Shown in pieces: positions 1 through 64,000 of a DNA stretch of 64,000 nt (its first letter is position 1; every line of letters starts with the position of its first letter). Source of the stretch: Selaginella tamariscina (Eukaryota > Streptophyta > Lycopodiopsida > Selaginellales > Selaginellaceae); contig PUQB01000809.1 of NCBI GenBank assembly GCA_003024785.1, forward strand, positions 1-64,000, written 5' to 3'. A program made the translations under genes and the position numbers. The notes beneath the pieces are model-generated. The model did no database searches, was not told the origin of the DNA, and saw nothing but the letters and a program-made list of their open reading frames with translations.

Positions 1-2624
1 TGAGCACAGGCCAAACCGTTGGTGGTGTTGGAATTCGTGACCGAAGAATTTTGCCGTTTGGCCGCGTGAAACACCCTGAATCTTTTGGGCAGAACCACAT
101 CATCTGTTGTACATACTCCTCATTCCCCAAGGCATCAATGTACATTCGTTTTCCATAGAATCCTGGTGCTGGCACTCTGCTTGGATAACCGATTGGTTTT
201 CCACACAGAGCAGTTCCTTCCTGATTCATCCCCAAACACTTAACCTTACTGGATGCTCCGATTCGTCTGATGGCCCACTCTGTTTGAGCAATCTCTCTCT
301 CCGAAACCTCTTCGAACCTTAACCTCTTTCTCCTGTTGTTTTGGACCACCCGCTCTGTGTACTCTACATCATGTCTGTGTGAACGTCGAGCATCAGACTG
401 TTCTGTGTGACTGTTCTCCTAACAGTTTGCACTCGAACGTTAGTGGTACACGTGAACTCCGGGCTGGTCAAGTGTTCCTCGCCTTCCACCAGATTATAAT
501 TGTTGATGGAGATACACTTTTCCCCTCAGAGAGTTTGCGTTGCACTCGTTTCAACAGAGTTTCCTTCGAAGGCCCTGACCCTGTATACCTCCCTTCTATT
601 GCCGCTTTCACCTTCGCACTCTGCATAACTGCATCGGTGAGGTCTAACATTGTCGCCTCCAGCAGTGGTACTCTTTTGGCCAATCTTGCTCTTCTTGCTC
701 TCGCGTGAATCACTTCAGCATTGTTTGTAGTTGGAACGCTCGCGAGTCCTTCTTCTGTCATGTCTCCCAGTTCCGCCATGGAGATGTGGTCCTCATGCCT
801 GATCCACCAAGACAGCCATGTCTTCAAAGCTCGAATGTTTGACGCTCGTCCTTCCCAAAAAGACTCGAGAATTGCCAGTTGTTCTTTCTTAGATTGTTCA
901 TTCAGTGCTGCAGGCCAGGCACGAGCAAGCTTCATGTGTTCTTCGCGATGTTCTTCTGCGATCCATTTCTTTGTCACCTGACGCACGGATTGCATAAAGT
1001 GAAACAGACAGCTTCTTTCCCTCCCTTTCATCTTTGCTCCGTTGTTGAATACTTGGCGCAAGGCTATCCATATCGCTCCAGCCTCATCCGACATGAAACC
1101 AGCAAAGTTGACATTCTCCAAACCCTGCTTCTTACAAACCTCTAGCATTGTGTTCAAGAACTTCAGCACTGCAACATTATCTTCGCGGCACATATCTGCG
1201 TAAGCTATAGTCACCATGGATCTGACACTGCAAGAGAGCGTTAGATAACGAAGATTAGAAAGTGTTATGAAGAGTTTTACAACTTACAATGGGTCATAAA
1301 GGTGTATTCCAATTGTCGCCCAGTCTGGTATGCGGTGCGTGTGGTCCAGAAACAACCCATTGATCATGAAGGTCTCCTCCACTTTGACACCTTCTGATGT
1401 ACTCAACTCCTGAACCCGGTCCCTCAACTGTCATTTTGAAGATCAGAGGCTGCTCCTCAGCACCATGCAGTTCCATCCCTGGAACATGTATGACGTGAAT
1501 GAAAGGTATTGGCAGCTTTGTCTTCAGCTCCAGAAGACCCTCGTAACCCTCTCTAAAGTGTGTCTCCTTCTGTCTTGATTGTGTAATCCAGTCCCGAGTC
1601 CTAAAGAAAAGGTCACGTCAGTGTGTAGAGATCTAAAAAAAATACCTTCGATGGTTTGTTAGAGGTTCAAGTTTTGAGAGTAAACCAGTGTACGAGACTT
1701 CTCCTTCTTCCTTGAAAAGTTCTTCAAAGATGAGCTCACGCGCGGCTTGAAACTCAATCACTCGTTGATTGGTTCGCGGACTGCTCTTTACCACGTTGCT
1801 GACACTAGATCTGGCTCGCTGAACGTTTGAAGCTGACACTGAGGGGCTGACTGGATGCTGATGAACACCTCTGTGAATGAACAACCTTGTAAAAGAAATG
1901 TCGTCTGGCAGAATGTAGTACACATAAGCCGGACAAGTGTGCACCAGCAATGGCTCCTCTCCACAATGCTTACATTTTATGCCTATTACTTTGCCTGTCT
2001 CAGTTGTCTTTGCCTTCTCCACAGCACCCTTGAAGTGACATTCATTTGCTTTCTTCTCAAAAGCCAAGTAGGGGCAGTAGGATTGATGCATTGGAGATGT
2101 CCGACACATGAACTTCGACTGACTCGCGCCGGAACATGCCAGTGTGTTGTGCTCGGGTGTGTCCAATGGTAGCAGCCATCCTTGCGATTCATCCCCGAGT
2201 ACTTCTCTGTGCTTTCTGTCTTAGGGGGAAGTTCGAAAATGACATTTCCATTGTATATCTGCGGTAGTTCAGAGACTCGTTTAACTTCAGACGAACCAAT
2301 GAGATCCTTCCCTATCCTACATTTGTCTGCTCTTAGAAGACACACCAGCATGGATTCCTCACGCTCCTCTGTCCGCAACCTGAACAACGGGCCCTTTGCC
2401 GGGCACAATGTGTAAAAGACAAACTGGTTTGATGCATTGCCTTCTGGTAACAACTCCACATCTTCTCCAGAACTCGCAGAAACTGACATCAATTGAACCA
2501 CATGTATACTGAACCAACAAGGAATGTTGAAAGCAATGTGAAGATCATGTTCAAACACAAAAGCATTTCCATCTTCATCGACTGGGAAATCTTTGTCAAT
2601 GCCTTCATAGGTAACTCTGGCCAT
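1..2624 (-). pseudogene. Mutator-like (MULE) transposase, partial, interrupted frame
   Basis: The N-terminal block (from the Met codon at 2624) leads into a zinc-binding stretch with CKHCGE, a further Cys and an end reading HRGVHQHPV, like the WRKY/GCM1-type fingers of MULE transposases. A DDE-type core follows: a candidate first Asp in FLDHTH (about 1340), a second in FMSDEAGAIW (about 1085), then CLFHFMQSV and TNNAEVIH, which fits the MULE C/H and Glu positions. One intron is likely near 1595-1645 (GTATTT to TTTAG). Another sits near 1215-1290 before the block starting MVTIAYADM. The zinc-finger block changes frame near 2080. A change ahead of the first Asp is shared with copy 2, so it may be splicing. 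The C-terminus runs past base 1. It would cut and join element ends in the nucleus. Confidence 0.68.
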
Positions 2625-3110
2625 GACAACGCAAGGAGAAAGCTCGGTGGTTTAGGAAAGCAAAGCAAAAGATTAAACACACTTTCTCTTACCAAAAAAA
2701 AATTACAATCGTTAACAATAAACGTGAATACACGTTTGTATATAATTAATTCTATGCTGCCCAGTTCACAGTGTTCTTAATGATGTCCTCTCTAGTATCA
2801 CCGATTTAATTTAATTTCTACCTTTTATGATTTGAAATATCTTCACATTTACCAATTATTCACATATTTTAAAATAAACCCTAAATATTAATGTCACATT
2901 TATTCCGTAGGGTTCACTGTTTTCATTGCGGCTAGGGTTTTTTGGTAGATAGGGTTTACTGTTTCCATTGCGGCTAGGGTTCTTTCAATCTCAGATCTGT
3001 TTCCACTGCGGTAGATCCAGAGGGTTTCTTAATCTCAGATCTCAGAGTTACGGTTTCCACTGCGGCGCCATCCATTTCGACTCGATTCGTGCAGCGCCCA
3101 AGTATAACAA
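2625..3110. promoter_or_regulatory. Shared divergent leader between the transposase and ParB-methyltransferase genes
   Basis: This gap separates the two divergent genes and must hold both promoters. From about 2915 to 3075 a word close to GTTTCCACTGCGG recurs four times beside AGGGTTT, giving an irregular repeat of about 40 bases. A tiny upstream frame, MEISVPI, lies at 3110-3133 just before the first exon-like unit ends at CACAAG/GTATG (3170). The 2700-2900 part is plain AT-rich DNA. Copy 2 keeps a shorter, decayed version near 41115-41560. No TATA box can be assigned with certainty. Confidence 0.45.
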
Positions 3111-4105
3111 TGGAGATTTCTGTGCCGATTTAGATTCTCGGCACCATCCTGCTCAGCCGGCGGCCACAAGGTATGTGTAATTTCTGTATTTTATGATTTG
3201 CTGCTCAAAGTATTTCTTTTTCCAGAGATATAGGGTCTTCTTATTTGTGCCGACTGAGAGCAACGGCACCATCCTGGTTCAGTCGGCAAACACAAGGTAT
3301 CGTCGATTTATTTATTTTTTTCCTTGCGGCTCAAGTATACGTGTCACAATGTTTTTTTTTCAGAGTTAATGGGTCTTTCCATTTGTGCCGACTGAGAGTG
3401 ACGGCACCATCCTGGTTCAGTCGGCAAAAACAAGGTATTTTCGATTTGTTTTTTTTTGCTTTCTGGCTCAAGTATTCGTATCACAAGGTTTTTATTTTCA
3501 GAGTTAATGGGTCTTCCCATTTGTGCCGACTGAGAGTGACGGCACCATCCTAGTTCAGTCGGCAGCCACAAGGTATGTTCGATATATTTATTTTTTGCTT
3601 TCTGGATCATGTATTCGTATCACATTGTTTTTTTTCAGAGTTAATGTGTCTTCTCATTTGTGCCGACTGAGAGTGACGGCACCATCCTTCTTCAGTCGGC
3701 AGCCACAAGGTATTTTGAATTTGTTTATATTTTGCTCTGCGGCTCAAGTATCCGTATAACAATGTTTTTTTTCAGAGTTATAGTGTCTTCCCATTTGTGC
3801 CGACTGAGAGTGACGGCACCATCCTTCTTCAGTCGGCAGCCACAAGGTATTTTGAATTAGTTTTTTTTTTCTTTGCGTCTCAAGTATTTCTTTTAAAACA
3901 GTTAATGGGTCTTCCCATTTGTGCCGTCTGAGAGGGACGGCACCATCCTATCTCAGTCGGCACCATTATCTCTTCTGTGCCGTCTGACAGAGTCGGCACA
4001 AACTATCTCAGTCGGCAGGTTTTTTCTTCTACATCTCTCTGCCGACTGAGAGGGTCGGCAGCATCTAGCTTGAGTCGGCAGCCACAAGGTTAGTCATCTT
4101 TGTTT
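3110..4105 (+). repeat. Tandem array of about 137-bp hairpin, exon-like units
   Basis: Units recur at 3249, 3387, 3525, 3662 and 3799 (steps of 137-138), then in shorter forms at 3923, about 3976 and about 4035. Each core runs from TGCCGACTGA to its exact inverse TCAGTCGGCA about 20 bases later, a ready stem-loop, with GACGGCACC in the loop. Each core is preceded by a T-run ending in CAG and followed by CACAAG/GTAT, so each looks like a small exon with acceptor and donor. The last unit's donor (about 4087) faces an acceptor at 4155 just upstream of the ATG. The cores could be alternative 5' non-coding exons, protein-binding iterons, or both. Confidence 0.8.
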
Positions 4106-4165
4106 GTTTTTTTATTTTGACTCCTCATCAATTGACTTGTGTGTTTACTTTCCAGAGTTCCCAAA

Positions 4166-7100
4166 ATGGTGAGAGCTTCAAAACGTCTACTAGAGACTGC
4201 GCCTGATGAAGAGCCACGGGAAGAGAAGAGGATATCGAAGCAGAAGCGAGGCAAGAGAGGAGAACCATCTAATGTACCAAAGGAGGATCCTCCAGTGACT
4301 CAGTCTGGAGTAGTAGCAGTTGAGCAAGAACAGCCTCCACCAACAATCACAGATTTCCCGGAGAGCTCGTCGCAGTTGCCTCCTTCATCCGCTGAGGTTG
4401 CAGTCCTGAACGAGCAAGTGCAGATGACAGAGGCAGCTGAAGCTAGCGAGGACGACTTGGAGGAGGCAGTCAGCAAAAAGAGAGGCCGCGGGAAAGCTGA
4501 TTCAAAAGGCAAGAAGGCGAAGAGCGATAAGGAGCCGAAGGAGTTATACAGCATACCGGCGAGCCTGCATTTGGAGAGCTCAGCAAACCTGCTCGACAAA
4601 ATTACTATCAAGGGACTTGGTGATCCTCCTGATGTGCCCATCTGCAGAATACATTCCAACGAGGTGGTTCGACGAGTGAACCCAGGGGACTTGGACAGGC
4701 TGGTGTCATCGTTGAAGAAGGCTGGTTATCTACGCAACACGGCCTTGTTCATTCTGTCCATCGGAGATCGACTCACTGCTGAGGAGCTATCGGAGCTGTC
4801 GAAGGACACGATTCAGTACGAGCAGCACCGGTCTTTCGAGCAAGCTCTTACTCAGCCGGAGTACAAACAGTGGGCTTCAAGGCTCTCAAACAGGAAGTTT
4901 AGCTGCTGGGACGGGAACCATAGGCTACAGGCTTTGCAGAAGCTGTACCGAGAGGATGCAGAGGACAACCAGCGATGGGCTATTCGCGTTCGATCGAGTT
5001 TCATCTCCACGGAGAACCTCGACATTCTTCAACTGGTTTCGATGTTCCAATCGATTAACATGTGAGTATTTTCTTTTCTTTTTGTTAAGAGTTTAGACTT
5101 ACAGTTTCGTTGAACAGATCTTCAGCAACATCTGTGGAAACAACGCTACCACATATTCTCCTCGCTGTAAAGGCGGTCTGCACTAGTACAGAAGGAACTC
5201 AGAAAATCCTCGAGTCACTCACGGAGGTTGATCGTCTTGAGGTGCGGAAGTGGAAGGAGAGTTCATCAGGAAAGACGGCTTGGCATCCTCTTCCGAACCT
5301 GATCTGCGCAAAGATACTTTTCAAGGTAACCTCCGATTTAATTTATAGGAAAGAAATTTTTAACTTGTTCTATGTGCAGAACGAGATCGACGATGATCTC
5401 GACAGAGCAGTCACCAGTGCTAAGGGCAATCCACAGGTTGAGGTGAACCTGAAGCAGCTAGTATACAAGAAGCATGACAAGCGTATGCACAAGTTCCTCT
5501 CCATCATAGACCCAGACTTGGGGGAGGAGTGGTTCCAGAAGGTGACAAACATCTCTCATAAGCAGTGTCGCTGGATGGGCATTGAGAAGCTGTATGCGAT
5601 GTCAAGGGCGAAGATTCCAAACATGCTGCGACTCCGATACCTCAACAAGCTCACCCGTCTCGAATCCAAGGCAGAACAACAGACACTTGGGCTACCGGGC
5701 ATGCAGGACAAAGAGTGGATCAAGTGGTTCACCTTGGACTTATATTGGAAGGCTGTGCGCGAGGAAGCCATTCAGATCCTTAAGGGGTTGCGAGAGGATG
5801 GTGAAGAAGTTGGAACGGATGTCGACTTCATGAGCTGGTTTGACGAGATGAGAATTCGGAGCAAGTGCCTGGTCTTTCAGCCCTTCCATGACTGCATACG
5901 GTTCACTTATTCGATGGAGCCGAATGAGTTTCTGGAGCGTGAGGAATCTGCGCGTCGGATGATATGGAGGTAAGCTTTCAATCCAGCATTGCTACTGTCT
6001 GACTTTGTGTTGCAGGTTCATACTGGCGAAGCAAATGACACCGTCCCATACGATGAAGCTGTGGACAGATCATACAAGCGAGCCTCACATGTGGTCGAAG
6101 AGCAGAGGAGCTCTAACACCGTTCGAACGGGAGCATGTTCCATTCTGGCTCGACTGTCCGTCGCAACAGCCACCAGCTTGGGAGAGCACACTATTCGACA
6201 TGCACGCCAATGATCTACCAGCGATTCTTTGGGAGCCAGAAGAAGTAGAGGCTATCAAGAAGAGCAAGATGAAGAAGACGGTGCGGAAGACAACTACACC
6301 TGCAAAGGGATCGGGAGCGGGACCAAGCTCTTCTACAGCACCTCCGCCAGCATTCGACTTTACAATCAATGAGGTACAGCCACTTGTAGCTAGTTTGGAC
6401 ATCAAGGACGACCTGATGACCTTCATCCCGACCCTGGCTGCATCCCGTGGATCCTACGACCTAGCTGTGTGCGACATGGAGGAGATGAGCAGGTCTTTCT
6501 TCGAGCCAGGTGCTTCCCAGACAGAGGTGTACACCAAGCTCCGAGAACAGGTTGACAGACTACATACGGTTGAGTCACAAACGTTGTTCCAGGAAGTGGT
6601 AGGTGAATACGGCTTCAACCTCATCATCCTCGACTTGCCCAATGAGCTTGTATATGGAGGTGCTAGCATCAACAAGGACATTGTGCAGCTAGATCCGGTG
6701 AAGTTTGAGGAGGCCTTGCAGTTCAGTGGAATGCACTTGGCAGCGAGTGGTTTCATGGTCGTCTTCGCGAGTTCTCCTTCTGTTTCGGCGGTGATTCAGG
6801 CGGCTGCAGTAATCAACTTGGAGGTTGCAGGGACTTACAGCGTCTACCGTGCACGAGGCTGGGGATACCGTGACAAAATTAAGGTAAGCTAGCTATTCAA
6901 GTTCAAGTTTAACTTGGTCTATGTGGCAGGATAACTTGTTAGTTCTCTTGGTGCTGCAAAGCTCTGAGAAGAAGTCGAAGAGGCCAAACCCTCTGGCGTT
7001 GACGAACACGATCCTCGTCGACACTGCCGACCGTTATCAGGAGGCTTGGTAAGGAAGTGCTTTGCTATGTTTATCCTAATGGAAGATTGTGCAGGATTAT

Positions 7101-7392
7101 GATTCAACCGAAGAGTGTTCGACTCATGCAGCTTTTGATCGAGCGTCTCAGTAGACCTGGCGACCTAGTCTGGGATATTGGTTCCGGAACCGGGTCATCA
7201 TTGTTAGCTGCCGTCGAGCTCGGAAGGAATATTATAGGAACCGAGAAGAGTTTCGAACTCTCTAGGTTGGCAACAAACAAGCTTGCAGAGAACATTAGAC
7301 CAGAAGAGTTACCTACTCAAACACCTCCACGTCCAAGCGTAACTGGTGGTTCGAGAACTGCAGCTTTACTTAAGATGAAGAAGAAACTTTAG
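4166..7392 (+). CDS. ParB-like domain fused to N4/N6-type DNA methyltransferase, intact six-exon gene
   Basis: Exons are 4166-5061, 5118-5325, 5380-5969, 6016-6883, 6930-7048 and 7095-7392. All five introns are GT-AG and 46-56 bases. The exons total 2979 bases, one open frame of 992 codons plus stop. Residues 1-130 are charged, with a basic tract KKRGRGKADSKGKK that could be a nuclear signal. Residues about 150-300 resemble ParB/Srx folds (R-H-S-N-E start, CWDGNHRLQAL at about 247-257). Residues 300-640 match nothing I recognise. After a Lys/Pro/Ser linker (about 645-675) comes a methyltransferase domain in permuted order: motif IV region LIILDLPNELVYG (DLPN at 771-774), then QPKSVRLMQLLIERLSRPGD and motif I DIGSGTGSS (921-929) with GRNIIGTE. 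That order fits beta-class N4/N6 enzymes. ParB-methyltransferase fusions occur in bacteria and phages. DLPN in place of the [DNS]PP[YFW] tetrad may mean lost or altered activity. The start is the first ATG after the acceptor at 4155. Confidence 0.8.
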
Positions 7393-7408
7393 CTAATGTA
7401 TATTGAGT

Positions 7409-7414
7409 AATAAA
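7409..7414 (+). terminator. Poly(A) signal candidate AATAAA
   Basis: A perfect AATAAA lies 17 bases after the stop of the ParB-methyltransferase gene and still inside the element. It is a plausible cleavage signal, but AATAAA is common in AT-rich DNA. Confidence 0.4.
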
Positions 7415-7479
7415 TTAAGCTAATATAAAAAAAAATTAAAAAGAAATACAACAGTTTTAATAGAATTCTTTTTTGCCGA

Positions 7480-7586
7480 CTGAGGCCAATACTGCCGACC
7501 AGAAAGAATATTCCAAAATATTCTAGAATATTCTTGAATATTCGAGCCCAGGCCTCCTGGGCCCCAAGCCTCCAAAATGGCGACAC
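7480..7586. repeat. Right terminal region of the composite element
   Basis: TGCCGACTGA, the stem word of the internal array, appears once more at about 7475, followed by TGCCGACC. Next come four AATATTC words and then a GC-rich end closing in CCTCCAAAATGGCGACAC at 7586. The inverse of this order opens copy 2 at 37081-37190, which fixes the boundary. Stem words near an end are what a transposase or ParB binding region could look like. Confidence 0.65.
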
Positions 7587-8164
7587 TCGAGAGGAGAGAT
7601 TATCTGTATAATGCTCAAGTTAATAAATGTGATAAATTAAAGGTATTACGTTACTCAGAATATATATGCTCAACATCTCCTTATTAGCTTAAGCACACTA
7701 TAATCCATGGTTTAAAATATATGAGAGGATAACATAATGATTTAATTTAACTGTGCTTAAAATGTAGGAGGGCATCATGTAGTAAGAATCGAAAGCGTAA
7801 ATTTGTACTAGTAATACTATACATAATATACAAAATCCTATATAGTCAATCTTTCATATCTTTTTATAAATTTATATAGTTAAGTAAATAATTAGTACTA
7901 TTATTAAAAGTTTATTATAATTATATATTTATAATTTTGTAATTGCTTTAAGCTTCAGAAAATATACATTCTCTTGCATTTTTATTAATTGTGACTTTAT
8001 CAACGCTTTTTGACATGCACCCATATCGAATAGATTAACATTTATAAAACATGCTAGGCCTTTTTAATTGGGAGACCATGTTTTCTTTAGGCATTGATGT
8101 CATTTCAATCTCCTCTCACCACCTTGTTTTAAGTCAAAAAGAGTGTTATAATTATGTACTTGTG
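7587..8164. other. AT-rich intergenic stretch, no gene seen
   Basis: I see no coding frame, repeat family or RNA gene here, only AT-rich sequence between the composite element's end and the chromovirus target duplication. Confidence 0.5.
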
Positions 8165-8169
8165 ACAGT
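8165..8169. repeat. Target site duplication ACAGT of the chromovirus, left copy
   Basis: ACAGT directly precedes the LTR here and directly follows the other LTR at 21839-21843. Five bases is the usual Ty3 duplication length. Confidence 0.85.
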
Positions 8170-8631
8170 TGTCAAGCCACGATTTAGGAACAAAGAAGTG
8201 AGTAGGATTTCGATAACAAGAAAGCTTGATTCAGAAGCAGGACAGGGAGCAGGATAGAACTAAAAACCAGGAACAAGACAAAGTAGGAGGCAAGGATCAA
8301 GACAAGACAAGATTGATCGTAGAAAGACTGGTGTTGATAGTAACTTATGTATAACAATTAGGTCGGAGCTTTTATACTCACAACTCCAAGCTAATCTGGT
8401 CATGAGTCTAATCTGGTCATGAGCTAAAAATAGTGACCCTTATCCTTTAGGCATATCCTGTAATATATCCTATAGGCATACCTATAGGAATATCCTGTAG
8501 GTATATCTTGTAAGAATATCATGTAGGCATATCTTGTAGGTATATCCTATGGGCATATCCTGTAAGAATATCCTGCAGGCATATCATGTAACCCATATCC
8601 TGTATCCTGCATTCTGTATCGGGTCGTGATA
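8170..8631 (-). repeat. Chromovirus LTR (coding-strand 3' LTR)
   Basis: It begins TGTCAAGCCACGA and ends in GGGTCGTGATA, matching the LTR at 21418-21838 and the solo LTR at 11223-11780. About 8450-8620 is a short minisatellite built on ATATCCTGTAGG. The ends correspond to the TG...CA rule of the family. Confidence 0.85.
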
Positions 8632-8800
8632 GCACCTCTTTCATAAGGACGAGTTCTACGAGTCTTGGGACCTGGTTTAGCAGGATAACGCCGATGGAAA
8701 GCAGCAACTTTGGAAAAAGCATGGAGTAAGTTGGATGTAGGTTCCCAAGTGCGATCGATAGGCAAATAACTTTTCTAATCCACCAAGTATTGAAGTTGGC
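8632..8800 (-). pseudogene. Chromovirus chromodomain C-terminal piece
   Basis: Read on the minus strand this gives LPIDRTWEPTSNLL-like sequence (8765 downward) and a basic tail. That is the WEP motif and C-terminal helix of a retrotransposon chromodomain, which directs integration to marked chromatin. It is the part of the outer element left of the nested insertion. Confidence 0.75.
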
Positions 8801-9562
8801 GGTCACGGGAAAATTTAGACCGTCACCTTGGTAGCCCCTGGTATGCATGTAGTGAAATAGTCTTCTACTTGTATTATACTAGTTTTCTACTCGTATTATA
8901 CGTCTACATTTACTTTACTATTCACCTTCTTTGTCTTTTTTACATGGTCAAACTAGTCAACATTATTATGTTAATCCATATGATTAGTGCCTGTTTAACC
9001 ATGCACATTTTCTTTGTCTTCTTCCATGCACCTTCTTAGTCACCTTCCCAAGTCAAAGTCAAGTCAACCTTCTTCCATAACCCCATCATTTATGGGTCAA
9101 GCCCACCTTCTTTCATAACCCTCATCATTTATGGGTCAAGCCCACTTCTTCCATAACGCCCTACCATTTCTTATGTAACCCCCATCTTACAACCTCTCTT
9201 ACACCCCTATCCTACCCTACATGCATTCTTTATATTATTTTGGGTATATAAGGAACCAAGGCTCAAGGTTTGAAGAAAAATAGGACACATACATATAGAA
9301 AATATAGAGAAGAGTCTATAGTTTCTTCTTTTCGTTTCTTACTTTGTAAATAGTGTGATGACATTATTTGTGTGTGCTCTTATGATGAATATAAAAATTA
9401 GTTAGTGTATCTTTTGTGTCATAAGTTTCATCTCATGTTTTTTCCTTTTTTTTAAATTCTTTTATTCATGTGTGTGATCATTATCAAGGACTACTACGAT
9501 GCGCTATCACTAAAGCCATCAAGTTCCAAACATACGAGTCCCTGAATGATTTTCCTTCGACA
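8801..9562 (+). repeat. 5' LTR of the nested Ty3 element
   Basis: This 762-base repeat matches 15761-16473 from the GTCACG(A/G)GAAAATTT start to the CTTC(G/A)ACA end. A primer-binding-like TGGTGCGGTGAGC follows at about 9567. The copy carries extra sequence near 8870-8900 relative to the 3' LTR. Confidence 0.85.
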
Positions 9563-10019
9563 TGTTTTGGTGCGGTGAGCGTGGAATGCTAATGTGCATT
9601 GTTTATGAATGAGCCTGAGCGTTCTTTTTGGAAAAGGTTCTTTCAACTTTCAAGGTCTCTTCAAAATCAAATATTGAAGTATTGTTTTGAGCATTCACAT
9701 GGGTTTACTTTAAATAACAAGTTGGTGGTCATTCAAACGTGGGGATTTGAAGAATTCAAGTTTGAAATACAACTTGCAATTGCGAATGTGCTTTTAAGGA
9801 GGTGAGAGGTGAATCAAGCATGGATCAAGATTTAGCACCCATGTGATAGTGGTGATATTGATGAGGCACATCATTTGTGTATGGATCTTCCATACATTAA
9901 TCTTCACATTGCAGTCGTGACAATATCTCATTGGATTCATCCAAGTCTTTGGGAATCTTATGGAGTGTGGAGTTTGGTGAAGCAAGAATATTGCGTGCGT
10001 TGTGAGAGGTTCATTGTGT

Positions 10020-10440
10020 GCTATGTGGCAAGTCAACTTTGATGGAGCATACAAGCCAAAGAAGCAAGTTGCAAGTGTAGGGGTCATGCTAACTGATCTA
10101 GTAGGGAAGCAAATCAAAATTTCTGAGCCAACTTCTAGTGCTAATTCTTGCAATCAAGCGGAGTATTCTGCATTGATTCGAGGATTGAAGGAGACAAGGA
10201 AACAAGGAGCAAAAAACGTGGTTGCGATGGTGACTCTAAGTTGGTGGTGAACTAAGTGCAAGTCAGTGGAAAGTGAGAAAGCCTGAGTTGTTGGTGCTTT
10301 CTGAGCGTGTTTAAGATCTCAAAAGGTGATTCAACACTTTTGAGATAAAGCACGTTCCTCGAAGAGAGAATCTAGAGGCTGACGAGCTTGCACAGAGGGG
10401 GCATTGCCTCGTCAAAGTGACGTCTTTTCATCTATTTATA
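10020..10440 (+). pseudogene. RNase H-like segment upstream of gag in the nested Ty3 element
   Basis: The stretch contains WQVNFDGAYKPKK and CNQAEYSALIRGL, then EADELAQRG farther on. That is the D...E...D pattern of the archaeal-type RNase H found as an extra domain in plant Ty3 Tat elements. Those usually carry it after the regular RNase H in pol, whereas here it precedes gag. The copy is broken. Confidence 0.6.
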
Positions 10441-10477
10441 ATCAGGTGAAACCTTTGTCATTTTTACACTTGTAAAG

Positions 10478-11222
10478 ATGGTGTCTATTCCAGTATATCA
10501 TGGTCTGCAAAATGAGGATGCAGATCGGTATTTACGTTCATTTAAGCGAGCATGCATTTTGAATAGAGATAGAAGTTCTACCACTTGGGCAGAACTTCTA
10601 CCATCCTTTTTGGAGATGGAGCATTAAAGTGGTTTGAGCATCAAACTAGTGATGTTAAGGCTAGTTGGGAGAGGTTGAGTGAGGCTTTTCTAGGAGAGTA
10701 TAGAAAGCCAGAGACATTGGATGAGGTCATGAAGCAATTGGATTAATTGAGGCAAAGTGAAGAAAGAGTGTCAAGGCATTCAGTGAGCATGTTGGAACTC
10801 CAATGTAAGCTACGAAGTGGTTTGGGAGTGGAGGTCTCTAAAAGGACGGAGGATGCATCCAAGGAGTCCAAACCAGCTGTCGGATAAATGCATTGGTGTT
10901 CAACAAGTTTCTTACTGGATTGAATCCGGTATTACGCCAAAAGGTAAAGAATAAAGAGCCTAGTAACTTGCAGGAAGCTGTGAAGATTGCTATGAAAAAG
11001 GAGGCACTTCTCATGGATACTAATGAAGCCTCAATCTCAACGGTAGAACCACAACCGAGGTTGGCACCAATTCTACAAACACCCAAAGTTGTGATTCCTG
11101 CAACCGTTCCAGTCAAATCATCTAAATTGGAGAGTAGTATTGCCAAATTAACTTCAGATCTCAACGAGCTCAAGTTGCATTTGCTTCAAGCAAAGTAAAG
11201 GACCAAAACCTCCAAGGCCACT
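10478..11222 (+). pseudogene. Gag N-terminal part of the nested Ty3 element
   Basis: The start MVSIPVYHGLQNEDADRYLR and later words such as EYRKPETLDEV are typical of plant Ty3 Gag capsid. A solo LTR interrupts the gene at 11223, and the zinc-knuckle part resumes after 11780. It is a fossil with several breaks. Confidence 0.7.
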
Positions 11223-11780
11223 TGTCAAGCCACGATCCAGGAACCAGGAAGCGAGTAGGATTCCGAGAACAGGAAGGCTTGACTCAGGAGCAGGACCGAG
11301 AGCAGAACAGGAACTAGGAACAAGAACAGGAACAGGAACATGACGGATCCAGGAGCAGGACAGGATCAGAATAGGATCCGGAGCAAGACAGGAACCGGAT
11401 AGGATCTAGGAGGACAGGAACAAGATAAGAGCAGGAGGTAAGGAGGCAAGACAAGAACAAGACAAGAACAAGGAACAAGAATATCGTAGAATGACTGTGT
11501 TGATAGTAACTGATTGTATAAACAATTAGGTCGGAGCTTTATGCTCACAACTCCAAGCTAATCTAGTCATGAGTCTAATCTAGTCATGAGCTAAGAATAG
11601 TGTCCCTTATCCTCTAGGCATATCCTGTAGCATATCCTCTAGGCATATCCTATAGGAATATCCTATAGGTATATCTGTAGGAATATCCTGCAGCATATCC
11701 TGTAACCCGTATCCTGTATCCGAAATCCTGCATCCTGTATCCTGTATCCGGAAACCTGTATCCTGCATCGGGTTGTGACA
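11223..11780 (-). repeat. Solo LTR of the chromovirus family inside the nested gag
   Basis: The sequence from TGTCAAGCCACGATCC to GGTTGTGACA matches the LTRs at 8170-8631 and 21418-21838. It is flanked by CCACT (11218-11222) and CCACC (11781-11785), a nearly perfect 5-bp target duplication. No internal region is present, so it is a solo LTR left by recombination. It also carries ACAGGA-rich and ATATCCTGTAGG-rich tracts. Confidence 0.85.
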
Positions 11781-12620
11781 CCACCTAGGGATCAAGCTAA
11801 TGTCACTTGTTACATTTGTAAACAACAAGGTCACTATGCCACTGAATGTCAACAACCACACCACAGGCGACATGTTTTACATGTTAAACAGGTGGACACT
11901 ATGCAAATGAGTGTCCTCAAAAACCTCAATCAACTCCTGCACCACAACAGAGGGACCAACCTAGTGGTCATTTGGTGGAGTTAACAACCAAGCAAGGTGA
12001 CTTGGATCTCTTAGGTCTTAAGAGAGCCAGGAGGGAGCAACAAGCGGAGCAACCTGAACAAGTGGAGACACGTGCAAGCAGAAGAAAAGGAACGAAGGTA
12101 CCAAGCCACGACGTAAGGTTGGTATACAGGATATGAGATTGGCAAGGGGGCAGAAGGAATATTCAATTGTCAAGGATCTAGGAGATGCTCGTGCCAACAT
12201 TACAGTTGCACAATTATGTCAAAATGCCCAAGCTTGAGGAGGAGCTTCGACAAGGATTAGTACTTGTGCAAAGAAGGTACGTCCTAATGGTGAGGATGAG
12301 GTGATGCGAAATGTACAAGTGATAACAAGAGAATCCAATACGAAGCCGTGGCACCAATTGTGGTGTGGTGTTAGATGTGGTGCAGAGATCAATGTCCATG
12401 AGTAACTAGTTGATGGAGAAACTTGGTCTTAAGTGCAACCAACCTTCGAATTGGAGGATTAGGGTGGCAGATAATCAACGTGTCAAGCCAGTTAGAAATG
12501 ATTATTGACTTGCCGATCACTGTGCATGGGATAACTACCTCTATAAATGTGCATGTCATGCAACTACGATGGGATGCACATGGTTATCTTATGATCTTGG
12601 GTCGACCTTGGCTTTATTAA
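11781..12620 (+). pseudogene. Gag zinc knuckle and protease region of the nested Ty3 element
   Basis: CYICKQQGHYATEC at about 11811-11852 is a CCHC zinc knuckle that binds element RNA. The 12400-12615 part, ending in LMILGRPWL, resembles the C-terminal end of the aspartic protease and its link to reverse transcriptase. It is broken. Confidence 0.65.
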
Positions 12621-13189
12621 GGTTAATGCTAAGAATTATTAAAAAAGGGGAGATGACTATTGGTCATAAGTTAAGACGAGTGACAATAGCCATCAAGGAG
12701 AACACAACAAAGGTTGTAGATGAAGAGTCATCTTCCAGTGAGGAATATGATCTCAACAGTAATAGTGAGGTGACAACCTCAATTCTGAGCAAGCAAAGGG
12801 AGAAGGAATTGTGTGCCCTCAAGGCAATTCCTAAGGTTGCTATGCGTGTGAGCCTCACAATAGACATGAGGTCTATGATCAACAACTCACCCAGGAGCAG
12901 GAGGCTCAAGGAGGGTATAGGGGTTGTTGAAAAGGGGCAGGAAGCAAGTAGTGGCAACAAGTTTGAGGCAAAGGAAGTGGAGCGACGAGCTCTTTTGGAG
13001 AAGATGCTTAGTTCAAGTTTGACTCCTGAGGAGAAGGAGCAATACATGAGCATGCTATTGAAGTTCCCCAAGTTGTTTGTGACATCATACGAGGAGCTTC
13101 GTCAAGTAAATATTGTGCAACATGAGATCCCACTTAAATCAGGTATGAAGGGAGTTGCATAAAAGGCTTATAGAATGGGTCCTTTGAAA

Positions 13190-15700
13190 CGAGCATAGTT
13201 TATGAGGAGCTCATGAAGCTACAGCGTTCAGATTTCATTTTTAAGGTGGAAACGTCAGATTGGGTTTCTCTTGTGGTGGTAGCCCCAAAGAAAAATGGTA
13301 AGTGGCGAGTTTGTGTCAACTTCAAACGATTAAATGATGGCACACATTGAGATCATCACCCCATTCCTTTCATGGATGAGATACTAGATGAAGTGACAGG
13401 GCATGAGATGTACACATTTTGTGATGGCTACTCTGGGTATTTCCAAGTCAGGATTCAAGAAAGGACCAGTTGAAGACTACCTTCACACACCATGGGGAAC
13501 CTTTGCGTATAGGGTGATGCTATTTGGACTCACAAATGCTCCAACAACGTTTCAACGATTGATGAACAAGGTGTTTGAACCATATCTTGGTTCATTCATT
13601 AGGGTTTACCTCGATGACTTTTGCATCTATAGTGATAGGATGAGCCACTTGGAGAAGGTACAACTAGCATTCCAGAGGATGGATGATGCAAAAGGATGCT
13701 TGAACACGGAAAAATGTTAGATTGGTAGTACTAAGGGCACCTTAGTAGGACATGTGATCTCAAAGGATGGCATTGAGCCGAGTCAAGACAAGGTGGACAA
13801 GTTACTCATGTTGCCAACTTCGACTTGTGTCAAGGAGGTATGAAAGTTCGTAGGGTTGGCGAGGTACTATCATAGATTTGTGGAGGGATTTGCAGAGATG
13901 GCATATCCATTGAACTAGCTACTTCGTAAGGGAGTTGCATTTCAATGGACTTCTTCATGCCAAACATCATTTGAGAGGCTTAAGATCGCACTAAGTTCAC
14001 ATGCGATTCTAGTGGCACCTAAATGGGAGGAGTTATTTTATGTCAATCTCAGCGTTGGAGAAGTTTCAATCACTGTGATCCTGATGTAGAAGGGGAGAAG
14101 CGGATACTTGTTTCCTATTTATTATGCGGAAAGCCAATTACAAGGGCCAGAGCTCAATTACCCATTGTTGGAGAAGCAAGCAGCAGCAATCATATATGCA
14201 GTGGAGAAGTTCAAACATTACTTGTGGGGGCGCCACTTTGTTTTCCTCATCAACAATGCAGCACTTAAGTACATTGCCAATAAGCCTGGGCTCACATGGA
14301 AGTTTTCTAGGTGGATCACGACCTTGGCTGAGTATGATTTTGAGTTTCAACATGAAAAGAGCACAAGAGCGGGTCTAGCAGAAATGTTGGACCAAAGTGA
14401 CATTGAGAAGTTCCATTATCTCTTGGAGGTTTGTGCTCTTCCACCCGACATGGAGGATTATCAAGAAGTCTACAATTTCTTGATGGATGGGAAGTTTCCA
14501 GAAGATGTACAACAACCCAGAAGAAGACAATCATTGACAATCTCGACCTTATATGGTAATGAGTCAGTTACTTTATAGGATAGGGCGAGATGGTGTGCTT
14601 CGACGAGCGGTGGGTCGTCAGGAGAGAAAACAGATCATGGAGCAATGCCATGAAGGATTTTGCAGTGGACACTTCTTGCATGACTACACTTCCGAGAAGA
14701 TAGTTAATGCAAGATATTATTGGCCGACCCTCTTCAAGGATGTTAAGGAGTGGTGTCAGACTTGCCAGGTTTGTCAAACTTTTGGAAGAAGAGTGTTGCA
14801 CAAAGGACCTTTGCATCCTATTTTACCAACAAGTCCATTCGAGAAGTGGGGAATAGACTTTGTTGGTCCCTTGCTAGTGGCTTCTTCACAAAAGAGATAC
14901 ATTATTGTGGGTACTGACTATCTAACGAGGTGGGTGGAAGCAGTCTCTGTTCGAGCTTGTACCAAGGAGATCGCAACAAATTTTATCATCTAAACATTGT
15001 CACCAGGTTTGGGTGTCCATTAGAAATAGTAATAGATCATGGTTCTCATTTCTGCAATGAAGTGGTGGAGCTTCTTCTTTCTCAATTGTCCATCACACGG
15101 CGACAATCAACAAGTTATTACCCAAGCTAATGTACTAGTGGAACGAACAAATGGAGTGTTGTGCAATATATTAGCTAAGCTTGCGGTGGATCATAAGAAA
15201 GATTGGTACAAGTGGTTACCGGCATCACTTTGGGCTTTTAGAACAACACACAAAGTTGCTACCAGGTACACACCATTTCAATTAGTTTATGGTATAGGAG
15301 CAATACTCCCAATTGAGATGGAGATACCAAGCTTGCATCTAGCATTGAAGCATGGGCTTGGAGATGATGAGGATTTGCAAGCAAGGTTGATTCAGTTGGA
15401 AAGCATGGATGAATCACAAAGACAAGCCTTGCAACTTGTAGAGGCAATGTAGTAAAAGTGGAAGGCCAAATTCGATAAGAAGATTCGAGAACGACCACTC
15501 CATGTGGGTGATTTAGTGATGCGATATGATAGTCGATTGGATAAGACCTTCTCAAAGAAGTTCTTACCAAGATGGGATGGACCTTTCATCATTGTGGAGG
15601 TTTATTAGAATGGGTCATATCTTTTAGTAAACTTGGATGGAGAATAGCATGGCATACGGGTTAATGGTTACAGGTTGAAGCGCTTTTATGTTCGGCTGTA
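13190..15700 (+). pseudogene. Reverse transcriptase, RNase H and integrase region of the nested Ty3 element
   Basis: The reverse transcriptase part shows VVVAPKKNGKWRVCVNFKR (about 13268-13326), FGLTNAPTTFQRLMN and the catalytic-box word VYLDDFCIYS. RNase H words lie around 14100-14400. The integrase has a zinc-binding HHCC segment (about 14650-14790, ending CQTCQVCQ) and a core starting FEKWGIDFVGP. It would copy RNA to DNA and insert it, but this copy is a broken fossil. Confidence 0.78.
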
Positions 15701-15760
15701 GCTATGAGTTTTCAAACAACCCGCATCGCGTGGCAATGCGTTTTGTTTGGGTGGGATTTA

Positions 15761-16473
15761 TGTCACGAGAAAATTTGGACTGTCACCTTGGTAACCCCTG
15801 GTATGCATGTAGTGGACTAGTCCTTCTACTCATATTATATGTCTACATTTCACTTTACTATTCACCTTCTTTGTCTTTCCTTGCATGGTCAAACTAGTCA
15901 ACATTATTATGTTAATCCATATGATTAGTGCATGCTTTGACCATGCATATTTTCTTTGTCTTCTTCCATGCACCTTCCTAGTCACCTTCCCAAGTCAAAG
16001 TCAAGTCAACCTTCTTCCATAACCTTCATCATTTATGGGTCAAGCCCACCTTCTTCCATAACCCCCTACCATTATTCTTATGTAACCCCCATCTTACAAC
16101 CTCTCTTACACCCCTACCTTACCCTACATGCATTCTTTATATTATTTTGGGTATATAAGGAACCAAGGCTCAAGGGTTTGAAGAAAAATAGGACACATAT
16201 AGATATAGAAATATAGAGAAGAGTCTCTAGTTTCTTCTTTTCTTTTCTTACTTTGTAAATAGTTGTGATGACATTATTTTGTGTGTGCTCTTATGATGAA
16301 ATATAAAAACTAGTTAGTGTATCTTTTGTGTCATGAGTTTCATCTCATGTTTTCCCTTTCTTTTCTATTTCTTTTGTTCATGTTGTGATCATTAGCAAGG
16401 ACTACAACGATGTGATATCATTAAAGCCATCAAGTCCCGAACATACGAGTCCCTGAATGATTTTCCTTCAACA
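15761..16473 (+). repeat. 3' LTR of the nested Ty3 element
   Basis: It begins TGTCACGAGAAAATTT and ends CCTTCAACA at 16473, pairing with 8801-9562. The 5 bases after it, ATGGC, pair with TTGGC before the 5' LTR. Confidence 0.85.
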
Positions 16474-17790
16474 ATGGCGATGAAGACAAGAATCAAGGAT
16501 GGTTGCAACTTCGTACTCAGGTTCACCGTCAATGACTACAGGAGGGGGAGAAAGAAGCATGACCAAGAAGAGAAGAAGGATGATACGGCTCCAACAAAAA
16601 GGTGTGAAACACAAGATGAAGTTTTATCGTAGATGGTAACTCGAGTTAGAAAGCTACAGGATTGACCTCAGCCGCAATCCTGTAAGGGCTCAATCATTGA
16701 AATCCAACTTAGAAGAAGGCCTGTTGGTGCGAATATGTCAACAAAGAAGCCACACAAGATCACCAATCTTGTATACAGGTGCCGGTTGACGATGAGCATC
16801 AGCATAACGCTTATATTGTTCCTGTGCCTGCTGAAGATGAACCTGGAGATCCTCATGTACCTAACGAAGATGCTAGAGACGATCTTGTACTGCAGGAGCG
16901 GAAGAAGGAAAAGCAAGAGGAGAAAAGTCAAAACGTGGATGGTAGCCTGTAAGAGCAAAGAAAGGTATCTAGCCTGTAGATGCATGAACGAAGTTGTTGT
17001 ACGCAAACTCTGCCATTGGAAAAGGTCCAACCAATTATCTTGTTGGTAACTGATGAAGCAGCGAAGATATTGCTCTAAGGTTTGAATCATGCGTTCTAAC
17101 TGCCCATCAGTTTGTGGATGGTATCCTGAAGAAAGGTCCATTTTAACTTGTAAACTCCAGAGAAGTTCTCGCCAAAAATTGGACATGAATTGTGGCCTCG
17201 ATCAGAAACAATGCTCTTAAGAAGACTATGGTGTCGGAATACTTCGCGGATCACCAACTTAGTGGTTGTCTGGCCTGTAGTAGTATTCATGGTAAGAAAT
17301 GAGCCTGTTTGGTGAAATGGTTAACCACCACAAGAACTGCATCAAATCCACGAGAAGGAGGAAGATCTATGAGGAAATCCATAGAAATGGATCTCCAAGG
17401 AGCAGAAGGAACAGGAAAAGAACGAAGAAGACTAGAGGGCACATGACGAGGCATCTTCGACCTATTGCAGGTGTCACAACTCCATACAAACTTGTCCACA
17501 AAACCTTGCAACCCAGGCCACCAATAGTTGCGAGTCACCAACTCAACTGTCTTGGCCACACCAAAATGTCCTGTAGCCGGGGTATCATGACAATCCTGTA
17601 CCACACGAGTCTTGCAAACACCAACAAGAACATACAAGAGACCTTTCCGGTAAAGGAGTCCATCCTGTATGGCAAACAACTTGTAGTTTATATGGGAATT
17701 GTAGGAAGAGGAACTTGTGATGTCAGGACTAATGTATGAAAACACATTCCTTGCCAAGTTGTCTGTAGCCAACTGCAAACAAATGTCCTG
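16474..17790 (-). pseudogene. Chromovirus integrase and chromodomain start
   Basis: Minus-strand words GHFGVAKTVELVTRNYWWPG and CDTCNRSK form the integrase zinc-binding domain, followed by FLIDLPPSRGFDAV and, below 17186, the D,D(35)E core with SSGYHPQTDGQLERM. The 16474-16560 part encodes the first half of the chromodomain, split from 8632-8800 by the nested element. It is a fossil with several breaks. Confidence 0.78.
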
Positions 17791-19579
17791 TAGGAGTGTG
17801 GAATTTGCTGAAGCCTGATGAACTTGTAGTGCTGCAAGTCAAGTTGATCAGGAACTAACAACACTTGCTTTTGATAGTCATATGCAGGATTGCCCGGGGT
17901 CGGTGCAAAGTAAAAGCGCCTAGACAATGCATCCGCCTTGCCATTTCAAAAACCAGGCATGTAGATGATGACAAAATCAAAATGTGATAGGAACTCTGCC
18001 CACCTAGCATGTCGCCGACTGAGAACTCAAGCCGTTTGAAAATACTCCAGGTTCTTATAATCCGTAAGAACTTGTACAAGATGCACAGCACCTTTGAGGA
18101 AATGCCGCCACTCCTCGAACGAATCCACAATGGCCTTAAAGTTCCTTGTCATGAATCTCGTAATTGATCTCCGCTAAAAGGAACTTACAAGAGTGAAAAG
18201 CTATAGGATGAAGCAACTTGTCTTATCCAACTTGTGATAGAATAGATCCTACTACAAAATCCGAGCATCTGCTTCAACGAAGAAGGGATGAGAAGGATCA
18301 GGATGTGCTAAAATCGGAGCTGTCATGAAGGTGTCCTTGAGTGTTGTGAATGCATGTTCCGCCTTGTCGGACCAAGAGAACACTCTTGTGCACTTGGTGA
18401 GTTCCGTGAGTGGAAGTACACACTTGGAGAAGTCCTGTATGAAACGCCTGTAAAAGTTTGCAAAGCCAAGGAAACATTGTACGTCTCATACAGACTTGAG
18501 CCTCTCCCACTCCACGATAGTCTTCACCTTGTGCATGTCCATGAAAACGCCAGCATGAGAGACGATGTAGCCCAAGAACTCCACAATATCCCTGTCGAAG
18601 AAACACTTTTCCAACTTCGCATACAGGCCATGCTCGCGAAGCCTCTATAAGACTAGTCGTACATGCTTGTCATAAGCCGTTTGGTCCTTGGAGAAAATCA
18701 AAATGTCATCGATGTCGTAAACACAACGTCATAATAGAAGCTTTTGTGTTAGAAAATGTAAAGTTAAAGAGCCAGTAAACGGGCTTTGGTATTGTTAGAT
18801 AGAAAGCACTCTATCCTGGACAACAATCTTAGTTATGATTATGAAATGCACTATTTGATTAAATCGTGGTAGATTACCACAAACTGGTCGAAGAAGTCAC
18901 AAAAGATGTCGTTCACCATATATTGGAACACAGCTGGGGCATTAATAAGTCCGAAAGGCATCACCATGTACTCAAAGTGTTCATACCTTGTACGAAAGGC
19001 AGTCTTTCACTCATCGTCTGGACGAATTCGTACAAGATTGTAAGCCCCTCGTAAGTCGATCTTCGTGAACACCTTTGCTCCTTGCAGCCAATCGAGAAGT
19101 TTCAGAATCAATGACAACGGGTACCAGTTCCGAATGGTGACTTGATTTAAACCTTTAGTCCACAACCAAACGTAAACTCCCATCTTTCTTCTTGACAAAG
19201 AAGATACGTGCTCCTGCAGGGATTTTGAGTGACGAATAAAGTCGGATGCCAAGTTTTCCTCGATGTACTAACAAAGAACCTCCAATTCTGTAGGTAACAG
19301 TGCATAAATTGGTCCGAATGGTGGAGTCTTTCCTTCCACAAGATCAATAGGACAGTCATAGAACCTGTGAACAGGAAGAACTGCAGCCTTGTGCTTGTCA
19401 AAAACGTTCTGAAAGGAGTGATACTTGGATGGCAGAGAAGAAGGAGGAGAAGAAGAAGGAACAGGAGAAGGAGATTGAAAAACAGGGGAGTCAAATACAA
19501 AGAAAGGTAGAAGAGGACGTAAGATTACTTGGAAGGCAAAAAGATGAAAAGGAGCAGGATCAGTGGCAAGTTCATGCAT
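17791..19579 (-). pseudogene. Chromovirus reverse transcriptase and RNase H
   Basis: The segment includes KVFTKIDLRGAYNLVRIRPD (about 19040-19100), which is the reverse transcriptase fingers/palm region, and ends near LSRRFYFAPTPGNP, the usual tail of RNase H in Ty3 elements. It is broken. Confidence 0.75.
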
Positions 19580-19804
19580 GGTAGTGGTAAGAACTCGGAG
19601 AAAAGAAGGAGGGAGCTGTGATTAAAAAAGAGGAAGGATCTTGAGGGTGGAAAGAAGAAGAGTAATGAAAAGAGGCAGGATTGGGAAAACATGTGTGGAT
19701 GTTGACAAGTGTATAGGATTGGAAAAATCCTGTACAGAAGTCCGTGGATGTACAGGAGTGATGAGAGCCTGTGAGTGTGCTGACGAACCAATAGGAGGTG
19801 GATC

Positions 19805-20339
19805 CTATCGAGGAAGAGTCTTCAACACTGATATAGGAACAGGCACGGTCAATCCTGTAGCTTGTACTGCCTCAAACACTAAGGATGTATCCTGCACATA
19901 GGAAGGTACATGATTGATCCTAGTTGCCAGAAAGGAAAATGTGAGCGTCTTAGACCTCCAGTCGATCTGAGGATTTGCAACAATGAACCATGGCATGCCC
20001 CAAAATGATGGGAGTCGATCGAGTCTTAATCAAGTTGAAGGAAATCAAACAGTTGAATGCGCCATGACTGCAAGAGCAAGGTTTGGTAGCATGGGTAACT
20101 GCGCCATAAGCAATCAGACGACCATCGGCCACCTCTACAGGAACTGCACGCTTCAACTTCACCACCAGAATGCCATGTTGAGTTGCAAAAGTGTCATCCA
20201 TGAAGCATGCATTTGCACCAGTGTCTAACAGGGCAAACTTCTTGAGCTCTCGATTATTGAGATGAATGTGTACAAGAAACTTGAGTGATGAAATGGTATG
20301 AGCAGCACCAATGGAGCCTGCACCTACATCCAACTTCAT
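19805..20339 (-). pseudogene. Chromovirus aspartic protease
   Basis: FALLDTGANACFMDD at about 20210-20250 carries the DTGA catalytic motif of retroelement aspartic proteases. A beta-rich region and ILGHAMV follow, as expected for the protease C-terminal half. Confidence 0.75.
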
Positions 20340-20344
20340 GGCTC

Positions 20345-21322
20345 CTAGACGAAGTGAACATTGAAGTTTTTCGACTGAACTTCAGCTTCAACTTCACGCG
20401 TCTTGAATTTCCTAGCTTTAATAGGACATTTCGCCGCCTTGTGTCCTGCTTCACCACAATACAAACATAAATTCTCACTGCAACGATGTTGCTTCTCAGT
20501 AGTAGAAAGTAAGCCACGCTTGTATTTCTCAACCTCCATAGGAACTACTCCAGAAGGTGTCGCAAGAGTATGTACCACAGCAGCAAGATTGGTTTGCAAG
20601 AACTGCTGACGGGATTTTTCCTGACGACGCTCGAACAAGCGGTTGTTGCAACGAATGGCCTGTTGCATGATCTCCGCTAATGTTTGGGCATCCGATAACA
20701 TAAGGAGAAAGTCCTTCACGTCATCCCTCAACCCAAAACGAAAATGTTCAATCAATGCAGTCTTGTCCCATGGAATGTTCGTGCAAAGTTGTTGAAATTC
20801 GAATGCATAGACGGAAGCTGGTCGAGATCCTTATGTGAGCTTTCGTAACTTCATGCATGTAGAACGATATTTATTGGGATCTCCAAAGCAAGCTTCAAAG
20901 GCAGCCACGAAACCTTCAAAGTCTTCCATCAATGGGTCGTCATGCTCTAGCAAAGGGGTAACCCAAGCCTGTGGAGATCCAACTAGTAGGGATGCCAAAA
21001 GGCCAACCTTTTGTGCATTAGTTGCATAGCGGTGTGGTTGCATGCGGATCAAAAGCCTGATCTGATTTAGGAACCCTTGGAAATCGGCACGATTACCATT
21101 GAACTTTTCCGGCATGCTAATCTTTGGCTCTGAAGAAGTGTTTGATGGAGAGGAAATCACGAATGCTTGAGAGAGAGCATGTGCAATAGCCTTGGAGGAT
21201 GCATCAGCAGCTGCATGCACTGCGTTGGTGGAACTTTGTAGATCTGTGACCATTTGGCACAAAGTGACCAGCTCATGAAGTAATATTTGGTGCTCGTGTT
21301 GAAATTGTTCAAAATCGGCCAT
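20345..21322 (-). pseudogene. Chromovirus gag
   Basis: It starts MADFEQFQHEHQ at 21322 and contains KISMPEKFNGNRADFQGFLN, a typical Ty3 Gag capsid opening. The zinc knuckle CLYCGEAGHKAAKC lies near 20440. It would form the particle shell and bind RNA. The copy is broken. Confidence 0.78.
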
Positions 21323-21417
21323 GATTTATGAAAGAAAAAAGGAGGAAACGAAGGAGAAGAATCAAGGAAAAAAAATAACTGGAAATTAGAAAGCTATGAA
21401 AGCAGTTACTATTAAAC

Positions 21418-21838
21418 TGTCAAGCCACAATTCAGGAACAAGGAAGTGAGCAGGATTTCGAGAACAAGGAAGCTTAACTCAAAAGCAAGATAAGGAGCAA
21501 GACAGGAACTAGGAACCAGGAACAAGACAAGAGCAGGAGGCAAGGAGCAAGACAAGACAAGATTGATCGTAGAAAGACTGGTGTTGATAATAACTGATTG
21601 TACAATAATTAGGTCGGAGCTTTTATACTCACAACTCCAAGCTAATCTGGTCATGAGCTAAAAATAGTGACCCTTATCCTCTAGGCATATCCTGTAGTAT
21701 ATCCTATAGGCATATCCTATAGGAATATTCTGTAGGTATATCCTACAGGCATATCCTGTAAGAATCCTGCATGCATATCCTATAGGCATATCCTGTAACC
21801 CGTATCTTGTATCTTGCATCCTGTATCGGGTTGTGACA
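21418..21838 (-). repeat. Chromovirus LTR (coding-strand 5' LTR)
   Basis: It starts TGTCAAGCCACAATTC and ends GGTTGTGACA, with the 5-bp duplication ACAGT right after at 21839-21843. It shares the ATATCCTGTAGG minisatellite (about 21680-21830) with the other two LTR copies. Confidence 0.87.
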
Positions 21839-21999
21839 ACAGTAGGCCTTGTCTCTCAATAGTCGACCACATGCTTATATAGTTCTGAGTAACTAGTTGC
21901 CTTATCAAAATTCTTTGGCATCGATTTTTGAACCCATGCCACATATTTTTTAATGCCATCAATAATAAGTTCTTGTTCCTTGAGCTAGGCACTCAATGG

Positions 22000-24300
22000 A
22001 ATAGGGTCTAGTTGTCCTTATGGAGAAGTGATTTTCCATCCTCTCCACTTTTGAAGAGTAATAAGCCCTCTTTCGGTAACCACTCCTGCTCTAATGGCCG
22101 TAACTTGTACTGCAAAAAGGTATACCATCTCTTATGAAAAAAAGAATTGTAGTGACACGAGGTGACCAACTAAAAAACACTCCCCTCTTTGATATACTCC
22201 TTGAAAAACTTTTTGAAGTCTAGCACCTTAGTCACAAGTAAAGCACAATTTTTTTTTGGAGATGCAATTTTCAAAAGTTCCATCATATGCGGTAAGGTAA
22301 GTGCACTTGTCCTTTTTGTAGAGTTGGAGACCTTGCTGAAGAACGCATCAATATCTTCATGAATGTGACTAACCATAAGGAAACTGAGCGTGATTGTCTC
22401 AAACACACCTTTAGCAACAAGCATTAACAAATATGCTAGTACATATCTAGAAAATAAAAGTAAGTATGAGCTTGAGAAACCCTTAACTAAATGGTTTACC
22501 TATTTTTGTTCTCGCCTGCACAATTATCCATCTGTAAAAGTATAATGACGAGGAAGCTTATTTGATGTTAAAGACACATGTACATTATTTGAGCTAGATT
22601 TCTCCACTGAACCAAAACTCTCAGGGCCATCTGTTTTTTGTGCAAGCTGCTAACAATGCCTCTCATATTCCCAAGTAACCTCAAATGTAGATGCGTTCAT
22701 GAGAGCATTATGTAAAAGTTGAAGGTGTTGTTTCCTCACTTTGAGATCACTCATATGACTTGTTGTGAGTGGGCTTCAAGGTTTCTGAAACACATGGCCA
22801 ACAACCCAATAGTGAAATTAGAGTCGCTAGACCAATGTGGAAGTGAAAAGTGTCCATATGATTTACAACCGTGTCCATGTGTTAGCACACCTGTTAATGA
22901 AATCAGAATTTTCATGACATTTCCAAGGTACTTTGGTGTTGTAACGAGCCTTGGAATGCTGGTCTTTGAATGATTCATCTTGTCATGGATTAAGCACAGG
23001 TATTCTGATGGATGTGACACAGAAAGCATGCGGTGTGCATAGTACTGAGATCGGCAAGTTTGTTGTGTAATCATGTTGGCCTCCATCTTCTTTTGAATGG
23101 CAATGATCTCCACCAAGGTTTTTGCACAAGCCTCTGCAGCCTTCAATGATGTACAAGTGTCACACTTGGAAAAGCTAGAGTGTTTTGCAATTTCCACATC
23201 TTTAAAATGAGTATTCCATATGTTGTTGAAGGTACTAGTGCAGATTGTTTGGAGCTCCATCAAACTGAGGCACTTGTTCACATGTTCACACAGCTTCAAT
23301 TGAGTGTAGATTGAAGGCAAAACCTTGAGATCTTCCCTGACCCCTGTGCATTTGTGGTTTGGCATTTGTGAGCATCCTGTCTGCATTTGCTTCCACAAAA
23401 GCCTTGAGTATCTTTAGGGCTGCCATAATGTGAAAGCGGGTTTTGACCAGGCGAGTGTTCCCATGTATTGAGGTGTGCACTCCATTTAGCCACTCATCCC
23501 TTTTGCAGTAGAACGTGGTCTTTGGGATCTCATATATAGTTGAAGCAAATGGCCACCTTATTAAATATCATGGATGTACTCTGATAACATGTGTCCAAGT
23601 CCATTCCATCAATACACCTAGTTAGTGCAGCATATACAACCTCATGCCTTTGCTTTTGGGTGAGCATACGAAAGGCATGTCTACATTGGGTAATTTCATT
23701 TCAGTTTGTTATCTAACAACACTTCTTCTTGCAACAGTCAATCGTGAAAATGCTAGCAACGCTTGCTAAAGATGTAGGATCCATCTTGACCCTCTTACCG
23801 GAACTTGCAGGAGCAGATCTGCAACCCATGAATTGCCTTTTCTATTATAGGACCAATGCAAAGAACCTCTTCAAATATGGGTTATTCTTCCAGGTTATTA
23901 TTATTGAAATCCAACTCTGAATATGTTGAACCATCTCACCGTTTTAATTCAGATGTTCGCCACCTCACAAGGGATCCAGGATGCAATGTGTCATTAGGTG
24001 AAACCTTTGTCACAACTACACCCATGAAGTAGGCCTCTAGTTTCTCTTCTGATACGGCTTATATTGGATTATAACTGTGATGATGCCTCTCCCAACCTCG
24101 ATCTCATGAAGAAAGATAATCACCTCATCCATCACAGCAGGCAAGCCACCATCTGGTGAACTTGTACTATCTGTTTATGACTCTGCATATTCTGTGTTAG
24201 CCTTGACTTCATCCACATTCCACAATACAGAAGAACTCTCTTCGAATTTCATTCCAGGAACCTCAACATGCTTGCAAATGGTGTTCACCTATACGTACAC
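22000..24300 (-). pseudogene. DUF7869-like transposase remnant
   Basis: Minus-strand blocks carry SSFSKCDTCTSLKAA (about 23170), LIHDKMNHSKTSIPRL (about 22955-23010), SDSNFTIGLLAMCFRNLE (about 22790-22840), DNCAGENKNR (about 22510-22540) and SHIHEDIDAFFSKVS (about 22330-22380). These match a widespread transposon-encoded family with H-D-x-M-x-HSKT, D-N-C-x-x-x-N-K-N and H-T-H-E-D-I-D motifs, which I place with DUF7869. A GT-AG intron of about 65 bases appears to split DNCAGENKNR from the next block at about 22445-22507. Stops and frame changes between blocks make it a decayed copy. Ends and target duplication were not found. Confidence 0.6.
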
Positions 24301-24545
24301 ACAAGATCCTTAGGCAATATTGTGACATGATGCATCATCATCTCGACTTCCACAGTTCTAGTGCCAGCTATCTCGTTGTTCCAAAGAAGACATACTTTAT
24401 CTCTATTATTAAACATATTGTTCTGCACATAAATAATTGTGTTATTTATGATATATGTTTATGCATATTTCTAAAAAATCTGAATCAAGGGTGCTTAATA
24501 TATATGCCTAGCAATAATATATAATTATGTATCAATATAGATTAT
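24300..24545. other. AT-rich spacer, no gene seen
   Basis: This joins the transposase remnant to the palindrome array. I see no coding or structured feature in it. Confidence 0.4.
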
Positions 24546-24554
24546 CATGCTTGA

Positions 24555-25140
24555 TTAATACAACTGGTGAGGGGATTAATCTCGCCACCCCTTTCCCACC
24601 TAATAGAATGGTGGGCGGGATTAATCTACCTACGATTCTCTCCGACGAGGAAAGAGTCAGCTTGATTAATCTCGCTGTCGACTCCCTCCGACTAGAAAGA
24701 GTTGGCGAGATTAATCCCGCCGCTGGCTCTTCCTTGTCGGAGAGAGTTGGCAAGGTTAATCCCGCTGCCGATTCCTCCGACGAGGAAGAGTTGATAGGAT
24801 TAATCTTGCTAGCGAATCTCTCCGACAAGGAAGAGTCAGCGGGATTAATCCCGCCCACAACTCTATTCAAAATTAAGATTTCAGAGAGATTTTGAAGGGG
24901 TGGCAGGATTAATCCCGCTCATAAATCTTTAAAACAGGGAAGTGGTTATTAATCTCGCCACCCCTTTTTACCTCCTAGAATGATGGGCAAGATTAATCCT
25001 GCCAGCCTTTTTAAAAGGTGGAAAAGCATTAGTTGAATTAATCCCGCCACGACTTCCCTGTTTTAAAGGGATTAATCCCGCCACTTTTTTAAAAGGCAAA
25101 AAAAAATGACCAGATTAATTCTGCCACCCTCGACTAACAG
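24555..25140. repeat. Palindrome array 1, consensus GGCGGGATTAATCCCGCC
   Basis: About a dozen copies or near copies of an 18-base perfect palindrome occur every 40-60 bases. Spacers are themselves related and appear in both orientations (CTCTCCGACGAGGAAGAG and its inverse). The open frames on both strands here (repeated INPA-type words) are by-products of the repeat, not genes. A second array lies at 52563-53505 and isolated units at about 55238, 58815, 59245 and 59685. Confidence 0.85.
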
Positions 25141-25770
25141 AGAATTTTAAGTAAAAAGGATGTGTAAACGAGATAAATCCCTAACGGATTATAATGTAAT
25201 CCTAATGGATTCTTAAACCCTAAATTTTAATTTTAAAGAGAATGTTATAAGTATTTCTAAATTTATTTATAATACTTACTTGTAAACAACACTAAAGGCG
25301 CTGTACTTTCCTAAAAACAATAGCACCCAATTTAATGTTGCTCTTGAGGTGATCAATATCAAGAAAAAGAAGATCTGAAGAAAGAAAATTATATAAATGA
25401 AAAAATCCTTGTCAAAGAAAAACTATATCTGAATTTAAATGGAAAATTAAATGCATTTTCAAATTTACATGTCAGACTGATAATACTTATGTCAAAATTT
25501 TAAATTTTTGAAAAGAAAATTAAAAAAAATTTAAGATGAGTTGACACAAATAATCGACACTATAACATATATACTTTCTAATTCTAATGATTTTGATAAA
25601 TTACATTTAATGTGATTCAAGTGATTCAAGCGGTTTAATATTTTGAAATTTTAGTAATTATTCTACATTCTTAATATTCTAGTATATTATTAAGTATATA
25701 TTATATATATATACTTATATAAAAATAAATTAATATATTATTATGTATCATATATATTCATAGTGTGCTT
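25140..25770. other. AT-rich spacer, no gene seen
   Basis: This is very AT-rich unique-looking sequence with no coding frame. It leads into the tandem repeat at 25770. Confidence 0.4.
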
Positions 25771-26440
25771 ATTAATATTATTTTCTTAACTATTAAAGTA
25801 AATAATTTACATTTCTTTATTAATGGGATATTCTTTATTATTTTCTTATTATTCCAATATTAACCTGATTATCATAATTAAATTAGTATATATTCTTAAT
25901 TATTTTAGTAATTATACTACATTTGTTTATATTAATGGGATTTTCTCAATTATTTCTTTATTATTTTAAGAATATTCAATGTTAAACCTTATTATCAATA
26001 TGAAATTAATATATATTATTAAAACTATGTATGACTATATATTAGATAAATTATATTTATAGTATAATTTAAAATATGTTATAGTGTGTTTTTTAATATA
26101 TTTTTCTTAATTACTCGAGTAATTAATCTACATTTCTTTATATTAATGGGATATTCTTTATGATTTTCTTATTATTCCAAGAATATTCCAATATTAAACC
26201 TGATTATCATAATTAAATTAGTATATATTCTTAATTATTTTAGTGATTATTCTACATTTGTATATATTAATGGGATTTTCTCAATTAATTTCTTATTATT
26301 TCAAGAATATTCCAATGTTAAACCTTATTAACAATATTAAATTAATATATATTATTAAAACTATATATGATATATTAGACAAAATGATATTATTATGTAT
26401 AATTTACAATATGTTCAAAGTGTGTATATTAATATTATTT
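25770..26440. repeat. Two tandem copies of an AT-rich repeat of about 320 bp
   Basis: The order ACATTTCTTTAT, ATGGGATATTCTTTAT, ATTATCATAATTAAATTAG, ATGGGATTTTCTCAATTA, AATGTTAAACCTTATTA appears from about 25809 and again from about 26130. Within each copy the ATGGGAT(A/T)TTCT word occurs twice, so the unit is itself an older duplication. Confidence 0.75.
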
Positions 26441-26509
26441 TCAATTTAATTCAATATTTCTTTTGTACACATATATAAACACAATAAAAAATTTACATAT
26501 ACACGTACA

Positions 26510-28130
26510 TAATCAGTTTTCAGTTTTGTTTATTTTTGTTTTAGTTATAGTTTTGTTATTTCAGTTCTGTTTTTAGTTTTTTAAATTATGATATACTTAT
26601 TTTATTTTATTTTGTTTTCTGTTTTTATTTCAATGGTTGTTTTCTTATTTTAGTTATTTTAGTTTAATCATAATTTGGTTAAAATAGTCTTCAGTTTTAT
26701 TTTATTTTTATTTTTGTTTTTATTTTAGTTATAATTTTATTATTTTAGTTGTGCTTTTGATTTCTTTGATTTTGATATAGTTGTTTTGTTTTATTTTGTT
26801 TTTTATTTTTATTCTAGCTATGATTTTGTTATTTTACTTGTTTTAATTTTAATTTTGATTGGTTTGTAATTCTCAGTTTTATTTTGTTTTTATTTTATTT
26901 GCGATTTTGTTATTTTAGTTATGCTTTTGATTTTTTTTTTAATTTTTAATACAATTGTTTTCATATAGTTTAATTACAATTGTTTGGTATAGTTTAATTA
27001 TAGTTATTTTGATATAGTTTAATTATAATCATTTTTATATAGTTTAAATGTACTTATTTTAATATAGTTTAATCATATAGTTATTTTGATATGGTTCTTC
27101 AGTTTTATTTTATTTTTGTTTTTACTTTCGTTTTGGTTATAATTTGTTGTTTTAGTTATGCTTTTGATTTATTTGATTTTGATATAGTTGTTTTATTTTA
27201 TTTTGTTTTTTATTTTTATTCTAGTTATGATTTTATTATTTTACTTGTTTTAATTTTAATATAGTTATAACTTTCGTTTTTTTTATTTTTTTTATTTTTT
27301 TTCAGTTGTAATTTTATTCGTTTAGTTATGACTTTGGTACTTTTAATTCCAATATATATCTTTTATGTATATTCGTTATTTTATTATTTTGGATATAATT
27401 TTTTATTTTTATTTTTCTTGTGTTGCTTTTGTGATAGTAATTAACAAAAGATTTGTTGTGCCTTATAATTGGATCGGAAAGCTCTGTCGGACCCACTCGC
27501 GTAAATAAAAATACAGCATTCCTATTTCATTTTGTTTCCATTTTTTTGTTTTAAAACTAGTTGTAATTTTAGTATTCTGAGTGTAGATTGTATTTTTGTT
27601 TTCTCTTGTTTTCATGCGTGTTCCAATTTGGTGTTGACGCTTTAATAGTTTGATTGCTTTGTTATTTTTGTTGTTTTGGTTGGGATTGTTGTCTTTTTGT
27701 TTTGCTTGAAATTCACATTGGTTTTGTTGGCATTTCATTGTTTTAGTAGTAATTTCTATTCTGATTATTTTGTCTTGTTTCCATTTTTTATTTCGATTTT
27801 GGTTACGGTTTTGATAGTTTAGTTGTAGATTGTATTCTTGTTCTGTCTTGTTTCTGTTTTTGTTCTAATTTCAGTTATAATTTTAATGTTTTTAATTGTT
27901 TTTCCGTTTTCATTGTTTTGGTTGTAGTTTCTTGTTTTAGTTCGCATTTGTATTGTTCTAGTTGGCATTTTACTGTTTTAGTTGTTGTTTGTACATTATT
28001 TCAACTGTAATCTCTATTTCGATTATTTTATTGTTTTAATTGTTTCCGTTGTGATTCTTATCTTTATTTTAGTTGTCATCCTATTGTTTTAGTCGACATT
28101 CTATTTTTTTGTATTTTTGTCTTCTCTTGT
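26510..28130. repeat. T-rich, C-poor strand-biased simple repeat tract
   Basis: The plus strand is built from variants of TTTTATTTTAGTTATAATTTT and ATATAGTTTAATTATA, with almost no C over 1.6 kb. No credible gene is present. A similar shorter tract lies at about 30370-30660 before the sacsin-like fragment. Confidence 0.65.
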
Positions 28131-28133
28131 TTT

Positions 28134-28375
28134 GTGTTATGCTACAGAGGACTGGACATTAGTTCCGTTCTAGTCGGCATGACTAAAACCCCGTCCGCTG
28201 ATGCATTTAAATGGGATGTTGTGCCAGTCTGCAGGTGCATCAACCCTAAAGAACCACGCATCTTAATCCTCTGCTCGTGCCTAGGTTTTGTTCAATCTGC
28301 GTGCACAAGAGCCACAGCCAGTGTTTGCATTCATGGGTGGGGATGGGTTTAGGGTTTAGGGTTTAGGGTGCCAAC
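28134..28375. repeat. Dispersed repeat R, copy 1, with TTTAGGG run
   Basis: A block containing AGAGGACT, TTCCGTTCTAGTCGGCATG, ACCCCGTCCGCTGATGCATT and AACCACGCATCTTAATCCTC ends in (TTTAGGG)3-like sequence at about 28347-28370. Related copies lie at 28600, 29400 and 36110. Confidence 0.7.
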
Positions 28376-28594
28376 CCACTTGCATAAACGGAAAAATGGT
28401 ATTTCTTTTTGTCTTGTTTCCGTTCTTTTGTTTTAATACTAGCTGTAATTTTATTTTGGTTTTGGCTGTGGTTTAGACGCATTAAATGTGTCATGCGAAC
28501 TCATTTGTTTTAGTTGTGGTTTGTGTGCTGTAGTTTTCGTTTTTTTGTTTGTGTTCAGTTGTAATTCTGGTTTGAGATTGGGAGTTGAATTGGT

Positions 28595-28830
28595 GTACGC
28601 TACAGAGGACTCAACAACAGTTCCATTCTGTCGGCATGCACCAAAACCCCATCCGCTGGTGCATTGAAATATGATGTCGTGCCAATCCACATATGCATTA
28701 ACCCTAAAGAGCCACGCATCTTAATCCTTTGTTTCCGCACCTGGGGTTTTGTTTTGATCTACATGCACTCAAAACCCCAAACCCTAAACCCCAAACCCCA
28801 AACAAACTCTAAACCCTAAACCCTAAACCA
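28595..28830. repeat. Dispersed repeat R, copy 2, with telomere-like CCCTAAA run
   Basis: It has the same order of words as copy 1, followed by AAACCCC/AAACCCTAAA repeats at about 28768-28828. No gene is supported here. Confidence 0.7.
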
Positions 28831-28834
28831 ATTG

Positions 28835-29394
28835 TAATACAACTTGTTTCATCTCCGGTAGTAAGCAATAAGGTTTAAGCATTATCTGTTTTGTGGATGT
28901 ATTATGTAAATCTCAAGTACTTTATTTATTTTTTAAATAAGCTGTAATGAGCGTATAAAACTAAATAAAGGTTCATAAGCCTGAAATATTATTATAAAGA
29001 CTTGGTTACGGTTTTGATAGTTTCGACAATAGACCGTTTTAGTTACAGCTCTGATGTTTTGATCAATTCTAGTCTGATGTTTTGATCAATTCTAGTCATA
29101 GTTTTAATATTTTAGCTGTTGAATCTAGAACTTTTGTTGAGTCTGGGTCATACCAACACAATGCATTTGAATAGGATGTCGTGTGTTTGTGATTTTATTG
29201 TTACATGATGGCGATAGAAACGTGTTAGCATTGCCATCGCAGTTGCATCTTATTTCTGTTTTTATTCTCCTTTCAGTTGTAGTTTTGATGCATTAAATGT
29301 GTCGTGTTTTAGTTGTGGTCTGTGTGCTGTAGTTTACATTTTTTGTTATTTGTATTCAATCATAATTTCGGCTTGTGATTCAGAGTTGAACTGG
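28835..29394. other. Spacer between R repeats, no gene seen
   Basis: AT-rich and T-rich sequence with some GTTTTGATAGTTT-type words shared with the tract at 26.5-28.1 kb. No supported feature. Confidence 0.4.
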
Positions 29395-30318
29395 GGACTA
29401 TAGAGGACAATAGTTCCATTCTGGTCAACATGCACTAAAACCCCGTCCGCTAGTGCATTCAAATGAGATGTCATGCCAGTCCGCAGGTGCATTAACCTTT
29501 TGAAGAACCACGCATCTTAGTCCTGCTCTCGTGCTTGGGGTTTTGTTTCGATTTGCATGCACCAGACCCCAAACTCCAAACCCTAAACCCCATACCCTAA
29601 ACCAGATCCCCGTCCTCCCGTTTGAGTCGGTCAAGGTTGACAATGTTTAAGCATTGTTATCTTGGTATCTTGTTGTGCGATGTTAGTTTAGCGGTGGGAA
29701 TGGTTGTTTAAGGGCATTGGAGCATGGCTGCACGCACCCGTGGCATCTGTCTTTGCTTTGGAGCCTCCCTCCTCGTGCGTGTGCGACCCTACATTTGTCT
29801 TATGTGGGGTTCGTGCAACAGGCGTGTGGGAGTTGAGTGACTTGTGCATGAAGGCTCCACATGTTGTCGTGCACAGGCCTGTGGCATCGGTTTTTGTGAC
29901 GGAGCCTCTGTTCTTCTCTTGTCTCTTTTTCTTGGTTGGTTTCCCTTATAAATATTGTATATATAATTACATGAATATAAAGTAATAATAATTTATTGTA
30001 GTGGCATAAAGTTGATAAACTGGAAACCCATGTTGTATTATGCTTTCTTTATCTACTTTTTAATTCTATGTTTAGAACGTTATTATAAAGGTTTGTTAAT
30101 GTAGTATGTGATATACCTCAGAGTTTATTTATTTTATATTTAAAGGCCTGGCATAATTGTTAAATCAACATATAAGGAAGCTTCAATTAAAATCAATTTA
30201 ATTTAACACAAATTGTGAATCGATTTAAAGTTGGGTTTCCGGATGGATGGCCCAGATCGATCGTGTTTAGGCCCTGGGTTAGCGCGCGATCAACTCGATG
30301 GATAAGGCACACGGGGTG
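29395..30318. repeat. Dispersed repeat R, copy 3, long form; holds a likely unoccupied target of the composite element
   Basis: It matches 36100-37080 over most of its length, including the CCAAACCCTAAACCCC run, GTGGGAATGGTTGTTTAAGGG and TAGCGCGCGATCAACTCGATGG. Near 30318 it continues GGGGTGCGA-AGACCTG, whereas copy 4 breaks off at GGGGTGTGA exactly where the composite element starts (37081). Confidence 0.75.
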
Positions 30319-30369
30319 CGAAGACCTGTTTAAGGGCCTTGCTCGCGTGCCCTCCGACGCCGGCTGATT

Positions 30370-30665
30370 TAGTGTTCATATTTTAGTTATTTACATTTCA
30401 TTTTCATATAGCTATTTGTTTTATTATTATTATATTTTTATTCTAGTTATAATTTTATTACTTTGACTTTTTAATTTTTACACCTGTTTTATTTTATTTT
30501 ATTTCTTGTTTTTGTTTTAGTTATGATTTTATTGCTTTAGTTTTATTCTACTTATAATTTATTATCTTAGTTATGCTTTGGAGTTTTTTAATTTTAATAT
30601 ACCTTTTTAATTTTATTTAATATTATTTTATTTTATTTTATTTTATTTCTTTTAAAATTCCACAG
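30370..30665. other. T-rich spacer, no gene seen
   Basis: A TTTTATTTTATTTTATT-type tract directly upstream of the first sacsin-like exon. No other exon of that gene is recognisable here. Confidence 0.4.
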
Positions 30666-32171
30666 GTAATGGGACTTATATGCGCTGAGAATCGCACAGC
30701 TGGGAAGCAGGAAAGCAACAGTATACATCTGGGATTGGATATTCTTCCTATAGACGCCAAGGCCCTGCAGTTTTGCCCATTTTATGCTGGTGAAATCGTA
30801 GCATGGCACAGGTAATAACGCACGTGTGTATGTGTCACTGAGACGCAGACATACATTATACATCGAAGATATACATAACATTTGGCTATATATAGTTAAT
30901 ATTGTGGTATAGGAATGGAGAACCATCACAAAGGAGGTATGGTCGTGTTATGAAGGATATACGAGCTCCGGCTGGACAGCCATTGTTCCGTATAGAAATG
31001 GGGACAAATGCAGGATATTCTATCCTCGAATATGCTATCTTTTAAAAGCACGGGTGGCAGCTTGACTTCAGGTATGTTGTGTACTGTGTGCATATGCAAA
31101 GGATGTTTATGTACATATTATGTAGATATTCATTATGTTTTATCTTTATAAGGAGAACATATACAATCCGTATAGATATGCATATGCATGCATGTAAATG
31201 TTTACATATCGTGCAGAACAAGTTGATCTCTCAAGCCAGCTTGAGCTTCATGTCTCTGTAGCTGAAAGCAGCAATGCAAGCGTGTCCAAAGAGGTATGTG
31301 TATTGCCTTCTTATATCCGCCTTGGATATGTATGTATGCACGCGCACATTGATTATATATATATATATATATATATGCAATGCAGGAGAAAGTGAATGAT
31401 CTGGGAGCTGTTGGATATATGCACAAGCTATTAAGGATATATTGACATCAATGGGTTTGCCTCCCAGTCTTGAGAAACAGTCTTTGCTGGAACACACACT
31501 CTCACTCCAACAACAGCTAAGTTCTACACACGGTTTTCTCCTCAAAGAACAGGTAACACATACGTGTGGGCGTGTGTTGACATTCATGTTTCAGCACAGC
31601 TATCTTCTGCGTGTGTTACGTATATACCTCCGAGTATAAATTATAAAATTTAGGGTGTGTGCATGTCATAGTGTTGTGTATATGGACAATATGTTATGGT
31701 GTGCATATGGATGTACGAATGCATATATATTATTATATGTATGTATGTATATGGACTTTCTTAGACTTCTTCACACACACACATACACACACGTACCTAT
31801 ACATGTACACATGCACGTACTCTTTGCTTAACTTAATTTGACCCTGCTATTAAAATATCTGTTTGAATATAGTACATGTATAACGCGTTTGTGTGAAACT
31901 ATGAGAAAATTATTACTAAACTCATCTCTCTCTCACGCGCGCGCGCGCACACACACACACACACTTATATGTATGTATATTGCAGGATAGGGCGGATTCA
32001 GCCACACGTGAGGTGGAGACGGTGAAATCTGCGTGGACGTGCAAAATATGCCTGAGTTCAGAAGTAGATACCTTACTAGTCCCATGTGGCCATGTGACGT
32101 GTCAGAGGTGCTCTTCAGCAGTGTCCAGGTGTCCATTTTGTCGACGGACTCATAGAATGTATAAACCTTAA
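30666..32171 (+). pseudogene. 3' fragment of a sacsin-like RING-finger gene
   Basis: Five exons are supported at 30666-30811, 30913-31071, 31217-31293, 31386-31552 and 31986-32171, each with GT-AG borders. The last encodes WTCKICLSSEVDTLLVPCGH, then CQRCSSAVSRCPFC and a short tail, a C3HC4 RING typical of the C-terminus of plant sacsin-like HSP90-ATPase/RING proteins (Arabidopsis AT5G23110 type). The exon before it gives MGLPPSLEKQSLLEHTLSLQ, the helix that precedes the RING there. The full family protein is several thousand residues, so this is only its tail. No upstream exons are visible. In the second exon the frame appears to slip between MGTNAG and NMLSFKSTGG. It is probably a captured or stranded gene end. 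A RING usually recruits an E2 for ubiquitin transfer. Confidence 0.7.
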
Positions 32172-32174
32172 TAC

Positions 32175-32640
32175 ACCTTTCTTATTAAATTAAATTTTTG
32201 AAGTACATTAATATTTTAAAATATTACACATGATTCTCAGGGCGTTATGATGACTCATATGCGGTTTGAATAAAATATTTAGCATTTTTATAATATTGAT
32301 TTAATTAGTTTTTTCAATATACAAATGGCTTCGTATCATACAGTTTAGTTTAGATGTATATAAACCAACATATATATAATCAATTCGAAGGTCTCGTGCC
32401 TATAAGACGTATTGTTAAATTTAAACGCCGTAAATATTAAATAAAAATATAATAAATACTCGTATATAATAGGTGCCGGGATTTTGCAATTCCCACGCAG
32501 GCATGCATGAACAACACATGGTAACACATATTCACACGTTGTTGACGTGCATTAAAACCAAATATTATAATACGCGTGATCAAATGATCAAAAAGCTATA
32601 AAAGAATCTTCCTCCTTTTTTTTCTTCGAAGAATCAGTTG
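32175..32640. other. Intergenic region upstream of the LRR gene
   Basis: AT-rich sequence. A TATA-like CTATAAAAG at about 32597, some 70 bases before the LRR gene's ATG, could be its core promoter. Nothing else is seen. Confidence 0.35.
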
Positions 32641-32667
32641 TGTGGGTTTTTATGTGCTAGGTTCTCC

Positions 32668-33632
32668 ATGGCTATGGCTATCAAGGTCCCTCTTTCTCTT
32701 GTTTTCTTGGGTTTCCTTCTTTCAGGATCTCATGCCACTCCAAACCAAGACGGTATACTCGCGTGCGTGTGTGTATGTGCGAGAGAGACTGTGTGTGCGG
32801 TGCGTGTATGCAAGAGAGAGAGAGAGATTGACCTTTTGTATGTTTTTTCTTTTGTGTTTCAGTTGTTGCTCTTGCCACCTTCAAGGCATGTGTTGAGGAT
32901 CCATCCAACGTGCTAAAATCCTGGGATGCCACATCCTTTGACGCCTGCACTTTTATCCACGTCACATGTGATGAGGACAACACAGTCGTAGGAGTGTAAG
33001 CGCTACAACAGTGTGTGTGTGAGAGAGAGATCTATATGTGTCTGTGCATGCATGTGTGTGTGAGAAAGAGAGAGAGGCATCTATATGTCTGTGCACTGCA
33101 TGTGTGTGTGTATGTGATAGAGAGAGAGAGAAAGAGTGCTGTATGTGTCTGTGCACTGCATGTGTGCGTGATAACTGTGTTTGTATGTGTGTGTGGTGAT
33201 GTAGTACTGTGTATATTTACCAGGGCATTGCGGGATTATCAGCTTTCAGGGACTATACCATCTGAGCTAGCGAATCTGCAGAATCTGCAGTCTTTGTAAG
33301 TATTATTTCTTTGTTTACATTCTCTCTCTCATATTTAATATGCAGGTACATTGGCAAGAATAATTTTTCTGGGTCAATACCACAATCCCTGACTTCACTC
33401 TCCAAGCTAGCCTACTTGTGAGTATACGCTTTCTTATTATATAATAATAATAATAGCATATATATTTACGTTCAGGGCCATCCATAATAATATATGTGTG
33501 AGCCGTATATAACTATAAAATATAATGATCCATGTTTGCAGTGATGTTTCGTTTAACAAGCTATCAGGTCCAATTCCCACCGGTGGTCCGTTTGATAACT
33601 TACCTGCAAGAAGGTCTAACCTAGTTATTATG

Positions 33633-33710
<78 letters not shown>

Positions 33711-33802
33711 ATGCATGTTCCTGCAGTTTTGCTGGGAACCCGGGATTGTGCGGAAAGAAGATTGGCAAGCCATGCCACAGCCGCCGACTTCTGGCTGAGT
33801 AG
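32668..33802 (+). CDS. Small secreted leucine-rich-repeat protein (SERK ectodomain/LRR1-like), intact
   Basis: Exons 32668-32752, 32863-32995, 33224-33295, 33346-33417, 33542-33613 and 33727-33802 total 510 bases, an open frame of 169 residues. A signal peptide (PLSLVFLGFLLSGSHA) is followed by an LRRNT cap reading VLKSWDATSFDACTFIHVTC. The LRR-type modules QLSGTIPSELANLQNLQSL, NFSGSIPQSLTSLSKLAYL and KLSGPIPTGGPFDNLP come next, with a cysteine cap NPGLCGKKIGKPC. Three exons are exactly 72 bases, the one-exon-per-repeat plan of SERK and LRR1 genes. No membrane helix or kinase follows, so the product should be apoplastic, perhaps a binding partner or decoy of receptor kinases (inference). Family members usually have four or five repeats, so this one is short. 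Introns carry CT and TA microsatellites. Confidence 0.83.
33636..33712. repeat. (CT)n-(AT)n microsatellite in the last LRR-gene intron
   Basis: About 50 bases of CT followed by about 24 of TA form a compound microsatellite inside the intron 33614-33726. Confidence 0.85.
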
Positions 33803-34522
33803 TTAGATGTCTAGGTGATTATGGTTTAAGTAGCATGTGTTAATAAAGCATAATCCATGGATTAGTGGAGCACAGTTGTATAAACATTATGAGTATATAT
33901 ACATAAGTGTGTGTGTGTGCGATATCCAGTTGTTTACTCTTTTATACTAAAGAGAGCTGTTTCAAAATATGAAAAGTTTATTTACAACTAATAAAGTCGT
34001 TTAATAAGTTGACATATGCAAAAGTCAAATATATTATTTTTGTTAAAGTACAGAGAAAAATTCTTGTAAACTAATAAGTTTACTTGAAATAAACTAAAAT
34101 AAATAAAAATATTGACAAATTTCGAGGAATAACCAATATAATATTTTTATAGTACTATTGTTAACTTATTAATAAATTGAACAATTTTACTAGAATATTA
34201 TAAAAAGTAGTTTTAAATTACATAGTCTCTTGTCTGAAATATAATTTAATATACTGTCTCTCTCTCTCTCCACACACACATCTGTATACACTTACTGTTA
34301 CAGTTAAATGTCTGCATCAATCGTGGCTAGCATGTTCAAGTAAATTAAGGATATGATGTAACATCTGTGAATAATATTGTACTTGATCAAAACTGCTTCC
34401 GTAGTTTAACTCTGTGTGTGTAAGACTTGGACAAAGCTAATTAAATAATGCCCACTTGTTTCCCAAATATATATAGAATGAATGGAGCTTTAAGTTTCAT
34501 CAAAATTAATTAGTACAATTCC
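33803..34522. other. Intergenic region, no gene seen
   Basis: AT-rich sequence with a short CT/CA repeat at about 34257-34280. A TATATATA word lies at about 34470, some 50 bases before the protease start codon. No other feature is supported. Confidence 0.35.
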
Positions 34523-35100
34523 ATGGGTATCAGATCTTGTATACTGGTTTTCCCCTTATTAGCAGTCAGTTATTCTTCAGCAAGCAATCATAGCGATCCT
34601 GCATGGCAAACATTTCAGATGTGGCTGCGTGAGAATGGCAAACTCAATGATAAGACCTATGACCAGGAGAAGAGGTTCCCTATCTTCAAGGTTTTCTCTC
34701 TTTCACTCTTTGTGTGTGTGTGTGCGCGGCGCGCGCGTGTGTCAGTGCTAACACACGTATGTATAGGAAAATCTCAACTACATAAACAACAAAAACTCTC
34801 AGAAGTTGACGTACACTCTTGGGCTAAACAACATGGCAGACTTAACTAATGCTGAGTTTAGAGCCATCTTTGCATCTGTAATCAAACTCAATAGCTCCTC
34901 AGATATATCTTCTCCAACTGATAACGTAAAATTTACTCCCAATCGTGGACGTAAATGTTTCAGTTTTGATTGGGGAAATGTTGATGCCGTAACTCCTGTA
35001 AAAGACCAACGTTTTTGTGGTAATCATCTCTCTACAGTTTAAATAGACTACAATCCACTGCAGGAAGTTGTTGAGCATATGCATTTAAGTTGGTGAATCC
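34523..35100 (+). pseudogene. Papain-like cysteine protease, broken after the propeptide
   Basis: Exon 34523-34690 encodes a signal peptide and WQTFQMWLRENGK. Exon 34767-35019 gives ENLNYINNKNSQKLTYTLGL and NNMADLTNAEF, a clear I29 propeptide with ERFNIN-like spacing, then FDWGNVDAVTPVKDQRFCG, the start of the mature C1 protease. After a 44-base intron the next exon (from 35064) begins with the catalytic Cys context GSC but reads a stop where the family has Trp, then AYAF. Homology ends by about 35100, so the His and Asn of the triad are absent. It would have been a secreted or vacuolar protease. Now it is a pseudogene fragment cut by the repeat DNA that follows. Confidence 0.75.
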
Positions 35101-36085
35101 ATGCTTGGGAGGTCTTGTCGAAATGCATGTTTCAAGAAGCAGAGATTGAGGCTTGTCTCCAGCCTCCTCCTCCTCGTCAAGTTAGGAGCAACATTCACAA
35201 CTAACCAGGGCACGTTCGTGTCCTTGTCCAACGGGTTCCTGATTGATAGGGTTTTCTTACCGAGTCTTGAGAGATAATTGAGGGGTTCTAGAGTTGGCAT
35301 TTAGGAGCCACGCTTGTGGCACTTGGTGCAATTCTCGAATATAAGGGATATAGCGTAATAGCCCACATTGGGGAAGGTAGTGTCACATGGAGATGTGACA
35401 CTGGGCTAAATGTCACACGATACAACGCCCGAGGCACGCCCTTTGGGGTTGTGTCATGGGCTTGTCGCAAAGGGGTTGGATACTTTAATAAACAAACATG
35501 TTTGTGCTCGCACCAAGGTGCTAAGCCTTGGGTATTTGCTCAAGGGAGGTTAGGTCTCGTAACCAGGTGTGCTTAGGCACACTTAGCTAGGGGAGTGTCT
35601 TCATTGGAATTCAGGGGTTGAACAACCTAAGCTTGTTAGCATGAGCCTTTTCGTGAAGCACTCACAAGGTCATATACTTAAGGTAACCTTAAGGAGTTTA
35701 CTTAATAGAATACTCGTGTTCGCCTACGGCACACACTTGTGTCCCACTAAGTACTAACCCTAGGTCTAGGGTATGACGTGACCACCCAAATCCTCAAGGG
35801 GTAAGTGATGATGCCTTAGCTCTGTCATGGGGGTATGTGTGAGATACATCTTCTTTGTGGGGTTAAGGCATGATCTTGTCTAGATCTATTGGGACAAGAT
35901 CCTAAGTCTTACTCGGGTTATTCTCTAAGGTTCAGGGGATGGTCATTCTAAGGGACTTAGGGTAGGACTCTAAGTCTTTTGCCTAATTGGGCCTTGAATT
36001 AGACTCTTAGGGTTATCTTAGAAGACTTAGCGTTGCTCACAAAGGGTGATGACGTTGAATGGTCACTTGGCAGCCACGTGTTAGC
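35101..36085. other. Unassigned repeat-like segment
   Basis: Moderately GC-balanced sequence with several variants of CCTTAGG, TCTTAGG and GGGGT words. It looks like a transposon remnant or LTR, but no partner copy is in the window. The longest plus-strand frame (35316-35576, 86 residues) resembles nothing I know. I cannot name it. Confidence 0.35.
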
Positions 36086-36099
36086 CATTTGGGTTAAAA

Positions 36100-37080
36100 C
36101 TATGACAACAAAGGACTTGATAGCAGTTCCATTCTGGTTAGCGTGCACTAAAACCCGTCCGCTGGTGCATTTATATGGGATGTCGTGCCAATTCGCAAAC
36201 CTTAAAGAACCAATCCTCTGCTCCCGTGCCTAGGGTTTTGTTTCGATCTACATGCACCAGACCCCAAACTCCAAACCCCAAGCCCGAAACCCAAAACCCA
36301 AAACTTGAAACCCCAAACCCCAAACCCCAAACCATAAACCATAAACCAAATCCCCATCCTCCCATTTGAGCCGATCAAGGTTGACTGCGTTTAAGCATTG
36401 TTATCTCGATATCTTGCTGTGTGATGTTAGTTTAGCAGTGGGAATGGTTGTTTAAGGGCATTGGAGCATGGCTGCACGCACCCATGGCATCTATCTTCGC
36501 TTTGGAGCCTCCCTCCTCATGCGTGTGCGACCCTACATTTGTCTTGTGTGGGGTTCATGCGACGAGCGTGTGGGAGTTGAGTGACTTGTGCATGAAGGCT
36601 CCACATGTTGTTGTGCACAGGCCTGTGGCATCGGTTTTTGTGACGGAGCCTCTGTTCCTCTGCGTGTGTGAACGCTCTTCTTTTCTTGATTGGTTTCCCT
36701 TATAAATATTGTATATATAATTACATGAATATAAAGTAATAATAATTTATTATAGTGGCATAAAGTTGATAAGCTGGAAACCCATGTTGTATTATGCTTT
36801 CTTTATCTACTTTTTAATTCTATGTTTATTCTAAAGTTCACTTGCTGCCTCCACGGTTTGTTAATGTAGTATGTGATATACCTCAGAGTTTATTTATTTT
36901 ATATTTAAAGGCCTGGCACAATCTTGTTAAATCAATATATAAGGAAAATTAGATCAATTTAATTTAACACAAATGAATCGATTTAAAGTTGGGGTTTTCA
37001 GATGGATGGCCCAGATCAATCATGTTTAGGCCCTAGGTTAGCGCGCAATCAACTCGATGGATAAGGCACGCGGGGTGTGA
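36100..37080. repeat. Dispersed repeat R, copy 4, interrupted by composite element copy 2
   Basis: It parallels 29395-30318, including the CCCCAAACCCCAAACC run at about 36310-36335 and the TAGCGCGCAATCAACTCGATGG word. It stops at GGGGTGTGA (37072-37080), where the element terminus GTGTCGCC begins. Confidence 0.75.
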
Positions 37081-37261
37081 GTGTCGCCATTTTGGAGGCT
37101 TGGGGCCCAGGAGGCCTGGGCTCAAATATTCTAAAATATTCTAGAATATTTTAGAATATTCTTTCTGGTCCAGTCAACAAAAAAAAAATTCTAGTAAAAC
37201 TGTTGTATTTCTACCTTATTCTTTTTTATATTAGCTTAATTTATTATTTAATACACATTAG

Positions 37262-40200
37262 CTAAAGTTTCTTCTTCATCTTAAGTAAAGCTGCAGTTCT
37301 CGAACCACCAGCTAGGCTTGGACGTGGAGGTGTTTGAGTAGGTATTTCCTATGGTCTAATTTCTCTACGAGCTTGTTTGTTACCAACCTAGAGAGTTCGA
37401 AACTCTTCTCGATTCCTATAATATTTCCTTCCGAGCTCGACAGCAGCTAACAACGATGATCCGGTTCTGGAACAATATCCCAGACTAGGTCGCCATGTCT
37501 ATTGAGACGCTCGATCAAAAGCTGCATGAGTCGAACACTTTCGGTTCATCATCCTGCACAAACTTCCATTAATAAACAAAGTAAAGTACTTCCTTACCAA
37601 GCCTCCTGAAAACGGTCGACAGTATCGACGAGGATCGTGTTCGTCAACGCCAGAGGGTTTTGGCCTCTTCGACTTCTTCTTAGCACCAAGAGAACCAAAC
37701 AAGTTATCCGCCACAAGTTAAACTTGAACATGAATAGCTAGCTTACCTTAATTAAGTGTAAGTCCCTGCAATCATTGCAGCCGCCTGAATCACCGCTGAA
37801 ACAGAAGGAGAACTCGCGAAGATGACCATGAAACACTCGTTACCAAGTGCATTCCACTGAACTACAAGGCCTCCTCAAACTTCATTGGATCTAGCGCACA
37901 ATGTCCTTGTTGATGCTAGCACCTCCATATACAAGCTCATTGGGCAAGTCAAGGATGATGAGGTTGAAGCCGTATTCACCTACCACTTCCTGGAACACCG
38001 TTTGTGACTCAGTCGTATGTAGTTTGTCAACCTGTTGTTGGAGCTTGGTGTACACCTCTGTTTGGGAAGCACCCAACTCGAATGCTCCTCCTCCATATCG
38101 CACACAGCCAGTCGTAGGATCCACGGGATGTAGCCAGTGTCGGGATGAAAATCATTAGGTCGTCCTTGATGTCCAAACCAGCCACAAGTGGCTGCACCTC
38201 ATTGATCGATTGCCGGCGGAGGTGTTGTAGAAGAGCTTGGTCCCGCTCCCGATCCTTTGCAAGTGTAGTTGTCTTATGCACCATCTTCTTCATCTTGCTC
38301 TTCTTGATAGCCTTCATCCGGCTCCCAAACAATTGCTGGAAGATCATTGTCATGCACAACAGTGAGCTCTCCCAAGCTGGTGCTGTTGCGATGGACAGTC
38401 GAGCCAGAATGGAACATGCTCCCGTTCGAACGGTGTTAGAGCTCTCTGTTCTTCGACCACATGTGAGGCTCGCTTGTATGATCTGTCCACATCTTCATCG
38501 TCTGACGGTGCCATTTTCTTCTCCAGTATCAACCTGTAACAAAGTTAGTCAGTAGCAATGTTGGATGAAACTTACCTCCATATCATCGACGCGCAGACTC
38601 CTCACGAGAAACTCATTCGCTCCATCGAATAAGTGAACCGTATGCAGTCATGGAAGGGCTGAAAGACCAGGCACTTGCTCCGAGTTCGCATCTCGTCAAA
38701 CCAACTCATGAAGTCAACATCTGTTCCAACTTCTTCACCATCCTCTCACAGTCCCTTAAGGATCTAAATGGCTTCCTCGTGCACAACCTTCCAATATAAG
38801 TCCAAGGTGAACCACTTAATCCACTCTTTGTCCTGCATGCCTGGTAGCCCAAGTGTCTATTGTTCTACTTGGATTCAAGACGTGAGCTTGTTCAAGTATC
38901 TGAGTCACAGCATGTTTGAAATCTTCGCCTTTGACATCGCGTATAGCTTCTCAATGCCCATCCAACGACACTGCTTATGAGAGATGTTCGTCACCTTCTG
39001 GAACCACTCCTCCCCCAACTGGGTCTATGGTAGAGAGGAACTTGTGCATACGCTTGTCATGCTTCTTGTACACTAGCTGCTTCAGGTTCAGCTCAAGTTG
39101 TGGATTGCCTTTAGCACTGGTGACTGCTTTGTCGAGATCATCGTTGATTTCGTTCTGCACATAGAATAAGTTAAAAACTTCTTTCCTATCAATTAAATTG
39201 AATGTTACCTTGAAAAGGATCTTTGTGCAGATCAGGTTTGGAAGAGGATGCCAAGCGTCTTTCCTGTTGCACTCTCCTTCCACTTCCCACCTCAAGATGA
39301 TCAACCTCTGTGAGTGACTCGAGAATTTCTGAGTTCCTTCGGTACTAGTGCAGACCGCCTTTACAGCGAGGAGAATATGTGGTAGTGTTGTTTCCATAGA
39401 TGTTGTTGAAGATCTGTTCATTGAAACCGTAAGTTTAGACCCTTAATAAAAAGAAAAAAATACTCACATGTTTATCGATTGGAACATCAAAACCAGTTGA
39501 AGATTGTCGAGGTTTTCTGTGGAAATGAAACTTGATCAAAAGTGAATAGCCCATTGCTGGTTGTCCTCTACATCCCCCGGTAGAGCTTCTGCAAAGCTTG
39601 TAGCCTATGGTTCTCGTCCCAGCAGCTGAACTTCCGGTTTGAGAGCCTCGAAGCCCACTGTTTGTACTCTGGCTAAGTAAGAGCTTGCTCAAAAGATCGG
39701 TGCTGCTCGTACTGAACCGTGTCCTTCGACAGCTCTGATAGCTCCTCAGCAGTGAGTGGATCTCCGATGGACAGAATGAACAAGGCCGTTTGCATAGATA
39801 ACTAGCCTTCTTCAACGATGACACCAATGTCCAAGTCCTTGGGTTCACTTGTCGAACCACCTCGTTCGAATGCATTCTACAGATTGGCACATCAAGAGGA
39901 TCACCAAGTCCCTTGATAGTAATTTTGTCGAGTAGGTTCGCTTAGCTCTCCAAATGCAGGTTGGCCGGTATGTTGTATAACTCCTTTGGCTCCTTATCAC
40001 TCTTCGCCTTCTTGCCTTTTGGATCAGCTCTCCTGCGGCCTCTCTTTTTGCTGACTACTCCTCCAAGTTGTCCTCGCTAGCTTCCACTGCCTCTATCATT
40101 TGCACTTGCTCGTTCAGGACTGTAACCTCAGCAGATGAAGGAGGCAACTGCGACGAGCTCTCCGGGAAATCTGTGATGGTTGATGGAGGCTGCTCCTGCT

Positions 40201-40355
40201 CAACTGGTACTACTTGAGACTGATTCACTGGAGGATCCTCCTTTGCTACATTAAATGGTTCTCCTCTCTTTTCACTTGTGCTTCGATATCCTCTTCTCTT
40301 CCCATGGCTCTTCATCAGGCGCAGTCTATAATAAACGTTTTGAAGCTCTCACCAT
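37262..40355 (-). pseudogene. ParB-methyltransferase fusion, decayed copy 2
   Basis: It aligns in order with the intact gene at 4166-7392 from the ATG equivalent (40355) to the stop equivalent (37262). The segment around 37910-38120 keeps GEYGFNLIILDLPNELVYGG, so the DLPN form of motif IV is shared between copies rather than private to one. Stops, small indels and lost codons occur throughout, for example in the ParB part (39435-39890), the middle (38975-39421) and the exon 5/6 region (37490-37720). The product cannot be full length. Confidence 0.78.
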
Positions 40356-40436
40356 TTTGTAAACTTTGGAAAGCAAACATACAATCAATTGATTAGGAGA
40401 CAAAAGGAAAAATAAAAATCAAAGATGACTAACCTT

Positions 40437-41115
40437 GTGGCTGCCGACTCAAGATAGATGGTGCTGACCCTCTCAGTCGGCACAAAAAAGTAGAAGAGCA
40501 AATCCGAGATAGGTTGGTGGTGCGACCCTCTCAGATGGTATTGAAGAGATAATGTAAGAAGTATGCCGACTGAGCTAGGATGCGCCGTCCCTCTCAGACG
40601 GCACAAATGGGAAGACCTTTAACTCTAAAAAAAAAAAAAAAAAACATTGTGATATGGATACTTGAGCCGCAAAGTAAAAAATAAAGAAATTGAAAATACC
40701 TTGTGGTTACCAACTGGAAGGTGCGTCTCTCTCATTCAGCACAAATGGGAAGACCCTTTATCTCTGGAAAAAAAAATTATGATATGGATATTTGAGCAAA
40801 TCATAAAATAAAGAAATTGAATAGACCTTGTGGTGCCGATGGTGCCGTCTCTCTCACACGGCACAAATTCTAAGACCCTTTAACTCTAAAAAATAAATTA
40901 TTTGAGCTGCAAATCATAAAATAAAGAAATTAAATAGACCTTGTGTCTGCCGATTGAGCCAGGATGGTGCCGTCTCTCTCACATGGCACAAATGGGAAGA
41001 CCCTTCAACTCTGGCATAAAAAAAAAAACACATTGTGATATGGATATTTGAGCCACAAATTAAAGAAAGAAATTGCACAAACCTTGTGGCCGCCGATTGA
41101 GCAGGATGGTGCCAA
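40437..41115 (-). repeat. Hairpin, exon-like repeat array of copy 2
   Basis: Reverse-oriented versions of the 3110-4105 units appear at about 40440, 40560, 40700, 40830, 40950 and 41090. Stem words are decayed and the array is shorter. The flanking CCTTGTGG (donor side) and AACTCT(A/G)-A-run (acceptor side) are still recognisable. Confidence 0.72.
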
Positions 41116-41600
41116 CAATCTAAATTAGCACAAAATCTCGATTGATTTACTTGAGTGTTGCACAATCGACTCGAAATGGATGGCGCCGCTCCTCAAGCCC
41201 TTTGGAGGAGATTTCAGATATCAGATCTGTGATAAAAAAACTTCTAGCAGCAATGGAAATAGTAAACCCTATCTACCAAAAAAACCCTAGCCGCAATGAA
41301 AAAGTGAACCCTACGAATAAATGTGACATTAATATTTAGGTAATATTAAATATGTGAATAATTGGTAAAGTGAGATATTTTCAAATTATAAAGGGTAGTA
41401 ATTAAATTAAATCGGTGATACTAGAGAGGACAGCATTAAGAACACTGTGAGTTGGGCAGCGTAGAATTAATTATATACAAAAGTGTATTCACATTTATTA
41501 TCAATGATTATAATTTTTTTTGGCGAACGAGAATGTGTTTAATCTTTTGCTTTGCTTTCTTAAACCACTGAGCTTTCTCCTTGTGTTGTCATTGCCAGAG

Positions 41601-43983
41601 TTACCTATGAAGGCATTGACAAAGATTTCCTAGTCGATGAAGATGGAATGCTTTTGTGTTTGAACATGATTTTCACTTTGCTTTCAACATTCCTTGTTAG
41701 TTCAGTATACATGTGGTTCAATTGATGTCAGTTTCTTGCGAGTTTTGGAGAAGATGTGGAGTTGTTACCAGAAGGCAATGCATCAAACTAGTTTGTTTTA
41801 TACATTGTGCCCGGCAAAGGGCCGTTGTTCAAGTTGCGGACAAAGGAGCATGAGAATCCATGCTGGTGTGTCTTCTAAGAGCAGACAAATGTAGGATAGG
41901 GAAGGATCTCATTGGTTCGTTTGAAGTTAATGAGTCTCTGAACTATCGCAGATATACAATGAAAATGTCATTTATGAACTTCCTACAAAGAAAGAAAGCA
42001 CAGAGAAGTACTTGGGAATGAATCGCAAGGATGGCTGCTACCATTGGACACACCCGAGCACAACACACTGGCATGTTCTGGTGCGAGTCAGTCGAAGTTC
42101 ATATGTCGGACATCTCAAATGCATCAATCCTACCTGCCGCTACTTGGCTTTTGAGAAGAAAGCAATGAATGTCACTTCAAGGGTGCTGTGGAGAAGGCAA
42201 AGACAAATGAGTCAGGTAAAGTAAAAAGGCATGAAATGTAAGCATTGTGGAGAGGAGCCATTGCTAGTGCACACTTGTCCGGCTTATGTGTACTACATTC
42301 TGCCATACAACATTTCTTTTACAAGGTTGTTCATTCATAGAGGTGTTCATCAGCATCCAGTCAGCCCCTCATGTCAGCTTCAAACGTTCAGCATGCCAGA
42401 TCTAGTGTCAGCAACGTGGTAAAGAGCAATCCGCAACCAATCAACGAGTGATTCAGTTTCAAGTGCACGTGAGCTCATCTTTGAAGAACTTTTCAAGGAA
42501 GGAGGAGAAGTCTCGTACACTGGTTTACTCTCAAAAACTTGAACCTTTAACAAACCATCAAGGTATTTTTCTTTAGATCTCTACACACTAACATGACCTT
42601 TCTTTAAGACTCAGGGACTAGATTACACAATCAAGACAGAAGGAGACACACTTTAGAGAGGGTTACAAGGGTCTTCTAGCTGAAGATAAAAGTTGCCAAT
42701 ACCTTTCATTCACATCATACATGTTCCAAATGGAGCTGCATGGTGCTGAGGAGCAGCTCTGATCTTCAAAATGACAGTTGAGGGACCGGGTTCAGGAGTT
42801 GACTACATCAGAAGGTGTCAAAGTGGAGGAGACCTTTATGATCAATGGGTTGTTTTGGACCACACGCACCGTATACAGACTAGGCGACAATTGGAATACA
42901 CCTTTATGACCCATTGTAAGTTGTAGAACTCTTCATAACACTTTTCTAATCTTTGTTATTTATGCTCTCTTACATGTCAGATCCATGGTCACTATAGCTT
43001 ATGCAAATATGTGCCGCGAAGATAATGTTGCAGTGCTGAAGTTCTTGAACACATGCTAGAGGTTTGTAGAAACAGGGTTTGGAGAATGTCAACTTTGCTG
43101 GTTTCATGTCGGATGAGGTTGGAGAGATATGGATAACCTTGCACCAAGTATTCAACAACGGAGAAAAGATGAAAGGGAGGGAAAGAAGCTGTCTATTTCA
43201 CTTTATGCAATCCGTGCATCAGGTGACAAAGAAATGGATTGCAAAAGAACATCGCGAAGAACACATGAAGCTTGCTCGTGCTTGGCCTGCAGCATTGAAT
43301 GAACAATCTAAGAACAACTAGCAATTCTCGAGTCTTTTTGGGAAGGACGAGCGTCAAACATTCGTGCTTTGAAGACATGGTTGTCTTGATGGATCATGCA
43401 TGAGGACCACATCTCCATGGCGGAACTAGGAGACATGACAGAAGAAGGACTCGCGAGCGTTTCAACTACAAACAATGCTAAAGTGATTCACGCGAGATGT
43501 AGTGCGAAGGTGAAAGCGGCAATATAAGGGAGGTATACAAGGTTAGGTCCTCGAAGGAAACTCTGTTGAAATGAGTGCAACGCAAACTCTCTGAGGGAAA
43601 AGTGTATCTCCATCAACAATTATCAATCTGGTGGAAGACAAGGAACACTTGACCAGCTCGGAGTTCACGAGTACCATAACGTTTGAGTGCAAACTATTAG
43701 GAGAACAGTCACAGGAATAGAACAGTCTGATGATGTAGAGTACACATAGCGGTGGTCCAAACAACATGAGAAAGAGGTTAAGGTTCGAAGGGTTTTGGAG
43801 AGAGAGATTGCACAAACAGAGTGGTCCATCAAATGAATCAGAGCATCCAATAAGGTTAAGTGTTTTGGGAATGAATCAGGAAAGAACTACTCTGTGTGGA
43901 AAACCAATCGGTTATCCAAGCAGAGTGCCAGCACCAGGATTCTATGGAAAACGAATGTACAGTGATGCCTTGGGGAATGAGGA
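41601..43983 (+). pseudogene. MULE transposase, decayed copy 2
   Basis: It starts after CATTGCCAG with AGTTACCTATGAAGG, matching 2616 downward in copy 1. The Met codon of copy 1 reads ATT here, and the sequence around it looks like a 3' splice site, so the true start may lie in an upstream exon. It retains CKHCGEEPLLVHTC, LFIHRGVHQHPV, a second-Asp block FMSDEVGEIW (about 43105) and CLFHFMQSV. The Asn-Asn-Ala block corresponding to TNNAEVIH reads with Lys in place of Glu. Several stops are present. The C-terminal end GYPSRVPAPGFYGKRMYSDAL (to about 43975) is better kept and equals copy 1 near 128-195. Confidence 0.7.
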
Positions 43984-44516
43984 TGTTAGAGGCCAAAAAT
44001 ATAGCATGTAGGATCTGCATATATAGGACTTTCCTACGGTGGAGAAGTAACTTGTAGGAAAGTAGTAGTAGGAAATATCCTGTGTACAGGAAAAATCCTA
44101 CGGCAGTAGGAAAAATCCTACAGGGTAGGAAGGATCTCGGTTGCAGGAAGCAACAGTTATGATGGTTGGAGGAGGACAAGATTTGGTTAGGGCAAGGAAG
44201 GGCAAGAGGAGAGAGAGACTATGGAGAGCTATGGAGGGCAATGCATGAGAGAGAGAGTATCTTAGGGAGAGAAGTAAGTCTCCACACTTGCTATCTCTTT
44301 GTATTCATATAGTAATGCAAGTGCATATTTATGGTGTATTGTGAATGCTTATACATGGCAATGGCCAAAGCAAAATCCTATCCTTGACCTTAGAGACGAG
44401 ATAAGTGTATATATAAGAGCTCTCTATTGGACGAAATCCCTACACTTTAACGTACAAAGCTTTTCCTGCGCTATGAACAGTGTTTTCTGCACACAGGAAA
44501 GTTTTGTATGTTAACA
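43984..44516 (+). repeat. 5' LTR of the Ty3 element
   Basis: It begins TGTTAGAGG and ends ATGTTAACA, with the short terminal inversion TGTTA/TAACA. Comparison with copy 1 of the composite element shows host sequence ending exactly at 43983. Short AGGAAAAATCCTAC-type repeats fill about 44050-44130. Confidence 0.78.
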
Positions 44517-44518
44517 CA

Positions 44519-44533
44519 TGGCGACACGGAGGG
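44519..44533 (+). other. Primer-binding site candidate
   Basis: TGGCGACACGGAGGG starts two bases after the LTR end and has the TGG that pairs with a tRNA CCA tail. The tRNA was not identified. Confidence 0.55.
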
Positions 44534-44641
44534 ATTTCGCCATTGTTGTGGAGGAATTTGTTGAATTCCTAAGTGAGAAGTGATATAGCTCTAAGAGAAG
44601 TAGAGCTTAAGTGAAAAAGAAGTGTGTATATATGATGATGG

Positions 44642-46188
44642 ATGGAGCCTTGGAGGCAACATAATCCTAACTCGTCTCTAGCAAGAGAGAGAGATAATAG
44701 GCAGGCCGAGAGAGAGGCTGCCCGAGCTGAGCAAATAGAGCTTGCTAATAGGCAAGAAGCTCTTATAAAACTCATTGATCAGATAGGAGAAAGTGCTGCT
44801 AAAGGTGTGGAGGATATACAATACGGTGACTATCAAACTGCAGGAGAAGAGGAGTATATGACACTTTCCCGGAATGTTGGGAGGCACATTGATGTTCCCA
44901 ATATTTTCCGCAGGAAAGAAGGAAAATCCTAAAAGACATTTATTGCAGTTTGAGGAAGTTGTAAAGTTGTATAAAGTAAGCAATGCAGATAAGTTGCTTA
45001 TATTTCCTCACACATTAAAAGGAAATGCATCTGATTGGTATTATGAGTTGGAGAAGATGTGAGAGAAGATTATGAGAAAGTTACAGAAGCTTTTAAAGAA
45101 TACTTTAAAAAGGAAGAGTTGCCTGAAGAGCACTTAGAGAAGCTCAGAAATATCCTACAAGGAAAAACTGAAACTCTAGAGGAATATACACACCGTTTTA
45201 AAAAGCATGAAAAGAAATGCTCACTATATGTTAAGGAAGAAGCTTTGCTTCAATGGTATAAGCAAGGATTGCAGAAGCCATATAGGCATTATGCAATGAC
45301 AATTGAGGAAGTAGACAGGAAAGATCTTGTAAAGCATCTTAAAGATTATGAGAAGAAGAGGAGACAAATAGAAAACATAGCAGAAGGAAAGATAAAATCC
45401 TCAAGGAGAAAGGAGGATAGTTCAGATGATGAGGATGAACCTATCAAAGTTCGGGATTATAAGGCTGATGAGAGAATGTTATTACAGCTAGTTAAGTCCT
45501 TGAAAGGTAATCCTGTGTATAAGGAATTAGATGCCAAAGTATGGTGTGCCAAGTGTAAAAATCCTGGACATACTAAGGATGAGTGTAGACTACAGTTGCC
45601 AAAATGTCAAATATGTGATAAAGAAGGACATTCGGCAAAAGACTGTAAGTATTTTATTAATCAAAATGTGGCACGTGTGGAAAAAGAAAGGAGAAAGAAG
45701 GAAGAAAGGAAGGCTGGTATAACAGGCCGTTTCCTGTGAGACAACCACCTGTTACCACATTCCCATCTCGAATAGGAAACTCTATTATGAGGAACAGCCT
45801 GGGAGTTGGGAAGAAGGAAGAAACAGGAATCCTTTTGATAACAGAAGGAATGTTCCTTATACAGGAGGAGATGATAGGCTGTATGAGGGGAATCAAACTA
45901 GATATGCTCCACCATATAAGCCTAATATGGGAAGGAAGGAGACGTCCTATAGAGGACCAGAAAGATATCCAAGAAAAGAAAGTTATGAATCAAAATAACT
46001 ATAGACAAAGACAAGTACAAGGAAGGAATTCTATTAATCTTACTTGTTATACATGTGGAGAGAAAGGACATATTTCTCCAAATTGTCCTAAGAATCAGCC
46101 TTCCACCTCAAACAATGCTCCTAAGAGAGAGCTTGGAGCTCGGTTCATTGATGTGGACGAGAATGAGCTGAAAACCATCCTGCCGTGA
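44642..46188 (+). pseudogene. Gag of the Ty3 element
   Basis: A coiled-coil-like N-terminus (RDNRQAEREAARAEQ) leads to a capsid region (LLQFEEVVKLYKV onward). Three zinc knuckles follow: CAKCKNPGHTKDEC, CQICDKEGHSAKDC and, after a spacer, CYTCGEKGHISPNC (about 46045-46085). It would build the particle and bind RNA. It is broken. Confidence 0.75.
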
Positions 46189-46699
46189 GAGCAGTAATCT
46201 GTACAAAAAGAAATATATGTCAGAAACAGGAAACCTTCCAGCAGAAGAAGGAAATTCTGTGTATCCATTGCGGGATAGTACGCAAACAATGGAGAGATGA
46301 CACTCATCTCCAAGAACGAGATCTCCCTGAGTATATCTCGGATGATGATACACAACCGACGGATATACCTAAAGATCTAAAAATAACTGATTCTATTTTA
46401 GGGAAGAATATTCAAGAGAAAAAGAATATTCCTGTAAAACAGAGTAACCCTAGAAAACAGAGCATTCCTGTGAAACGGATTCAGGATGACGTGGCAGAAT
46501 CAATGGCTCAAAGTGCATTGAGCCAAGAAATTACAATCACGTTGGGACAATTAATACATATTGCCCCATATATTAAAAATCAAATCTTGGAAATGTTGAA
46601 CATTGTTCCAAAATCCTTACCTGCATATACAGGAAATGAAATTCACCGAGTAGAAAAATTATGAAAAAGAAGGTGATTATGATGGGTATGTGCCCAGCA

Positions 46700-47000
46700 T
46701 TACTGTATATATTGGTAAAACAAGATAAAAGAAGTCCTTATAGATGGAGGCTCAGGAGTTAATTTTATTGAGGAACATGCTTGTAAGAAAATGGGTTTAG
46801 GACCCATTGAGCCTGCTCCTTTTAATTTAAAAATGGCAGACCAGAGAAGTGTCAAGCCTACAGGTATAGTGAGAGGAGTGACTATATCTATAAAGGGTCT
46901 TAAATATAAGTGTCCCTTATTGTCCTCCAAATGGAAGGAAAAGATACTGTATATACTATGTTATTAGGTAGGCCTTGGCTGAAAACTGCTAAAGTTATAC
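46700..47000 (+). pseudogene. Aspartic protease of the Ty3 element
   Basis: VLIDGGSGVNFIEE at about 46735-46775 is the DGGS form of the retroelement protease motif seen in plant Athila/Tat elements. The region ends near LLGRPWLKTAKV (about 46960). Confidence 0.7.
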
Positions 47001-50000
47001 AGGATTGGGGAACAGGAAAGATGACGCTGGGAGAAGGAGAAGGAAAACCGGTGATATACAATCATAAAAGGTATGTTAAAAAGGAAAAGACTCTTATTTT
47101 AGAAGGATATGACTGGTTTAATGGCTTAGACGATCAGGAAGAAGTAGAAATCCTGAAAGCATATCCTGACTTAAAAGTCCTGACGGATATAGACTTAAAC
47201 GTAGTGCTGAAAGGAAAGAAAACTGTTCAGCAGAAGGAAGAAGATAGGCCCGGATTGCAGGAAAAGTTCTATAAGGCAATCCCATATGAGATTGATTTAC
47301 AGGAACAACCTGCAGAGTATACATATGTGTATACTACAGATCCTTTGCAGCAAGTGAATATAGGTACAGAAAATGAACCTAAAAACCTATTCATTGCTCA
47401 GGAATTAGATAAAGAATTCCAGGAAAAAGGATTGAATTTGCTTCAAAAATATCAGGATGTTTTTGCCTGGTCCTATAAAGATCTTAAAGGCATACCTCCT
47501 GAATTGTGTACACACACTATACAATTATTACCAGGAAGTGAGCCTGTGAAACAGAGAGCATATAGGATGAATCCTAATTATGCACAGCTTGTGAAGGAGG
47601 AGATAGATAAGCTGTTAAGTGTAGGTTTTATTTATCCTATACAGGGTGCACAATGGTTATCACCACTTGTGATTGTTCCTAAAAAGAATGGAAAGTTGAG
47701 AGTATGTGTAAACTATAAAAGTTAAATGATGCCACAAAGAAGGATGTTTTTCCTATCCCATTTACAGAAGAAATGTTGGATAGTGTGGCCGGACATGAGA
47801 TGTATTCCTTTATGGATGGATTCTCAGGATATAATCAGATTCTAGTAGCTCCGGAGGACCAACATAAAACAGCTTTTATAAGTCCATGGGGTGCATATGC
47901 ATATAAAGTTATGCCATTTGGCTTATGTAATGCACCTTTTACTTTCCAAAGGATCATAACTGATACCTTTAGGGAATATTTATTGGATTTTATGAAAGTT
48001 TTTATGGATGATTTTAGTGTATATAGTGATAAAGAGAATCATCTTTATTGTTTAGAAAGGTGTTTTCAGAAATGTAAGCAAAATCAGGTTGCTTTAAATC
48101 CTGAGAAATGTAATTTTTTTGTAAAATCAGGAGTTCTCTTAGGACATGTAGTATGTAAGGAAGGAATCCTGTGGATCAGGATAAGGTTAAAGTTATACTT
48201 ACCTTACAATCACCGCAGGATCTAAAAGAATTAAGGCGGTTTTTAGGAAAGATTGGCTATCATAGGAGGTTTATTAAGGATTATGCCCAAATAGCCAGAC
48301 CTTTAACTGACCTTTTAAAGGCAGGAAAATCCTATGATTGGACTCCTGCATGTCAGGAAGCTTTTGATACATTAAGGAAATCTTTAGTAACAGCACCTAT
48401 ATTAGTGAATCCTAAATGGGACAGGGAATTTCATGTGCAGGTTGATGCCTCAGACATCGCAATAGGAGCTATCCTTACGCAGACGCAGGAAGATGGAAAG
48501 GACCGTCCTATCTACTATGCAAGTCGCAGGTTAACACCGGCAGAGGTAAACTATACTACCACAGAAAAAGAAGCTTTAGGAATGGTATATGCAATTCATA
48601 AATTCAGACACTATTTATTAGCTAATAAAGTCAAAATCTTTGTAGATCATAAGGCTTTGTTACATCTTTTAAATAAGCCAGTCCTAACAGGACGTTTAGC
48701 TAGATGGTTTCTCCTGTTACAGGAGTATGATTTTCAAATCATACATAAACCTGGTAGACAGCATGAACAGGCTGACCATTTAAGCCGCATTAAAAGGAGA
48801 AGTTCCAATCCAGTACATGGATGACTTTCCTGATGCACACTTGTTTCATGTGCACATTCCTCCTACATGGATGGAGGACATAAAAGTTTATTTGTCGACT
48901 GGACTAGTTCCACCATCCTATGAGACTAATGATCAGAAAAAGTTATTTGTCGTGAGGACACGACGTTATTCTTTGGTGGGAGGAAAGTTATATAAGACGG
49001 GTCAGGATGGAGTGTTAAGACGTTGGGTGGAACCTTTTGAGGTTATGGATATCCTGAAAGAGGCCCATGCGGGTCTAGCAGGAGGGCATTTTGCAGAGGA
49101 AATAACTGCAAGGAAAATATTACAGGCTGGGTTATGGTGGCCTACATTATGGAAGGATGTAGGAGATTTCTGTAGGAAATGTGATAAGTGTCAAAGAGCA
49201 CATATACCACCTAAGAAACAGGTATATCCTTTAAATCCTATCCTACCACTAGAACCTTTTCAAAGGTGGGGAATGGATTTTATAGGACCTATAAATCCTT
49301 GAGTACAAAAAGGAATCAATATATTCTGGTACTTACGGATTATATGACTAAGTGGGTAGAAGCAGAACCTATGAGGAAAGCTGATGCTTATAATACAGCC
49401 CGTGCTATATATAATATGATTATAGTGCGGTATGGAATTCCTAAGGAAATCATAAGTGATAGAGGAAAACACTTTATTAATGAAACAATTCAAACACTTA
49501 TGGAAGAATTTGTTATAAAACATAAGAAATCTACACCTTATTATCCTCAAGGGAATGGTCAAGCTGAATCTACAAATAAAGTCCTTAAGAATGTTTTAAG
49601 GAAAGTGATTCAGGAAAATGGAAAAGACTGGGATGAAAGACTTCCTGAAGTCTTGTGGGCTTACAGGACAGCCTATAAGGTTGTAACAGGAATGACGCCT
49701 TTTAAGTTAGCATATGGACTTGAGGCAATAACTCCTGTTGAATATATTGTGCCATCTTTAAGGATTGCTGTAAAGCATAATTTAGGTGAGCAAGAATCCT
49801 TACAACGTAGGTTACAGGATTAGAAAAACTGGATGAGATAAGATTACATGCTTTATGGACTGTACAGGCAATTCAGAAAAGAAGGAGAGCCTGGTATAAT
49901 AGGAAAAGAAAGAAGCATGATATAAGAGAAGGAGATTTGGTCTTGTGGTATAGAGGAAGTGTTGATAAACCACAGGATAAATTAAAAATGAAATGGTTAG

Positions 50001-50122
50001 GTCCATTCAAAGTCAAGGAGATAAGTGAGGAAGGTGTGGTAAATGTTGAAACCCTAACAGGAGACGGAATGCAGGAAAGGGTAAACATAAATAAGTTGAG
50101 AGGTATGAAGTATCATTTATAG
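47000..50122 (+). pseudogene. Reverse transcriptase, RNase H and integrase of the Ty3 element
   Basis: Reverse transcriptase words include VIVPKKNGKLRVCVNYK (about 47670), MPFGLCNAPFTFQR and VFMDDFSVYSD. RNase H begins QVDASDIAIGAIL (about 48437) and ends HEQADHLSRI. The integrase zinc domain has HAGLAGGHFAEE and CRKCDKCQ, and the core shows WGMDFIGP, YGIPKEIISDRGKHF and STPYYPQGNGQAEST. The C-terminal part ends near 50122. Long open stretches remain, so decay is moderate. Confidence 0.8.
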
Positions 50123-50211
50123 ACGTTGAGATATATTCTATACGAATATTCCAATACACTTGGAAATCAGCGCCAAACCTAGATCTAGGGTTTGTAGCTT
50201 CTTTCGCGGAT

Positions 50212-51080
50212 ATGGCAGGAGGAAAGAATACTCTTGTGGTGAAAAATTGCCGATCTCTGCATAAGGCGGCTGAGGATCTGGCATGTGGCCATTTTACAGT
50301 CATGTTGACGGGATGGGAGATCAATCCAGAGCTGGAGAACGCTCTTCAGGGATTGGGTCTTGAGAAGTATGCTCACCTTCTAGCGCAGGTAAATCCTGAT
50401 GCGCTACAGTGCTATCATTTCATCATGATGGCGAAAAGATGGTTGGGGATAATTTCGTTGCATATGCCGAAGGGAGAAGGATGTTGATTAATGAGAAGGC
50501 AATCGCGGAGGTATTCGGCTGCCATTAGGAGAAGGAGAGTTGGAGGTAGATAAGAAGAATCTAGATATCTATCTGAAAGAGGGGAGGCAATACAATAGCA
50601 AGCTTGGCTTGCGTGTGGCGGATCTGGAGGAAGAAGTGGAGCTTGTGGTAATTTTCTGGTGAACTCTTTTGAGTTCAGACTTTCTTCCACTACAGCCTCA
50701 AAGACAGTTATGTCGCTGTATGACGCACTTAAGACGGGGAAGTGTGCAGGAGTTGCACGTTATCTCCTCAGGAAACTGGGTGAGTATGTTTTTACTGCTC
50801 AGGAGAAGGAGATACAGCAGAAGGAGTCTCCGATGATGGCATTGGCGTGGATACAGACACTTGTGAATCATGTGATGGAGTGTGGAGAGGAAGTTGAGGA
50901 GCAGGAGTATGCTAGTAAGTTGCAGAAGGTGCTCACACCTCAGAACAGGCTGATAGGAAAGAAGGTACAGGAAGTGACTAGTGGGAAGCGTCAGGAGAGT
51001 ACCAGTAAGGTGATGAAGACACCACCGAGGAAGAAGCAAAAGATATCACGGGTGATGCCGATGCGGAAGGGAAAGACAAA
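50212..51080 (+). pseudogene. Extra frame downstream of integrase in the Ty3 element
   Basis: Two open blocks (50212-50487 and 50659-51080) start MAGGKNTLVVKNCRSLHKAA and end in a basic tail with KKQKISRVMPMRKGKTK. The second block has helix-rich sequence (YLLRKLGEYVFTAQEKE). I recognise no domain. Additional frames between pol and the 3' LTR are known in some plant Ty3 lineages, but their roles are unsettled. It is broken. Confidence 0.5.
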
Positions 51081-51114
51081 GCCCGCGACGGAGAGCATCT
51101 ATCTCTTTCTCATA

Positions 51115-51994
51115 CATACACAGTGTCACCATGCATAATCCCTTCTCTTATACATAACACCATGCATGATCATGATCCATAATATGTAGTTCTCTCCTAC
51201 ATACACACCATGCATGATCCATAATATGTACTGATGTTACAATATTATGTAATATGTATAATGTATTATCTGTGTATAACACTCACTCTTCTCATACATA
51301 AACACCATGCATGATCCATCCTAACCCTAAAACCCTATGTAACACATTGAATTTACATGTAATATGTATGTATGTCTGTGTGTATACACATGTGTATGTA
51401 TATGTGTGTACTAATATATACAATGTGAATTTAATTTATTAACACTCTTTCTCTTCTCTCATACATACACACCATGCATGATCATGTACTCTGTCTCTCT
51501 AATATTAATATGTATTAATATGTATGTATGTCTATGTGTATAATACTATGTGTGTATATATGTATCGCTGCACGTGAAACTTTAACACTCTCATGGACAC
51601 ACACATGTTAACCCCTGCATGATTTTATTATTGGGGTGTATGTGATACGCACACGCAACGCACACGCTGATAATATAATGAAAGAATATTGTTTAGGGTG
51701 AATCTATAGTTTATTCTTTTTAGGGTTTAAGTATATTCTTAAAAGGAATATTCAATTAGGGTTAATATATATTCTATTCCTTTTAAGGTTTAGGTATATT
51801 CCTAGGGTTTCAAGAAGTAAGGCGGCAACTATGAAATCTCCTTCTCTCTCACACACATGTGAGATCTCTCTCTCTCACGCTGTGCACTCCTGAGTTTATT
51901 TATTATTTTTTATTCACATATATATTTATATGTGTGTGTATCTTAATAATATAATTTAGATCTCTATCTCTCGCACAAACACGCACACTCGTAT

Positions 51995-52074
<80 letters not shown>

Positions 52075-52506
52075 GTGTGTGTGTGTATCTATAATAATTT
52101 TTTGATTTGTTAATTGTATCTCTCGCACACACACGCACACTCCTGCATATATATTATGTGTGTGTGTGTGTGTTTGTTTATCTGTATGATTTTATTTGTT
52201 CACACACGCATACACACGATATACATATACACACATATATATATACCTATGTACACATATACATACATATATTATGTGTACCAGTATCTGTTAATTTTCT
52301 TATTTATCTATCTTTCTCACACACACGCACACTCCTGTATATACATATACATATACACATATATGTGTGTGTGTGTGTGTATCTGTATAATTTAATTTAT
52401 TTAGCACACATACGATATACATATACATATACATATGTGTGTGTTATCAGTAATAATTTTATCTGATTTGTCTATCTCTGGCACACACACGCACTCTCCT
52501 ACACAC

Positions 52507-52546
<40 letters not shown>

Positions 52547-52562
52547 TATACATATATGTGTG
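51115..52562. repeat. Microsatellite-rich region (CA, TA, CATACA words)
   Basis: Irregular repeats of CACCATGCATGATC (51128-51480) give way to long CA/TG and TA runs (51990-52100, 52150-52560). AGGGTTTAAGTATATTC words lie at 51690-51800. Apparent reading frames here are simple-sequence by-products. Confidence 0.8.
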
Positions 52563-53505
52563 TAGCGGTGGGATTAATCCCGCCGCTATATGGTGAGACG
52601 TGTGTAACGGGGGATTAATCCTGCGCTATATGGTTAGACCTTGGCGGTGGGATTAATCCAGGCTATTCAGTTAGCCTCATGAGCGGCGGGATTAATCCTG
52701 CTGCTATTTCAAGTAGGTTATTTGGTTAGCCTCATGAGCGGCGGGATTAATCCGCGCCTACGGATGCTACGCGGAATCCAGCGGGATTTATCCACCACAT
52801 TGGCCTGTCTGAAAGGCCTAGGTGGTGGGATTAATCCTGCCGGATTCCGCACAGGGCATTGGCGTCCAGCGGAATTAATCCCGCCGCGTACGCATGCCCT
52901 GCGCGGAATCAGGCGGGATTTATCCCCGCCAAAGGCCTGCCTGAAGGGCCTAGGCGGCGGGATTAATCCCGCCAATTCTGCGCAGGGCATTGGTCCGGCG
53001 GGATTAATCCCGCGCCTAGGGCCCAAGTGAAGGGCCTGGCGGCAGGATTAATCCCGCCCGCATAGGGCATTGGCTTCGGGGATTAATCCCGCCTAGGGAC
53101 CGAGTGAAGGCCCTGGGCGGCGGGATTAATCCCGCCGAGCCTTCAATGCCTGTTGGAGGAATGAATCCCGCCACCCTTCCTTTTTCTCCATTGGTGAGTC
53201 GGACCAATCCCAAACGTTTCTGTCTGAGACGTAGAAGGTTTACAACATACCAATGGAGGACTGGGAAGTGGCGAGATTCATTTACCATCCCTTACATGGT
53301 GGGCGAGATTAATCCCGCCGCCTTTCTGGAGTCACTGAAGGGGTGTGCCAAATAAATCCTGCCAAGTTCTCTCTGAGACCGAGAAGGGTGGCAAGATTAA
53401 TTCCACTCCCGTTCAAGGCCTCCAGAAAGGTGGCGAGATTAATCCCGCCCACTCTTTCAGGAGGCATTGAAGGGTGGCGAGATTAATCCCGCCGCACCTT
53501 CCATG
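52563..53505. repeat. Palindrome array 2, GGCGGGATTAATCCCGCC
   Basis: About 18 copies or variants sit every 35-65 bases. Spacers carry a second set of related words in both orientations (GCCTGAAGGGCCTAGGC, CGCGCAGGGCAT and inverses). The array is denser and more GC-rich than array 1. Frames on both strands are repeat artefacts. Confidence 0.85.
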
Positions 53506-53826
53506 TGAATATATATGTGTATTAGTATATATAAGTTGCATATTCATTTTATTTACTTTTATCATCATAAATCGAGTAAAAGCTAGGAATCTATGTAAAA
53601 CTGTCCAGAGCTCACATTTGTGGTGGTTCTAAAACGAAATGTTATCTTTCTTTTGCACTAGCACAAATTGAGCTTTGGACAGTTAATTCCGTCCACTTCT
53701 CTCTGTGTATTATTTTTGTATATTCGGGTTTATACAAGTGTGTGTGCGTTTTTATATGATTTGTATTCATAGTGTATTATTTTGCAGAAGGACGATTTAA
53801 TTAAACAAGGAGATCGAGTCATTAGT
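53506..53826. other. Spacer upstream of the second ParB-methyltransferase-like gene
   Basis: AT-rich sequence. A stretch near 53780-53790 ending TTTTGCAG could be an acceptor for a 5' exon. No gene is seen. Confidence 0.35.
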
Positions 53827-56800
53827 ATGGAGTCGTCGTCAAATTCTGGGTAAGAATTAAAATAAAATCTGTTATACTCGGATATGTGCTTGAACTAATC
53901 ATTTTTATTCAGATGTGGAATTGAGGTGACATTAAAGACGAGAGCAGGAGAAGAGATGGGCAGGGGGATTCTGGAATCAACTTGGCCATATTTCAAACTA
54001 AACGGGAAGCGCATTGGAACAACCATGGTTGCTGTCAAACTAACCTCTGTCACATCGCATGGACAAGCAAAACAATGGAAAGTGGGTGTGCTAGTCAAGC
54101 ATCCGAAAGCATGCTGAACCCAGATTGAACGATGCTCGACACATATGCCTTGTTCCATCCAATGTCACGTTCTCGGATCCAGAGGTCGCCAGTTACAACA
54201 TTAATTTCGGGTGGTTTTGTCGACTTGTGGATAATGACGTTCACGTGTTCACTAATGATGTTGACCGTGGAGTTCTTCTTCAACTCAACGAAAGCCCATC
54301 TATGGAGGGGATCCAACTGGATGTCTACTTCGAAGATCTTCAGACTCATCGAGTAGGTGTATTCTCAGGAGATATTGCTTCACAATACAGAAAATCCACA
54401 AGTGGAGCAATCGTCCCTCTTCACATTGAAGAAGAACACAGCGACATCATAAAGGAGATTGAGAGGGTGGCTTGGTCTCAGGTTCTTTACAGATCACGTT
54501 CAATTTGCTTAGAAATTTCGGGAGCTGGAAAGTGTGCCGAGAACATTAGAACAGCATCAATCGGGGATCACACATGTTGATTCGGATCGTAAAAGAAAAT
54601 CATCATCGTTTTGTCAGCTGCACCTGTGGCATTCCATGCTGCAATAAGCACAAGGAAATGATGTTGGATGATAGGATTTACGAGTGTAGGGTTAAGTATT
54701 GCAGCGTCAACCCAAACTTCAATTACAGGCCACTCAACCAGGAACGTGTAGCTGAGCTCATGGAGAAGATGAAGGACGACAATTCTTACACCGTTCCACA
54801 TAATGCTGTTTTGTGCGCATACTACGAAGAAACAAAGGCGCTGACAAAGTGTGGATCACAACACCGAACAAATGAGGAAGGTTCAGACGGAGAATAGAAA
54901 ATCAGTTAAGTACTACATCATTAGTGGCCAGCACACAATAACGGCAGCCCAACGACTTCTCGACGAACACAACAAAGGAACGATGGCAACAAAACTTTCC
55001 GAGCATACCCGTGAGAAGCTGACGAAAAGATCGGCGTTTTTAGCGAAGCCGAATCTCACAATCGAGCAGTACCATAAGTTATCGGCGGAATGGGACGCTG
55101 CAGACACCAACCACTACAACAGCAAAATATGGGAGAAGTTCAAACACACGCGAGCCGTGTGGGAATCTCTTCAGCGACCACAAAGAGCTACCGCAGGAAT
55201 ACACAATCTGCGGACTACCGGGTAAGCAAATTGTTTGGGCGGGATTTATCTCGCCGGTATATTAATCTGTCTTTTTTCAGAGAGTTGAAGAAATTGTAGC
55301 AGTTGATTTTGCCCAGGTGGGCGGGAAGGAAACATCCTTTTTGATGATGTTGATTTCTTGTCCGAGGATAGGATCTTTGCCAAATGGTTGGGGATTATGG
55401 AATCCTTTGCAAAAGGAACACTGAAGAAGAAGCAGACAAGTGAAGGGAGCCCTCAGAGAAGTCTGCAAAGAAACCCAGTAAGACGCCGAAGGCTAAGTCT
55501 GTTCAATCTATAAAGGATGTAGACAACGATTTCAAGGAACAACGATGGAGGAGATGGAAGTCTTGGCTGATTTGGTGATTGATGGCAAATTACAGATTAA
55601 CAGCAGAGCCCCACCTCTCCTTTTCATCTCAAGGCAATGGAGTTGAAGACGGTCAGGCACTTCAAGGAGTGGTTGGGAATACACTGCCACAAACTGGGTT
55701 GGACCTCGGCTTCAACATACGAAGAGGTCAAAATATTTGCATGTGACAAACGATGATATGCTTGTCGAATGGGTGAATCAATCGGAAGATCTGGGCAAGA
55801 ATCTATTGCACGCCAACGCCAAAAAGGAGAACATTGCGATGACGCCTTCTCTTATGGCAGTCCTTCAGCAGCGGAGAACCGAGTTGAACCTTATAAAGGA
55901 GGATGCTACGAATCACGACAAGCCCTACAGATGTTTGTTGTTGGATTCGGAGACTTTATGGGGTACCATCACTGCTTGTAGGAAACCGTTTCAATTGTTC
56001 GTGATGGATCGGCGGGTGTCAAAAAATCCTTCGACAGACAGGACTAGAGGATTTGGTGGAGAAACTTAGCCGTGCAAGCATGTACAAGAAGGTATTTATT
56101 ATTGAATTCATACTTGCACTCTTGACTGATATCTACGTTTTCAGGTATTTATTTCTTGATTCTTGCTCATGTCACCGATACCTTTGCCTTCGCCTTTGCC
56201 AAGAGGAATAAACATCGTTGGACAGGATTTTATATGAATGATGCTGATCCGAAGTGCATTGATTCGGTTGTTCACTTGGTTGTTAGGAATGCGCCAAACA
56301 ATTTCAAACTTCCAAATGACTGGCAGGCATCTGTTTGCACTCCAACGGCCCTGAACCTCCATCCGATACACCGATAGTGAGAGTGACGTATTCGGCAATG
56401 TACGTTATCCAAACATTACAAGTCAAGCGGCACGGAGCATCGTCAACTTGATCAGGGGTCCTCACAGTGATGCGTGGGTTTTTGACTACTGCACTAGGGG
56501 GTCCGTCTTGAAGGAGTGTTACCTTCGGCATACATGTGTGTTTGCCGTTGAAAAGGATAAGACCATGGTTGAGGACCTGAACAAGTGGATAGATAGGTTC
56601 TCAACTGATACCCCAACGAATCCATAAAGGAGTATTTGAGAAAGTTCCCTCCCGATAAGTGCGATAGCTCTGAAGATGAATCTGGTTCAATGTCGGAGTC
56701 TGAGGACGAACTTCAATCAGATATTAGACCGGAAGTTATCTCGAGGAGTACAGAACATTCACACACTCCATTACCCATGGAAACATCAATAGAAGATACG

Positions 56801-56876
56801 AAGATCTTGAACCATCTCACAAGCGGCTTAGACCTTCTTCGCCTCACTCAGAAGGTAATAGCGAAGAAGAATTGTT
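53827..56876 (+). pseudogene. Divergent ParB-methyltransferase-like gene (second lineage), decayed
   Basis: A short first exon (53827-53849, MESSSNS) joins 53913 onward by a GT-AG intron. A Cys-rich stretch SCTCGIPCCNKHKEMMLDD and a ParB-like block NYRPLNQERVAELMEKM then YYIISGQHTITAAQRLL (about 54920-54965) follow, equivalent to GNHRLQAL in the other lineage. Farther on, CRKPFQLFVMD (about 55978-56009) precedes EDLVEKLSRASMYKK and a donor at about 56092, a good motif IV position. Then AWVFDYCTRGSVLKE (about 56475-56520) and CVFAVEKD stand where motif I is expected. The order IV then I again fits beta-class enzymes. The frame changes several times, so the copy is not functional as read. Overall similarity to 4166-7392 is only at motif level. 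Confidence 0.55.
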
Positions 56877-57059
56877 AATGAGTTCTTAGAGTGATGAATA
56901 GTTGTAAATGAGTGTAACATAAGGCATTTTTGTATATTTCGTTTATATTTGTACAGAAAATAAATTCTCAAGGATTAATGAAGCTTTTAGTTCAAACATG
57001 GGTCACACATTAACAAGGTAAATAATATACCTTGATAATTTTAAGGTCAGCTAATTATC

Positions 57060-58260
57060 ATTTTGCAGATGTAATGAAACAGTTGAAACATGGATTTTCA
57101 GCATTGCATGAGGTAAGAGAGGGGTTTGGCAAAAATTTCTTGTGCCACATGTCAGAATGACAGAGTTCATGCAGGAAATGGATAATAATGCAGCTCAAAA
57201 CATCGTTACCATGGGGGCCACTTTAGTTTTTTCATCATCATTTCTATTGGCTTCAGTTCCGAAATCAATTTCTTCAGCGCCTGCAATATCTGAATCTTGT
57301 AAGGATGATGTACAATTAAATGATAAAGGGATAGGCAACTAGATAGTGTCAACAGATAAATGTGAAAGGGAGCAAACAAGTGATTTGCAAAGTATTCAAG
57401 AGGCAACGCTATCCCATGTTACTCATGGCCATATTGTGTTGTTGGATGTCAATGGTGTTCTGCTTCATCGACAAAGGCCCAAGGATAGGAAAAAAGAAAT
57501 CAAACAAGGAGATTTCATTTCTTGTCATGGTAAATTTTGATATGATATTATTTTTCGTCCAGGGTTGGATCGTCTCTTTCAAAAGCTTAAGGAGATGGGT
57601 GCGCTTGTGGGGATTTGGTCATGCATGCAGATTCACAACTTAACATCGTGTTGAATTTGCTTAAGAAACATTGTAGTGTTACAGAAGAGGTGATTCGTAA
57701 AGATTAGATTTTTGACCAACGAATATGTTATAAACTTCTTGAATTTTACAATATAAAAAAAAAAGCAAGCCATACTTCTTCAAGAATGAAAGAATCATTG
57801 GGACTCATGGGGAGATCAGTCGCTTGAACGCACAGATGTTAGTGGTAGACGACTCTCCTCAGAAGGCTATGCTTAACCAAAAATTGCTTGTATTCATCCA
57901 ATCACTTTCGACCCATATTCTGATACCGATATCATGGATGAGCTAGTGAACTACTTGGATACGTGCCTCAGAAAGAAGAATCTTGAAAACTTTTGTGAGT
58001 AGTATCCACCGTATTAAACATTTCCTAAAGCTTTTCTTTCTCGTGATTTTGAATTTTATAAAATGAAGGATAGCAATCGGGCGCTTTAGAATATTATTCT
58101 TAAGGAACGTCAATTTTTAGATGAGTCTTTATGCAGACCTTCTCTTATCACATCTTATGTATTAACAAGGATGGCAACTCCCAATTGCATTTGTGAGAGT
58201 GTTAGGTGGTGGCAATAATCAAGATATTGACCAAAATGATTCGATTAATCCGAGAGATGA
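57060..58260 (+). pseudogene. NIF/FCP1-like HAD phosphatase gene, copy A, decayed
   Basis: GHIVLLDVNGVLLHRQRP at about 57428-57480 is the nucleophile motif in the D-V-N-G form typical of plant NIF-type HAD proteins. FRPGLDRLFQKLKEMGALVG and IWS follow at about 57557-57622, then LVVDDSPQKAML at about 57840-57875, the acidic motif, and HPITFDPYSDTDIMDEL. A stop falls between the first and second motif (near 57538) where copy B reads Gln. Other breaks follow. The family dephosphorylates Ser/Thr, for example on RNA polymerase II tails, but the substrate here is unknown. Confidence 0.7.
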
Positions 58261-58590
58261 TTTAGAAGATTTCTTTGTATGATAAGAAGAAAGTATTTAT
58301 AAAAAAATTAACATGTTGATAAGAAAATGATTTCATTTGTAATTATGTTTGATAGTATTTCTTAATTATTGTAAACTATTTTTAGAATAATATGAATATT
58401 CTAAGATATTTTAGGAATATTCCTTACTACGTAAGGTTATTGAAGGATTAATTTATTAATTAATTAATATTTAAGGCTTAATTACATATTAATTAAATAA
58501 TTAATTAATAATTAAAACTTAAGTATTAATTAGTAATTTATTTTATATTCCCATTTTCATGTATCATGCCCACTTTAGTTACAACGTGCA
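58261..58590. repeat. AT-rich tail of duplicated unit A
   Basis: It contains GAATATTCTAAGATATTTTAGG and TTAATTAATTAATATTT and ends TACAACGTGCATAT at about 58591. The same tail ends unit B at about 62010. The AATATTC words recall the end of the composite element. Confidence 0.65.
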
Positions 58591-58882
58591 TATTTATTTC
58601 TTACACACACACAAAATATATGTGTATGTACCTATGTATTTGTATATATATATATTACTTTATCTCTCTTTTGAATGTATAGTATGTGTGTATTTGTATA
58701 TATGTAATTTCTTTATCTCTCTCACACACACAATTGTATGTATATATACATGTTTATATGTATTTTATAAGTTTTTATATTTTTTTTATTATCACACACA
58801 CACATGCTTGAAATGGTGGCAGGATTAATCCTGCCACACTTTTATATATATACATATACAAATATATATGTGTGTTTATCTG

Positions 58883-58926
<44 letters not shown>

Positions 58927-59049
58927 CACACACACACTCATGTATATACATATACATATATATGTGTGTGTATGTATACTATATGTATAATTTAATTTAT
59001 TTATTTTTCTTACACACACACACACAAACTGTGTGTGTATGTACCTGTG

Positions 59050-59085
<36 letters not shown>

Positions 59086-59346
59086 CTTTATTTCTCTCTT
59101 GAATGTATATGTATGTGTGTATTTATATATGTAATTTCTTTATCTCTCTTACACACACAATTGTATGTATATATATATGTTTATATGTATTTTATAAGTT
59201 TTTTATATTTCTTTATTTATCACACATACACATGCTTGAAGTGATGGTGGGATTAATCCCGCTACCTTTTTAAGAGGCCTAGAAGGAGTGGCCGGATTAA
59301 TCCAGCCACCCTTTTAAGAGGAGTGATGAGATTAACCCGCCACACT

Positions 59347-59399
<53 letters not shown>

Positions 59400-59695
59400 A
59401 TTTATTTGTATAATATAATATATTTATCTATCTCTCTTTCACACACACACACTCATGTATATACATATATATATGTGTGTGTATTTGTATAATATAATTT
59501 ATTTATTTATTTCTTACACACACACAAATTGTGTGTGTATGTACCTGTGTATTTGTATATATATATAATTACTTTATCTCTCTCTCTTACACACAATTAT
59601 ATGTATATATACATGTTTATATACATTTTATAAGTTTTTTTATTTCTTTATTTGTCACACACAACATATGCTTGAAGTGGTGGCGGGATTAATCC
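58591..59695. repeat. Microsatellites with isolated palindromes
   Basis: Two rounds of a block holding CACACACAAA, TGTATGTACCTGTGTATTT, TCTCTCTTACACAC and TTTTATAAGTTTTTATA alternate with (TA)n runs at about 58888-58924 and 59346-59395. Copies of GGCGGGATTAATCCCGCC or variants lie at about 58815, 59245, 59290, 59325 and 59685. Confidence 0.75.
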
Positions 59696-59699
59696 CGCC

Positions 59700-60305
59700 A
59701 CCCCAATGATGCTGATTTCAAATGTATTAATATGGTTGTTTGCTTAGTTATTAGGAATACACCAAATAATTTCAAATTTTCAAATGACTGGCCAGGCATT
59801 TGTTTTCACTCCAATAAGCCTGAACCACCATCAGAGGAACGTATTCAACAATGTACGTTATCCAAACATTACAAGTCAAGCTGCATGAAGCATTGTCAAA
59901 TTGATTAAGGGTCCGCACGATGATGCATGGGTTTTTTATTACTGCACTAGGGATCTGTCTTGGAGTGTTACCTTCGGAATACATGTGTTTGCCGTTGAAA
60001 AGGATAAGACCATGGTCGAAGACTTGAACAAGTAGATAGAGAGATTCTTAACTACATGAGTATTTAGGAAAGTTCCTTCTTGAGAAGTGTAATAGCTTTG
60101 AAGAGGAATTTGGTTCAATGTTGGAGTCTAAAAATGATCTTGAATTAGATATTACACTAGAAGTTATCTCAAGGAGTACATAACATTCACTTACTCTATT
60201 GACCATGGAAACATCAATAGAAGAAAGGAAAATGTTAAATGATCTTCCAAGCAGTTAAGACATTCTTCACCTCACTCAAAAGGTAACAGCGAAGAAGCAT
60301 TGATA
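59700..60305 (+). pseudogene. Methyltransferase-like 3' part, duplicated copy B
   Basis: It matches about 56238-56880 at high identity, from AATGATGCTGATT through GTTACCTTCGGAATACATG to the Ser/Glu-rich end. It has no 5' part: the homology begins abruptly after a palindrome at 59685-59702. Small deletions make it non-coding. Confidence 0.7.
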
Positions 60306-60479
60306 ATGTGTTGATAGAGTGACAAAAATTATAAATGAGTGTAACATAAGGCATTTTTGTGTATTTCGTTTATATTTGTACAGAAAATAAATTCAAAGAT
60401 TAAAAAGGTAAATAATATACCTTGGTAATTATAAGGCCAGTTAACTATCATTTTACAAATGTAATAAAACGGTTGAGAA

Positions 60480-61560
60480 CATGGATTTTCAGAAATGACA
60501 TGAGGTAAGAGAGAGGTGTGGCAAAAATTTCTTATGCCACATGTTAGAATGATAGAGTTCATATAGGAAATATAATAATAATGCAGCTCAAAACATCATT
60601 ACTATGGGGACCACTTCAGTTTCTACATCACCATTTTATTACCTTCAGTTCCTAAATCACTTTCTTCAGCACCTATAATATCTGAATCTTGTAAGGATGA
60701 TGTACAAGTAAATAATAAAAGGATCAATAATAATATAGTATTAAAAGATAAATGTGAAATGAACCAAACAAGTGAGTTTCAAACATTCAAGAGGCAACAT
60801 TGCCCCTTGTTACCCATGGTCATATTGTGTTGTTGAATGTCAATGGTGTTTTGCTTCATTGACAAAGGCCTGAGGACAAAGAAAAAAAATCAAACATGGT
60901 GATTTCATTTGTTGTCATGGTAAATTTCAATATAATATTATTTTTCGTCTGGGGTTGGGTAGTTTCTTTCAAAAGCTTAAGAAGATGGGTGCACTTGTAG
61001 TGATTTGGTCATGCATGTAGTTTCACAACTTGACCCCACTGCTGAATTTGTTTAACAAACATTGTAGTGTTGTAGAAGAGGTGATCGTAAAGATTGGATT
61101 TTTGACCAGTGAATATATTATAAACCTCTCAAATTCTATAATGTAAAAAAGGAAAGTAAGCCATACTTCTTCAAGAATGAAAGATTAATTGGGCTTTATT
61201 GGGAGATCAATTAGTTAAGGATAATGAAGAATGTACATATCTTAGTGGTAAACGACTCTCCTCAAAAGGCTATGCTTAACCAAAACATTGCTTGTATCCA
61301 TCCAATCACTTTCGACCTATATTATGATATTAATACCATGGATGAGCTTGGATACGTGCCTTAAAAAGAAGAATCTTAAAAACTTTTGTGAGCAATATCC
61401 ACTATATAAAACATACCCTGATGCTTTTATTTCTCGTGATTTTGAATTTTATAAATTAAAGAAGAGCAACCGGGCGCTCTACAATATTATTATTAAGGAA
61501 CATCATTGTTTAAATAAGTCTTTATGCACTCCTCTTCTATCACAGCTTATGTATTAACAA
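60480..61560 (+). pseudogene. NIF/FCP1-like HAD phosphatase gene, copy B, decayed
   Basis: It parallels copy A throughout. The nucleophile motif reads LLNVNGVLL (Asn for Asp at 60836-60838) and the acidic motif LVVNDSPQKAM, so both key acids are changed. The C-terminal block (about 61340-61556) stays open for about 70 residues: KKNLKNFCEQYPLYKTYPDA, then FEFYKLKKSNRALYN. Confidence 0.68.
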
Positions 61561-62009
61561 CGATGGCAACTCCTAACTGCATTCGTGAGAGTGTTAGGTG
61601 GTGGCAACAACATAAAGATATTGACCAAAATGATTTGATTAATCAAAGAGTGATGACTTAAACAAAATGAGGAGATTTCTCTATATGGTTAAGGCAAAAG
61701 TAATTACAAAAAGATTAACATATTGATAAGAAAATGATTTCATTTATAATTATGTTTGAAAGTATTTTTTAATTATTGTAAAATATTTTTACAATGGAGA
61801 TTAATATGAATATTTTCAGATATTTTAGGAATATTCCTTACTAAGTAAGGTTAATGAAGGATTAATTTGTTAATTAATTAATATTTAAGATGTAATTATA
61901 TGTTAATTAAATAATTAATTAATAATTAAAACTTAAGTATTAATTAGCAATTTATTTTATATTCTTATTTTCATGTATCATGCCCATTTTAGTTACAACA
62001 TGCATATCT
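61561..62009. repeat. AT-rich tail of duplicated unit B
   Basis: It is near identical to 58200-58590. It ends at GCATAT, where the truncated composite element copy 3 begins. Confidence 0.65.
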
Positions 62010-63588
62010 AAATGGCTTCCTCGCACACAGCCTTCCAATACAAGTCCAAGGTGAACCACTTGATCCACTCTTTGTCCTGCATGCCTGGTAACCCAAGTGT
62101 CTGTTGTTCTGCCTTGGATTCAAGATGAGTGAGCTTGTTCAAGTATCGGAGTCGCAACATGTTTGAAATCTTTGCCTTTGACATCGCGTACAGCTTTTCA
62201 ATGCCCATCCAGCGACACTACTTATGAGAGATGTTTGTCACTTTCTGGAACCACTCCTCCCCTAACTCTGGGTCTATGATAGAGAGGAACTTGTGCATAC
62301 ACTTGTCATGCTTCTTGTACACTAGCTGCTTTAGGTTCAGTTCAAGCTGTGAATTGCCTTTAGCACTGGTGACTGCTCTGTTGAGATCATCGTTGATCTC
62401 ATTTTGCACATAGAATAAGTTAAAAACTTCTTTCCTATCAATTAAACTAAAGGTTACCTTGAAAAGAATCTTTGTGTAGAAGAGGATGCCAAGCCGCCTT
62501 TCTTGTTGCATTCTCCTTCCACTTCCGTACCTCAAGATGATCAACCTCCGTGAGCGACTCGAGGATTTCTGAGTTCCTTCAGTACTAGTGCAGACTGTCT
62601 TTATAGCGAGGAGAATATGTGGTAGTGTTGTTTCCATAGATGTTAATGAAGATCTGTTCAATGAAACTGTAAGTCTAGACTCTTAATGAAAAGAAAAGAA
62701 AGTACTCACATGTTTATCGATTGAAACATTGAAACTAGTTGAAGATTGTCGAGGTTCTCTGTGGAGATGAAACTCAATCGAACGTGAATAGCCCATTGTT
62801 TGCATCCTCCCGGTAGAGCTTCTGCAAAGCCTGTAGCCTATGGTTCTCGTCCTAGCAGCTAAACTTCTGGCTTGACAACCTCGAAGCCCACTATTTGTAC
62901 TCCGGTTGAGTAAGAGCTTGCTCGAAAGACCGATGCTACTCATACTGAATCATGTCCTTCGACAGCTCATATAGCTCCTCATCAGTGAGTGGATCTCCAA
63001 TAGACAAAATGAACAAGGCTGCCTTCTTCAATGATGACACCAGCTTGTCCAAGTCCCCTGGGTTCACTCGTCGGACCACCTCGTTCGAATGCATTCTACA
63101 GATTGGCACATTAGGAGGATCAACAAAGTCTCTTGATAGTAATTTTGTCGAGTAGGTTTGTTGAGCTTTCCAAATGCAGGTTGGCCGGTATGCTGTATAA
63201 CTCCTTCAACTCCTTATCACTTTTCACTTTCTTGCCTTTTGGATCAGCTTTCCCACAGCCTCTCTTTTTGCTGACTGCCTTCTCCAAGTCATCCTCGCTA
63301 AAAGAAGAAAGAGCTTCAACTACCTCTGTCATCTGCACTTGCTCTTTCAGGACTGCAACCTTAGCGATGAAGGAGGCAACTGCGACGAGCTCTCCAGGAA
63401 AGCTGTGATGGTTGATGGAGGCTGCTCCTGCTCAATTGGTACTACTTGAGGCTGAGTCATTGGAGGATCCTCCTTTGTTACATTAGATGGTTCTCCTCTC
63501 TTTCCTTGCTTGTACTTCGATATCTTCTTCTCTTCCCGTGGCTCTTCATCAGGCACAAGCTCTTGTAGACGTTTGAAGCTCTCACCAT
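62010..63588 (-). pseudogene. ParB-methyltransferase fusion, copy 3, ParB and middle regions only
   Basis: The ATG equivalent is at 63588-63586. The charged N-terminus and KKRGCGKADPKGKK tract are kept, while the ParB block is damaged by small indels near 62683-63060. The middle region (62218-62410) retains NEINDDLNRAVTSAK and HKFLSIIDPELGEEW, and MGIEKLYAMSKAKISNMLR follows at about 62150-62208. It ends in what is exon 3 of the intact gene, before the methyltransferase domain. Confidence 0.78.
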
Positions 63589-63659
63589 TTTGCAGACTCT
63601 GGAAAGCAAACACACAAGTCAATTGATTCAAAGACAAAAGAAAAAACAAAAACCAAAGA

Positions 63660-64000
63660 TGATTAACTTTGTGGCTGCTGACTCAAGCTAGATGGTGCCG
63701 ACCCTCTCAATTGGCACAGAAAAGTCGATGAGTGAAACCTGCCGACTAAGACCGGTTGGTGCTGATCCTCTCAAACGGCACAAATGAGATGATGTATGAT
63801 GTATGCCGACTGAGCAAGATGGTGATGTCTCTCTCAGACGGCACAAATGGGAAGACCCTTTAACTTTGGCATAAAATAAAAAACACATTGTGATATGGAT
63901 ACTTGAGTCGCAAATAAAAAAAACAGAAATTGAACAGACTTTGTGGCTACCGACTAAGCTAGGATGGTGCCGTCTCTCTCAGATGGCACAAATGGGAAGA
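63660..64000 (-). repeat. Hairpin, exon-like repeat array of copy 3
   Basis: Inverse units with TTTGTGGCTGCTGACTCAAGC, GTGCCGACCCTCTC and CTCAGACGGCACAAATGGGAAG occur at about 63668, 63740, 63800 and 63945 and continue past the window. It lies beside the ParB-side gene start, as in the other copies. Confidence 0.75.

Follow-up and report, generated by a model that had tools for sequence, protein, structure and literature searches.

A Mutator-like transposon of Selaginella tamariscina carries a gene for a protein with a bacterial-type DNA methyltransferase domain beside arrays of a short motif

Why should a plant genome hold an intact gene for what looks like a bacterial DNA-modifying enzyme, and what might that gene do? 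It lies in a 64,000-nucleotide stretch of Selaginella tamariscina DNA (the window), in which the initial annotation had proposed a ParB-methyltransferase fusion within a plant mobile unit. The coordinates given there, 4166..7392, are those of the gene alone and are smaller than the mobile unit. Our analysis shows an 8.4-kb DNA transposon, with the methyltransferase gene as its right half and a divergently transcribed transposase gene as its left (table 1); the mobile unit is of plant type, as had been suggested, begins before base 1 and extends to 7588. Since base 1 of the window is the end of the contig, the leftmost ~0.7 kb is missing, and the full length (8441 bp) was taken from a copy at another locus, L031, with its left end at 4983.

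Table 1. Features of the element (family 1) and its gene in the window
Feature	Position	Strand	Remarks
Partial 8.4-kb DNA transposon	1..7588		Begins before base 1; left ~0.7 kb with left inverted end missing
Transposase gene	1..2624	-	Mutator-like by eye (LDHTxR ... GFMSDE ... TTNNxE); SWIM-like finger outside window
Tandem repeat, 137 bp x 5.5	3217..3962	+	TRF; units hold TGCCGACTGA ... TCAGTCGGCA inverted pair
13 GCCGACTG octamers	3249..4048	both	Five convergent pairs, 31 bp apart
Exon 1	4166-5061	+	Start; residues ~104-126 basic, like a nuclear signal; residues ~145-300 possibly ParB-like
Exon 2	5118-5325	+	
Exon 3	5380-5969	+	Middle region, no known domain; substitutions skewed to synonymous
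Exon 4	6016-6883	+	Putative catalytic half of methyltransferase; DLPN at residue 771
Exon 5	6930-7048	+	
Exon 6	7095-7392	+	C-half of methyltransferase, with QPKSVRLMQLLIERL (motif X-like) and DIGSGTGSS (SAM motif I)
Right subterminal pair GCCGACTG / GCCGACC	7475..7499	+	19 bp apart
Right terminal inverted end	7567..7588	+	Inward GAGTGTCGCCATTTTGGAGGCT; left end inward GGGTCTCGGCGAAAAGGAGGCT
Decayed copy of element	37079..43983	-	
Decayed copy of element	62006..64000	-	Cut off by window edge

The boundaries and recent movement of the element are apparent from its other copies. Identity among 30 loci stops at the right inverted end or a few bases from it, and the target duplications of 22 copies comprise 12 exact ones of 9 bp, three exact ones of 8 bp, three that match at 8/9 positions and one at 7/9, in addition to two poor ones and one copy whose left end was not found. 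The genome assembly searched (300.7 Mb in 1391 contigs) contains at least 37 full-length copies with 99-100% identity, the window copy included, among the best 40 candidates scored; all copy counts here are lower bounds from the best 40 or best 150 candidates of each search. Elements of the Mutator superfamily make target duplications of ~9 bp, the length found here. The transposase frame of the window copy is broken by small length differences from the copy C893, on whose finger segment the SWIM profile reaches 18.9 bits, just under its cut-off of 19.6. No transposase piece scanned matched a Pfam MULE-type model, so we term the element only "Mutator-like". The C-terminal piece of the transposase found no relative at E<=0.001 in a protein search with 8000 candidates scored. 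KDZ transposons make 8-bp target duplications, against 9 bp here, and were set aside; a retroelement was considered and set aside also, as was bacterial contamination (the gene has introns, its copies are dispersed, and they decay at CG and CHG).

The methyltransferase gene itself (4166-7392, plus strand) has six exons separated by GT-AG introns throughout, and translation of the exons bears out the 992 codons read originally, followed by a stop and with no internal stop. The motifs noticed in it are GNHRLQAL (residues 250-257), DLPN (771-774) and DIGSGTGSS (921-929). In an alignment of 30 copies the window gene has the majority base at all columns; 15 of the 30 have neither an indel nor an early stop, 14 are missing 1-5 coding bases and one has an inserted base. 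As the initial annotation stated, decay has affected the two other copies in the window.

A sister family of elements carries a recognizable version of the same gene, with 48-72% identity in the exons compared (49% in exon 1, and highest, 72%, in exon 6). Four-fold sites are near synonymous saturation between the families, 24/29 being changed in exon 1 and 34/43 in exon 4, and still the sister gene is open and alignable to family 1 in exons 1, 4 and 6; the sister copy shifts frame in the middle region but aligns there as well, at 60%. It retains DLPN, DIGSGTGSS and WDGNHRL. Both families have the basic N-terminal tract that had been likened to a nuclear signal, introns at matching places, and the methyltransferase and transposase genes head to head. 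The transposases are 56-76% identical over their main stretches and 45% in a short tail.

The protein encoded by the methyltransferase gene was under selection, because substitutions not attributable to deamination are skewed to synonymous in seven other copies. Among the substitutions other than C>T/G>A, 49 of 124 are synonymous, while a neutral deal that controls for base and context gives 25.9 ± 4.5 and 0/1000 deals reach 49 (the window gene is the reference, each distinct substitution is counted once, and the copies share history). The C>T/G>A class served as an internal control and has no excess (99/264 synonymous, 96.9 ± 7.8 expected). By region, 11 of 23 are synonymous in the ParB-like part (4.9 expected), and in the methyltransferase part of the family-1 copies the skew is marginal (14/38 against 9.2, reached in 57/1000 deals; 14/36 against 8.3, 25/1000, in another run; for the first copy before gap filtering 11/36 against 8.7, not significant). 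This skew, together with a sister family that is open and alignable despite its near-saturated four-fold sites, means that the open frame and its conservation are not due to chance. The initial suggestion of recent activity or selection thus holds on both counts, given the near-identical copies, their target duplications and the synonymous skew. C>T decay in the seven copies is about three times as frequent at CG (0.070) and CHG (0.062) as at CHH (0.023); this points to host cytosine methylation of the copies, and the element would therefore have something to escape.

That the protein has a bacterial-type N4/N6 methyltransferase domain, as claimed, is supported. It matches PF01555 (N6_N4_Mtase) with 35.8 bits (cut-off 26.7), a match that covers only profile positions 164-219 of 221, and the sister-family protein does so with 39.8 bits; 150 of the 150 genomic matches scored, the best of 739 candidates, exceed the cut-off. 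Exon 6 matches DNA methyltransferases in PHROG (down to 3.8e-12) and methyltransferases in NCBIfam, and aligns with five phage methyltransferases at an hhalign probability of 97.9 over 68 columns; the best PDB match of the whole protein is MboIIA (E 0.0021). The order is the permuted one, with SAM motif I (at 921) downstream of motif IV (at 771). Exon 4 alone found no family in PHROG or NCBIfam, and exon 4 of the sister family gave no family match of its own; a protein search of 5.8 billion sequences with residues 130-960 yielded nothing at E<=0.001 in the 8000 candidates scored, and a motif-pattern search of viral contigs gave no match. Motif IV of beta-class enzymes has the consensus (D/N/S)PP(Y/F/W), from which DLPN departs in both families and in 7/7 other family-1 copies read. 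Catalysis could be lost or altered because DLPN is without the aromatic residue of DPPY/W/F; METTL14, with EPPL at motif IV, is a parallel. DLPY and DIPY occur in phage proteins that are methyltransferases by annotation only, so the first proline of the motif does not appear to be universal.

The evidence for a ParB-like part is only suggestive. When four segments were scanned against Pfam, a 58-amino-acid segment containing GNHR matched ddrB-ParB below the cut-off (E 0.071; 13.7 bits against 27.6) and the other three segments matched nothing; the sister-family protein has no significant ParB profile match. In hhalign comparisons with a bacterial ParB-methyltransferase family, DGNHRLQALQKL fell opposite DG(x)LRLKAA, a ParB box (P 0.027-0.065; 5/200 column shuffles did equally well), and a single sequence as query picked a different stretch (P 0.11). 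With a WO-type ParB model the top-ranked rows were all shuffles, none of which the query surpassed. A regular expression for the DG-box matches the query once, 4 of 20000 shuffles and 29 of 32 bacterial proteins; one for the first ParB box misses the query, and finds only 9 of the 32 bacterial proteins. The ParB segment matches phages and plasmids only with E 3 to 9, and the ParB segments found nothing ParB-like in the PDB. The initial annotation, which was to fall if neither fold had a significant profile match, therefore stands in its methyltransferase half, where the match exceeds the cut-off, while its ParB half, where no match is significant, is only suggested.

Both families surround the methyltransferase gene with the same octamer, GCCGACTG, and this suggests an element that recognizes and marks itself. 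The window contains 18 (0.56 ± 0.69 in shuffles), as does the 8441-bp element C893; the part of the element within the window has 14, of which 13 lie directly upstream of the methyltransferase start. At the left end of the element a GCCGACTG pair with the same 19-bp spacing as the right subterminal pair is present in 18/21 copies read. The sister family has 14 octamers within ~360 bp upstream of its gene and one near its right end; they are arranged differently, as back-to-back palindromes CAGTCGGCATGCCGACTG, with convergent octamers 28-30 bp apart against 31 bp in family 1. The 4.5 kb to the left of locus L075 showed no octamer. The 137-bp units of the tandem repeat in family 1 resemble duplicated non-coding micro-exons (T-rich CAG/AGTT ... 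CACAAG/GTAT, splice-like signals by eye), and among 30 copies, with 1500 bp upstream read, there are 4-9 donor signals. Folded as single-stranded DNA, two whole units form hairpins with z of -5.0 and -3.3, and the four stretches examined give -5.0, -3.3, -5.3 and -2.2.

We favor, with a probability of roughly 0.6, the reading that the protein is an accessory of a two-gene Mutator-like transposon and serves in sequence-specific self-marking of the GCCGACTG arrays. It would enter the nucleus, recognize the arrays either with its ParB-like and middle regions or jointly with the transposase, and mark or coat the element at these sites; methylation of N6-adenine or N4-cytosine is the likeliest form of this. 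Such a mark would allow element and host DNA to be told apart, and would either shield the promoter from host cytosine methylation or gate transposase binding. Against such self-marking stand DLPN at motif IV, the lack of a significant ParB match or of a family match for exon 4 alone, the marginal synonymous skew in the methyltransferase part and the octamer-free 4.5 kb left of L075; in addition, the transposase alone could read the octamer, or the octamer could work at the RNA level. It is possible, though we would not expect it, that this plant transposon lineage goes further and possesses a methylation system of its own, for adenine or N4-cytosine, with GCCGACTG as a private address, the mark setting it apart from the host and allowing it to evade or reset 5mC silencing; as part of this proposal the octamer would have been kept while the other upstream non-coding DNA of the two families diverged. 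A catalytically dead methyltransferase fold that regulates by binding SAM or DNA, whether against silencing or as a cofactor of the transposase, is a tentative alternative, to which METTL14 beside METTL3 is a parallel. In its favor are the uniform DLPN and the synonymous skew, which is more pronounced in the ParB-like region than in the methyltransferase, but DLPN and its surroundings have persisted in both families although synonymous sites are nearly saturated, exon 6 has the highest conservation of the exons compared, and annotated phage methyltransferases have DLPY and DIPY.

The octamers might instead be transposase binding sites, at the ends and for autoregulation of the promoter, with the ParB-methyltransferase acting at other sites or without specificity, for instance as an integration helper on the model of maize mudrB. 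The motif pairs near both family-1 ends agree with this, as does a transposase conserved between families about as well as the accessory protein or better; the position of 13/14 octamers just upstream of the methyltransferase start, away from the end, does not, and we consider this explanation somewhat improbable. That the arrays act in RNA, their duplicated micro-exons, hairpins and short upstream open reading frames tuning how the methyltransferase mRNA is spliced or translated, appears less probable still: the units do have acceptor- and donor-like signals, some contain an ATG...TGA that ends within the motif, and the hairpins (calculated with DNA parameters) are in keeping with it, but the sister family has its palindromes in another layout and the octamer is present near element ends as well. 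Mutator-like elements often carry host pieces, and ordinary Pack-MULE-like capture of a gene without function for the element is a further candidate; it is most improbable, since the gene, its order and its intron places are common to two near-saturated families and there was selection at the protein level.

The proposed self-marking accessory can be compared with several known systems. Like the N4CMT of bdelloid rotifers it is a bacterial-type N4/N6 methyltransferase in a eukaryote, but N4CMT is a host gene with a chromodomain, while ours is a transposon gene with no chromodomain match in Pfam. In the ParB-methyltransferases of bacteria and phages (Wolbachia phage WO type, PF02195 + PF01555) a ParB-like part precedes a permuted N4/N6 methyltransferase, an order that the plant protein with its possible ParB-like region would share; the plant protein differs in a ~40-residue insert between the presumed ParB boxes, a long middle region, DLPN for DPPY, and a ParB similarity below significance. 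Plants share in the dispute over 6mA, and the question is testable here on long reads, because two multi-copy families encode the type of enzyme needed and there is a candidate target motif. If the own-methylation reading were true, a land plant genome would contain a working N6A/N4C epigenetic system run by a parasite; 6mA in eukaryotes is described as controversial (PMC12695648). Fungal DNA transposons with TET/JBP (PMC12730594) and retrotransposons with DNMT (PMC5890265) are reported to carry DNA-modifying enzymes too, of other kinds and chemistry. The VANDAL elements of Arabidopsis, assigned to the Mutator superfamily in PMC12730594, have an accessory protein, VANC, and, in their non-coding DNA, a short motif in tandem repeats that are changeable (PMC10398659); tandem repeats of a short motif are present in the non-coding DNA of our element too. 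VANC removes host marks, and protects VANDAL elements from host cytosine methylation by a route other than that proposed here; PMC10398659 does not describe it as a methyltransferase where it treats this protein, whereas the only Pfam match of ours is PF01555.

Our literature search found no land-plant element of this kind, which does not establish its absence from print, and a claim that this is the first transposon-adopted enzyme of its type would not be supported, as algal cases are published (PMC12477816). The closest by description is Sola1-1_Ec32 of the brown alga Ectocarpus, in which, according to PMC12477816, a gene for a protein of ~1000-1100 amino acids with ParB-like and N4C/N6A methyltransferase domains is on the other strand from the transposase; relatives in green and red algae are cited there (Iyer 2011; Petroll 2025). 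The element described here likewise has a fusion-type gene opposite a transposase within a DNA transposon, its ParB half being suggestive only. It differs in its Mutator-like character, its length of 8.4 kb and its 9-bp duplications, in the presence of two deeply diverged families within a 300-Mb plant genome, and in its octamer array as a candidate target, a site that the PMC12477816 passages on the algal element do not mention. Transposon-borne ParB-methyltransferases, known from algae, are thus probably to be extended to a Mutator-like element of a plant, with a candidate recognition site added.

The methyltransferase gene of the window has the structure that the initial annotation gave it, six exons with GT-AG borders at all five introns (56, 54, 46, 46 and 46 bp) and 992 open codons. 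Its product had been read as a fusion of a ParB-like domain with a bacterial-type N4/N6 methyltransferase, and the second half of that claim stands: the C-terminus matches PF01555 with 35.8 bits (cut-off 26.7), exon 6 by itself matches phage DNA methyltransferase families (down to 3.8e-12), and hhalign of the C-terminal 302-aa segment against five phage methyltransferases gives a probability of 97.9 over 68 columns. Exon 4, the putative catalytic half, had no family match when searched alone; by eye, its GFNLIILDLPN ... HLAASGFMVVFASSPSVSAVIQAAAVINLEVAGTYSVYRA tracks motif IV (here DLPN) and the next segments of the aligned methyltransferase family. The ParB half fared less well, as Pfam searches for ParB gave no match for three of four segments of the window protein or for the protein of a sister family (family 2, below), and one test of a ParB model on the window protein was negative. 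A ParB-like region is suggested, with weak statistics, by PDVPICRI...VRRVNPxDL..L..S.KKA.GYLRNT..FIL and KF.CWDGNHRL..LQKLY, which are kept between both families.

Coordinates of features in the window and in two other copies
Feature	Position	Strand	Remark
137-bp units	3217-4156		acceptor- and donor-like signals
Methyltransferase gene	4166-7392	+	992 aa
Right end of element	7588		or a few bases off
Gypsy-type retroelement-like ORFs (by eye)	9900-15500		beside element; RNase H-, zinc-knuckle-, reverse transcriptase- and integrase-like pieces
Lone octamer GCCGACTG	18014		outside any recognised element copy; may be a remnant
Very AT-rich stretch	26001-28000		GC 0.194, strong AT skew
Decayed copy	37079-43983	-	tblastn match within 40355-37289
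Decayed copy	62006-64000	-	tblastn match within 63574-62005
Left end, C893 copy	L031:4983		starts at GGGTCTCGGCG
Family 2, C1004 copy (L075)	C1004:511700-516100		frame break near 1986; left flank, L082

The element that carries this gene (family 1) is present in the window as the intact gene and, as had been proposed, two decayed copies, the first of which is extended by DNA matches out to 43983. A DNA search of the same genome (300.7 Mb, 1391 contigs) finds, among the best 40 of 886 candidates, at least 37 full-length copies at 99-100% identity, the window copy included; of the other three candidates scored, one is a partial copy (99%), another reaches 94% and the third is split into two pieces. 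With a decayed copy as query, the best 40 of 898 candidates give at least 39 further places, none overlapping those of the first search. Their 87-91% identity to that query dates nothing, because in the five opened the coding sequence differs from the window gene by only 2.0-6.0% (four) or 0.2% (one). Identity among 30 compared loci defines the right end; on the left, identity begins in the C893 copy at the position listed above, which gives an element of 8441 bp there. The window copy lacks its own left end because the window starts at the contig start. The ends are short, imperfect inverted repeats, and the 22 copies examined at both ends show 12 exact 9-bp and three exact 8-bp target duplications, three that match at 8/9, one at 7/9 and two poor ones, the left end not being found in the last.

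On the opposite strand, and directed away from the methyltransferase gene, lies a transposase gene with the motifs LDHTHR, GFMSDEAGAIWIALRQVF, SCLFHF and TTNNAEVIHARARR and a C-terminal SWIM-like finger just under the cut-off (18.9 against 19.6 bits). A Pfam search of its pieces gave no MULE-type match; we call the element Mutator-like. Slight differences in length relative to the C893 copy break the transposase frame of the window copy; the frame is also broken in the C893 and C313 copies, where the breaks may be real or assembly noise.

The C1004 copy and its left flank present a second transposon family, apparently with about a hundred similar copies. In a PF01555 search of the genome all of the best 150 of 739 candidates scored above cut-off, and about 108 of these 150 rows (hand count) share with the C1004 row a span of 165-220 and a 106-aa open frame, from which we infer that they are all one family; six more rows, when opened, proved to be family 2 (L079, L081) or family 1 (L076, L077, L078, L080). 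The C1004 methyltransferase gene is the same gene, its product about half-identical to that of family 1 (exons 1, 4 and 6 at 49%, 48% and 72%, the middle region at 60% by tblastn), with alignment breaks that coincide with the family 1 intron places. Four-fold sites at conserved residues have changed in 24/29, 34/43 and 14/21 cases in exons 1, 4 and 6, respectively. The transposase again lies upstream, head to head (56-76% identical across the main stretches, 45% in a short tail), and the two families agree letter for letter in DLPN, WDIGSGTGSS and CWDGNHRL. The two-gene plan is therefore old, with both genes retained.

Selection on the gene had also been suggested, and this is borne out by seven other family 1 copies (one almost identical to the window copy) compared with 1000 neutral simulations. 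Substitutions other than C>T/G>A are skewed to synonymous ones (49/124 against 25.9 +/- 4.5, reached in 0/1000 simulations), whereas the C>T/G>A class shows no excess (99/264 against 96.9 +/- 7.8; 423/1000). By region the former are 10/21 in the N-terminus (4.6 expected), 11/23 in the ParB-like region (4.9), 14/42 in the middle region (7.9) and 14/38 in the methyltransferase part (9.2; 57/1000); substitutions common to at least five of the seven copies are 20/42 synonymous against 10.5 (1/1000). An overlapping earlier set of five copies or fragments gave 53/123 against 26.5, and 14/36 against 8.3 in the methyltransferase part (25/1000). Both sets leave out positions within 6 columns of a gap; unfiltered, the methyltransferase part gives 11/36 against 8.7 and 7/16 against 4.2 in single copies. 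C>T decay in the seven copies runs at 0.070 in CG, 0.062 in CHG and 0.023 in CHH, with higher rates in both decayed copies of the window; this weighting would be expected if the host methylates element cytosines.

The octamer GCCGACTG occurs 18 times in the window (0.56 +/- 0.69 in shuffles, maximum 3), 14 times in the intact element part, three in decayed copies and once elsewhere. Most lie inside a 137-bp repeat whose units resemble duplicated micro-exons; some units contain an 8-codon upstream ORF with its stop inside a TGCCGACTGA motif, and the whole is possibly an array of duplicated 5' micro-exons. The complete C893 element also has 18, 15 of them upstream of the methyltransferase start, with two 19 bp apart near its left end and, near its right end, one followed 19 bp on by GCCGACC. 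Of 21 copies read at the left end, 18 have the pair with 19-bp spacing; one further copy yielded no left end. Array size differs from copy to copy over the 1500 bp read upstream, and in 30 loci the final 1250 bases (37,500 in total, with other copies in some of them) hold three octamers. Family 2 has 14 within about 360 bp upstream of its methyltransferase gene, where five palindromes CAGTCGGCATGCCGACTG account for ten, and one near its right end; its left end was not located, and the 4.5 kb read leftward holds no octamer. Convergent pairs stand at 31 bp (five, family 1) and 28-30 bp (five, family 2), about three helical turns, and blastn of the two upstream regions finds nothing beyond short words except the octamer.

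Such arrays look like a candidate site read by an element-encoded protein, which could be either of the two. We take it as most likely (probability about 0.6) that the accessory protein would recognise and mark its own element. A full adenine/N4-cytosine self-marking system seems to us possible but less likely. The octamer may instead belong to the transposase; a dead enzyme could serve as a regulator; and the arrays, with their micro-exon-like units, could act at the RNA level.

The kind is already known: PMC12477816 describes the same protein plan in an Ectocarpus Sola1 element, refers to further cases in green and red algae, and has put forward the idea that proteins of this type bind the transposon that encodes them and mark it. 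Unlike that Sola1 element, the carrier here is a plant Mutator-like element, and this carrier, the two families, the evidence for selection and the common candidate target are what is new.
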